Shown here one piece after another: positions 1 through 28,907 of a stretch of 28,907 bases of DNA (the first letter of the stretch is position 1; every line of letters begins with the position of its first letter). The translations under genes were made by a program, and so were the position numbers. Where the stretch lies: positions 1-28,907 of IMG/VR virus record IMGVR_UViG_3300034105_001925; one strand, written 5' to 3'. Under the pieces are notes generated by a model, which had not been told where the DNA came from, searched no databases, and worked only from the letters and a program-made list of their open reading frames with translations. The DNA is from a virus.

Positions 1-290
1 ATAACTAAAGCTTGAACATCATTTACCCAAGGCCGTTCAGTAATAAAATATCCAATCCGATTAACAAAACTATAACCAGACCAGATATACGTGCCTCCAT
101 CATCACCATCCCCATAAGTCCAAATAAGGTTATCATCTGCCTCCTGTATGAATTTAAGTTCATCGCCATATGTTTCAAACATATAGCCATACTCTCCATC
201 GCTAAATGAAGCATTTGTATCTATATGATTAGGTACTGGCTTAAAGGTATCAAACCATTCATCATAGTCCATTTCAATTAGGATACTCAT
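1..290 (-). CDS. Hypothetical phage protein, 3' part cut by window edge
   Basis: An open reading frame begins MSILIEMDYDEWF at 290 and is still open at position 1, so about 96 residues are visible and the C-terminus is missing. Its start overlaps the stop of the upstream zinc-ribbon gene as ATGA, the usual sign of translational coupling in this operon. The protein is acidic and rich in aromatic residues, with no Cys pairs, membrane segment or motif I recognise. No function can be assigned. The overlap and uninterrupted frame make it a real gene. Confidence 0.7.
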   Translation of the reverse strand, partial: MSILIEMDYDEWFDTFKPVPNHIDTNASFSDGEYGYMFETYGDELKFIQEADDNLIWTYGDGDDGGTYIWSGYSFVNRIGYFITERPWVNDVQALV

Positions 291-466
291 ACTTTACCCT
301 CAATGTTAATAGACTCACACTCTTTACATGTGGCTTCCTCTGGCTCGTGGTACTCTTTATAGATTACATCTATCATCTCACCGCTTTCGTCATACTCGGC
401 TTCGTTGTAACTGTTCTCACAGTAAGTAAAGAATTTAGTGTTACCACAATCTAAACACTTAGGCAT
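287..466 (-). CDS. Small Cys-pair (zinc-ribbon-like) protein, 59 aa
   Basis: I chose the ATG at 466 because TGAGGAG lies just upstream as a ribosome binding site; a longer frame to 496 exists but has no such site. The product has C4-x2-C7 near the N-terminus and C47-x2-C50 near the C-terminus with an extra C16, a layout that usually binds one zinc ion. The middle is strongly acidic. It overlaps the upstream gene by 8 bp and the downstream gene by 4 bp. Function unknown; zinc binding is inferred from Cys spacing only. Confidence 0.7.
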   Translation of the reverse strand: MPKCLDCGNTKFFTYCENSYNEAEYDESGEMIDVIYKEYHEPEEATCKECESINIEGKV

Positions 467-710
467 AATATTTCTCCTCAATTTTTTTACGGTCAATACT
501 TAAATTATAGGTCATACAGTATATATCTGTCAAGGCAGCCATATACCCGTCAAGCCATTCACGTTCATCACCTTGAGAGCGCTCTAACTTCATCTCACCC
601 TCTAGCATTAATACTTTAAGGTGACCATGTAATAAATCTATTAGTGGTATAGAGATGTCCTCTAAGGCTTTAGTTAAATGTTCGGGGATAAAGGGATACT
701 TATCACTCAT
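459..710 (-). CDS. Hypothetical helical protein, 83 aa
   Basis: Begins MSDKYPFIPEHL at 710. Its start overlaps the end of the preceding gene by 8 bp and it is followed by an overlapping zinc-ribbon-like gene. A weak GAGG site lies upstream of the start. The sequence looks helical and charged with no recognisable motif. Supported by operon position, overlaps and a full frame; function unknown. Confidence 0.7.
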   Translation of the reverse strand: MSDKYPFIPEHLTKALEDISIPLIDLLHGHLKVLMLEGEMKLERSQGDEREWLDGYMAALTDIYCMTYNLSIDRKKIEEKYYA

Positions 711-879
711 TGATAATCCTCAATAGATGATCACAGGTATCAATTGCTCCCATATAGAAAGAATCTGATTCAAAGTACTCATCATCAGGAATCTCCACAC
801 CCTCTTGTGCTTCTTCCATAGTTTGCTCTAAAGATATCTTATGTATCTTGATATACTCGGTTAGTGTTTTTAGGTCCAT
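703..879 (-). CDS. Hypothetical acidic protein, 58 aa, leaderless start
   Basis: The frame reads MDLKTLTEYIKIHK and ends RIINE. It is acidic and probably helical. A TATAAT box at 886-891 ends exactly 6 nt before the ATG, so the transcript would start at or next to the A of the start codon and carry no leader. That box overlaps the stop codon of the upstream gene. The 3' end overlaps the next gene by 8 bp. Function unknown. Confidence 0.68.
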   Translation of the reverse strand: MDLKTLTEYIKIHKISLEQTMEEAQEGVEIPDDEYFESDSFYMGAIDTCDHLLRIINE

Positions 880-882
880 ATA

Positions 883-1125
883 TTAATTATAGGGGTTTGA
901 GTTGATTTTTACAAGCGGTGCAGGTGTGATACTGGTCACATCACTATGGTATGAAACATTAGATGATGACTCCAGGACATGCCTTCCAATCCCAATAATA
1001 GCCTGATGTGGGCAGGGACAAACAGGGGTATTTACATACTCCTCTTTCCAATAAGTGCTAAGTTCCATAAGACTATCACATTCAGTGCATAGCCATTCAT
1101 ATTTAATCCAGTTAGATTCAAACAT
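883..1125 (-). CDS. Hypothetical Cys-motif protein, 80 aa
   Basis: Begins MFESNWIKYEWLC at 1125, overlapping the upstream stop as TAATG. It contains C13-x2-C16 and C36-x-C38 followed by His40, a possible zinc site. The C-terminal half is Ser/Val rich and without motif. The last codons (Tyr-Asn-stop) contain the TATAAT that probably serves as -10 box for the next gene. Function unknown. Confidence 0.65.
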   Translation of the reverse strand: MFESNWIKYEWLCTECDSLMELSTYWKEEYVNTPVCPCPHQAIIGIGRHVLESSSNVSYHSDVTSITPAPLVKINSNPYN

Positions 1126-1283
1126 TAGTCAAAGTACCCTTCTGCCCATAGGCCTTGTAAGAATTCGTGAGCGGTAACTAAATAATTATGAATAGCAGGA
1201 TTCTCATCAGCATTTATTAAGAGATCAGCAGAGCCAACTCCATAAATCATATTATCTAAATCTTCTTTAGTATAGCCAAGCAT
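1125..1283 (-). CDS. Hypothetical protein, 52 aa, first gene of operon
   Basis: Begins MLGYTKEDLDNMIYG at 1283 behind AAGGAG, a good ribosome binding site 6 nt upstream. It is the first gene after a strong sigma70-type promoter. The product is acidic and helical, about the size of one helical hairpin or pair, with no named motif. Its stop overlaps the next ATG (TAATG). Confidence 0.7.
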   Translation of the reverse strand: MLGYTKEDLDNMIYGVGSADLLINADENPAIHNYLVTAHEFLQGLWAEGYFD

Positions 1284-1313
1284 AATTCTCCTTGTGGTTT
1301 GTGGTATGTACTA

Positions 1314-1342
1314 ATTATCGCATGGTTTGGGGAAAAAGTCAA
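1314..1342 (-). promoter_or_regulatory. Sigma70-type promoter (TTGACT-N17-GATAAT)
   Basis: On the minus strand TTGACT (1337-1342) is followed after exactly 17 bp by GATAAT (1314-1319). The spacer starts TTTTCCCCAA, which is also found in the spacer of the promoter at 6983-7011. It drives the operon beginning at 1283. Confidence 0.7.
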
Positions 1343-1421
1343 CTGTATCGTAATTAGAAACTGGGAAAAATGTCATCTTACCGTAATAAGGTTTGCAAGA
1401 AAATGTCATAAAAATATCAAG

Positions 1422-1427
1422 CCCGGG
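1422..1427. repeat. CCCGGG palindrome, intergenic cassette A
   Basis: First of seven CCCGGG palindromes, all between gene blocks from 1.4 to 9.9 kb. The 150-bp gene-free stretch 1284-1433 holds this palindrome, a degenerate CRP-like stretch beginning at 1404, and the promoter at 1314-1342. Confidence 0.55.
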
Positions 1428-1433
1428 CCCTTG

Positions 1434-1507
1434 CGATCTGTATGGGACTTGAACCCACGACCTCTACCGTGACAGGGTAGCGCTCTAACCAACTGAGCTA
1501 ACAGACC
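1434..1507 (-). tRNA. tRNA-Asp (GTC anticodon)
   Basis: The minus strand folds as a cloverleaf. The acceptor arms GGTCTGT and ACAGATC pair with one G-U; the D arm contains TTAGCTCAGTTGG. The anticodon stem CTACC/GGTAG encloses loop CTGTCAC with anticodon GTC, and the T arm contains GGTTCAAGTCC. The discriminator base is G, as expected for Asp. CCA is not encoded. It lies directly downstream of the DUF932 gene and its stem-loop, so it may be cut from the same transcript. A phage-borne tRNA usually supports translation of phage codons late in infection. Confidence 0.95.
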
Positions 1508-1514
1508 TAATGGT

Positions 1515-1539
1515 GAGCAGTTTTAAATCATGCTCAGGA
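1515..1539 (-). repeat. Operon-end 25-bp stem-loop, copy 1
   Basis: Stem GAGCA/TGCTC around an 11-nt loop (GTTTTAAATCA as read on the plus strand), flanked by conserved AGGA. It follows the DUF932 stop by 7 bp and precedes the tRNA. One of five copies at 3' ends of minus-strand genes. Confidence 0.6.
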
Positions 1540-1546
1540 TTTTTTG

Positions 1547-2563
1547 TTAGGCTAAAGCCATAACATTTTGAACTACTTTTAGCAAACGATTTTTTTCTGC
1601 GTTAATCGCAGGGTCGAAACCACTTGCGCTTGCGAGCATAGATTCGTTATTACCACCACGAGCAGAACGATACCAATCAAGGCGTTCGGTTAGCGCATTG
1701 AACGCACCCCACGCATTACCAGCAATCATTCCATTAAACTCACCAGTGTAAATATCATTGACCATGCCAACTTTATTTTCCCACTTTTTGATTGAGCCTT
1801 TTGAATCCTTGTCTGGCTTAGGATAAGCAGCAAGAATGATGTCATTGAATGACTTAGCATTGACTTCCTTTTCGATCATAGCCTTAGCCATGATGTCGAA
1901 TTCGTCCATGTACTTGTTAGCCATGCCAAGAGTTTCACGAGCAATTTGTACTTTGCCGTTAGCAGTTTGAGTATGGCGAATCTTGAAAGATTGCTTGACA
2001 CCATTCTTTTTCTTGATTGAACCAAGAGCAAGGTTGAGAGTGTTAGCGCATACAACACGAACTGGCGTGATACTTGCTTGAATAGCAATCGAGCCGTCAT
2101 GTGATGTGTTGATGAGCAAATAAGTTTTAACCTTATCGGCAACACCATTAGGGTCAAGAATTGTTTCACGCTCTAGTGCTAACGCACCGAATACGACACG
2201 ACCACCCTTGATTGAGCCAGCAGTTTCCCAACGACCGCCACCGTCTAGGATATTGTCACCGAATGAAAATAAATCCTCATTTTGTAGTGGGTGATAACGC
2301 TCACCAACAATTCCGAGAATATCGGTTTGAGTGTTATCTGTGGGATTAGTACGCAAGACATACTGGTACGCCTTGTCGCTTGCTAGATGTGCTGGGGTTT
2401 CTAAATCCTCTAGACGAACATTCCACCCATTAAGGTTAGCAGCAGCCAACATTTCTGTGGTAGATTTTTCATCTGTGAATACAGTACCCAATCCATGCCA
2501 AGCAGGTTCACGGAAAGAAGCGAATGAAGCCTTGCCGTTTTGTGTTTCTATGTCATGTGCCAT
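1547..2563 (-). CDS. DUF932 family phage/plasmid-like protein
   Basis: 338 residues, a normal length for DUF932 (TIGR03299 phage/plasmid-like) proteins. The N-terminus has the family signature FREPAWHGLGTVF, then LAAANLNGWNVRLEDL, an NEDLFSFGDNILDGG segment and WETAGSIKGGRVVFGAL. Members are common in actinobacteriophages and mobile plasmids; their molecular role is not established, though many sit beside replication or recombination genes. Start at 2563, with GAAAAGGAAAT upstream and a TGTCAG-type promoter at 2596-2617. It is the only large gene in its transcription unit and is followed by a conserved stem-loop and tRNA-Asp. The family call is from recognised motifs. Confidence 0.88.
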   Translation of the reverse strand: MAHDIETQNGKASFASFREPAWHGLGTVFTDEKSTTEMLAAANLNGWNVRLEDLETPAHLASDKAYQYVLRTNPTDNTQTDILGIVGERYHPLQNEDLFSFGDNILDGGGRWETAGSIKGGRVVFGALALERETILDPNGVADKVKTYLLINTSHDGSIAIQASITPVRVVCANTLNLALGSIKKKNGVKQSFKIRHTQTANGKVQIARETLGMANKYMDEFDIMAKAMIEKEVNAKSFNDIILAAYPKPDKDSKGSIKKWENKVGMVNDIYTGEFNGMIAGNAWGAFNALTERLDWYRSARGGNNESMLASASGFDPAINAEKNRLLKVVQNVMALA

Positions 2564-2595
2564 GAGTTTATTTCCTTTTCTGTTGTTGAATTTTA

Positions 2596-2617
2596 AGTAT
2601 AGCAGGACAGACTGACA
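2596..2617 (-). promoter_or_regulatory. TGTCAG-N10-TATACT promoter
   Basis: TGTCAG (2612-2617), exactly 10 bp, then TATACT (2596-2601) preceded by TGC (extended -10). It lies 33 bp upstream of the DUF932 start. Confidence 0.7.
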
Positions 2618-2663
2618 AATACAACTTAGGACAGTTAGATATGGACAATCTGGACATTTTCCA

Positions 2664-2679
2664 GGTGATCTTAATCACA
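2664..2679. promoter_or_regulatory. CRP-like operator (GGTGA-N6-TCACA)
   Basis: Nine of ten consensus bases of TGTGA-N6-TCACA. Its centre is about 82 bp upstream of the predicted start site of the DUF932 promoter, a class-I CRP position. Confidence 0.55.
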
Positions 2680-2710
2680 GCTAATTAATTTGACAAATTA
2701 AGATTTTTGC

Positions 2711-2716
2711 CCCGGG
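2711..2716. repeat. CCCGGG palindrome, cassette B
   Basis: Intergenic copy in the 202-bp gap 2564-2765. Going right from the DUF932 start, the gap holds a TGTCAG promoter, a CRP-like site, TTGACA, CCCGGG and a stem-loop. Confidence 0.5.
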
Positions 2717-2723
2717 ATTTGTG

Positions 2724-2748
2724 AAGCAGTTTAAGGACGTGCTCAGGT
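2724..2748 (-). repeat. Operon-end stem-loop, copy 2 (degenerate)
   Basis: AAGCA/TGCTC, an 11-nt loop and the AGG flank match the other copies, but the outermost pair is lost. It follows the stop at 2766. Confidence 0.45.
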
Positions 2749-2765
2749 CCATTAGTAGCCCCCTA

Positions 2766-3170
2766 CTAAATATCTATGCGGTCAATCGTTCCCGAAAGAT
2801 ATGTGATTGGTTCGTCATATGAAATAGAATCAAGATCAAGATCATGAATTGCGTTCATGGCCTCTTCTAAATTCTTAGCGTTGACTGTCATTGAATATTG
2901 AACTGATACTTCTAATTCAAATTCTTGTGTTAATTCAAAACCAGCAATATCGGCAATCTCTTGCGCTTCTGCTTCATTGATTGAAGCCTCTTCCAATGCG
3001 TTCATAGTCCATTCGTGAAGGTCATCCCGTAGTTTTTGTAGGGTGCCTGCTGTGTCATAGTCACGCTGTGCTAAGCGCTGGGAATGTAAAACTAAATCAT
3101 TAATTCGTTCCTCTTGCTTAGCGATTGTGGCCTTAAGAAAATCCTCTGTTGCTATTGCTGTTGTATTCAT
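2766..3170 (-). CDS. Hypothetical protein, 134 aa
   Basis: Begins MNTTAIATEDFL at 3170, three bases after the upstream stop, with GGAG overlapping that stop. Residues about 10-70 are predicted helical or coiled-coil (EERINDLVLHSQRLAQR, then EEASINEAEAQEIADIAG). The C-terminal 60 residues look like a beta-rich domain (FELEVSVQYSMTVNAKNLEEA), a layout seen in small actinophage proteins of unknown function. An internal TGTCAG promoter at 3211-3232 can transcribe it separately from its upstream neighbour. Confidence 0.72.
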   Translation of the reverse strand: MNTTAIATEDFLKATIAKQEERINDLVLHSQRLAQRDYDTAGTLQKLRDDLHEWTMNALEEASINEAEAQEIADIAGFELTQEFELEVSVQYSMTVNAKNLEEAMNAIHDLDLDSISYDEPITYLSGTIDRIDI

Positions 3171-3173
3171 GGG

Positions 3174-3437
3174 CTACTCCATTTCCTTAGATAATTCGTT
3201 CATTTCTTTAATTGTAGCAACCATGTCTGACATATCTGAGTGTGATAAACAAACCTGTGAAACAAGTGTTGCTGTTAGGGCTGATAGTGAGGAACTGTAT
3301 TTAAATAGTAATTGAGCAAATTCCTCAGTTTCCATATACTCACGATTTTCAAACATGAATCGTGCTAAACTCATTAGATCAGGATCAAATAAGGCTTCCT
3401 CTGTTGCTTCTTTAATTTGTAACATTGTGCTAATCAT
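3174..3437 (-). CDS. Hypothetical helical protein, 87 aa
   Basis: Start at 3437 chosen for GAAAGG upstream; MLQIKEATEEALFDP is an alternative start four codons later. The product is helical and acidic with Ser/Ala-rich stretches and no motif I recognise. Its 3' end carries a TGTCAG-N10-TACAAT promoter for the next gene. Confidence 0.68.
   Translation of the reverse strand: MISTMLQIKEATEEALFDPDLMSLARFMFENREYMETEEFAQLLFKYSSSLSALTATLVSQVCLSHSDMSDMVATIKEMNELSKEME
3211..3232 (-). promoter_or_regulatory. Intragenic TGTCAG-N10-TACAAT promoter
   Basis: TGTCAG (3227-3232), 10 bp, TACAAT (3211-3216) with TGC before the hexamer. The following TACAATTAAAGAAAT is identical to that at the promoter of 8066-8087. 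It lies inside the upstream gene and serves the gene starting at 3170. Confidence 0.6.
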
Positions 3438-3464
3438 TGGGCTACCTTTCTAAGATTTTGTGTT

Positions 3465-3489
3465 GAGCAGTTTATAGTCATGCTCAGGA
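3465..3489 (-). repeat. Operon-end stem-loop, copy 3
   Basis: GAGCA/TGCTC with an 11-nt loop and AGGA flank, between the stop at 3507 and the start at 3437. Confidence 0.6.
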
Positions 3490-3506
3490 CAGTTTCCGTT
3501 AGGAAA

Positions 3507-3929
3507 TTATAGGTATTCGGATACTGCGTTGTATGTTGAGGTATTAACTGTTTCCTCATCTGTCATCTTTAGAATACGAATTGCGTTTGACAATTCCTTC
3601 TTAGACTCACGATAAGTGCTTGCGTGAATAAACTCGAAATCACGCTCTGGTTCTTTTGGCATTTCTGACTCTGTAACCTTTAGGTCAAAGTCAATGTTTA
3701 GTGTGTCGTTGTATGAACGATAGTTAGTGCGTAGGTTAAAAGACTTCTTGACATTAGCCATAGCAAAGTCAAAGACTTCCTTTTTCCACTTTTCTACTGC
3801 CTTTAGATACTTTGCTTCGTTGGCTTCTTGTGTTGCGTAGTCTGCCTCTAACTTAGCAAGGGAGGCTTCTAGTGCTGTGATGATTTTAGGTGTTGCGATT
3901 TTTACATTTATTGCTTTTGCTCTAGCCAT
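3507..3929 (-). CDS. Hypothetical coiled-coil protein, 140 aa
   Basis: Begins MARAKAINVKIATPKI at 3929. Residues about 15-55 form a likely coiled coil (ASLAKLEADYATQEANEAKYL). The second half contains a beta-prone stretch (YNDTLNIDFDLKVTESE) and a helical C-terminus with KKELSNAIRILKM. Similar small proteins occur in actinophage early regions, but I cannot name the family. It has its own consensus TGTCAG promoter at 3963-3984. Confidence 0.72.
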   Translation of the reverse strand: MARAKAINVKIATPKIITALEASLAKLEADYATQEANEAKYLKAVEKWKKEVFDFAMANVKKSFNLRTNYRSYNDTLNIDFDLKVTESEMPKEPERDFEFIHASTYRESKKELSNAIRILKMTDEETVNTSTYNAVSEYL

Positions 3930-3962
3930 TTGTTTTCTCGTTTCTGTTTGTGGTGTATTTAT

Positions 3963-3984
3963 ATTATAGGGGGTTGGTCTGACA
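3963..3984 (-). promoter_or_regulatory. TGTCAG-N10-TATAAT promoter
   Basis: TGTCAG (3979-3984), 10 bp, consensus TATAAT (3963-3968), upstream of the gene at 3929. It directly abuts a stem-loop copy. Confidence 0.72.
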
Positions 3985-3988
3985 TTTT

Positions 3989-4013
3989 GAGCAGTTTTAA
4001 TTCATGCTCAGGA
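3989..4013 (-). repeat. Operon-end stem-loop, copy 4
   Basis: GAGCA/TGCTC around an 11-nt loop with AGGA flank. It begins 13 bp after the stop of the gene ending at 4027. Confidence 0.6.
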
Positions 4014-4026
4014 ATAAGTAATTAGA

Positions 4027-4191
4027 TTACTTTGCTGTCCAAGTTGTGTAGCGGTGTTCGCCATTAACATCTAACTTTACTCGAACATTACCATTTGCTT
4101 GTGGGTCAATGGATACAATCGTTCCTGTAACCTTTGACTTTTGAGTTGTGTAGGTATCGCCTACATTGTAGAGAGCAGTTGCTACTGTCAT
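4027..4191 (-). CDS. Small beta-rich protein, 54 aa
   Basis: Begins MTVATALYNVGDTYTT at 4191 behind GAAAGG and ends YTTWTAK. The pattern VGDTYTT, VTGTIVSID, VRVKLDV reads as short beta strands, like a small SH3-like or OB-like barrel. It is a single-gene unit bounded by cassette C upstream and a stem-loop downstream. Function unknown. Confidence 0.72.
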   Translation of the reverse strand: MTVATALYNVGDTYTTQKSKVTGTIVSIDPQANGNVRVKLDVNGEHRYTTWTAK

Positions 4192-4224
4192 TTTGTATTA
4201 CCTTTCTGTTTGGTTGATATTTTA

Positions 4225-4246
4225 AGTATAACATTTCCTACTGACA
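4225..4246 (-). promoter_or_regulatory. TGTCAG-N10-TATACT promoter
   Basis: TGTCAG (4241-4246), 10 bp, TATACT (4225-4230) with TGT before it, 33 bp upstream of the start at 4191. Confidence 0.7.
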
Positions 4247-4304
4247 TTTATCAAATTATTATCTGATAATCTCATTATTTGGAATTGCTATTTGGTTATA
4301 CCTA

Positions 4305-4333
4305 AGTATGACAGAAAATCTCGGAAATGTCAA
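4305..4333 (-). promoter_or_regulatory. Sigma70-type promoter (TTGACA-N17-CATACT)
   Basis: Consensus TTGACA (4328-4333), exactly 17 bp, CATACT (4305-4310). It is a second, canonical promoter upstream of the TGTCAG promoter for the same gene. Confidence 0.6.
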
Positions 4334-4353
4334 TTCATGCTCGTAAACGGGGA

Positions 4354-4369
4354 AGTGATAAATCTCACA
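4354..4369. promoter_or_regulatory. CRP-like operator (AGTGA-N6-TCACA)
   Basis: Nine of ten consensus positions. It lies 20 bp upstream of the TTGACA at 4328-4333 in cassette C. With a start site near 4298, its centre falls at about -63, a class-I CRP position. Confidence 0.55.
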
Positions 4370-4404
4370 CTTAATAGGCTTGACAATCATCTTAGTTTAG
4401 GCGG

Positions 4405-4410
4405 CCCGGG
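4405..4410. repeat. CCCGGG palindrome, cassette C
   Basis: Embedded in a perfect 10-bp palindrome GGCCCGGGCC. The 243-bp gap 4192-4434 holds two promoters, the CRP-like site, a TTGACA near 4380, this palindrome and a small hairpin. Confidence 0.5.
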
Positions 4411-4424
4411 CCTGCTTTCGCAGG
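4411..4424 (-). terminator. Short GNRA-loop hairpin at operon end
   Basis: On the minus strand CCTGC-GAAA-GCAGG forms a 5-bp stem with a GAAA tetraloop, just after the stop at 4435. It has no U-tract, so termination is only a possibility. Confidence 0.35.
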
Positions 4425-4434
4425 GTATAGCTAA

Positions 4435-4677
4435 TTACTCATCATCCTCAACATAAACATATAGCGAAACTAATTCATCATGTTTTAAATTAACAATATC
4501 TTTTTCACCAAACTCATCAATGAATTCAACATGATAGTCATCTCCATCGTTAGTATCGTTAATTCCAATTACTTCAACAACATCATCTTCAACACCAATT
4601 AAATCATTTAGCATCAGTTGTCCAGGTGTTAGACGATCAGCAAAAATTAATTCCATAGGTTTCATTGTAGCATTCAT
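4435..4677 (-). CDS. Hypothetical acidic protein, 80 aa
   Basis: Starts at 4677 directly after the previous stop; MKPMEL offers later start codons. After LTPGQLMLNDLIGVEDDVVEVIGIND the sequence alternates beta strands and acidic turns (DYHVEFIDEFGEKDIVNL), a layout I associate with a family of small actinophage beta-barrel proteins with no known role. It is the last gene of the operon that begins at 5699. Confidence 0.7.
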   Translation of the reverse strand: MNATMKPMELIFADRLTPGQLMLNDLIGVEDDVVEVIGINDTNDGDDYHVEFIDEFGEKDIVNLKHDELVSLYVYVEDDE

Positions 4678-4800
4678 TTAGGCATTATCCATTTCTACGC
4701 AGTCCATAAAACATTCCTCGCACATATATTCATCAATCGTGTAGTCATCTTGATTCATACACTCGTGTTCATCACAAGGGCATTTATTTATTGTCATCAT
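4678..4800 (-). CDS. Small Cys-rich protein, 40 aa
   Basis: Begins MMTINKCPCDEHEC at 4800, overlapping the upstream stop as ATGA, and ends directly before the next ATG. Cysteines form C-x-C, C-x2-C (MCEECF) and a further DC pair, with many Asp, Glu and Met. This could bind zinc; function unknown. A near-consensus promoter (9-bp spacer) lies at 4811-4831. Confidence 0.62.
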   Translation of the reverse strand: MMTINKCPCDEHECMNQDDYTIDEYMCEECFMDCVEMDNA

Positions 4801-4991
4801 GAGAATAACAATTCTAATTCTGAGTCTGACATTTCTGTCCACTCGTTACTGTTAATTAGAAATTCGGGCTCGCCAATAATAGACTCGCAATCAGAAAAAT
4901 CAGGGAATTGGTAATTGGTCATTACTTCCTCGATATCAGTCGTTTCAAGATAAAACTCATGATACATGCTTACTTTATAGGTCTTAGACAT
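4797..4991 (-). CDS. Hypothetical acidic protein, 64 aa
   Basis: Begins MSKTYKVSMYHEFYLET at 4991 (TAATG overlap with the preceding stop). It reads as a short beta segment, an acidic helix (DIEEVMTNY) and an acidic tail. No family recognised. Confidence 0.68.
   Translation of the reverse strand: MSKTYKVSMYHEFYLETTDIEEVMTNYQFPDFSDCESIIGEPEFLINSNEWTEMSDSELELLFS
4811..4831 (-). promoter_or_regulatory. TGTCAG-N9-TAGAAT variant
   Basis: TGTCAG (4826-4831) and TAGAAT (4811-4816) with a 9-bp rather than 10-bp spacer, inside the gene 4797-4991 and 10 bp upstream of the start at 4800. It may be weak or chance. Confidence 0.3.
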
Positions 4992-5284
4992 TATTCGTTA
5001 TCCTCATCTACTGGGTCAATAAACCACGATAAGTGGTGTTGTTCAATTATAGCCCACGCTGGTGCTTGGGTCAAACCACGCCAACGTATCTGAAAGTCAC
5101 CAACCATAGGCATGTCAATCACACGCTCATAGTCCTCATCATAGGCAGCATCTATTGCTTCAATACAAGGGGCAACCATTTCAACGGGTACTGGTGGATA
5201 ATGATTACCCTGTAAGTGATAACGCAATTGCGTTTCTAAGTCTAAGGTTGTGTCTGCTAATCCAATTGCTGTTACTGATCCCAT
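4991..5284 (-). CDS. Hypothetical conserved phage protein, 97 aa
   Basis: Begins MGSVTAIGLADTTLDLE at 5284 with a TAATG overlap. Its segments HYPPVPVEMVAPCIEAID and PAWAIIEQHHLSWFI resemble, from memory, a recurrent actinobacteriophage protein of unknown role. One Cys, no signal or membrane segment. Confidence 0.75.
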   Translation of the reverse strand: MGSVTAIGLADTTLDLETQLRYHLQGNHYPPVPVEMVAPCIEAIDAAYDEDYERVIDMPMVGDFQIRWRGLTQAPAWAIIEQHHLSWFIDPVDEDNE

Positions 5285-5493
5285 TATTTTACTCCTACTG
5301 TTCCGTTGCGGTGAAAGGTCTTAGTAAACATCTTACCCGTTGGGTCTGACAAGTTATAGGTAGCGTATTCCTTAGCAGTGCCATGATCTACGCATAGATT
5401 CCAAGCGTTTACAATTTCTAATAAATCTGATACTCGCAGGGTATTTACTAATTCCCCGTCATAAGCAGTAGTAAGTGAGTAAGTGTATTCCAT
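5284..5493 (-). CDS. Hypothetical conserved phage protein, 69 aa
   Basis: I chose the start MEYTYSLTTAYDGELVNTL at 5493 for GAAGGA upstream; the longer frame to 5547 would overlap most of the neighbour's tail. Segments LLEIVNAWNLCVDHGTAKEYATYNL and GKMFTKTFHRNG resemble a small protein seen in several actinophages. Function unknown. It contains an internal TGTCAG promoter for the next gene. Confidence 0.75.
   Translation of the reverse strand: MEYTYSLTTAYDGELVNTLRVSDLLEIVNAWNLCVDHGTAKEYATYNLSDPTGKMFTKTFHRNGTVGVK
5330..5351 (-). promoter_or_regulatory. Intragenic TGTCAG-N10-TAAGAT promoter
   Basis: TGTCAG (5346-5351), 10 bp, TAAGAT (5330-5335), inside gene 5284-5493 and upstream of the start at 5284. 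The -10 box is weaker than in other copies. Confidence 0.45.
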
Positions 5494-5699
5494 TAGTTTC
5501 CTTCTTTCGTAGTTGATATTTCTGATACTAACATATCGGACTGACATTCGCAGGGTTCTGAGTAATCAAACTGGCAGAAATAACAACCCATCATTTCATC
5601 GCATACACGGCACTGATACTTAAACTGTACTTCATCGCAACAATAGTGCGAGATATCCCAAATTAAGTAGTGATCTGTCTTATCTATAACTGTAGCCAT
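5493..5699 (-). CDS. Cys-rich zinc-binding-type protein, 68 aa (paralogue of 9373-9540)
   Basis: Start MATVIDKTDHYLIW at 5699 lies behind a TGTCAG promoter and AGAGG; the open frame extends to 5903 but would read through the promoter and CRP site. It carries CCDEVQF, a C-x2-C pair, then GCYFCQFDYSEPCEC. The same pattern (CDEIQF and GCYFCEFDYSQPCEC) recurs in the gene at 9373-9540, so the two are paralogues. The paired Cys suggest a structural zinc site. Function unknown. Its C-terminal codons contain the promoter for the next gene. Confidence 0.75.
   Translation of the reverse strand: MATVIDKTDHYLIWDISHYCCDEVQFKYQCRVCDEMMGCYFCQFDYSEPCECQSDMLVSEISTTKEGN
5525..5546 (-). promoter_or_regulatory. 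Intragenic TGTCAG-N10-TAGTAT promoter
   Basis: TGTCAG (5541-5546), 10 bp, TAGTAT (5525-5530) with TGT before it. It lies in the last codons of gene 5493-5699, 31 bp upstream of the start at 5493. Confidence 0.55.
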
Positions 5700-5728
5700 A
5701 GGGGGCAACCTCTTTTCTTTATACTGTA

Positions 5729-5750
5729 ATCCTATCATGGGTGACTGACA
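5729..5750 (-). promoter_or_regulatory. TGTCAG-N10-TAGGAT promoter
   Basis: TGTCAG (5745-5750), 10 bp, TAGGAT (5729-5734), 29 bp upstream of the operon start at 5699. Confidence 0.62.
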
Positions 5751-5789
5751 TTTTTCTACGACACGCCACGATCTGGGAAAATATTCGGG

Positions 5790-5805
5790 TGTGTTTAATC
5801 TCACA
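5790..5805. promoter_or_regulatory. CRP-like operator (TGTGT-N6-TCACA)
   Basis: Nine of ten consensus bases, centred about 75 bp upstream of the predicted start site of the promoter at 5729-5750. Confidence 0.5.
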
Positions 5806-5818
5806 TCGTAAATCACCC

Positions 5819-5838
5819 TGTGGATAAGCTGTGGATAA
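5819..5838. promoter_or_regulatory. Two tandem perfect DnaA boxes
   Basis: TGTGGATAA occurs at 5819-5827 and 5830-5838, both exact complements of the DnaA box TTATCCACA and repeated with an 11-bp period (about one helical turn). CCCGGG follows at 5842 and an AT-rich stretch (5855-5915) follows that. The layout resembles a small replication origin or a DnaA-controlled regulatory site. Confidence 0.6.
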
Positions 5839-5841
5839 GCC

Positions 5842-5847
5842 CCCGGG
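5842..5847. repeat. CCCGGG palindrome, cassette D
   Basis: Lies 3 bp from the second DnaA box. The 215-bp stretch 5700-5915 holds promoter, CRP-like site, DnaA boxes, this palindrome and a possible 18-residue membrane peptide. Confidence 0.5.
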
Positions 5848-5854
5848 CCCACTT

Positions 5855-5911
5855 TCATTGAAGTATAAATAAAATTACTAACCAAAGAAAAACATAAATC
5901 CAAATATTCAT
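5855..5911 (-). CDS. Possible 18-residue hydrophobic peptide
   Basis: An 18-codon frame starts 4 bp after the GP88 stop and reads MNIWIYVFLWLVILFILQ, entirely hydrophobic. Two other operons here also end in a short membrane gene (8346-8438 and 7103-7255), which makes it worth listing. There is no strong ribosome binding site, and it overlaps the AT-rich side of the DnaA-box region, so it may be chance. Confidence 0.25.
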   Translation of the reverse strand: MNIWIYVFLWLVILFILQ

Positions 5912-5915
5912 TTTA

Positions 5916-6641
5916 TTATTTCTTAGTCGCAGAAAAAATAATATCACTCTTAGAATAAACACACAGTTTACATGATACGCATGCGGAGCCAGCAGCGCTA
6001 ATTAATGGAATCTGTTTATTATTCTCAGGACACTTAGCAGCAGGCTTACCAATCATTTCTTTAAGATCTGCTTTACCTATAGCAAAATTCTTAGCAAGGT
6101 ATGCCATGCGGACCCCACTATTAATTTTTAGATCAACAGCAGTTTTAACATTCTCGCTATCAGCAGAAAAATACAGTGAAAGGTTTTCAATATCTTTTAG
6201 AATGAGGGCAGCAGACTTAACACGAGTGTAAACCCAGAACTGTACATCCGCATTAAGTTTAATTACATCGGACCATGCCGTAGTGTAAGTATCATTAAAG
6301 AAGTCGCCATCCCAATGGATACGGAATAACATAGGCGCATTCTTTTTTACGCAATCAGCTTTGAAATCAGCAATCATTTCACCGATCAAATTAAACATAG
6401 TTAAATAGTCTGCGTCTTTTAGCAGGGCCCAATTATGAAGTAAGTTAACCTTTACGGAAGGGAATACCTTTTCTAGTTTTCCCGCATAACAGACACTCTC
6501 GCAAACAGTCGTTGCGCCAGGACAAGAATAAGCCTTTCCAGCGGGTAGGCCGAAGGTGTTGGCAATTGCTGCTTGCTTTCCATTTTTTGTGACAAGGTTA
6601 GCGACCTTTCTATCGTTAGAACGTTTTAGTTTAGTAGTCAA
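5916..6641 (-). CDS. GP88-family Cys-rich phage protein
   Basis: 241 residues. The N-terminal part has AYSCPGATTVCESVCYAG, the Cys signature of the phage 'gene product 88' family (Pfam GP88). The C-terminal part has AAKCPENN and ACVSCKLCVY, giving a second Cys cluster. Between them are conserved-looking stretches FRIHWDGDFFND and FWVYTR. Clustered Cys in this family suggest a metal or Fe-S site, but no activity is established. No ATG is available before the signature; the frame starts with TTG at 6641, overlapping the upstream gene by 11 bp. A weak GAG is the only visible ribosome site, so translation may be coupled. Confidence 0.82.
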   Translation of the reverse strand: MTTKLKRSNDRKVANLVTKNGKQAAIANTFGLPAGKAYSCPGATTVCESVCYAGKLEKVFPSVKVNLLHNWALLKDADYLTMFNLIGEMIADFKADCVKKNAPMLFRIHWDGDFFNDTYTTAWSDVIKLNADVQFWVYTRVKSAALILKDIENLSLYFSADSENVKTAVDLKINSGVRMAYLAKNFAIGKADLKEMIGKPAAKCPENNKQIPLISAAGSACVSCKLCVYSKSDIIFSATKK

Positions 6642-6810
6642 GGGAGAGGCTCATTTCTAAGGCCATGTCTTCATGAGTAACAGAATCTGCTAATTCATTT
6701 AACCAGCAATGATCACACACTGGCATATATTCATCAACAGCATTTTCATTACACTTAGGGCAGGTAGTAGCGTAGAATTCATCAAGGAATTCATCGTTTT
6801 CGAATGTCAT
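6631..6810 (-). CDS. Small zinc-ribbon-like acidic protein, 59 aa
   Basis: Begins MTFENDEFLDEFYATTCPKC at 6810 behind GAAAGG. C-P-x-C and VCDHC pairs separated by 12 residues form a plausible zinc ribbon, followed by an acidic helical tail. Precedes and overlaps the GP88 gene. Expressed from an internal TGTCAG promoter at 6847-6868. Confidence 0.72.
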   Translation of the reverse strand: MTFENDEFLDEFYATTCPKCNENAVDEYMPVCDHCWLNELADSVTHEDMALEMSLSLDY

Positions 6811-6826
6811 GGGGGCACGACCTTTC

Positions 6827-6976
6827 TTAGTTGTTGTTATTTTTTAATTCTAGCATAGCAGACTGACATTTTCTACCCTTGCGAGTATAAGTCTTTTTAG
6901 AAGGCACGGCGGAGGCAGCATTAGAACGGCGAAGTTCCATAAGTCTGCGTAATTCCTCAGCGGTTTTCTTAGTCAT
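6827..6976 (-). CDS. Small basic protein, 49 aa, leaderless
   Basis: Begins MTKKTAEELRRLMELRRSN at 6976. The first half is a basic amphipathic helix, then KKTYTRKGRKC and an Asn-rich tail, so nucleic-acid binding is plausible. TAAGAT ends exactly 6 nt before the ATG and a TTGATA lies 17 bp further up, predicting a leaderless mRNA. Its last third contains the promoter of the next gene. Confidence 0.62.
   Translation of the reverse strand: MTKKTAEELRRLMELRRSNAASAVPSKKTYTRKGRKCQSAMLELKNNNN
6847..6868 (-). promoter_or_regulatory. Intragenic TGTCAG-N10-TAGAAT promoter
   Basis: TGTCAG (6863-6868), 10 bp, TAGAAT (6847-6852) with TGC before it, within gene 6827-6976 and 36 bp upstream of the start at 6810. 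Confidence 0.65.
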
Positions 6977-6982
6977 AAACTA

Positions 6983-7011
6983 ATCTTAGCAGAATTGGGG
7001 AAAAATATCAA
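6983..7011 (-). promoter_or_regulatory. Sigma70-type leaderless promoter (TTGATA-N17-TAAGAT)
   Basis: TTGATA (7006-7011), 17 bp including TTTTTCCCCAA, TAAGAT (6983-6988), then 6 nt to the ATG at 6976. It is closely similar in spacer sequence to the promoter at 1314-1342. Confidence 0.65.
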
Positions 7012-7037
7012 ATAGACGTAAAGTGTTAAATGTCACA

Positions 7038-7053
7038 TGTGATAAATATCACG
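7038..7053. promoter_or_regulatory. CRP-like operator (TGTGA-N6-TCACG)
   Basis: Nine of ten consensus bases. Centre about 70 bp upstream of the predicted leaderless start at 6976. Confidence 0.55.
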
Positions 7054-7057
7054 ACGG

Positions 7058-7063
7058 CCCGGG
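7058..7063. repeat. CCCGGG palindrome, cassette E
   Basis: Only 4 bp from the CRP-like site and 6 bp from stem-loop copy 5. Confidence 0.5.
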
Positions 7064-7069
7064 CTGTTC

Positions 7070-7094
7070 TAGCAGTTTTAAATCTTGCTAAGGA
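7070..7094 (-). repeat. Operon-end stem-loop, copy 5 (covarying)
   Basis: TAGCA/TGCTA replaces GAGCA/TGCTC with pairing kept; the 11-nt loop and AGGA flank are conserved. It is 8 bp after the stop at 7103. Confidence 0.62.
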
Positions 7095-7102
7095 TTTTTA
7101 TT

Positions 7103-7255
7103 TTACTTTTTAAGTCGTTCAGTTCGCAAAGTAACTTGTAGCCTGCGAATTTCTTTTTCTAATTGGATGTTGCGTTGCCAAAAAGCAATCATCACTCCAA
7201 GCGATCCAGCTAAAGCAATTACAATTGCGATTAGTGTTCCGTTATCTAAAATCAT
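7103..7255 (-). CDS. Small single-pass membrane protein, 50 aa
   Basis: Begins MILDNGTLIAIVIALAGSL at 7255 (TAATG overlap). Residues about 7-26 form one hydrophobic segment, followed by a basic, helical, coiled-coil-like tail (EKEIRRLQVTLRTERLKK). This resembles small phage inner-membrane proteins, but no holin or spanin motif is visible. Last gene of the operon beginning at 8151. Confidence 0.65.
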   Translation of the reverse strand: MILDNGTLIAIVIALAGSLGVMIAFWQRNIQLEKEIRRLQVTLRTERLKK

Positions 7256-7440
7256 TACACACCCGCCATTTCTTTATAACACGCATTTACAAAAGTTTCA
7301 TGTGAAAATCTTTCGTTATCAACTTCGAACATCACAGAAAATTCATCTACTAAATCTGCGAATACAATTTCGTCAAGGATTAAATCTCTAAACTCATTTA
7401 GAATTTGAGCAGTAGCAACATAGTCTTTGCGAGTCATCAT
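7255..7440 (-). CDS. Small conserved phage protein, 61 aa
   Basis: Begins MMTRKDYVATAQILNEFRD; the second Met may be the true start. The pattern MTRKDY, then NERFSHETFVNAC, is one I recognise from many small phage and plasmid proteins of unknown function. Helical and acidic. TAA of the preceding gene touches its ATG. Confidence 0.72.
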   Translation of the reverse strand: MMTRKDYVATAQILNEFRDLILDEIVFADLVDEFSVMFEVDNERFSHETFVNACYKEMAGV

Positions 7441-7650
7441 TTATTTAACCACCTTTAGAATTGCGTATGAACCGTTTTCATTTACTTCAGCAAGCGCAGG
7501 CTCTAAAGCAGGCACTATAAATTTATGTAGCACTGATTCCAAAAGTTGAACTTGGTCTAAGTCGCTAAGTGCTAAGAATTGTTTTGCTACTGGATGATTC
7601 TCATCAAACTCAGTTACAAACTTTAGTGAGTGTTCTATTGCTATTGTCAT
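7441..7650 (-). CDS. Hypothetical protein, 69 aa
   Basis: Begins MTIAIEHSLKFVTEFDENH at 7650 behind AGGAAATAAAA. Helical with hydrophobic heptads (FLALSDLDQVQLLESVLHKF). No motif. Has an upstream intragenic TGTCAG promoter at 7693-7714. Confidence 0.7.
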   Translation of the reverse strand: MTIAIEHSLKFVTEFDENHPVAKQFLALSDLDQVQLLESVLHKFIVPALEPALAEVNENGSYAILKVVK

Positions 7651-7666
7651 TTTTATTTCCTATTCG

Positions 7667-7807
7667 TTAGTTGGATTCGGGTGTATTAAATAATTGTATA
7701 TCTTGGCACTGACAAGGCTCGACATGGTAGTCCTCGCCTATACCAAAAAAGATTAAGCCAGTTGAGTAGCAGTCCTCGCAAGGAATTGTTAAAACTGAGT
7801 TTATCAT
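7667..7807 (-). CDS. Small Cys-pair protein, 46 aa
   Basis: Begins MINSVLTIPCEDCYSTG at 7807, 3 bp after the upstream stop. CEDCYSTG and PCQCQ resemble half of a DnaJ-type zinc finger (C-x2-C-x-G then C-x-C). It could bind zinc. Function unknown. Confidence 0.62.
   Translation of the reverse strand: MINSVLTIPCEDCYSTGLIFFGIGEDYHVEPCQCQDIQLFNTPESN
7693..7714 (-). promoter_or_regulatory. Intragenic TGTCAG-N10-TACAAT promoter
   Basis: TGTCAG (7709-7714), 10 bp, TACAAT (7693-7698), inside gene 7667-7807 and 42 bp upstream of the start at 7650. Confidence 0.55.
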
Positions 7808-7810
7808 TGA

Positions 7811-8038
7811 TTAACCTACCTTTACGGCTATTGCTCGGTAAGTAGAATTACCAAACCAGCGAGATTGACGGCTATTGGTGTAGTAAGTAGGGCGTACCTG
7901 AACACGATAAGCCTCAGCGCCATCATAGTGAAGGCAAGCAGGGTGAATCTCCGCTGAGATAATTTCTCCCTCTACGGAATTGGAACGATAGATCTTGCCG
8001 ATTAGCAATTCCTCGATAGTGTACACATTTGCTGACAT
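7811..8038 (-). CDS. Hypothetical protein, 75 aa
   Basis: Begins MSANVYTIEELLIGKIYRS at 8038 behind GAAAGGTG. Beta-rich pattern (EGEIISAEIHPACLHY, AYRVQVRPTYY). No family recognised. TAATG overlap with the upstream 37-residue gene. Confidence 0.7.
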   Translation of the reverse strand: MSANVYTIEELLIGKIYRSNSVEGEIISAEIHPACLHYDGAEAYRVQVRPTYYTNSRQSRWFGNSTYRAIAVKVG

Positions 8039-8151
8039 TAGTTGTCACCTTTCTTTATTTCTTTAATTGTAGCGGATAGGACTGACAAAGCCTGAGCCTT
8101 GCTTGCGTTGCGTTGCGCTTCGATATGCGCCTTGTATTCGTCTAGTGTCAT
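8038..8151 (-). CDS. Small helical protein, 37 aa
   Basis: Begins MTLDEYKAHIEAQRNASK at 8151 behind GAAAGG and a TGTCAG promoter, and ends KEIKKGDN. One long amphipathic helix. Its C-terminal codons contain the promoter for the next gene, so the tail sequence may be set by promoter constraints. Confidence 0.6.
   Translation of the reverse strand: MTLDEYKAHIEAQRNASKAQALSVLSATIKEIKKGDN
8066..8087 (-). promoter_or_regulatory. Intragenic TGTCAG-N10-TACAAT promoter
   Basis: TGTCAG (8082-8087), 10 bp, TACAAT (8066-8071). The downstream sequence TACAATTAAAGAAAT is shared with the promoter at 3211-3232. Confidence 0.62.
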
Positions 8152-8182
8152 TTTTGACCTTTCGTTAATTGCTTACTATGTA

Positions 8183-8204
8183 AGTCTATACTATTAGACT
8201 GACA
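8183..8204 (-). promoter_or_regulatory. TGTCAG-N10-TAGACT promoter
   Basis: TGTCAG (8199-8204), 10 bp, TAGACT (8183-8188), 31 bp upstream of the operon start at 8151. Confidence 0.62.
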
Positions 8205-8252
8205 AAAGCGAATTAGAAATGCTAACAATTCGGACATTTTCTTATTTATTTT

Positions 8253-8268
8253 TGTGATCATTCTCACA
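8253..8268. promoter_or_regulatory. Perfect CRP-consensus operator
   Basis: TGTGA-N6-TCACA with all ten consensus bases. Centre about 84 bp upstream of the predicted start site of the promoter at 8183-8204. Confidence 0.62.
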
Positions 8269-8337
8269 TTGGGAAAAATTATGTAACAATTTAATAACAA
8301 TCTTAAAGCTAACGGCGTGTCGATTTGACTTTTGCGC

Positions 8338-8343
8338 CCCGGG
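8338..8343. repeat. CCCGGG palindrome, cassette F
   Basis: Part of the gene-free stretch 8152-8345, which holds promoter, TGTCCG-type motif (8229-8235 area), CRP site, the shared motif GGCGTGTCGAYTTGAC (8314-8329) and this palindrome. Confidence 0.5.
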
Positions 8344-8345
8344 CC

Positions 8346-8438
8346 CTATTCTTTAGAAAGTAAAAATAAAAAACGAAAAGCAAAAAATAAAGTTAAGAAA
8401 AATAAAGCTCTGCCGTCAGTAAAAAAAGTTAGATCCAT
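8346..8438 (-). CDS. Membrane micropeptide, 30 aa
   Basis: Starts MDLTFFTDGRALFF at 8438 with GGAG seven bases upstream, a convincing ribosome binding site. Residues about 11-27 are almost all Phe, Leu and Ala around one Arg, forming a single membrane helix. It is the last gene of the operon that starts at 9286. Very small phage membrane peptides often modulate host membrane enzymes or lysis, but nothing specific is visible here. Confidence 0.55.
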   Translation of the reverse strand: MDLTFFTDGRALFFLTLFFAFRFLFLLSKE

Positions 8439-8442
8439 TTTT

Positions 8443-8562
8443 TTATTCTCCATATTCTTTAAATAAATTTTCTAATTCTAAAATTTGTTCATCTGTTAAA
8501 TGATCAATATTAATTACGTTAGCAAAACCAAAAATATCATAGTTTAAATTATTTTTATTCAT
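8443..8562 (-). CDS. Small acidic protein, 39 aa
   Basis: Begins MNKNNLNYDIFGFANVI at 8562 behind GGGAGATAAA, ending LENLFKEYGE. The second half (LTDEQILELENLFKEYG) looks like one amphipathic helix. Function unknown; supported by the ribosome binding site and close packing. Confidence 0.6.
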   Translation of the reverse strand: MNKNNLNYDIFGFANVINIDHLTDEQILELENLFKEYGE

Positions 8563-8563
8563 T

Positions 8564-8782
8564 TTATCTCCCTAACAATTCAGTAAAATGTTCTTGTTTT
8601 TCATTTTCCAAAATCGCATCTTCAAAATCTAAAAGCGATTGGCGATAAGCAACAGGGTCACACTCTCGCAAAATCTGTGAAGGATAAAAAGTTAAATTAC
8701 CAATTTCAAAAACTGGATATGATTCGTCAAGCATTTCATCAAACCATGTTTTAATTTCAAAAGCGACATCAAAATCTAACAT
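8564..8782 (-). CDS. Hypothetical acidic protein, 72 aa
   Basis: Begins MLDFDVAFEIKTWFDEML at 8782 behind AGAGGAG. Acidic and helical with one short beta-like segment (YPVFEIGNLTFYPSQIL). No family recognised. Confidence 0.7.
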   Translation of the reverse strand: MLDFDVAFEIKTWFDEMLDESYPVFEIGNLTFYPSQILRECDPVAYRQSLLDFEDAILENEKQEHFTELLGR

Positions 8783-8958
8783 TATTTTTCTCCTCTAATT
8801 ATTTTGTTTATAACCAATAAGTCGCACTCTGCTCTGAGAGGCGTGTTTTTGTTAAGGCGTGAAGGTAACGCAGAAAGAAAGTCACGCAATTCTAATTCCG
8901 TTACGAAGGGCATTTTCCATGTGTTGCCGTGATATGAGGTAAGTGTAAGTGTTATCAT
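8782..8958 (-). CDS. Hypothetical protein, 58 aa
   Basis: Begins MITLTLTSYHGNTWKMPF at 8958 (TAATG overlap, GGAG upstream inside the previous gene) and ends INKIIRGEK. Short beta strands followed by a helix. Function unknown. Confidence 0.65.
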   Translation of the reverse strand: MITLTLTSYHGNTWKMPFVTELELRDFLSALPSRLNKNTPLRAECDLLVINKIIRGEK

Positions 8959-9107
8959 TATTTTTTCTCCATTACTCTGATTATGACATCTAAATCTTTT
9001 TCGGTAAGCAATACGCTTGCGCTACCCCATAGGGCTGCCCATGCGTTATCGCCATGAGCCTCTTTTGCTAAGGCATAAGCCAAATCTCTTTTTTCGTGGG
9101 TACTCAT
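8958..9107 (-). CDS. Small helical protein, 49 aa (paralogue of 10681-10830)
   Basis: Begins MSTHEKRDLAYALAKEAHG at 9107. It aligns without gaps to the protein of the plus-strand gene 10681-10830: LAKE-x-HG, ALWG-x-ASVLLTEKDL, then a VI-rich helix and EK at the end. Both are 49 residues. Two helices separated by an LWG turn are likely. Function unknown. The pair sits on opposite sides of the divergent switch, which suggests gene duplication or a shared regulatory role. Confidence 0.72.
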   Translation of the reverse strand: MSTHEKRDLAYALAKEAHGDNAWAALWGSASVLLTEKDLDVIIRVMEKK

Positions 9108-9286
9108 TATTTACACTCCTGACATGTGAACTTAGTGAACTTTTTATCTTTAGCAAATACCTCTAAATAATTATCCTCGCAATTAGAGCATGGGATAAGT
9201 GCGGTAGAGGCTCTGCCGTATAGGTGAGGCTCTAGTACGGATAACAGGGCGTTATCTATAACCTCTTGAGTTTTTAGTATAGTCAT
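9107..9286 (-). CDS. Zinc-ribbon-like protein, 59 aa
   Basis: Start MTILKTQEVIDNALLS at 9286 chosen because GAAAGGTGGTC and the TGTCAG promoter lie upstream; the frame extends to 9328 but would cross the promoter. C33-x2-C36 and C55-x2-C58 form a classic zinc ribbon. First gene of the operon 9286 to 8346. Confidence 0.75.
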   Translation of the reverse strand: MTILKTQEVIDNALLSVLEPHLYGRASTALIPCSNCEDNYLEVFAKDKKFTKFTCQECK

Positions 9287-9318
9287 ATTTGACCACCTTT
9301 CGTTTTCTTTATATGGCA

Positions 9319-9340
9319 AGTTTAGCATTAGGGTCTGACA
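9319..9340 (-). promoter_or_regulatory. TGTCAG-N10-TAAACT promoter
   Basis: TGTCAG (9335-9340), 10 bp, TAAACT (9319-9324) with TGC before it, 32 bp upstream of the start at 9286. The transcribed leader (TATAAAGAAA, then AAAGGTGGTC) matches the one at 9701. Confidence 0.68.
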
Positions 9341-9372
9341 TTTTTGCCTATTTAGGCATAGTGTCCGATGTG

Positions 9373-9540
9373 TTACTGGTCACACTCACAAGGCTGAGAG
9401 TAATCAAATTCGCAAAAGTAGCAACCTTGCGCCTCGAAATGCTTTTCGCAATAGTGGCGGAATTGGATCTCATCACAATGTAAGAACTGAGTGTAATCGG
9501 TAAGGTAATAGCGATTAACGGGGTGAAGGACAAGGCTCAT
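9373..9540 (-). CDS. Cys-rich zinc-binding-type protein, 55 aa (paralogue of 5493-5699)
   Basis: Start MSLVLHPVNRYYLTDY at 9540, overlapping the upstream stop as ATGA with GAAGG before it; a longer frame to 9564 is less likely. HCDEIQF, HYC and GCYFCEFDYSQPCEC match the pattern in gene 5493-5699. Probably a structural zinc site. Function unknown. Confidence 0.75.
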   Translation of the reverse strand: MSLVLHPVNRYYLTDYTQFLHCDEIQFRHYCEKHFEAQGCYFCEFDYSQPCECDQ

Positions 9541-9701
9541 AGAGATACCTTCCATTCTCCCCATGCGTTAAGGGATTCGGCAGACCGCTCAATATTCTGC
9601 TCGCAAACCTCGCAAAAGGTAAATTGCTCATCACAATATTCTGATATTGCGAGATTAGGGATATGCTCTGAGCATACTGTCATTTTTTCTAATGTAGTCA
9701 T
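9537..9701 (-). CDS. Small Cys-motif protein, 54 aa
   Basis: Begins MTTLEKMTVCSEHIPNL at 9701 behind GAAAGGTGGTC. It carries C-x3-P, YCDEQFTFC and EVCEQN; the Cys/His set may bind zinc, and YCDEQF is reminiscent of the CDEIQF of the next gene. First minus-strand gene left of the divergent switch. Confidence 0.7.
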   Translation of the reverse strand: MTTLEKMTVCSEHIPNLAISEYCDEQFTFCEVCEQNIERSAESLNAWGEWKVSL

Positions 9702-9735
9702 TTTGACCACCTTTCTTTAATTTCTTTATACTGTA

Positions 9736-9757
9736 AGTTTAACAGAGGGGTCTGACA
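9736..9757 (-). promoter_or_regulatory. TGTCAG-N10-TAAACT promoter (leftward arm of the switch)
   Basis: TGTCAG (9752-9757), 10 bp, TAAACT (9736-9741) with TGT before it, 34 bp upstream of the start at 9701. Confidence 0.68.
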
Positions 9758-9790
9758 TTTTCAGGGGTACAAATAGAACAATTCGGACAT

Positions 9791-9822
9791 TGTGATGTAT
9801 AACACATGTGAGGAATATCACA
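9791..9822. promoter_or_regulatory. Two abutting CRP-like operators
   Basis: TGTGA-N6-ACACA (9791-9806, one mismatch) directly abuts a perfect TGTGA-N6-TCACA (9807-9822). The centres are about 70 and 86 bp upstream of the predicted leftward start site. Confidence 0.6.
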
Positions 9823-9869
9823 AGAACGGGGGAAATTATAACAATTACGTAACAATTTTATTTTTATCG

Positions 9870-9894
9870 GCGTGTCGACTTGACACGACCCGGG
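9870..9894. promoter_or_regulatory. Inverted repeat plus CCCGGG at the centre of the divergent region
   Basis: CGTGTC-GACTT-GACACG is a perfect 6-bp-arm inverted repeat (9871-9887), immediately followed by CCCGGG (9889-9894). GGCGTGTCGAYTTGAC is also found in cassette F, and its complement core CGACACGCC occurs near 5759 and 9968. This is the midpoint of the 346-bp gene-free stretch 9702-10047. Confidence 0.55.
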
Positions 9895-9939
9895 ATCTCT
9901 TTTGCCAATGAACAATGTCCGTTTTGTTAGCATTTGTCG

Positions 9940-9955
9940 TGTGAGGTTTATCACA
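9940..9955. promoter_or_regulatory. Perfect CRP-consensus operator (rightward arm)
   Basis: TGTGA-N6-TCACA, all ten bases. Centre about 74 bp upstream of the predicted rightward start site. Confidence 0.62.
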
Positions 9956-9993
9956 AAAATAGTTTTGCGACACGCCCGAGATACATGCCAAAA

Positions 9994-10015
9994 TGTCAGT
10001 ACCCCCTGCTAGAAT
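9994..10015 (+). promoter_or_regulatory. TGTCAG-N10-TAGAAT promoter (rightward arm)
   Basis: TGTCAG (9994-9999), 10 bp, TAGAAT (10010-10015) with TGC before it, 32 bp upstream of the start at 10048. Confidence 0.7.
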
Positions 10016-10047
10016 TGCGGTATAAGAAAAAGAAAGGAGAATACTAA

Positions 10048-10215
10048 ATGAGTATTTTCACTAAGTTCGCTACTGTAAGCGATTACCCTAAAGGTCTAAT
10101 GAACCTTTGCCCATGCGGACAGGTTGTCCTAGCACCTGCCCTATATCACGCAGGACAGGCTCACTGGGCTAACCCTGATAAGTGTAAGGAATTGTGGGCT
10201 AACTCACAAAAATAG
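10048..10215 (+). CDS. Small Cys-motif protein, 55 aa
   Basis: Begins MSIFTKFATVSDYPKG behind AAAGGAG. LCPCGQVV and a later KCKELW give C-x-C plus one Cys; with two His residues a zinc site is possible. First gene of the rightward early set. Its 3' end contains a CRP-like site for the next promoter. Function unknown. Confidence 0.7.
   Translation: MSIFTKFATVSDYPKGLMNLCPCGQVVLAPALYHAGQAHWANPDKCKELWANSQK
10193..10208. promoter_or_regulatory. CRP-like operator (TGTGG-N6-TCACA)
   Basis: Nine of ten consensus bases, within the last codons of gene 10048-10215. It is 38 bp upstream of the next TGTCAG, the same spacing as at 9940/9994. Confidence 0.5.
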
Positions 10216-10221
10216 TTTCCC

Positions 10222-10316
10222 GACACACCCCCAAAAGGGGTCAAAATGTCAGTACCCCCTGCTATACTTCCACTATACAAACAAACAAAGGACAGAAAAT
10301 GAACACTAACAAAATC
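10222..10316 (+). repeat. Duplicated promoter-leader-start module, copy 1
   Basis: GACACACCCCCAAAAGGGGT (10222-10241), TGTCAG promoter, AACAAACAAAGGACAGAAA leader and the first codons (Met-Asn-Thr-Asn) are nearly identical to 10452-10547. ACCCC/GGGGT can form a 5-bp stem. Confidence 0.75.
10247..10268 (+). promoter_or_regulatory. TGTCAG-N10-TATACT promoter
   Basis: TGTCAG (10247-10252), 10 bp, TATACT (10263-10268) with TGC before it, 30 bp upstream of the start at 10299. Confidence 0.7.
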
Positions 10317-10433
10317 GAAGGTACTTGCGGAATCTGCGGAGATGAGTACATTGGCACTAAGGCTCAGATGTATTGCTACAATTCTTTAGAGTGCTCATCT
10401 GATAACGGAGATTCTTTCATCTTTAACAAGTAA
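10299..10433 (+). CDS. Small Cys-pair protein, 44 aa
   Basis: Begins MNTNKIEGTCGICGDEY behind AAAGGACAG. C-x2-C (TCGIC) followed by MYCYN and LEC gives four Cys, a plausible treble-clef or zinc-ribbon-like fold. It shares its N-terminus and promoter with the next gene through a local duplication, but the bodies differ. Confidence 0.7.
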   Translation: MNTNKIEGTCGICGDEYIGTKAQMYCYNSLECSSDNGDSFIFNK

Positions 10434-10448
10434 GTGGTCTAAATCACA
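10433..10448. promoter_or_regulatory. CRP-like operator (AGTGG-N6-TCACA)
   Basis: Eight of ten consensus bases. It is 28 bp upstream of TGTCAG, one helical turn closer than the two sites to its left. Confidence 0.45.
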
Positions 10449-10451
10449 TTA

Positions 10452-10547
10452 GACACACCCCCAAAAGGGGTTAAAATGTCAGTGCCCTAGGCTATAATTC
10501 TCAGTATAACAACAAACAAAGGACAGAAAATGAACACTAACACAATC
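10452..10547 (+). repeat. Duplicated promoter-leader-start module, copy 2
   Basis: Near-identical to 10222-10316 through the C4-A4-G4 hairpin, TGTCAG promoter, leader and first four codons, then diverges. Confidence 0.75.
10477..10498 (+). promoter_or_regulatory. TGTCAG-N10-TATAAT promoter
   Basis: TGTCAG (10477-10482), 10 bp, consensus TATAAT (10493-10498), 31 bp upstream of the start at 10530. Confidence 0.72.
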
Positions 10548-10670
10548 TACGCAACAGATGAAATCTGCTGGGCTATCGAAAATGACGATATTTGCGACGG
10601 CTTCGGTTGCGCTCCATGCTCAATCGAAATTGACGGAGAATTCACTCCCCTATATCGCTCAACTAACTAA
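10530..10670 (+). CDS. Small Cys-rich acidic protein, 46 aa
   Basis: Begins MNTNTIYATDEICWAIEND behind AAAGGACAG. EICW, DICDGFGCAPC gives four Cys, acidic overall. Unlike its neighbour beyond the shared N-terminus. Function unknown. Confidence 0.68.
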   Translation: MNTNTIYATDEICWAIENDDICDGFGCAPCSIEIDGEFTPLYRSTN

Positions 10671-10680
10671 GGATAAATAA

Positions 10681-10830
10681 ATGACTAAATATGAATTAAG
10701 AGAATTAGCAGTATCTCTCGCTAAAGAAAATCACGGTACAGATAAGTACGCTGTACTATGGGGAGCAGCCTCAGTGCTACTCACAGAAAAAGATTTACAA
10801 ATTATTATTAACGTATTGGAGAAAGAATAA
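10681..10830 (+). CDS. Small helical protein, 49 aa (paralogue of 8958-9107)
   Basis: Begins MTKYELRELAVSLAKENHG and matches the minus-strand paralogue at LAKE-x-HG and LWG-x-ASVLLTEKDL, the same length. GGATAA lies before the start. Probably a two-helix protein. Role unknown. Confidence 0.72.
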   Translation: MTKYELRELAVSLAKENHGTDKYAVLWGAASVLLTEKDLQIIINVLEKE

Positions 10831-11019
10831 ATGATAAACGCAACACTAACAAGCGTTACAGGTGGAACAAAAGTTATGGGTTTCACAACAAAAGAAAATC
10901 TAATCGAATTTATTGATAAGTACGCAGAAATTTTACCAATTGGAAATGCTGTAAATATAGACGCACCTCTCGCAGGTATTCACTCAGGCTGGATTCATGG
11001 TAAGGCTAAGAAAATTTAA
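10831..11019 (+). CDS. Hypothetical protein, 62 aa
   Basis: The ATG follows the previous stop directly, with GGAGAAAG upstream. MINATLTSVTGGTKVMGF, then ENLIEFIDKYAEILPIGNAV: alternating beta and helix. No family recognised. Last gene of the rightward early set before a possible terminator. Confidence 0.7.
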   Translation: MINATLTSVTGGTKVMGFTTKENLIEFIDKYAEILPIGNAVNIDAPLAGIHSGWIHGKAKKI

Positions 11020-11027
11020 AACGTGCT

Positions 11028-11056
11028 CACTATTTTTTAGTGTGTAGGTTTTTTTA
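11028..11056 (+). terminator. Possible intrinsic terminator
   Basis: CACTA/TAGTG around a T-rich loop, then GTGTAGG and seven T, 8 bp after the stop at 11019. The stem is short. Confidence 0.4.
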
Positions 11057-11134
11057 AATGTGTATCATACACAAATACAAAATATTCAGATTTTGTCCAA
11101 AACCACTTTATAAATTTTCAGGGGATAATTGTGC

Positions 11135-11140
11135 TACAAT
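11135..11140 (+). promoter_or_regulatory. Leaderless -10 box (TACAAT)
   Basis: TGC-TACAAT (extended -10), then exactly 6 nt to the ATG at 11147. No good -35 box. Confidence 0.6.
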
Positions 11141-11146
11141 AGGTCT

Positions 11147-11236
11147 ATGACCGATGACACATATACTGGAGATAACTGCTGTGCAGCATGCACATGTACT
11201 AATCCTCATTCTTCAAAACCACTACCTACAGAGTAA
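11147..11236 (+). CDS. Cys-rich microprotein, 29 aa (CCxxCxC)
   Basis: A 29-codon frame starts at the predicted leaderless site and carries NCCAACTCTNPH. The same C-C-x2-C-x-C motif recurs in the next gene. Such a motif could hold a metal ion. It ends 4 bp before the next ATG. Leaderless start plus motif sharing support it despite its size. Confidence 0.55.
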   Translation: MTDDTYTGDNCCAACTCTNPHSSKPLPTE

Positions 11237-11240
11237 TCTA

Positions 11241-11375
11241 ATGGCAATCCTAGAAAACCTTGAATACTCCTGGGATAAACCAGAACCACAATACGAATCT
11301 CTGGCTATGAAAATATTTTCAGATTTTTGTTGTAATGGATGTAGCTGTAAATCCGAATCAGACCATAACAAATAA
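11241..11375 (+). CDS. Cys-rich small protein, 44 aa (CCxxCxC)
   Basis: Begins MAILENLEYSWDKPEPQYE, with a helical middle and FCCNGCSCKSES at the end. I chose this start, not the longer frame from 11154, because it follows the upstream microgene directly. The shared CCxxCxC motif suggests the pair act or fold alike. No family known to me. Confidence 0.6.
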   Translation: MAILENLEYSWDKPEPQYESLAMKIFSDFCCNGCSCKSESDHNK

Positions 11376-11385
11376 GGTTTTTGTA

Positions 11386-11402
11386 TATAACGGTTTGTTA
11401 TA
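11386..11402. repeat. Inverted repeat between convergent genes
   Basis: TATAAC-GGTTT-GTTATA, 6-bp arms, in the gap between convergent genes ending at 11375 and 11441. It may terminate transcription weakly in either direction; there is no clear U-tract. Confidence 0.35.
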
Positions 11403-11440
11403 ATTAAAAATTTCGGGGAATATAAATTCTTTCTGGCCTC

Positions 11441-11635
11441 TTACCATTTACCAACTGGACATTTAGCATTTGCTAACATAGACTTAGCAGCCATAAAACA
11501 TCCACATTTCTTACATGTCTGGGTTTTAGGCCTAAACCAATCACAGGTTTTACAAATATCCAGGCGAAGTTCTTTTATATCTTTTTCAACTCTCGGCGAA
11601 CCATTAATTAAGTCAAAAGGGGTTACATCATCCAT
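11441..11635 (-). CDS. Four-Cys zinc-binding-type phage protein, 64 aa
   Basis: Begins MDDVTPFDLINGSPRVEK at 11635. LRLDICKTCDWFRPKTQTCKKCGCFMAAKS followed by KCPVGKW is a recurrent phage small-protein pattern with two C-x2-C pairs, found in many tailed phages next to fibre genes; I associate it with the DUF6171 type but cannot confirm. TATAAT ends exactly 6 nt before the ATG, so it is leaderless. It stands alone on the minus strand, divergent from the fibre genes. Confidence 0.8.
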   Translation of the reverse strand: MDDVTPFDLINGSPRVEKDIKELRLDICKTCDWFRPKTQTCKKCGCFMAAKSMLANAKCPVGKW

Positions 11636-11641
11636 ATACTT

Positions 11642-11647
11642 ATTATA
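11642..11647 (-). promoter_or_regulatory. Leaderless -10 box (TATAAT)
   Basis: TATAAT, 6 nt, ATG at 11635. Confidence 0.65.
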
Positions 11648-11684
11648 GCCTATAGGGAGGCTAGGAGCCGATTTAAGACATGTT

Positions 11685-11699
11685 TGGATCTTTGATCCA
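11685..11699. promoter_or_regulatory. Inverted repeat between divergent leaderless promoters
   Basis: TGGATC-TTT-GATCCA with further imperfect symmetry (GACAT on the left, ATGTTGTC on the right). It sits between the promoters at 11642 (left) and 11788 (right), so an operator is plausible. Confidence 0.45.
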
Positions 11700-11787
11700 T
11701 ATGTTGTCTAGGGTAGGGTTTGTTATCTCTATTTTCGGCGACTTCTATATTCCGTCGAATTTACATGATTGCTTATATAATGTTTGA

Positions 11788-11793
11788 TATAAT
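11788..11793 (+). promoter_or_regulatory. Leaderless -10 box (TATAAT)
   Basis: TATAAT, 6 nt, GTG start at 11800. Confidence 0.6.
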
Positions 11794-11799
11794 AGCTAT

Positions 11800-12072
11800 G
11801 TGAATATTCATAACTTTTTGACTTTAAGCAACACCACAGTTACCGAACTTACTCCGTCTAGCAACCATAGCGGAATTGACCTAACTATCCAGAATGTAAA
11901 TACATCTGGCTACCTATATGTCGGCGGAGCCAATGTCTCGTCTACTAACTACGGTTATAGAATTTCTCCAAACCATGCAATATCTTTTGAGATAGGTGCT
12001 AGAGGAAGAATGTATATTATTGCTTCTTCAAATGGATTAAACGCAGCAGTTATCAATATTGGTCTTGAGTAA
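11800..12072 (+). CDS. Small structural/fibre-associated protein, 90 aa, GTG start
   Basis: Starts with GTG at 11800, exactly 6 nt after TATAAT; an ATG two bases earlier is followed by an immediate stop. The Ser/Thr/Asn-rich beta-sandwich-like pattern (VTELTPSSNHSGIDLTIQNVN, YLYVGGANVSS, ISFEIGARGRMYIIAS) is typical of small phage virion proteins. It overlaps the next gene as TAATG, and the two probably work together. Confidence 0.68.
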   Translation: MNIHNFLTLSNTTVTELTPSSNHSGIDLTIQNVNTSGYLYVGGANVSSTNYGYRISPNHAISFEIGARGRMYIIASSNGLNAAVINIGLE

Positions 12073-12530
12073 TGGCACGTTTTACACATCCTGGCACTGA
12101 TGCGTATGGAAACGTACCTGGAACTATAATTGATTTTGTAGTTGCTGGTGGAGTCGTATCTGGAACTCAACCAACTTTTAATGGCGCTCCACTGTTCACA
12201 GGATCTTATTCTAGAATTGGCGATTTAGTTCATTTTCAAATTCAAGTAGATTTTGATAACATAACTTCATTTGGAGATGGTCAATATTATGTCAATCTTC
12301 CCTTCCCAGCAAGATATGGCTATCAAATAAGAGAAGGATGTGTTCACGATATTTCTACATCAAGACAATATTCTGTTGGAGGACATGTTTTTGCTGGCCA
12401 GTTGCAACTTGCATTAAACTTTACAGACACAAATGGAAGAGATACTGCATTTACACACAATACTCCATTTGCTTTAGCGGTACAAGATAACTTTCATGTT
12501 TCTGGAACATACATAGCAGAGCCAATTTAA
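12072..12530 (+). CDS. Probable virion receptor-binding/fibre knob protein, 152 aa
   Basis: Begins MARFTHPGTDAYGNVPGTI. Beta-rich, with YSRIGDLVHFQIQVDFDN and VNLPFPARYGY, a pattern common in the C-terminal knob domains of phage fibres and minor tail proteins. No signal peptide or membrane segment. Translationally coupled to the upstream gene. The virion role is inferred from composition and neighbours. Confidence 0.65.
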   Translation: MARFTHPGTDAYGNVPGTIIDFVVAGGVVSGTQPTFNGAPLFTGSYSRIGDLVHFQIQVDFDNITSFGDGQYYVNLPFPARYGYQIREGCVHDISTSRQYSVGGHVFAGQLQLALNFTDTNGRDTAFTHNTPFALAVQDNFHVSGTYIAEPI

Positions 12531-12543
12531 TCTTATATAATGA

Positions 12544-12549
12544 TATAAT
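12544..12549 (+). promoter_or_regulatory. Near-leaderless -10 box (TATAAT)
   Basis: TATAAT followed by 7 nt and the ATG at 12557. Confidence 0.5.
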
Positions 12550-12556
12550 AAACCTT

Positions 12557-12808
12557 ATGACTATACAAGACTGGGCTGCTTTAATTTTAAGCGTATTAAC
12601 CATAGTCGGTATTATGGCTGGCGGAATTAAATTTCTCGTAAAGCATTATCTGAGCGAACTTAAACCCAATTCAGGCTCATCGATGAAAGACCAGATTTCA
12701 AGGTTAGAAAATCGTATTAACGAAGCAGATGCAAAGCGATCAGATATGAATAGAAAATTAGATCATATGTATGATGTTCTTTTAGATTATATATCTAAAT
12801 CTAAATAA
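12557..12808 (+). CDS. Holin-like single-pass membrane protein, 83 aa
   Basis: Residues about 8-28 (ALILSVLTIVGIMAGGIKFL) form a membrane helix after a short N-terminus. Residues 43-80 form a charged coiled coil (ISRLENRINEADAKRSDMNRKLDHMYD). This layout is typical of small phage holins and of XhlA-like haemolysin/holin helpers. A secreted lysin gene lies 5 kb away. The lysis role is inferred from topology only. Confidence 0.6.
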   Translation: MTIQDWAALILSVLTIVGIMAGGIKFLVKHYLSELKPNSGSSMKDQISRLENRINEADAKRSDMNRKLDHMYDVLLDYISKSK

Positions 12809-12810
12809 TC

Positions 12811-13425
12811 CTACAAATTAAATTTACTATATGGCATTTTTTCACCATAGTAATTAATCTCAAAATCTTCAAATTTTTCATAAAAATCTTTTGAGTGCAT
12901 GAAGCAAGAAAAATCAATTAAAACCTTATCTAGATTATTATTTATAACTTCATTCCAAGTTGTCATAGATGTCCAATAATCATATTTCTTTTTACTGTTT
13001 TTAAAAGTATCTATTACATCTTTTAATAATTTATTTTCTTTTTTTGCATAATAGTTAGAGTTGTAAAAATATGGTGGTACATGTTTTACATCTTCAAAAA
13101 CTACCATATCTTGGTCATTATAGTTTGCAAGTATTTGATCTAACGGCATACTACATACAGAATCTATGTCAGCATAGACTCCTCCATTTTTATAGGTTAT
13201 GATATAACGCCAAATGTCTGCCTGTATTTGTGGCTTCACTTCCTTGTATATTTCATATAGCTCTAAATCTTCTTGCTTAACAAAGATTTCTCTTTCTTCG
13301 TGATCCATAAAAACATAGTTCCAACTTGGATTTAATTTTATCCATGTCTCAGAAGCTTTCTTTAATGTAATAGGAAGATCTTCAAATTTATAGTTATGTG
13401 TTTGGTATACTGTTTTATGTATCAT
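12811..13425 (-). CDS. GT32-type glycosyltransferase (DXD sugar-binding family)
   Basis: 204 residues. MIHKTVYQTHNYKFEDLP at the N-terminus is the IPKiIHQ-like first strand, and QADIWRYIITYKNGGVYADIDSVC contains the family core with the DXD motif (D86-I-D88) for sugar-nucleotide and metal binding. The family (Gly_transf_sug, Och1/TcdA-like) transfers hexoses. In a phage it may glycosylate virion fibres or alter host surface sugars to block superinfection. TATAAT ends 6 nt before the ATG, so a leaderless mRNA is likely. It is alone on the minus strand among plus-strand fibre genes, as an acquired cargo gene would be. Confidence 0.85.
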   Translation of the reverse strand: MIHKTVYQTHNYKFEDLPITLKKASETWIKLNPSWNYVFMDHEEREIFVKQEDLELYEIYKEVKPQIQADIWRYIITYKNGGVYADIDSVCSMPLDQILANYNDQDMVVFEDVKHVPPYFYNSNYYAKKENKLLKDVIDTFKNSKKKYDYWTSMTTWNEVINNNLDKVLIDFSCFMHSKDFYEKFEDFEINYYGEKMPYSKFNL

Positions 13426-13431
13426 TTAATT

Positions 13432-13437
13432 ATTATA
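13432..13437 (-). promoter_or_regulatory. Leaderless -10 box (TATAAT)
   Basis: TATAAT, 6 nt, ATG at 13425. The gene-free stretch 13426-13720 otherwise holds two copies of TTATAACTTTTT (13546 and 13583) and the small RNA candidate. Confidence 0.6.
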
Positions 13438-13638
13438 TCTTATATATAATATACTTAAAAACCTTAACTATAGTATATTCTTTTCTTTATATATTTTAAG
13501 TATAGCATAGACATTACTGGCTTTTGTATTGATACCCCGTTTTGAATTATAACTTTTTATAACAATTTATTAATATGCCTTTATTATAACTTTTTGTTAT
13601 TAAACTCTGTATATTCCTGGATTTTTAATAAAATAAGA

Positions 13639-13644
13639 TATAAT
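13639..13644 (+). promoter_or_regulatory. -10 box of the small RNA candidate (TATAAT)
   Basis: TATAAT, 6 nt, then the G that begins the hairpin at 13651, the same spacing as the leaderless promoters of this genome. Confidence 0.5.
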
Positions 13645-13650
13645 TTAAGA

Positions 13651-13702
13651 GCTAACACCTAGGTTCTACCCACCCCACCCATTGCGCCTAGGTGTTAGTT
13701 TT
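13651..13702 (+). ncRNA. Candidate 52-nt hairpin RNA with C-rich loop
   Basis: A perfect 12-bp stem, CTAACACCTAGG (13652-13663) with CCTAGGTGTTAG (13687-13698), encloses a 23-nt loop containing CCCACCCCACCC and is followed by TTTT. Its own TATAAT lies just upstream. C-rich loops are the hallmark of the actinobacterial 6C small RNA class, though this is not a copy of it. It may instead be only a terminator or leader element before the gene at 13721. Confidence 0.5.
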
Positions 13703-13706
13703 ATGG

Positions 13707-13712
13707 TATAAT
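13707..13712 (+). promoter_or_regulatory. -10 box (TATAAT) before 13721
   Basis: TATAAT followed by 8 nt and the ATG; near-leaderless. Confidence 0.5.
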
Positions 13713-13720
13713 CAATTATT

Positions 13721-14122
13721 ATGTGTACCCCTACAATTGATAAATATGGAGCTACTCCAGCAAATATTAAATGGACAGTAGTTCGTGGGGACAGCGCAAA
13801 CCTTAAAATTGAATTTTTTGAGGACGATGAAGTAACAGAATACGATACTACAGACTGGACTTACATTGCTACAGCCTATGATCCAAGTGGTCAAGTATTA
13901 GATGATCTTCCTGTTGTTTCTGGACTAGGTTATGGTGAAATTCAAGTATCATCTGGGACTACCGCAAATTGGGGTACAGCATACAGGTCTGTAGTAGCAG
14001 AACTTTCTTTTGATTTACAAGTTGTAATTCCAGCTGGTTCTGGAGAAGGCGAAGATACAACTTGGACTCCAGTTATTGGAACTATTTGTGTCCTTGGTGA
14101 TGTTAGTGGAACGAGCCTTTAA
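13721..14122 (+). CDS. Fibre-associated beta-sandwich protein, 133 aa (module RGD-S/T)
   Basis: Begins MCTPTIDKYGATPANIK. WTVVRGDSANLKIEFFEDDEV, DWTYIATAYDPSG matches modules in the genes at 14971 (YYRGDTAEFVI) and 18710 (IVTGDSAAFRIYVQDD). This is the type of N-terminal baseplate or upper-fibre module (BppU-like) that docks adhesins on the tail. It starts the first fibre set and overlaps the next small gene. Function by analogy. Confidence 0.7.
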   Translation: MCTPTIDKYGATPANIKWTVVRGDSANLKIEFFEDDEVTEYDTTDWTYIATAYDPSGQVLDDLPVVSGLGYGEIQVSSGTTANWGTAYRSVVAELSFDLQVVIPAGSGEGEDTTWTPVIGTICVLGDVSGTSL

Positions 14123-14205
14123 TGCCTGTTGTAAAAGTATCAACTCCACAAATTAATTTGCCACCTGTTATTAAAATTGGTAAAAAAACATTTAAGGTAA
14201 AATAG
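14122..14205 (+). CDS. Short linker protein, 27 aa
   Basis: A 27-codon frame overlapping the previous stop (TAATG): MPVVKVSTPQINLPPVIKIG then Lys-rich. It echoes the start of the larger gene at 15333 (MPEVLVSTDSITVVGPPNI), which also follows a beta-sandwich module. It may be a shortened version of that protein. Confidence 0.5.
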   Translation: MPVVKVSTPQINLPPVIKIGKKTFKVK

Positions 14206-14208
14206 TGC

Positions 14209-14946
14209 ATGTCAAAAAGCATGGACTTTCCAAAAAAGAAATATGCTGAGACAGTTCAGTTAACTCAAGAATCATTACAAGGAAACACAGAGTATATTGC
14301 CGTACCAGGAATGACTGGGGAAAAAGGTGATACAGGACCACAAGGACCTCCAGGGCCAGAAGGAGCTAGAGGGGAACGTGGACTTCAAGGCAAAGAAGGA
14401 AAGCCTGGTTTAGCAGGACCACAAGGGCCTAAAGGAGAACCTGGTAAAAGCAACGGTCAATCATACGAAAGCCAATCTGGTCAATATCCTGGGTGGGCTT
14501 ATTATGAAAATAAAAATAAAAGACAAATACATCTTGGTCCAAATAGAGGAGATGATGGTTGGGTAACATTATCAATAGATGAAGATTCTGATAATAATAT
14601 ATTGTTATTTCTTCCAATAGGAGGAGTTTCATTGTGGAATCAGAATACTGGCAGAATTAATTTTAAACAGCTAAAAATAGGGGCAAAAGTCGACATTAGA
14701 TATGACATTATTTTAAGCACAGATTCAAACAGCACAGAAGCTTGGATAAGAACGTATATCCCAAAAGTTGAATCACCAACAGGATATATAGGAATGTTAA
14801 AATATAAATATCCATACGAAATGTCATTTAATCAAACCCTCTATATAGATATATCAAAGATTAAATCTGAGGGTGGAATTATTCAAGCAAGAACAGATAG
14901 CGAAAGTACCATTATTTTAAAGGGCATGTATATATCAGTGTCTTAG
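14209..14946 (+). CDS. Collagen-like tail fibre/adhesin, 245 aa
   Basis: Residues 37-81 are 15 uninterrupted Gly-X-Y triplets, including GPP, GKP and GEP with Pro in the Y position that eukaryotic-type prolyl-4-hydroxylases modify. The C-terminal 160 residues are a beta-rich globular domain ([19 protein letters not shown]) probably binding the receptor. Trimeric collagen-like shafts are common in phage fibres. A prolyl-4-hydroxylase-like gene lies in the same plus-strand block at 27608. Start at 14209, 3 bp after the previous stop; no clear ribosome binding site. Confidence 0.85.
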
Positions 14947-14949
14947 TGG

Positions 14950-14955
14950 TATAAT
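14950..14955 (+). promoter_or_regulatory. -10 box (TATAAT) with ultra-short leader
   Basis: TATAAT, then AGGAGG and the ATG at 14971; the predicted leader is only about 10 nt and is mostly ribosome binding site. Confidence 0.5.
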
Positions 14956-14970
14956 ATATTAGGAGGAATC

Positions 14971-15333
14971 ATGGCATTTCCAGGAACTTATAATTTTAAT
15001 TACTATCGTGGCGATACAGCAGAATTTGTTATTCAACCCAAAAACTCCAATGGAGAAGCATTTGATTTAACTGGTTATACTGCAAGCTTTAACATCGCTA
15101 CCGCAAGAGGGCCTATTGTAGCACCAGCAGTTTCTTACCCTGCAAACGCAGTAGTAAATGATGTAACAAATATTATAACTTGTAAAATTGTTCCATCAAC
15201 AGGAAGATCTTTAGCAGCTGGAACATATGTTTATGATGTTCAAATAACTAATGAAGCTCCAGACCCAGATGTTATATTTACACTTTTAACAGGAACAATT
15301 ACAGTAACAAATGATATTACAGGTGCTGGTTAA
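14971..15333 (+). CDS. Fibre-associated beta-sandwich protein, 120 aa (RGD-S/T module)
   Basis: Begins MAFPGTYNFNYYRGDTAEFVIQ behind a perfect AGGAGG. YRGDTAEFVIQPKN, FDLTGYTASFNIATA and a C-terminal FTLLTGTITVTNDI match the gene at 13721 in plan. Likely an upper-baseplate or fibre-docking module. It overlaps the next gene as TAATG and opens the second fibre set. Confidence 0.7.
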   Translation: MAFPGTYNFNYYRGDTAEFVIQPKNSNGEAFDLTGYTASFNIATARGPIVAPAVSYPANAVVNDVTNIITCKIVPSTGRSLAAGTYVYDVQITNEAPDPDVIFTLLTGTITVTNDITGAG

Positions 15334-15935
15334 TGCCTGAAGTATTAGTATCTACTGATAGTATAACGGTTGTAGGACCACCTAATATTGTTGAGGTATT
15401 AGTTGATATTGGTCCAACTGGAACTCGTGGCAATAGATTTATTGTTGGTTCTGGAGATCCAAATTTATCAACAGTAGATGGTGTTTTATTGTCAAACAAT
15501 TTAATCTTAAACGATATGTATATTAATACCACTCCAGGAGCAGACTATGGATATCTTTATCAATATGTAGCTGGGCTTAATAATACAAATCAATGGATTC
15601 AAGTTCTTGATATGAACCCCGTAATATATTCTGAAACACACCTAACAACCTATACTGCTGGCACAGCACAGATTAGTATTCCAATCTCTAACATTGTAAG
15701 TCAAACTTCACTAACAGCAGAAAACTTTAATATTCAATATAGTATTGCCCATTCAAATCCACTTGCCTCATCTATGTCTATACCAGCACTTGCTGGATCT
15801 GGAACAAACCTTGTAATTAATTTTAACGCAGTAGAGTACGACGACGATTCAGGACCAGCAGAATGGATTCCTTTAGATGGAACCGTAACTACCCATCTAT
15901 TTATATCAATAGTTGCAGGAATAGATGAGTCTTAA
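15333..15935 (+). CDS. Tail fibre protein with short collagen-like start, 200 aa
   Basis: Begins MPEVLVSTDSITVVGPPNIVEV, then DIGPTGTRGNRFIVGSGDPN. This pattern (GPTG-x-RG, then a DMYINTT and YQYV stretch) is widespread in phage fibre proteins. The C-terminal part is a beta sandwich (SIPISNIVSQTSLTAENFNIQYSIAHS). Probably part of the adhesin built on the preceding module. Confidence 0.72.
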   Translation: MPEVLVSTDSITVVGPPNIVEVLVDIGPTGTRGNRFIVGSGDPNLSTVDGVLLSNNLILNDMYINTTPGADYGYLYQYVAGLNNTNQWIQVLDMNPVIYSETHLTTYTAGTAQISIPISNIVSQTSLTAENFNIQYSIAHSNPLASSMSIPALAGSGTNLVINFNAVEYDDDSGPAEWIPLDGTVTTHLFISIVAGIDES

Positions 15936-15954
15936 TCACATTTTGTGATATAAT
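15935..15954 (+). promoter_or_regulatory. Palindrome overlapping a -10 box
   Basis: ATCACA-TTT-TGTGAT (15935-15949) is a perfect inverted repeat whose last base begins TATAAT (15949-15954). The half-sites are CRP-like but inverted in order, so a different repressor is possible. The gene at 15972 has GAGAGGTG as ribosome binding site. Confidence 0.5.
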
Positions 15955-15971
15955 TCTTAGAGAGGTGAATT

Positions 15972-16745
15972 ATGGCAATTGAAAGCATAGGTACTTTAGT
16001 ACCAACAAAAATTCCAGGTCTTGCTGACCCAGCTGATATTCAGGTTGCACTTAGAACATACCATTATGGATCTGATACCTTTAATACAGCTGAAACAAAT
16101 AAGGCAAACTTAGTCGTACCGTCAATTGCACATACACTTAATAGTTTACAGGATCAGATTACCGCTATTGACACAGGAGGATCACTTCAAGCCTCAAGCT
16201 TTAATGCAAAAGGTGATTTACTTTCAGCATCAGCAAATGACACCTTATCTGTTGTAACCGTTGGAGCTAACGGAACAATCTTAACTGCAAATAGCGCAAC
16301 AGCTTCTGGATTGTCATGGGCTACTCCAGCTGCAGCAACTGCTATAACTACGTCATCTTCTGTAACAGATGCAAGAATTTCCTGGGATACTACAAACAAA
16401 CAAATTCAAGTTGGTAATGGAACAAGCCTTTTAAATTTTCAACCTTTTAATGTAAATACAACTGCTAAGACTGCAGGGTATACATTTGTTTTATCTGATG
16501 CTAATACGCTAGTTCAAATGAATGGTGCTTATGCCTTTACCGTTCCACTTAATGCGACAGTTACGTATCCTATTGGAACTCAAATACATTTAATTGCACT
16601 TACAACAGGAGTTACGGTTTCATTTACTTCTGGTATTACTTCATATGCAACCCCAGGAGCAAAAATACGTGCAGCTGGATCAATGGCAACATTAATAAAG
16701 CTAAATACAGACACTTGGGTACTTGCAGGAGACTTGATTGCATAA
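15972..16745 (+). CDS. Tail fibre protein, 257 aa
   Basis: N-terminus MAIESIGTLVPTKIPGLADPADIQ; the middle has SFNAKGDLLSASANDTLSVV and VGANGTILTANSATASGLSWATP, motifs shared with the fibre at 19937 (AKGDLIVGSADDAVARL). The C-terminal 85 residues (FTVPLNATVTYPIGT, then TPGAKIRA and TWVLAGDLIA) match the C-terminus of the 740-residue fibre at 22267, a recurrent phage fibre tip domain. Function: host contact, by family. Confidence 0.82.
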   Translation: MAIESIGTLVPTKIPGLADPADIQVALRTYHYGSDTFNTAETNKANLVVPSIAHTLNSLQDQITAIDTGGSLQASSFNAKGDLLSASANDTLSVVTVGANGTILTANSATASGLSWATPAAATAITTSSSVTDARISWDTTNKQIQVGNGTSLLNFQPFNVNTTAKTAGYTFVLSDANTLVQMNGAYAFTVPLNATVTYPIGTQIHLIALTTGVTVSFTSGITSYATPGAKIRAAGSMATLIKLNTDTWVLAGDLIA

Positions 16746-17446
16746 TGCCAATTCCAGGAGTAACGGGTTCTTCAGATAATCGCCAGCCAGGAACTCCAAC
16801 TATTGGAGCTGCAACTGCTGGTAATGCTAGTGTATCTGTAGCTTTTACTGCTCCAGCAAATACTGGAAAACCTAATACATCTTTAACCTATACAGCAATT
16901 ACAACTCCAAGTTCAATTACTGGAACTAGTCCTACATCTCCAATTACTATTTCTGGTTTATCTAATGGTACTTCCTATACCGCAGTTGTTAAGTTAAATA
17001 ATACCGTTCAAGATTCTCTAAGTTCTGCTGCTAGTAATTCATTTACTCCAGTAGCGCCACCGTTCTTCCCATTCTTCCCACCATTCTTCCCATTCTTCCC
17101 GTTCTTCCCACCATTCTTCCCACCATTCTTCCCAACATTTGTTCAGCCAACACCATCATTTACATTTGCGACTGCCAGTAACCCAGGTTCCACTTCTATG
17201 GTTATTGAATTTGGAGGAAATGATGCAGCTGCTTACACCATAACAACTTCACCAGCTCCTCCAGAACCAGGAGGACTTGCTTCAGGTCCATACGTTCCCT
17301 TGGCTCCTTACAACATTGGTATGAGCATTACATTGACTGGTCTTTTGCCAAGCACAGCATACACATTTACTTATACACTTTATGCTAACAGTAATTTCAC
17401 TGGGCCAACTGCTTCACTTACTCGCAGTAACACCACTACCGCATAA
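16745..17446 (+). CDS. FN3-PFFP-FN3 adhesin-like virion protein, 233 aa
   Basis: Start at 16745 (TAATG overlap) rather than 30 bp earlier. Residues about 13-103 form a fibronectin-III-like domain (TISGLSNGTSYTAVV). Residues 105-131 are a PFFP-repeat linker and about 135-233 form a second FN3-like domain (LTGLLPSTAYTFTYTL). The Hint protein at 24506 has the same FN3-PFFP plan and, like this one, directly follows a fibre with the PLNA/YP-GT tip domain. Likely an extended surface arm. Confidence 0.75.
   Translation: MPIPGVTGSSDNRQPGTPTIGAATAGNASVSVAFTAPANTGKPNTSLTYTAITTPSSITGTSPTSPITISGLSNGTSYTAVVKLNNTVQDSLSSAASNSFTPVAPPFFPFFPPFFPFFPFFPPFFPPFFPTFVQPTPSFTFATASNPGSTSMVIEFGGNDAAAYTITTSPAPPEPGGLASGPYVPLAPYNIGMSITLTGLLPSTAYTFTYTLYANSNFTGPTASLTRSNTTTA
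17057..17136 (+). repeat. In-frame PFFP coding repeat, short array
   Basis: Repeats of CC(A/G)TTCTTC encode Pro-Phe-Phe-Pro blocks. Units are multiples of 3 bp, so copy-number changes keep the reading frame. Confidence 0.8.
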
Positions 17447-17482
17447 TAAAATAAAAAACCCCTACTTTTTACAGTAGAGGTT
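17444..17482 (-). terminator. Bidirectional intrinsic terminator
   Basis: On the minus strand AACCTCTAC pairs with GTAGGGGTT (one G-U) around a short loop and is followed by TTTTTTATTTTATT. On the plus strand the stem has a C-A mismatch and CTTTATT after it. It lies between convergent genes 16745-17446 and 17500-18045. Confidence 0.8.
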
Positions 17483-17499
17483 CTTTATTACCTAAAGTT

Positions 17500-18045
17500 T
17501 TATTTAGGGAATTTTTGCATCCAAGCCCTAGTCTTTGGCGTAATACCTTTCCAAGAAGACCAGTCATTTCCCCCGTTGGACATATAGTATGCAATCTCCG
17601 CATTTTTTACGGGATTGAATAACTCAGCGTTTGTATCTAGATCAAACTTATCTCTACGATCAGGACCTAGATTATCGATCATATTAATTTGAAACATCCC
17701 ATAAGAGGAGTCTCCAGTCTTATGATTGCCATTGTATGCCAATGGGCGACCATTAGATTCTTTTTTAGCAATAGCCCAAGCTACTACTAAGTCATTACCC
17801 TTAAATCCCACAAGGGATAAAAGTTGCTTTAGTTCTTTATCTGTTAAGTGTGTTCTATTTTCAAATTTAGCTAACATTTTTTCCTTAGAAACAACAAATG
17901 CCTCCTTGTCGGAGGCAGGAGCATCTACAGACTTATTTATTAGTAAATTATTTTCGGTACTTGACGCATTAGCAGCATTACTAAAAGGTGCAATAACACC
18001 AACTAATGCTAGGATTCCAATCCAAGCTTGCTTGTCTCTTCTCAT
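17500..18045 (-). CDS. Secreted lytic transglycosylase/lysozyme-like endolysin
   Basis: 181 residues. A signal peptide is clear: RRDK, a hydrophobic stretch to about residue 22, then a likely cut after ANA. The domain at about 75-180 has KKESNGRP (catalytic Glu96), SSYGMFQIN (114-121) and late AEIAYYMSNGGNDWSSW, the SLT/GH23 lysozyme-like fold that cleaves peptidoglycan glycan strands. A signal-peptide lysin can be exported by the host and need not wait for a holin pore. A perfect AGGAGG and its own promoter support the start. It is on the opposite strand to the fibres and has its own terminator. Confidence 0.85.
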   Translation of the reverse strand: MRRDKQAWIGILALVGVIAPFSNAANASSTENNLLINKSVDAPASDKEAFVVSKEKMLAKFENRTHLTDKELKQLLSLVGFKGNDLVVAWAIAKKESNGRPLAYNGNHKTGDSSYGMFQINMIDNLGPDRRDKFDLDTNAELFNPVKNAEIAYYMSNGGNDWSSWKGITPKTRAWMQKFPK

Positions 18046-18068
18046 AATAATAACCTCCTAGAGAACAA

Positions 18069-18088
18069 ATGCTACCTGTTGGTAGCAT
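18069..18088 (-). promoter_or_regulatory. 5'-terminal hairpin of the lysin mRNA
   Basis: ATGCTACC-AACA-GGTAGCAT on the minus strand is a perfect 8-bp stem with a 4-nt loop. Counting 6 nt after the TATACT at 18095-18100 puts the start site at 18088, the first base of the hairpin. Such 5' hairpins usually protect mRNA or set its life. Confidence 0.55.
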
Positions 18089-18094
18089 GTATTA

Positions 18095-18100
18095 AGTATA
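18095..18100 (-). promoter_or_regulatory. -10 box (TATACT) of the lysin gene
   Basis: TATACT with TGT before it (extended -10); no clear -35. Confidence 0.55.
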
Positions 18101-18173
18101 ACATAAAAATGGCCTCAAAAGCAAACTTTAGGTAACATTTTTATAACTTTTCAATAACTTTCTTAGGAAGTGG

Positions 18174-18179
18174 TATAAT
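18174..18179 (+). promoter_or_regulatory. -10 box (TATAAT) before 18189
   Basis: TATAAT followed by 9 nt and the ATG, a very short leader without ribosome binding site. Confidence 0.5.
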
Positions 18180-18188
18180 AATAAGATT

Positions 18189-18710
18189 ATGGCTGAGACT
18201 TCAATTTATGATTTTCCTTATCCCGTTTTAAGCGACCCAGTTGATATTGTGGGAGATATTCAGTCTTTGGCTGAGCGTATGGAAGCGGTACTTTTTGCAA
18301 CAGAATCAAACGTAACAATTGAAGTAACAAATGTTAGTGGCGTTTCTATTGCTATTGGTGATCCTGTTTATGTTTCTGGATTTAATAGTGACAGCGGAAA
18401 ACCAGAAGTAACTAAACTAACTAACACAATGAATTATCCTATGTTAGGTTTGGCTAAAAATATTATTAGTACAGCAACTGATGGCGTTATTGTTATTTCT
18501 GGTATTTTTAGTGGAGTTAATACTTCTTCTTATTCCGTTGGAAATATTCTTTACACTGGAACTTCTGGGGGACTAACAGCAACTCAACCAGCAACTGGAG
18601 GAACAGCAGTAGGAGTAGTAGCAAAATTACACGCAACTACTGGTGTTATAATTGTTGGTAAACCAACGGGTAATGGAACTTGGGCGGCATTGAAAGCAGG
18701 GTTAGCATAA
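18189..18710 (+). CDS. Virion structural protein, 173 aa
   Basis: Begins MAETSIYDFPYPVLSDPVDIVGDIQSLAERMEAVL, an N-terminal docking stretch widespread in phage fibre and decoration proteins. The rest is a beta-rich domain (IAIGDPVYVSGFNSDSGKPEV, TDGVIVISGIFSGV, YSVGNILYTGTSGGLTA) resembling DUF2190-type capsid decoration proteins. Opens the third fibre set. Role by pattern only. Confidence 0.72.
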   Translation: MAETSIYDFPYPVLSDPVDIVGDIQSLAERMEAVLFATESNVTIEVTNVSGVSIAIGDPVYVSGFNSDSGKPEVTKLTNTMNYPMLGLAKNIISTATDGVIVISGIFSGVNTSSYSVGNILYTGTSGGLTATQPATGGTAVGVVAKLHATTGVIIVGKPTGNGTWAALKAGLA

Positions 18711-19132
18711 TGGTAAGTTATAGAAATAAAGATGAGAGTGCATTAACATCAGTAAAAGCACCAACAACATATAATGTTGGAAACAAACCACCATTAGTTA
18801 ATTGGACAATTGTTACTGGAGATAGTGCAGCATTTAGAATTTATGTACAAGATGATTTAGGTGATGCAATTAATATTGCAGATTGGACAATTAGATCACA
18901 GTTTAGAAGATACTCTGATAATGTAGGAGATGATCTTCTTTTTACATTAACTCCTACCGCAATGGGCTTAGATGATGACGGAGAGTTTACAGTATTCTTA
19001 ACACCAGCTCAATCAAAACAACTATTAACTGGAGATGTTTTTGATGTACAGTTATCTGATGCTACGAGAGTTTGGACGGTATGCCAAGGAGAAATGACTA
19101 TGATTGGCGAAGTTACAGATCAAGAGTCATAA
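18710..19132 (+). CDS. Fibre-associated beta-sandwich protein, 140 aa (GDS module)
   Basis: Start MVSYRNKDESALTSVKAPT at 18710 (TAATG overlap) preferred over an upstream Met at 18680. VNWTIVTGDSAAFRIYVQDD and ADWTIRSQF match the genes at 13721 and 14971. Third copy of this docking module. Confidence 0.72.
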   Translation: MVSYRNKDESALTSVKAPTTYNVGNKPPLVNWTIVTGDSAAFRIYVQDDLGDAINIADWTIRSQFRRYSDNVGDDLLFTLTPTAMGLDDDGEFTVFLTPAQSKQLLTGDVFDVQLSDATRVWTVCQGEMTMIGEVTDQES

Positions 19133-19135
19133 CAA

Positions 19136-19453
19136 ATGGCTAAAGCAACTATCTCAGATTATAAACCATCATCTAAAATAGAAGATGTAAAACCGTATAA
19201 ACAAAAACTATCTAACAAGTCAACTGGAACACTTAAAAAAGTTTCTAACATTTCTTCTAAGTCTTCTGTTGTATTAGACATTAAACCAAAATCTTCAAAT
19301 ATTAAAACAGTAGATTATCCCAAGAAAATAAAACCAAAAGATATTCTTCCATTTAAAATAAAGATTACAAACCTTGGAATAGATGGGGTAAACCCATTGG
19401 CTCCACCTGGAATTGGTGTTCAAATTATTGGGTTTTCTAACTATATTATTTAA
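19136..19453 (+). CDS. Lys/Ser-rich hypothetical virion protein, 105 aa
   Basis: Begins MAKATISDYKPSSKIEDVK, then a Lys/Ser repetitive, probably extended region (SSKSSVVLDIKPKSSNIK) and a Pro/Gly-rich end (NPLAPPGIGVQIIGFSNYII). It follows a GDS-module gene, as the linker-type gene at 14122 does. Perhaps an extended connector between fibre parts. Confidence 0.62.
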   Translation: MAKATISDYKPSSKIEDVKPYKQKLSNKSTGTLKKVSNISSKSSVVLDIKPKSSNIKTVDYPKKIKPKDILPFKIKITNLGIDGVNPLAPPGIGVQIIGFSNYII

Positions 19454-19464
19454 TATAAATATGA

Positions 19465-19470
19465 TATAAT
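19465..19470 (+). promoter_or_regulatory. Leaderless -10 box (TATAAT)
   Basis: TATAAT, exactly 6 nt, ATG at 19477. Confidence 0.62.
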
Positions 19471-19476
19471 CAGCGT

Positions 19477-19923
19477 ATGGCTAAAACATCAATTTCAAAT
19501 ATTAAATCCCTTTTCCAAACTGGTGACCGTCCAAGTCAAGCAAATTATGAAGACTTGATTGATAGCACATCAGCTCGTTCAACAGATCTTGGATCAGACG
19601 GCAATAACGAGCAAACAATTAATGGAATTGAAAACACTACAATCTTTGATAACTTTTTAGCAAGTGAGTGGAGATCAGTAAAATATATGGTCTCAATTAA
19701 AAAGACTTCTGGCGGTGCAAATAAATATTGGGCCACAGAATTAACAATAGTCCCTGATGCTACAGATGTAAGCGTTAGTGAGTATGGAACAGTAGATAAC
19801 GATGGGAATATTGGCACCATCTCCGTATCTAGAGCAGGAGATACAGTTTCACTTTCTGTAGTTCCTGTGGGTGGACTAACCCCTATAACCTTACGCTATT
19901 TGCGTATTGGGTTAAAGGCCTAA
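19477..19923 (+). CDS. Short tail fibre protein, 148 aa
   Basis: Begins MAKTSISNIKSLFQTGDRPSQANYEDLID, a common fibre N-terminal docking motif. The C-terminal 80 residues (WRSVKYMVSIKKTSGGANKYWATELTIVPDATDVSVSEYG) match in plan the C-terminus of the 598-residue fibre at 19937 (SAAKYVVQLKKSGDIEVIEVLVAVDGSNNVYVTEY), a knob found in T4-like and cyanophage fibres. Leaderless promoter upstream. Confidence 0.78.
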   Translation: MAKTSISNIKSLFQTGDRPSQANYEDLIDSTSARSTDLGSDGNNEQTINGIENTTIFDNFLASEWRSVKYMVSIKKTSGGANKYWATELTIVPDATDVSVSEYGTVDNDGNIGTISVSRAGDTVSLSVVPVGGLTPITLRYLRIGLKA

Positions 19924-19936
19924 TTAAGGAGATAAA

Positions 19937-21733
19937 ATGGCAACAGTAAATAAAGACTTTAGAGTAAAAGCGGGACTGGTAGTTGAGGGATCAACTGCGA
20001 CCGTTAATGGAAAAAATATTATCACAGCAGGTGTCGTTGATGCCAAGGGTGATTTAATTGTAGGTAGTGCAGATGATGCAGTAGCTCGTTTAGGTGTTGG
20101 CACAAATGGTCAAGTACTTACAGCAGCATCAGGTGCTACATATGGTGTTGAGTGGGCAGCCCCAGCAGCAGTTGGTGTCTTTGCTTCTTCAATTTCATTT
20201 GAAGGTTCTACAGCAGATGATTATGAAACAACTGTTGCGGTAACCGATCCAACAGCAGACCGTACAATTACATTTCCAGATGCAACTGGTACAGTAGCAC
20301 TTACTTCAGATGTTACAACACACGCAAATCTTACAGAAGCTCATGGAGCAACTGGTGCGGTAGTTGGAACAACTAATACACAGACACTTACCAACAAGAC
20401 ACTAACATCACCAAAGGTAAATGAAGATGTTGTTATGTCAGCAACTTCAACAGAACTTAATATTCTTGATGGTGCAACACTTTCAACTACAGAACTTAAC
20501 TATGTGGATGGTGTAACTTCAGCAATTCAAACTCAGTTAAATGATAAAGCTTCTTCTTCAGACCTTACAACTCACACAGGTGCATCAACTGGTGTACACG
20601 GTGTAACTGGTTCAGTAGTTGGAACATCAGACACACAGACACTTACAAATAAAACACTTACTTCTCCAGCAGTAGACGGAAATGGAATTGTTTTTGAAGG
20701 TGCTACAGCAAATGACTTTGAAACAACACTTACAGTTACAGACCCAACATCTGACAAGACTATTACTTTGCCAGATGCTACAGGTACTGTTGCTCTTACA
20801 AATAATAAGTTGGATGTTTTTGCTGCAACAACTTCATCAGAACTTCGTACAGTAATCTCTGATGAGACTGGTACTGGAGCACTTGTTTTTGCTGATACCC
20901 CAACACTTGTAACACCAAACATTGGTGCTGCAACTGGTACATCTTTGGTTCTTTCAGGGGACCTAACAGTTAATGGTACAACAACTACAATTAACTCAAC
21001 AGAGATCACAATTGATGACAAGAACCTTGTTCTTGGTGCAGTAACATCTCCAACAGATGCAGGTGCAGACGGTGGTGGTCTTACTCTTAAGGGTGCTACA
21101 GACAAGACTTTTAACTGGGTAGATGCAACTGACTCATGGACATCTTCTGAACACCTTGACCTTGCTTCTGGCAAGGTATTAAAGATTGCTGGAACTCAGG
21201 TTCTATCAGCAACAGAGTACACAGGAAATGCTGCAACAGTAACAAATGGTGTTTATACATCAAGTAAGATTTCAGCACTTGCTGCTACAACATCTTCAGA
21301 ACTTGCAGGAGTACTTACAGATGAGACAGGAACTGGAGTTGTAGTATATTCTAATACACCAACTCTTGTTACTCCAGTACTTGGTGCAGCAACTGCAACA
21401 ACCATTGCTTTTGGAGATGCTCTTATTGGTTCTAATACAGCAACTGCTGGAACTTCAGCAACAAATATTGATGCATGGGCAGTATCAGCATACTCTGCTG
21501 CTAAGTATGTAGTTCAGTTAAAGAAGTCTGGAGACATTGAGGTTATTGAAGTTCTTGTAGCCGTAGATGGATCAAACAATGTTTATGTAACAGAATATGC
21601 TAATATACAAAGCAATGGTCAACTAGGAACAACAGATGCTTCCTATGATGGATCTGGCAGTGTTGTTCTTCAAGTAACAGCAGCATCAGCAGACACTTCT
21701 GTTAAAATAAGCAAGACCTACATCGAAGCATAA
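19937..21733 (+). CDS. Large repetitive tail fibre protein, 598 aa
   Basis: Starts MATVNKDFRVKAGLVVEGST behind AAGGAGAT. The shaft contains two copies of FEG-x-TA-x-D-x-ET-...-DPT-x-D-x-TIT-x-PDATGTVAL, two T-x-TQTLTNKTLTSP repeats and a LNDK-type linker, all typical long-fibre repeats of tailed phages. The C-terminal knob resembles that of the gene at 19477. The repeats also occur in the fibre at 22267, allowing recombination between them. Confidence 0.88.
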   Translation: MATVNKDFRVKAGLVVEGSTATVNGKNIITAGVVDAKGDLIVGSADDAVARLGVGTNGQVLTAASGATYGVEWAAPAAVGVFASSISFEGSTADDYETTVAVTDPTADRTITFPDATGTVALTSDVTTHANLTEAHGATGAVVGTTNTQTLTNKTLTSPKVNEDVVMSATSTELNILDGATLSTTELNYVDGVTSAIQTQLNDKASSSDLTTHTGASTGVHGVTGSVVGTSDTQTLTNKTLTSPAVDGNGIVFEGATANDFETTLTVTDPTSDKTITLPDATGTVALTNNKLDVFAATTSSELRTVISDETGTGALVFADTPTLVTPNIGAATGTSLVLSGDLTVNGTTTTINSTEITIDDKNLVLGAVTSPTDAGADGGGLTLKGATDKTFNWVDATDSWTSSEHLDLASGKVLKIAGTQVLSATEYTGNAATVTNGVYTSSKISALAATTSSELAGVLTDETGTGVVVYSNTPTLVTPVLGAATATTIAFGDALIGSNTATAGTSATNIDAWAVSAYSAAKYVVQLKKSGDIEVIEVLVAVDGSNNVYVTEYANIQSNGQLGTTDASYDGSGSVVLQVTAASADTSVKISKTYIEA

Positions 21734-21752
21734 TTAAGAAAAGAGGCTAGAA

Positions 21753-22226
21753 GTGGCAACTGTAAACAAAGACTTTAAGGTAAAGCACGGGTTAGATGTA
21801 ACCCAAGGCGGAACTTTCGGGGGAACTGTAACAGTTGCCACTCCTACTGAAAATACACATGCAGTAACAAAACTTTATGTAGATGGATTAATACAAGCAA
21901 TATCACCTATTGTTCCTACTGAGTCAACTGAACCAGCAAATCCAGTAGACGGACAATTATGGTTTGATACAGTGTCACAACACCTATCTATTTATTCTAC
22001 AGATGCTGCTGAATGGATTATGATTGCTACATTTGCTGATACGGCTGATCTTAGACAACATATTCATGATACTGCAATTGATGGAACTGGACTAATTGTT
22101 TCTATATTCCAAGATGCAGGGTTTTATGATTCAATCTTTACATCTGCAGAAATAGCTGGATTTTATGATACAGAATACTGGAATAATAGTTACGACGGCG
22201 GAAGTCCATTAGATAATTTTAGTTAA
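21753..22226 (+). CDS. Tail fibre protein, 157 aa, GTG start
   Basis: Starts with GTG at 21753 behind AAGAGG; MATVNKDFKVKHGLDV matches the start of the gene at 19937. The central HAVTKLYVDGLIQAI and PVDGQLWFDTVSQHLSIYS are standard fibre motifs. The C-terminus, with HIHDTAIDGTGL and Tyr/Asp-rich GFYDTEYWNNSYDGGSPLDNFS, resembles fibre ends in marine phages. Likely a short or alternative fibre. Confidence 0.75.
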   Translation: MATVNKDFKVKHGLDVTQGGTFGGTVTVATPTENTHAVTKLYVDGLIQAISPIVPTESTEPANPVDGQLWFDTVSQHLSIYSTDAAEWIMIATFADTADLRQHIHDTAIDGTGLIVSIFQDAGFYDSIFTSAEIAGFYDTEYWNNSYDGGSPLDNFS

Positions 22227-22234
22227 TTATCTGA

Positions 22235-22240
22235 TATAAT
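22235..22240 (+). promoter_or_regulatory. -10 box (TATAAT) before 22267
   Basis: TATAAT, then a short leader with GGGAGG 8 bp before the ATG. Confidence 0.55.
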
Positions 22241-22266
22241 AGATAAAGGTCTGGGAGGACATAAAT

Positions 22267-24489
22267 ATGGCAACAAGAATGCAACAGCGTAGGGGGACCG
22301 CAGCACAGTGGATCTCTACGAATAGTGGCAATGGTCCTATCCTAAATGCAGGAGAAATCGGGTACGAAACCGATACAAATAAATTTAAAATTGGTGATGG
22401 TACAAATCACTGGATAAATCTTGACTATTTTATTGATGCTAATTCAACAGCAAATCCATCATTTGGAACAAGTATTACATTTGAAGGTGCAACAGCCAAT
22501 GATTTTGAAACTATACTTCAAGTAACTGACCCTACTGCAGATCGTACTATCACATTCCCAGATGCAACAGGAACAGTGCTTATTTCTGATATTAATGGAA
22601 ACGTAACAGTACCAGGAAATGTAATTGTTAATGGAACTACAACTATTATTAACAGCACTATACTTGAGGTTCAAAATGAAATTAAATTTGAAGGTTTAAC
22701 AGGAAACGATTTTGAAACAAGTCTTAAAGTTGTAGATCCAACAGCAGACAGAGACATTACTTTTCCAGATGCTACTGGAACGGTAGTTCTTGCTAATGCT
22801 AATCAAACTTTAGACAATAAATCAATTAACTTAAGCGGAAATACTATAACTGGAACTATTGCTTTATTTAACACAGCTCTTGCGGACGCAGATTTTGCAA
22901 CACTTGATGGTACAGAAACATTAATAAACAAAACTTTAACATCTCCAAAAATTAATGAAGCAGTTGCTCTTACAGCTACAGCTACAGAACTAAACGTACT
23001 TGATGGAATTACTTCATCTACCGCAGAATTAAATATTCTTGATGGTGTTACTGCAACAGCAGCACAAATTAATGTTCTTACAAGTTTAACTTCATCTGCA
23101 ACAGAATTAAATATTCTTGATGGCGTTGTAGCCACTACAGCAGAACTCAATTATGTTAATGGAGTTACTTCAGCTATTCAAACACAATTAAACAATAAAC
23201 AGGCAATTGTTGCTAACGTATCAGATACAGAAATCGGATATCTTAATGGAGTCACTTCAGCAATTCAAACACAGCTAGATGGAAAGCAAGCAACTGTTGC
23301 TAATGTTTCAGATGTTGAAATTGGATATCTTGATGGTGTTACTTCAAGCATTCAAACACAGCTAAATGCTAAGTCAACTGATTCTAAAACTGAAACTCTA
23401 ACTAACAAAACTTTAACCTCTCCAGTAATTAATACACCTACTGGAATCACAAAATCAGATGTTGGACTTGGAAATGTTGACAATACAGCAGATTCAAACA
23501 AGCCTGTTTCTACTGCTACACAAACAGCACTTGATCTTAAGTTAGCACTTGCTGGTGGAACAATGACAGGGGCCATCACTTTGCATGCTGACCCATCATC
23601 TTCACTGCATGCAGCAACAAAGCAGTATGTTGACAACACAGCATCAGGAGTTGTTGCAAAGCCACAAGTTCTTGGAGCAACTACAGCAAACATTGATGCT
23701 ACATACAGCAATGGTACAGCTGGAGTAGGCGCAACTCTTACACACAATACAAACGGAGTATTTCCTGCAGAAGCAGGTGGAGCATCAGGTTGGGCAGTTG
23801 GAAAAGGTATTCTTGTAAAGAATCAAACTAATAAGGCTCAAAATGGTAGATACTACGTCTCAAATATGGGATCTGTTTCAACACCTTATGTTCTTACTCG
23901 TTGTACATATTGTGATGAAGCATCAGAGATTCCAGGCGCATACATATTCGTACAAGATGGAACATTCGCTGGAACAGGATGGATTCAGGTAGTTGCAGAC
24001 CCTGCAACATTTGTTGTTGGAACAGATAACATTGATGTATTCCAGTTCTCAGGTTCAGGAACAATCACAGCAGGAACAAATATTTCTGTAAGCGGAAATG
24101 AAATTTCAGTAGTCGCAACTCCATCACTTTCTGGCGTAGCATTTACAGACGGCACACAGACAAAAGAAGGAACTCCTTCACGCACACCTATTATTCAAAA
24201 GACAGATTCTTACACACTTTCATCACTAACTGAAAGAGATTCTTTAATTGAAGTTGCAAAAGCAACGGCTGCAACAATTACAATTCCACTCAACGCAGCA
24301 GTAGCGTATCCAGTAGGAACATCTATTGATATTCTCCAAACTGGAGCGGGACAAGTAACAATCGCAGGAGATGCTGGAGTAACAGTTAACTCAACACCAG
24401 GATTAAAATTAAGAACACAATGGTCAACTGCAACTCTTTTCAAGAGAGCAACAAACACTTGGGTTGTTTACGGCGATCTAACAGCGTAA
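22267..24489 (+). CDS. Long tail fibre with Mtd-type N-terminus, 740 aa
   Basis: The N-terminus RMQQRRGTAAQW, AGEIGYETDTNKFKIGDGTNHW is the major-tropism-determinant/fibre N-terminal domain. Next come two FEG-x-T-x-NDFET-...-PDATGTV repeats and a run of TELN-x-LDGVTA repeats with TSAIQTQLN-x-K. A DPSSSLHAATKQYVDN segment and a long globular middle follow. The tip domain TITIPLNAAVAYPVGT, STPGLKLR, TWVVYGDLTA is shared with the gene at 15972. Probably the main host-recognition fibre. No nearby reverse transcriptase is visible, so the Mtd-like start does not imply a diversity-generating retroelement here. Confidence 0.88.
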   Translation: MATRMQQRRGTAAQWISTNSGNGPILNAGEIGYETDTNKFKIGDGTNHWINLDYFIDANSTANPSFGTSITFEGATANDFETILQVTDPTADRTITFPDATGTVLISDINGNVTVPGNVIVNGTTTIINSTILEVQNEIKFEGLTGNDFETSLKVVDPTADRDITFPDATGTVVLANANQTLDNKSINLSGNTITGTIALFNTALADADFATLDGTETLINKTLTSPKINEAVALTATATELNVLDGITSSTAELNILDGVTATAAQINVLTSLTSSATELNILDGVVATTAELNYVNGVTSAIQTQLNNKQAIVANVSDTEIGYLNGVTSAIQTQLDGKQATVANVSDVEIGYLDGVTSSIQTQLNAKSTDSKTETLTNKTLTSPVINTPTGITKSDVGLGNVDNTADSNKPVSTATQTALDLKLALAGGTMTGAITLHADPSSSLHAATKQYVDNTASGVVAKPQVLGATTANIDATYSNGTAGVGATLTHNTNGVFPAEAGGASGWAVGKGILVKNQTNKAQNGRYYVSNMGSVSTPYVLTRCTYCDEASEIPGAYIFVQDGTFAGTGWIQVVADPATFVVGTDNIDVFQFSGSGTITAGTNISVSGNEISVVATPSLSGVAFTDGTQTKEGTPSRTPIIQKTDSYTLSSLTERDSLIEVAKATAATITIPLNAAVAYPVGTSIDILQTGAGQVTIAGDAGVTVNSTPGLKLRTQWSTATLFKRATNTWVVYGDLTA

Positions 24490-24505
24490 TAAGGGGATAA
24501 AGTAA

Positions 24506-25837
24506 ATGGCTAAAAAGACAGGTAAACGTTCAGCTGCATCTAATGACTTTTTAGAGCCATTTGCACCAACAAGCGTAAGTGCTACGGATGTTGGAACAGG
24601 CAGAGCGTTTAACAATGGCGCAGCAACAGTTACATTTTCTTTGCCTGCATTATCTCCTGCTGCTACATCATTTACCGTAACTTCATCTCCTGGCGGATAT
24701 ACTGGAACTGGATCATCTTCTCCAATTACAGTAACTGGACTTCAGTCTGCCACTGCTTATACATTTACAGCAACTGCTACTAACGCTTCTGGAACTTCTC
24801 AGGCATCTACAGCATCAGCTTCTATTACCGCAACAACAGTTCCTGCTCAAATGGCAGCTCCAACCCCTACTGCTGGAGTTAATCAAAACTCTATTGCTTT
24901 TTCAGCCCCAGCAACTGGTGGAAAAACTATAAGTAGTTACACAGTAACTGGATCTGATGGCACATCTGGAACAGGCGCTACTTCTCCAATTACTATTGCT
25001 GACACTGGTGGAACTTCACAGACTTATACAGTTACTGCTACTAACGATAACGGAACAAGCGTTGCTTCCGCTGCGTCTGGTTCTATTACTACATTATCCC
25101 CCTTCTTTCCACCGTTTTTCCCTCCATTTTTTCCATTCTTCCCATTCTTCCCACCATTCTTTCCACCATTCTTTCCATTCTTTCCACCGTTTTTCCCACC
25201 AACATTTGGCCCATTCTTCCCACCGTTCTTCCCATTCTTTCCACCGTTCTTCCCACCAACATTTGGTCCGTTCTTCCCACCATTCTTCCCAACATTCTTT
25301 ATTGGCCAACCACCACCTGCTGGGCCAGGTAGCAAAGGATCACTTGGACCTAACGTACTTGTTAGAGGAGAAAATGGTTTAATTCGTGCACAAGACTTGG
25401 TAGTTGGAGATGTCGTTAAATCTCTTGATATTCCAGGAATTCCACAAAACTTTACAACTATTGGAACAACTGCAGAAGAACTTGCTGAGATGTCCTGGGA
25501 TACAGAGTCTGTGTTATCAGCAACTCCAGTACTAACTACAATTAATAGAGTACAGATCATACAAAGAACAGGTGCAGTGTCTGTAAATGCTGAAGTGCTT
25601 ACAAGAAACCACTACCTACTTATTGAAAGAAATGAAGTTGTAAAAGCTATAAAAGCTGGAGATCTTTTAGAAACAGATAAAATGTTTGATTATAACACAT
25701 CTACATTTGTTAATATAACTGAGCTAGAGTTTTTAGATATCACATATTATGCGTACAGCATTAACTGTGAACCTTACGACTTCTATTTAACAGAGCATAC
25801 ATTAACATTTGATAATAATGAATGGTATCCAGAATAG
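24506..25837 (+). CDS. FN3-FN3-PFFP-Hint protein, 443 aa
   Basis: Two FN3-like domains (about 15-110 and 112-197), a 65-residue PFFP linker (199-264) and a C-terminal Hint domain (about 279-443). The Hint start S279-LGPNVLV aligns with the C-x-x-P-x-T-x-V start of inteins and BIL domains, with Ser instead of Cys. RAQDLVVGDVV, block B T366-R-N-H369 and block F YAYSINCEPYDFYLTEH are all present. The usual C-terminal His-Asn and extein are absent because the protein ends there, so N-terminal cleavage, not splicing, would be expected if active. Likely a virion surface protein. Confidence 0.85.
   Translation: MAKKTGKRSAASNDFLEPFAPTSVSATDVGTGRAFNNGAATVTFSLPALSPAATSFTVTSSPGGYTGTGSSSPITVTGLQSATAYTFTATATNASGTSQASTASASITATTVPAQMAAPTPTAGVNQNSIAFSAPATGGKTISSYTVTGSDGTSGTGATSPITIADTGGTSQTYTVTATNDNGTSVASAASGSITTLSPFFPPFFPPFFPFFPFFPPFFPPFFPFFPPFFPPTFGPFFPPFFPFFPPFFPPTFGPFFPPFFPTFFIGQPPPAGPGSKGSLGPNVLVRGENGLIRAQDLVVGDVVKSLDIPGIPQNFTTIGTTAEELAEMSWDTESVLSATPVLTTINRVQIIQRTGAVSVNAEVLTRNHYLLIERNEVVKAIKAGDLLETDKMFDYNTSTFVNITELEFLDITYYAYSINCEPYDFYLTEHTLTFDNNEWYPE
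25100..25293 (+). repeat. In-frame PFFP coding repeat, long array
   Basis: About 190 bp of near-identical 9- to 12-bp units encode PFFP blocks, broken twice by a Thr-Phe-Gly-containing spacer. It is similar to 17057-17136. Confidence 0.85.
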
Positions 25838-25849
25838 TTAGGATAAAAG

Positions 25850-26356
25850 ATGATTATAGATAATAATAATCAATCTATAAGATTTAGTCCTGACATAAAA
25901 CAATATCCAAAAGAATTATTTGGATCTTGGTTCTGTTTTACAAAAGTAGAAGATCATCCAATTATTGCAGGAATGTGTTCTGTTTACTTTAATGACGAAC
26001 ATCCAAGTGGGACAATGATAGTATCTAACTATATACTAGATCAATATCCAGACATATATGCCACCTGGGATAAAGATTATATGTCAAATAAAATGTTTGT
26101 ATCTCCAAAATTAAGAAAAAATGGAATAGGAAAAAATGCACTTATTGTTGGGGATCAATTTATTAAGTTTTTAGGAAATGAATTAAAGTATATCTACGGA
26201 GAACATGAAAATGGAGATTTTCTTTTTAATGGAGCATACTCTTTAAATAAAAAAAATAATAATAAAGATGTTAATGATTCTGACATGTTTGATTTTAGAG
26301 ACCCAGCATACCCAATAATACATTTTGATAAAAGGTTTATAAAATATGAAGTATAA
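25850..26356 (+). CDS. GNAT-like acetyltransferase, 168 aa
   Basis: MFVSPKLRKNGIGKNALIVGDQFI (residues 82-105) fits GNAT motif A (R-x-x-G-x-G, acetyl-CoA pyrophosphate binding) after a beta strand. The preceding strands (GSWFCFTKVED, MIVSNYILDQ) fit the fold. Proteins of this size usually acetylate amines. Substrate unknown. It opens the AT-rich modification cluster and is 12 bp after the Hint gene. Confidence 0.6.
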   Translation: MIIDNNNQSIRFSPDIKQYPKELFGSWFCFTKVEDHPIIAGMCSVYFNDEHPSGTMIVSNYILDQYPDIYATWDKDYMSNKMFVSPKLRKNGIGKNALIVGDQFIKFLGNELKYIYGEHENGDFLFNGAYSLNKKNNNKDVNDSDMFDFRDPAYPIIHFDKRFIKYEV

Positions 26357-26918
26357 ATATAGAGATATAAAAGTATTTACAAAAAATATACCCACATTAA
26401 AATTTGAAAATATTTTATCTTTAAATAATAATAGATATAAAGAAATATATACTTATGATAATTTTAAAAAAATAGGATACAAAAAAAATAGTAATTCTAA
26501 AAATATATTTCAAGAATATAATATAGAGATATATAATGTATATAAAGAAATATCAAAGCTATTAAATGAAGCCTGTAATCATTATCTAATAGATCAAAAT
26601 CGGCAAAATTACTTTATTAAAGGTAAAGTATTTGAGTATAACAAAGATCATAACAATGAAGTTTTTGATTTTCCTGGAAGAGATATTCCAATTTTTCATG
26701 GGTATGTTATTTTGGGGGAAGAGGGCTTGAAGCAAACATACTATACCAATAAGAGTAAAAAAGAGTTTATTTTTAGTAAAAACACAATTACACTCTCATC
26801 ACCAACAAATCTTATAAATAACAAAGTTAGCAACAGCTGCAAAGTTATAGAGTATTATATATCACCATTATCGTCTATTATTCAAAATGAAGAAGGTCTT
26901 TGGGTTCCAATTTTATAA
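26346..26918 (+). CDS. Hypothetical protein, 190 aa, possibly inactive cupin-like
   Basis: Overlaps the previous gene by 11 bp. Very AT-rich, Lys/Asn/Tyr-rich. The C-terminal part (IPIFHGYVILGEEGLKQTYY, EFIFSKNTITLSSPT, CKVIEYYISPL) reads like the strands of a double-stranded beta helix, and it lies beside two oxygenase genes. However, the His-x-Asp metal motif is missing, so it may be a degenerate relative. No confident family. Confidence 0.6.
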   Translation: MKYKYRDIKVFTKNIPTLKFENILSLNNNRYKEIYTYDNFKKIGYKKNSNSKNIFQEYNIEIYNVYKEISKLLNEACNHYLIDQNRQNYFIKGKVFEYNKDHNNEVFDFPGRDIPIFHGYVILGEEGLKQTYYTNKSKKEFIFSKNTITLSSPTNLINNKVSNSCKVIEYYISPLSSIIQNEEGLWVPIL

Positions 26919-26932
26919 ACATAAATTTATGG

Positions 26933-26938
26933 TATAGT
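26933..26938 (+). promoter_or_regulatory. Leaderless -10 box (TATAGT)
   Basis: TATAGT, exactly 6 nt, ATG at 26945; supports that start over one at 26900. Confidence 0.55.
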
Positions 26939-26944
26939 AGTTAT

Positions 26945-27538
26945 ATGAAATCTTACAGTAAAGATAATTTCTTGAGCAGTGATAATTTTAATGAAGTTTA
27001 TGCTAATTGCATAGAAAAAAGTAAAAGTTTTACAAGTGAACATTATGCAAGTGGGTATGGCAGATATGGTATTTTTATAGACTTTTCAAAAGAAATTCAA
27101 GATATTTTTGTTAAAAAAGCAAGAGAAGCCTTTGAGACAGAGGATTTATTTATTACTTACTCCCAGCTAGTTAAATACCAGATAGTAGAAAATAATATTC
27201 CAAGGCTTACCCCCCATATTGATAAGCTGCCAAGCACACGTATTATAGACTTATGTATTGACACAACATTAAAGGACTGGGGTCTTTTAGTTAATGATAA
27301 TCTATTTATAGATAAACCTAACACGGCAATATTTTTATATGGACAAGAAGAAACTCATTCCAGACCAGAATATACGTCAAATAATTCAGAAGACTACTCT
27401 TTACAGTTATTTATAAATTTTGCACCTAAAGATTTTTGGTTTTTTAAAGGAGATTATAAAAAAGCTTTAAAATATATGACTCCTTCACCAATTATGTATA
27501 ATAAAGAAAATACATCAATTACCATGATACAAAAATAA
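26945..27538 (+). CDS. Putative 2OG-Fe(II) oxygenase-like protein, 197 aa
   Basis: Start MKSYSKDNFLSSDNF at 26945 rather than 26900. H91-x-D93 (TPHIDKLPSTRIIDLCID) and a distal H138 (ETHSRPEY) match the facial triad of 2-oxoglutarate/Fe(II) oxygenases. The surrounding strands (WGLLVND, TAIFLYG, LFINFAP) fit a double-stranded beta helix. A 2OG-binding Arg/Lys is not certain. Substrate unknown. It resembles small phage oxygenases beside fibre genes. Confidence 0.6.
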   Translation: MKSYSKDNFLSSDNFNEVYANCIEKSKSFTSEHYASGYGRYGIFIDFSKEIQDIFVKKAREAFETEDLFITYSQLVKYQIVENNIPRLTPHIDKLPSTRIIDLCIDTTLKDWGLLVNDNLFIDKPNTAIFLYGQEETHSRPEYTSNNSEDYSLQLFINFAPKDFWFFKGDYKKALKYMTPSPIMYNKENTSITMIQK

Positions 27539-27549
27539 ATATTTGTTTT

Positions 27550-27578
27550 TTGCAATAAACATTTTTTTATGCTATAAT
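27550..27578 (+). promoter_or_regulatory. Sigma70-type promoter (TTGCAA-N17-TATAAT)
   Basis: TTGCAA (27550-27555), 17 bp, consensus TATAAT (27573-27578) with TGC before it. The leader has GGGGAT before the ATG at 27608. Confidence 0.65.
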
Positions 27579-27607
27579 AAATTATAACCTTAAAAGATGG
27601 GGATCTT

Positions 27608-28318
27608 ATGGATATTTATAATGAAAACGAAAATCACTGGTTTACTAAAGATAGGTCTGAAACAGCTTCAGACAGAGTTGCACGAATAATGCCTCAAAGT
27701 AATATTAATGTTAGTAATCCAGGATTAGGTTTAAATATTTATCATAATGTTTTTTCTAAAGATGATTCTGAAAGATATATTAATACTCTTGAGCATAATT
27801 TGTCTGGAGATAAAAAATATAAATGGTCAAAAGCCAAGGTAACAAATTCTGATGCTCCAATTAAAAAAGCAAGAGATTGTGTAGACTTTAAATATAAGCA
27901 AGAAAATCTTGGGCCAAGAGATGAATCTAATGAAGACTTAATTGATCTTCATGAAGAGATCTACCAAAAGCTAAAGATGTGTATAAATGATTATGCACAT
28001 TATTGGGGAATCAATGTTACATATTACGAAGCTTTTAACTTTGTAAAATATGAAGGAGAAGGAACTCATTTTAATATTCATGCTGATCATGGTCCAGCAT
28101 ATAACTGTACTGTGTCTGCTGTTATATATATTAACGATGATTATGAAGGCGGAGAAATTAAGTTTCCAAGATTAGATAATTTTGTTCATACTCCAAAAGT
28201 TGGAGATATAGCAATTTTTCCTTCAAACTATATTTATGAACATGCGTCATTACCAATGAAAACAGGAACTAAATATTGCGTTGTTATTATGACAGATATT
28301 AATGAACTGAGTCACTAA
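27608..28318 (+). CDS. Prolyl-4-hydroxylase-type 2OG-Fe(II) oxygenase, 236 aa
   Basis: THFNIHADHGPA gives H158-x-D160, then SAVIYINDDYEGGEIKFPRLD, a VGDIAIFPSNYIYEHAS strand with H212, and TGTKYCVVIMTD with K222 to bind 2-oxoglutarate. This is the complete P4Hc signature. Such enzymes hydroxylate proline (or other residues) in proteins using O2 and 2-oxoglutarate, and are frequent in environmental phages. A collagen-like fibre with Y-position Pro and two PFFP-rich proteins in the same window are plausible targets. Own promoter at 27550-27578. Confidence 0.88.
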   Translation: MDIYNENENHWFTKDRSETASDRVARIMPQSNINVSNPGLGLNIYHNVFSKDDSERYINTLEHNLSGDKKYKWSKAKVTNSDAPIKKARDCVDFKYKQENLGPRDESNEDLIDLHEEIYQKLKMCINDYAHYWGINVTYYEAFNFVKYEGEGTHFNIHADHGPAYNCTVSAVIYINDDYEGGEIKFPRLDNFVHTPKVGDIAIFPSNYIYEHASLPMKTGTKYCVVIMTDINELSH

Positions 28319-28907
28319 TGAACAAGTTGGCAATCTTTAGATCTTTTAGGCCTTGGCTAAATAAGGATAGTGTTTCTGTTCCAGCACCAACACAGAATGT
28401 TATTCCTCAATGGTATAAAGATGCAGACAGATTTGCAAAAAATCCAATTAACAATGAATATTATAATGCACCAAAAGAAACTTGCCCCTTTCCAAAAGAC
28501 GGTACAGCAGATGACTATGGAAAAATTCCTACATGGAAAGCATGTCCAGCAATTATGGATGCATTTTCAACAGGGTATGTTTTTAAAACTCCTTGCGATT
28601 TAGTATTTTCTAAAAATACACAAGGAGTTATTGGTGTAAAAATTGAAGATAAAAGATATCAAGATTTTTGTACACAAAGACCTCCAATGCCACAGTTTGA
28701 GCACCCAAAAGGATTCTATCAGCATCATTTTGCCTGGAGTTCAGATTGGGGACTTGAGCTTCCAGAAGGTTACAGTGCGTTATTTATGACACCAATGAAT
28801 AGGTTTGATTTACCATTTTTAAATACAACAGGGATTGTTGACTCAGACAAGGTTCATTTGCTTGGAAGCTTTCCATTCTTTATTGCAGAAGGTTGGGAAG
28901 GAACAAT
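28318..28907 (+). CDS. Conserved phage protein, C-terminus cut by window edge
   Basis: ATG at 28318 overlaps the previous stop (TAATG). About 196 residues are visible: MNKLAIFRSFRPWLNKDS, PQWYKDADRF, PTWKACPAIMDAFSTGYVF, then DFCTQRPPMPQFEHP and HHFAWSSDWGLELPEGYS. I recognise this as a conserved protein of environmental and T4-like phages (DUF6065-like, not certain). Coupling to the hydroxylase suggests a role in the same modification. Function unknown. Confidence 0.75.
   Translation, partial: MNKLAIFRSFRPWLNKDSVSVPAPTQNVIPQWYKDADRFAKNPINNEYYNAPKETCPFPKDGTADDYGKIPTWKACPAIMDAFSTGYVFKTPCDLVFSKNTQGVIGVKIEDKRYQDFCTQRPPMPQFEHPKGFYQHHFAWSSDWGLELPEGYSALFMTPMNRFDLPFLNTTGIVDSDKVHLLGSFPFFIAEGWEGT

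Follow-up and report, generated by a model that had tools for sequence, protein, structure and literature searches.

Tandem DnaA boxes beside a CRP/GlxR-like palindrome: a putative upstream activator site of a phage promoter

The DnaA box pair and its promoter

A tandem pair of exact DnaA boxes in an environmental phage genome is best read as the upstream activator site of a phage promoter, with host DnaA and a GlxR-type protein acting together on a subset of the phage promoters; we hold this reading with moderate confidence. The DNA analyzed here (the window) comprises positions 1 to 28,907 of IMG/VR record IMGVR_UViG_3300034105_001925. It contains two exact TGTGGATAA boxes, at 5819-5827 and 5830-5838, on the same strand and 11 bp apart from start to start. 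There is no further exact TGTGGATAA box in the window, and the one-mismatch matches lie at least 600 bp from the pair. The original prediction, which had noticed the two exact boxes with their 11-bp period, the CCCGGG hexamer beside them (5842-5847) and the adjoining AT-rich DNA, was accurate on each of these points; the AT content over 5855-5915 is 82%, and only 2.0% of the window's 61-bp segments are equally AT-rich. It was also right that such a pair is improbable by chance, as a first-order Markov model of the window predicts 0.41 single boxes and about 4e-5 tandem pairs with a gap of 0-12 bp. Contrary to what had been supposed, perfect tandem boxes are not rare in phages: the pair with a 2-bp gap matches at least 120 IMG/VR contigs. 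T5-like phages and one microvirus also have comparable box pairs, located in their noncoding DNA.

Both boxes lie on the minus strand, and the promoter module is best described in the leftward direction. The distal box (5838-5830) is followed by the promoter-proximal box (5827-5819; TTATCCACA in the transcribed direction), 13 bp of spacer, a CRP/GlxR-like palindrome at 5805-5790 (TGTGAGATTAAACACA on the minus strand), the GGCGTGTCG element at 5767-5759 (minus strand; CGACACGCC on the plus strand), the promoter element TGTCAG at 5750-5745 and, ten bases further on, the -10-like element TAGGAT at 5734-5729 (both minus strand). The first gene after the promoter begins with an ATG at 5699 and encodes a 68-aa Cys-rich protein (5493-5699, minus strand), for which searches of PHROG and Pfam gave no match. 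The palindrome has one mismatch to TGTGA-N6-TCACA, and its 13-bp gap from the proximal box is one of the two modal gaps at related loci. The DnaA boxes are upstream of the promoter and conserved in relatives, the arrangement of a DnaA-regulated promoter, and a TGTGA-N6-TCACA-type palindrome lies upstream at a roughly helically phased distance, the arrangement of a class I CRP/GlxR promoter. A DnaA-regulated promoter for the operon starting at 5699 was among the functions originally suggested for the pair and is the one best supported, while the suggested replication origin is not supported (see below); the CRP/GlxR-like palindrome and the rigid promoter motif go beyond that proposal.

TGTCAG and TAGGAT are parts of a recurrent motif, TGTCAG-N10-TAnnnT, found in the window on the minus strand at 2617, 3232, 3984, 4246, 5351, 5546, 5750, 6868, 7714, 8087, 8204, 9340 and 9757, and on the plus strand at 9994, 10247 and 10477. 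Exact boxes are present at only one of these 16 promoters. The spacer between TGTCAG and the -10 element is exactly 10 in 83 of 96 scored pairs from 13 contigs; the 17-bp spacing of sigma-70 promoters, assumed at first, was rejected. The GGCGTGTCG element is a recurrent intergenic motif of the phage family: counted as CGACACGC, it has 61 intergenic and 1 genic occurrence in the 13 contigs and is a further putative regulatory motif.

The immediate relatives of the window retain most of this module. Among six close sequences, the proximal box is exact in four and reads TTATACACA in two, the distal box is exact in four, and no sequence is without an exact box. Apart from one box base, all six are identical from the proximal box to the far end of the palindrome, and the palindrome itself does not vary; this conservation alone is modest evidence, because mean identity in the region is 92%. 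The boxes at this particular locus are confined to the close clade and are mostly absent in relatives from L133 onward, whose GP88 identity is about 93% and lower. The expectation that the boxes should be conserved in relatives was thus borne out for the six close sequences and mostly failed from about 93% GP88 identity down.

The module across related contigs

Eighty related loci were retrieved via GP88, and 12 of their contigs (56-115 kb, 1.05 Mb in total) were read whole. The TGTGGATAA box occurs 96 times in these 12 contigs, compared with 13 +/- 9 for permutations of the sequence (0 of 1,679 permutations reach 96), and none of its single-mismatch variants has a comparable frequency. Ninety of the 96 copies fall outside predicted genes, with genes called by a simple codon-score script that places their edges approximately. 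Boxes number 3-13 per phage record, and within each contig most of them cluster in a single region of about 10-20 kb. The two top-ranked intergenic 8-mers are GTGGATAA and TATCCACA.

The palindrome is enriched as well and accompanies the boxes. There are 82 exact palindromes in the 12 contigs and none for a reversed control. The combination of a box with TGTGA-N6-TCACA was found in at least 120 IMG/VR contigs, compared with 4 when the box was reversed; 112 of the 120 listed contigs match proteins of the window's phage family, and none of the 4 reversed-box controls does so. In the 12 contigs, which were chosen by GP88 only, a palindrome lies within 70 bp of 42 of the 55 promoter-type boxes (11.7 +/- 2.9 for random intergenic places). 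Contigs chosen by GP88 yield 311 non-redundant TGTCAG-N10-TAnnnT promoters, a set defined by a motif found in those very contigs; a palindrome lies within 200 bp of 192 of these promoters, 92 are accompanied by an exact box, and 82 have both. The co-occurrence has an odds ratio of 8 and a Fisher p of 1.1e-11, and such p values are optimistic because the phages are related and the sites partly dependent. The order box, palindrome, promoter holds in 79 of the 82 modules that contain both sites.

Spacing within the modules is also constrained. Same-strand box pairs are mostly 11, 12, 21 or 42 bp apart, and 192 of 211 pairs (a set that includes pattern-chosen loci) are in helical phase, compared with 32% expected. 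Gaps between box and palindrome peak at 10-14 and 32-35 bp in the pattern-chosen set; the 34-bp peak is due to second boxes lying another 21 bp away, because the pattern allowed gaps of 3-30 bp. When contigs were chosen by GP88, the distance between the palindrome and its nearest box varied over 15-37 bp with one sharp peak, so this phasing is weaker than that of the pair spacing. Distances from palindrome to TGTCAG peak at 36, 41, 46 and 57 bp, mostly about one turn apart; here phasing is only suggestive, because the period near 10-10.5 bp is broad and the 41-bp peak is out of phase. Overall, the spacing suggests proteins bound along one face of the helix.

Proposed mechanism

In the mechanism that we favor, the promoter would read leftward into the operon of small genes starting at 5699, with the box pair as its upstream activator site. 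Host DnaA would bind both boxes on a single face of the helix and a GlxR-type protein of the host's CRP family would occupy the neighboring palindrome; host RNA polymerase at TGTCAG-N10-TAnnnT would be under their joint control. Neither a DnaA domain IV nor a Crp-type HTH was detected among the proteins encoded in 15 phage records, so host proteins are the natural candidates for binding. Binding by host DnaA and GlxR, an activating effect and the host itself are all inferred. Since boxes accompany only a minority of the phage promoters, the state of host DnaA, in addition to cAMP, would influence one part of the early region. More tentatively, a widespread uncultured actinophage family may have a set of promoters wired to host DnaA and a cAMP-receptor protein through a standard module of helically phased DnaA boxes, CRP site and TGTCAG-N10-TAnnnT, with the CCCGGG-type hexamer as an extra layer. 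If this proved true, phage expression would sense the replication state and the energy state of the host together.

The position of the boxes, upstream of the activator site, favors activation over repression. The opposite sign is conceivable, in that host DnaA sitting upstream of the CRP site might repress the promoters until it is drawn to replicating DNA, and DnaA is known to repress the promoter of its own gene (PMC8203912). However, the boxes precede the activator site in 79 of the 82 modules and do not overlap the promoter, and we regard repression as unlikely.

Relation to known systems

Class I CRP/GlxR promoters likewise carry TGTGA-N6-TCACA upstream at roughly helically phased distances, but their core is TTGACA-N17-TATAAT, whereas the phage core is TGTCAG-N10-TAnnnT with DnaA boxes further upstream. 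To our knowledge, and within the literature searched, DnaA control of phage transcription has been described only for isolated cases, of which lambda is one. A literature search that covered few subscription papers returned no report of DnaA boxes and CRP sites together in phage promoters. The E. coli guaB promoter is acted on by both DnaA and CRP; it is a single, chromosomal case, whereas the phage arrangement is repeated family-wide with fixed order and spacing. The guaB promoter is a subject of PMC2885671, where DnaA and CRP are both named. In lambda, DnaA, whose role as a transcription factor is established, stimulates transcription, possibly via RNA polymerase (PMC8203912, PMC3985674). 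Lambda pR and ori-lambda, with DnaA sites downstream of pO, likewise exemplify host DnaA acting on phage transcription (PMC8203912, PMC3985674); lambda offers one replication-region case with box-like sites, whereas in the family of the window exact boxes precede many promoters and are accompanied by a CRP-like palindrome. A module that recurs at dozens of promoters in a large group of environmental phages would open the possible coupling between phage expression and host replication to direct reporter assays.

Phage family and candidate host

The phage family of the window appears to resemble the Stanwilliamsviridae actinophages: a related contig (G009) encodes a DnaE with 55% identity to the polymerase of BillNye-type phages and a DnaB with 39% identity to the helicase of other Streptomyces phages, and the GP88 gene of the window matches BillNye DNA. 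A search for isolates with the DNA of the module found only short matches to the box pair, for example in coliphages, Salmonella phages and microviruses. Within GTDB genomes, GP88 was found on only two contigs, the first from a cyanobacterial and the second from an Actinomycetota bin, which is a weak clue to the host. A single phage-like contig of 4.7 kb, placed in an Actinomycetota MAG, is the basis for the candidate host order, whose genomes are mostly 1.1-1.5 Mb, a size that fits Nanopelagicales.

In this order TGTGGATAA is the commonest 9-mer after dnaA (oriC), and box pairs also occur at the start of dnaA; the dnaA promoter/oriC region of these small-genome Actinomycetota (the order of G024) has the same box as the phage, often paired 10-12 bp apart. 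A 230-aa CRP carries the helix GASRETVNKALADF, which we take to be the helix of GlxR. Unlike the phage, the order lacks the box-palindrome composite (0 of 101 genomes), which argues against capture of the module from a promoter of this order. These genomes show no enrichment of TGTGA-N6-TCACA either, so the actual host may be another actinobacterium.

The numbers of boxes bear on the earlier suggestion that the pair is a decoy that titrates host DnaA; during infection, boxes serving mainly as decoys would block re-initiation by the host. Chromosomes of the candidate host order have about 5-14 exact boxes, near the chance level, and a phage record has 3-13, so that tens of phage copies would exceed the host sites. 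Titration could in this way be a side effect of the module, but it requires neither the order nor the spacing of the boxes relative to palindrome and promoter, both of which are constrained, and the host counts come from a candidate order. A role mainly as decoy is rather improbable.

A binder other than DnaA, from phage or host, that shares the DnaA box sequence is to be given about the same low weight. DnaA binding is predicted from the sequence, many phage proteins have no assigned function, and the link to the candidate host order is weak. On the other side, TGTGGATAA matches the bacterial DnaA consensus and is an exact match to the commonest 9-mer at oriC of the candidate order, and no single-mismatch variant is as frequent.

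The AT-rich stretch and the replication origin

The AT-rich DNA beside the boxes coincides with a micro-ORF (5855-5911, minus strand; 57 bp) that encodes the hydrophobic 18-aa peptide MNIWIYVFLWLVILFILQ immediately after the GP88 family gene. The latter occupies 5916-6641 on the minus strand and matches phrog_1392 and PF17338 (E=9.5e-55; 186.4 bits versus a cut-off of 24.4). A hydrophobic ORF of 14-26 aa is found at the same position in 78 of 80 sequences tested, with its nucleotides varying and its character conserved, which suggests a conserved single-span membrane microprotein. The AT richness of 5855-5911 would then be a consequence of hydrophobic codons. An unwinding element at this site was ruled out, as the stretch codes for the conserved micro-ORF.

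It is very improbable that the pair is the phage origin, at which host DnaA would open the adjoining 82% AT DNA, even though relatives encode a DnaB helicase and a DnaE-type polymerase without detectable DnaA. An origin would be expected to have at least three clustered DnaA boxes, an adjacent noncoding AT-rich unwinding element, and the same element kept in place across the family. This locus has two exact boxes, its AT-rich stretch is the micro-ORF, the boxes are mostly absent here in relatives from L133 onward, and a different element is conserved in 10 of the 12 contigs. GC skew, proposed earlier as a check, gives no support to an origin at the boxes: its extremes lie elsewhere, in a fragment genome whose skew may follow gene strand, and in fragments skew is uninformative about the origin.

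The element shared by the 10 contigs is the better candidate. It consists of TCCACTT repeats, an AT-rich block ending in ATCAGTAA and a box pair, mostly TGTGGATAA-ACC-TGTGGATAA, after that block, all within long noncoding DNA. Of the relatives read whole, G001 is the closest; there the element starts at 43394, and position 1 of the window aligns to G001 40854, so that, judging from relatives, the corresponding element would lie about 2.5 kb past the left end of the window. This element is the likelier origin, rather than the pair within the window. The origin call is corrected accordingly, and an element of about 160 bp is singled out as a candidate for replication initiation.

The cultured cousins also have their boxes in a long noncoding gap of their own. 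Stanwilliamsviridae Streptomyces phages are related through GP88 and DnaE and carry exact TTATCCACA sites in a long unannotated gap (BillNye (L420), 119428-119715; Wakanda (L423), 119039-119315; Blueeyedbeauty (L424), 123482-123745; Jay2Jay, 122001-122031). The outer boxes are about 255 bp apart in BillNye, Wakanda and Blueeyedbeauty, and the gap element of these three is a candidate for the Stanwilliamsviridae origin. BillNye has a single exact TGTGA-N6-TCACA, which is not at its boxes; its boxes look origin-like and not promoter-like as in the window. A switch to the Streptomyces-type box TTGTCCACA was expected in these phages and rejected, as they carry TTATCCACA.

Other sequence elements

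The CCCGGG hexamer beside the box pair is one of seven copies in the window, at 1422, 2711, 4405, 5842, 7058, 8338 and 9889, every one of them intergenic. Other palindromic hexamers are similarly intergenic in relatives: GACGTC in G012, G013 and G019 (7 of 7, 9 of 9 and 11 of 11 copies), CACGTG in G006 (8 of 9) and CCTAGG in G018 (8 of 9). The CCCGGG-type hexamer looks like a lineage-specific operator.

The small Cys-rich proteins encoded at 5493-5699 and 9373-9564 (minus strand) have in common the pattern CDExQF...YC...GCYFCxFDYSxPCEC, with no Pfam match, and are likely paralogues. Repeats of the FFPPFFPFFPP type are found in predicted structural proteins, at 17057-17139 and 25123-25299 of the window.

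Follow-up and report, generated by a model that had tools for sequence, protein, structure and literature searches.

A Ser1-type Hint domain ends an FN3-PFFP arm protein of an uncultured aquatic virus and is linked to a probable GNAT-fold acyltransferase gene

The stretch of DNA analysed here, hereafter called the window, is 28,907 nucleotides long and originated from an uncultured aquatic bacterial virus. The open reading frame at positions 24506-25837 is a real gene: its ATG at 24506 stands behind AAGGGG, a good ribosome site, and its stop codon ends at 25837. The product is called the arm protein below. The features of this gene and of the two genes behind it were located as follows.

24506-25837, plus strand: arm protein of 443 amino acids, with FN3 domain(s), a PFFP repeat and a C-terminal Hint domain of the Ser1 type (serine at position 1)
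24617-24817, plus strand: FN3 domain, residues 38-104 (Pfam PF00041, E 1.6e-4, below the gathering threshold)
25100-25291, plus strand: PFFP repeat spacer, residues 199-262
25334-25336, plus strand: Lys277, at -2 of the predicted scissile bond; Lys at -1/-2 is associated with the GNAT-like neighbour gene
25340-25834, plus strand: Hint domain, residues 279-443 (the C-terminal 165 residues)
25340-25342, plus strand: Ser279, the candidate position-1 nucleophile, aligned with intein residue 1 and hedgehog Cys258
25601-25612, plus strand: block B, T366-x-x-H369 (T366-R-N-H369)
25766-25768, plus strand: Cys421 in the NCEP[YF]D motif of block F; that this Cys is invariant is partly a search bias
25811-25813, plus strand: Asp436, replacing the C-terminal intein Asn
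25850-26356, plus strand: probable acyltransferase gene with a GNAT fold, separated from the Hint gene by 12 bases
26346-26918, plus strand: D2, a conserved second neighbour of Ser1 Hint tips

A second FN3-like stretch of the arm protein (about residues 113-197) had no Pfam match. Another FN3-PFFP protein is encoded at window positions 16715-17446, where the repeat lies between FN3-like domains and there is no Hint domain.

The original prediction, made from the letters of the window, was that the FN3-PFFP protein ends in a Hint-like domain resembling bacterial intein-like (BIL) domains and hedgehog, with blocks A, B and F and Ser at position 1. Profiles, an AlphaFold2 model and PDB matches all bore this out. 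Block A (SLGPNVLVRGENGLIRAQDLVVGD), block B (TRNH), block F (YSINCEPYDFY) and an altered block G (LTFDN) were seen in the sequence, and the numbering of Ser279 and His369 (codon 25610-25612) was exact. Single-sequence scans of Pfam, PHROGs and NCBIfam gave no match for the Hint tail, and tblastn of the window Hint domain against phages and plasmids gave weak matches only, the best being phage NCTB (E 0.02). The relationship emerged with profiles. A profile built only from relatives with Cys at position 1 (Cys1) matched residues 283-434 with E 2.7e-15, and one built from three phage NCTB Hint domains alone matched the window with E 2.4e-7 (Z set to 100,000 in both searches); an initial mixed Cys1 alignment proved too diverse for searching. 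The Cys1 tips themselves matched Pfam Intein_splicing with E down to 1.5e-7, below gathering. Searched against the PDB, a Ser1-only profile found the Clostridium thermocellum BIL domain (7e-5) and the gp41-1 intein (1.6e-3), in alignments that pair Ser1 with intein residue 1 and the block-G Asp with the final Asn. Judged by these sequence comparisons, the similarity to Hint domains is far beyond chance.

Structure prediction, which had been proposed as a check, gave a Hint fold. AlphaFold2 run on a 65-row alignment returned a model with a pLDDT of 91.6 and a pTM of 0.86, and the predicted structure was compared with known structures using Foldseek and VIA-align. All PDB matches were inteins, BIL domains or hedgehog (Z 13.6-17.3), the best being Tetrahymena thermophila BIL2 (Z 17.3), the C. 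thermocellum BIL domain (Z 16.5), the Mtu RecA intein (Z 16.2) and hedgehog 1at0 (Z 16.0). Ser279, residue 7 of the model, paired with intein residue 1 and hedgehog Cys258, and Asp436, model residue 164, with RecA intein residue 440. The C-terminal domain of the arm protein is thus confidently predicted to be a Hint fold.

Relatives were collected by a scan of viral contigs with close relatives (185 found, 80 fetched) and a second scan with a Tyr-Ser type (184 found); 65 distinct Ser1 tips were left after repeats were removed. The tips were grouped by their Ser1, and the only departures among the fetched relatives were the Cys1 tips, which are distant, and two tips that are badly degraded. The block-B His was present in 65 of the 65 distinct Ser1 tips, as was Ser or Thr at -3 of it, so that Ser279 and His369, whose conservation had also been named as a check, are kept across the Ser-type family. 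Both were among the 12 invariant columns of a 37-row alignment whose most divergent members share about 23% identity with the window, and none of the search patterns contained Ser1 or the block-B His. The invariance of NCEP[YF]D is not independent in this way, since the motif formed part of the search pattern. The Ser1 codon was TCN in 52 tips and AGY in 13; with both serine codon blocks in use, Ser has been retained while the codon block switched. Block G carried Asp in 63 of 65 tips, preceded by His, Tyr, Phe or Met (Phe in the window). The two others (L289:3299-4426 and L303:2729-3754) kept the Asn, had Cys at -2 (CGS), and are possible intermediates between the Cys1 and Ser1 types.

These counts bear on the view that the Hint fold is now an inert structural tip, a non-catalytic cap or receptor-binding domain. 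The block-G Asn is lost, and unrelated small domains end other PFFP arms at the same place. Three Hint-derived PFFP-arm tips (L055:4819-6093, L058:3-632 and L098:3502-4422) keep the fold signature, although Ser/Cys1, the block-B motif and Asn are mostly gone and most or all catalytic residues have been lost; in this branch the Hint fold has apparently been reused without catalysis, which indicates that it can serve in that way. Against such a role in the window family stand Ser1 and the block-B His, constant in 65 distinct sequences while the surrounding identity falls to 23-40%, and the survival of Ser1 through codon-block switches. An inert tip is regarded as quite unlikely here.

The C-terminal end of the domain was as the original prediction had described, with neither a C-terminal His-Asn nor an extein: Asp436 occupies the place of the Asn, seven residues follow (NNEWYPE), and the protein ends. 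The adjacent Asp-Asn (436-437) was considered as the His-Asn pair and rejected, as the wider alignment sets Asp436 on the Asn. The invariant Cys421 suggested a class 3 intein mechanism, which goes with the absence of Ser/Cys1, a WCT motif and a block F Cys as nucleophile; this was ruled out, Ser1 being present, the block F Cys lying off the F:4 position (by eye, in the 37-row alignment) and the invariance of Cys421 being search-biased. An ordinary splicing intein or selfish element would share the Hint fold and blocks A, B and F. The architecture rules it out: the domain lacks a C-extein, a +1 Cys/Ser/Thr host segment and an endonuclease, has Asp for Asn and always stands at the protein end. 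We give this reading almost no weight.

Among solved structures the domain is nearest to BIL domains (T. thermophila BIL2, 6y75 and 6tmm; C. thermocellum, 2lwy), with which it shares the Hint fold (Z 16-17), a position-1 nucleophile, TxxH, the lack of a +1 nucleophile and variable host proteins. It differs from them in having Ser rather than Cys at position 1 and a fixed block-G Asp, in always standing at the end of a phage arm, and in its GNAT-like partner gene. Among BILs the B-type comes closest: these domains are without the C-terminal motif and undergo N-terminal cleavage (PMC7765530). The Hint domain of the arm protein was set beside the B-type by its motif pattern, which fits; the C-terminal His-Asn of A-type BILs is replaced by Phe-Asp. 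The Hog-Hint domain of hedgehog (1at0, 6tyy) resembles it in a reaction restricted to the N-terminal side, a C-terminal Hint domain and the pairing of Ser279 with Cys258, and differs in having a sterol-recognition region, for which the seven residues behind Asp436 leave no counterpart, a Hedge domain and a nucleophile other than Ser.

Among phage isolates, one Ser1 query found no match and the other weak matches only, and the Hint domains present were of the Cys1 type, borne by tail proteins in jumbo phages and in some others; Alcaligenes phage Afa-NA1 is one isolate with a C-terminal Cys1 Hint domain. Those of jumbo phages (NCTB, whose record is annotated 'contains intein domain'; Alexandravirus, for example Dickeya phage AD1; Erwinia pEa_SNUABM; Yersinia phage fHe-Yen9-02) are likewise C-terminal on annotated tail or virion proteins. 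They differ in keeping Cys1 and His-Asn, in their collagen-like rather than PFFP/GAF arms, and in the lack of the GNAT-like gene and D2. No virion proteomics for Dickeya phage AD1 was found in its paper. Cys1 tips of uncultured phages (L025, L039, L044, L065, L073, L093 and L106) belong to the same Hint family and sit on PFFP arms like that of the window, in most cases with the same 2OG oxygenase gene following; they differ in Cys1, a His-Asn-Lys ending and, again, the absence of GNAT and D2.

The gene directly behind the arm gene gave a Pfam match of E 0.037 and a predicted structure with a pLDDT of 66.7, whose best structural matches were nearly all GNATs (Z <=6.8). Residues P86, R89 and G92 were invariant in the protein and were compared with the R-x-x-G-x-G/A acyl-CoA loop. 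From the model, the product is a probable GNAT-fold acyltransferase. In counts that include repeated contigs, 63 of the 82 Ser1 ORFs had this gene behind them, and it followed none of the 10 Cys1 ORFs, the 6 other Hint ORFs or the 106 PFFP loci with different tips; D2 stood behind most Ser1 tips and was absent behind the same 10, 6 and 106. In a reverse scan with the GNAT protein, each of the 35 loci found lay directly downstream of a Hint ORF. Within the Ser1 family the gene went with a Lys at -1/-2, occurring with 42 of the 43 tips that have such a Lys and with none of the 22 that do not; a search through the full length of ten contigs (up to 112 kb) with Lys-free Ser1 tips did not find the gene. 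The tree indicated that GNAT and Lys were gained once and jointly lost once or twice. A single clade of the Lys-bearing rows was rejected (p-AU 0.0006), a single clade of the losses was not (p-AU 0.36), and a phylogenetic sign test of Lys against GNAT had too few independent pairs for significance. Because the tree holds so few independent events, the link across these sequences is graded as suggestive. This small number and the weak GNAT assignment count against the reaction scheme proposed below. The partner gene, the Lys beside the scissile bond and the large family with alternative tips all lie beyond the original prediction.

When profiles were compared, a 2OG oxygenase identity for D2 found no support. 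A gene for a 2OG-Fe(II) oxygenase lies at window positions 27608-28318; such a gene is found just behind most FN3-PFFP arm genes, including 76 of 106 other-tip loci, and prolyl hydroxylation of PFFP arms by it is one idea.

A serine at position 1 together with TxxH is the machinery of an N-O acyl shift. In the reaction proposed here, Ser279, aided by T366-x-x-H369, would attack the Gly278-Ser279 peptide bond and convert it to an ester. As Asp436 stands in place of Asn and there is no C-extein, neither splicing nor Asn cyclisation would follow. Following the established course of Hint reactions, as in B-type BILs and hedgehog (PMC7765530), the ester in front of Ser279 would be resolved by water or a different nucleophile, and the FN3-PFFP arm would shed the Hint domain and be left with the new C-terminus ...Ser-Lys277-Gly278. 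The neighbouring GNAT-like enzyme would most likely acylate Lys277, which would decide whether its amine can help to resolve the ester or would complete the tip of the arm. On balance we lean towards this reading, in which the tip is specialised for the first Hint reaction only, with cleavage or transfer as the outcome and the GNAT-like enzyme acting on Lys277. The putative self-processing role of the Hint tip is well supported by the predicted fold and by conservation, and viruses with Ser1 Hint tips probably cut or chemically re-join their own fibre ends. The lost Asn and the branch without catalytic residues (L055, L058 and L098) argue against first-step catalysis.

The ester might instead serve covalent anchoring, as the original prediction suggested, being passed from Ser279 to a lysine, a hydroxyl or another nucleophile on another arm, another virion protein or the host surface. 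The arm would then be held covalently, much as hedgehog acquires cholesterol or T. thermophila BIL2 forms an isopeptide bond with a lysine. With the Asn step lost, the ester would be free for transfer, and the Lys at -1/-2 in 43 of 65 Ser1 tips is paired with a probable acyltransferase able to cap amines. The nearest fold match, BIL2, uses Hint chemistry to attach the ubiquitin-like domain upstream of it to the amine of a lysine (PMC8616854). The Lys beside the bond may, however, do no more than shape the active site, both Lys and GNAT are missing from 22 of 65 Ser1 tips, and hydrolysis or simple autocleavage alone accounts for the sequence data equally well. Anchoring is considered unlikely, if deserving of some weight. 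A more specific scheme of fibre coupling, in which the activated ester of the Ser1 tip passes the flexible aromatic arm to an amine or hydroxyl and a dedicated GNAT-like enzyme acylates the adjacent Lys, is rather unlikely; the acceptor may be a neighbouring Lys on another arm, a virion protein or the host envelope, and the acylation may control or end the reaction. If true, viruses would have their own equivalent of hedgehog lipidation or of isopeptide conjugation by BIL2.

Cleavage could also have a purpose in assembly, the Hint domain acting like the C-terminal peptidase S74 chaperone by aiding the arm to assemble and then being cut off at the serine. S74 chaperones (T5 pb1, K1F endosialidase) are similarly C-terminal on phage fibres and cut themselves at a serine, and the serine of phage T5 pb1 occupies the equivalent topological position (Thr1263-Ser1264; PMC4690869); their fold and motif are unrelated. 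The Hint domain is always C-terminal, and short SSKRFKHSI stubs that resemble S74 form the ends of some PFFP arms. There is, on the other side, no sign of Hint domains trimerising or chaperoning, and the arm protein had no S74 match in Pfam at E up to 10. We regard a detachable folding helper as improbable; it would in any case give the cleavage a purpose and not replace the first-step reaction favoured above.

A PFFP pattern scan of IMG/VR indicated that FN3-PFFP arms are common there and bear differing C-terminal tips. Very Cys-rich miniatures of 20-40 residues, SSKRFKHSI stubs, Ig/FN3 and Hint domains were seen among them (for example L005, L012, L016, L021, L038 and L116), and the arms look like a tip-swapping system. 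The arms of Hint relatives are themselves diverse (PFFP, GAFGAF, SPFGVFGF and others), with Hint last in all, and the Ser1 Hint tips are a large unnamed phage family. Some contigs carry two Hint arm genes (L132 and L157 on one 63.5-kb contig; the L253 contig), and others have in addition a small stand-alone Hint-like ORF (L320:496-1020) comparable to NCTB BN7874_135. Two scans of GTDB genomes found no relatives and hence gave no host clue. A 96.5-kb contig of a relative carries, in order, terminase, portal, major head protein and tail fibre genes and the Hint arm with its neighbours, followed later by a baseplate wedge gene, DnaB helicase and UvsX. The genes on either side put the arm gene in a virion region, in keeping with the proposed reading. 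From this gene content, a contractile-tail phage is likely.

No paper describing Hint domains as phage-fibre tips was found in the open-access literature, and jumbo-phage records mention an 'intein domain' in gene names only. The linkage of Ser1 tips to the GNAT-like gene and D2 is new and previously unreported. In the Ser1 family, Hint chemistry would be pared down to its opening step and placed on virion arms, together with a probable modifying enzyme that is linked to it, and ester chemistry in the maturation or coupling of phage fibres becomes a testable question. Compact Ser1 Hint domains may also provide serine-based ester formation for protein engineering.

Elsewhere in the window, about 5 kb beside the fibre genes (6641-11800) holds only ORFs of <80 amino acids, mostly small ones on the minus strand, and the sole tRNA gene is a tRNA-Asp at 1433-1507. 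Glycosyltransferase-like and lysozyme/transglycosylase-like genes (12811-13425 and 17500-18045, minus strand; named by eye) lie reversed inside the fibre region.
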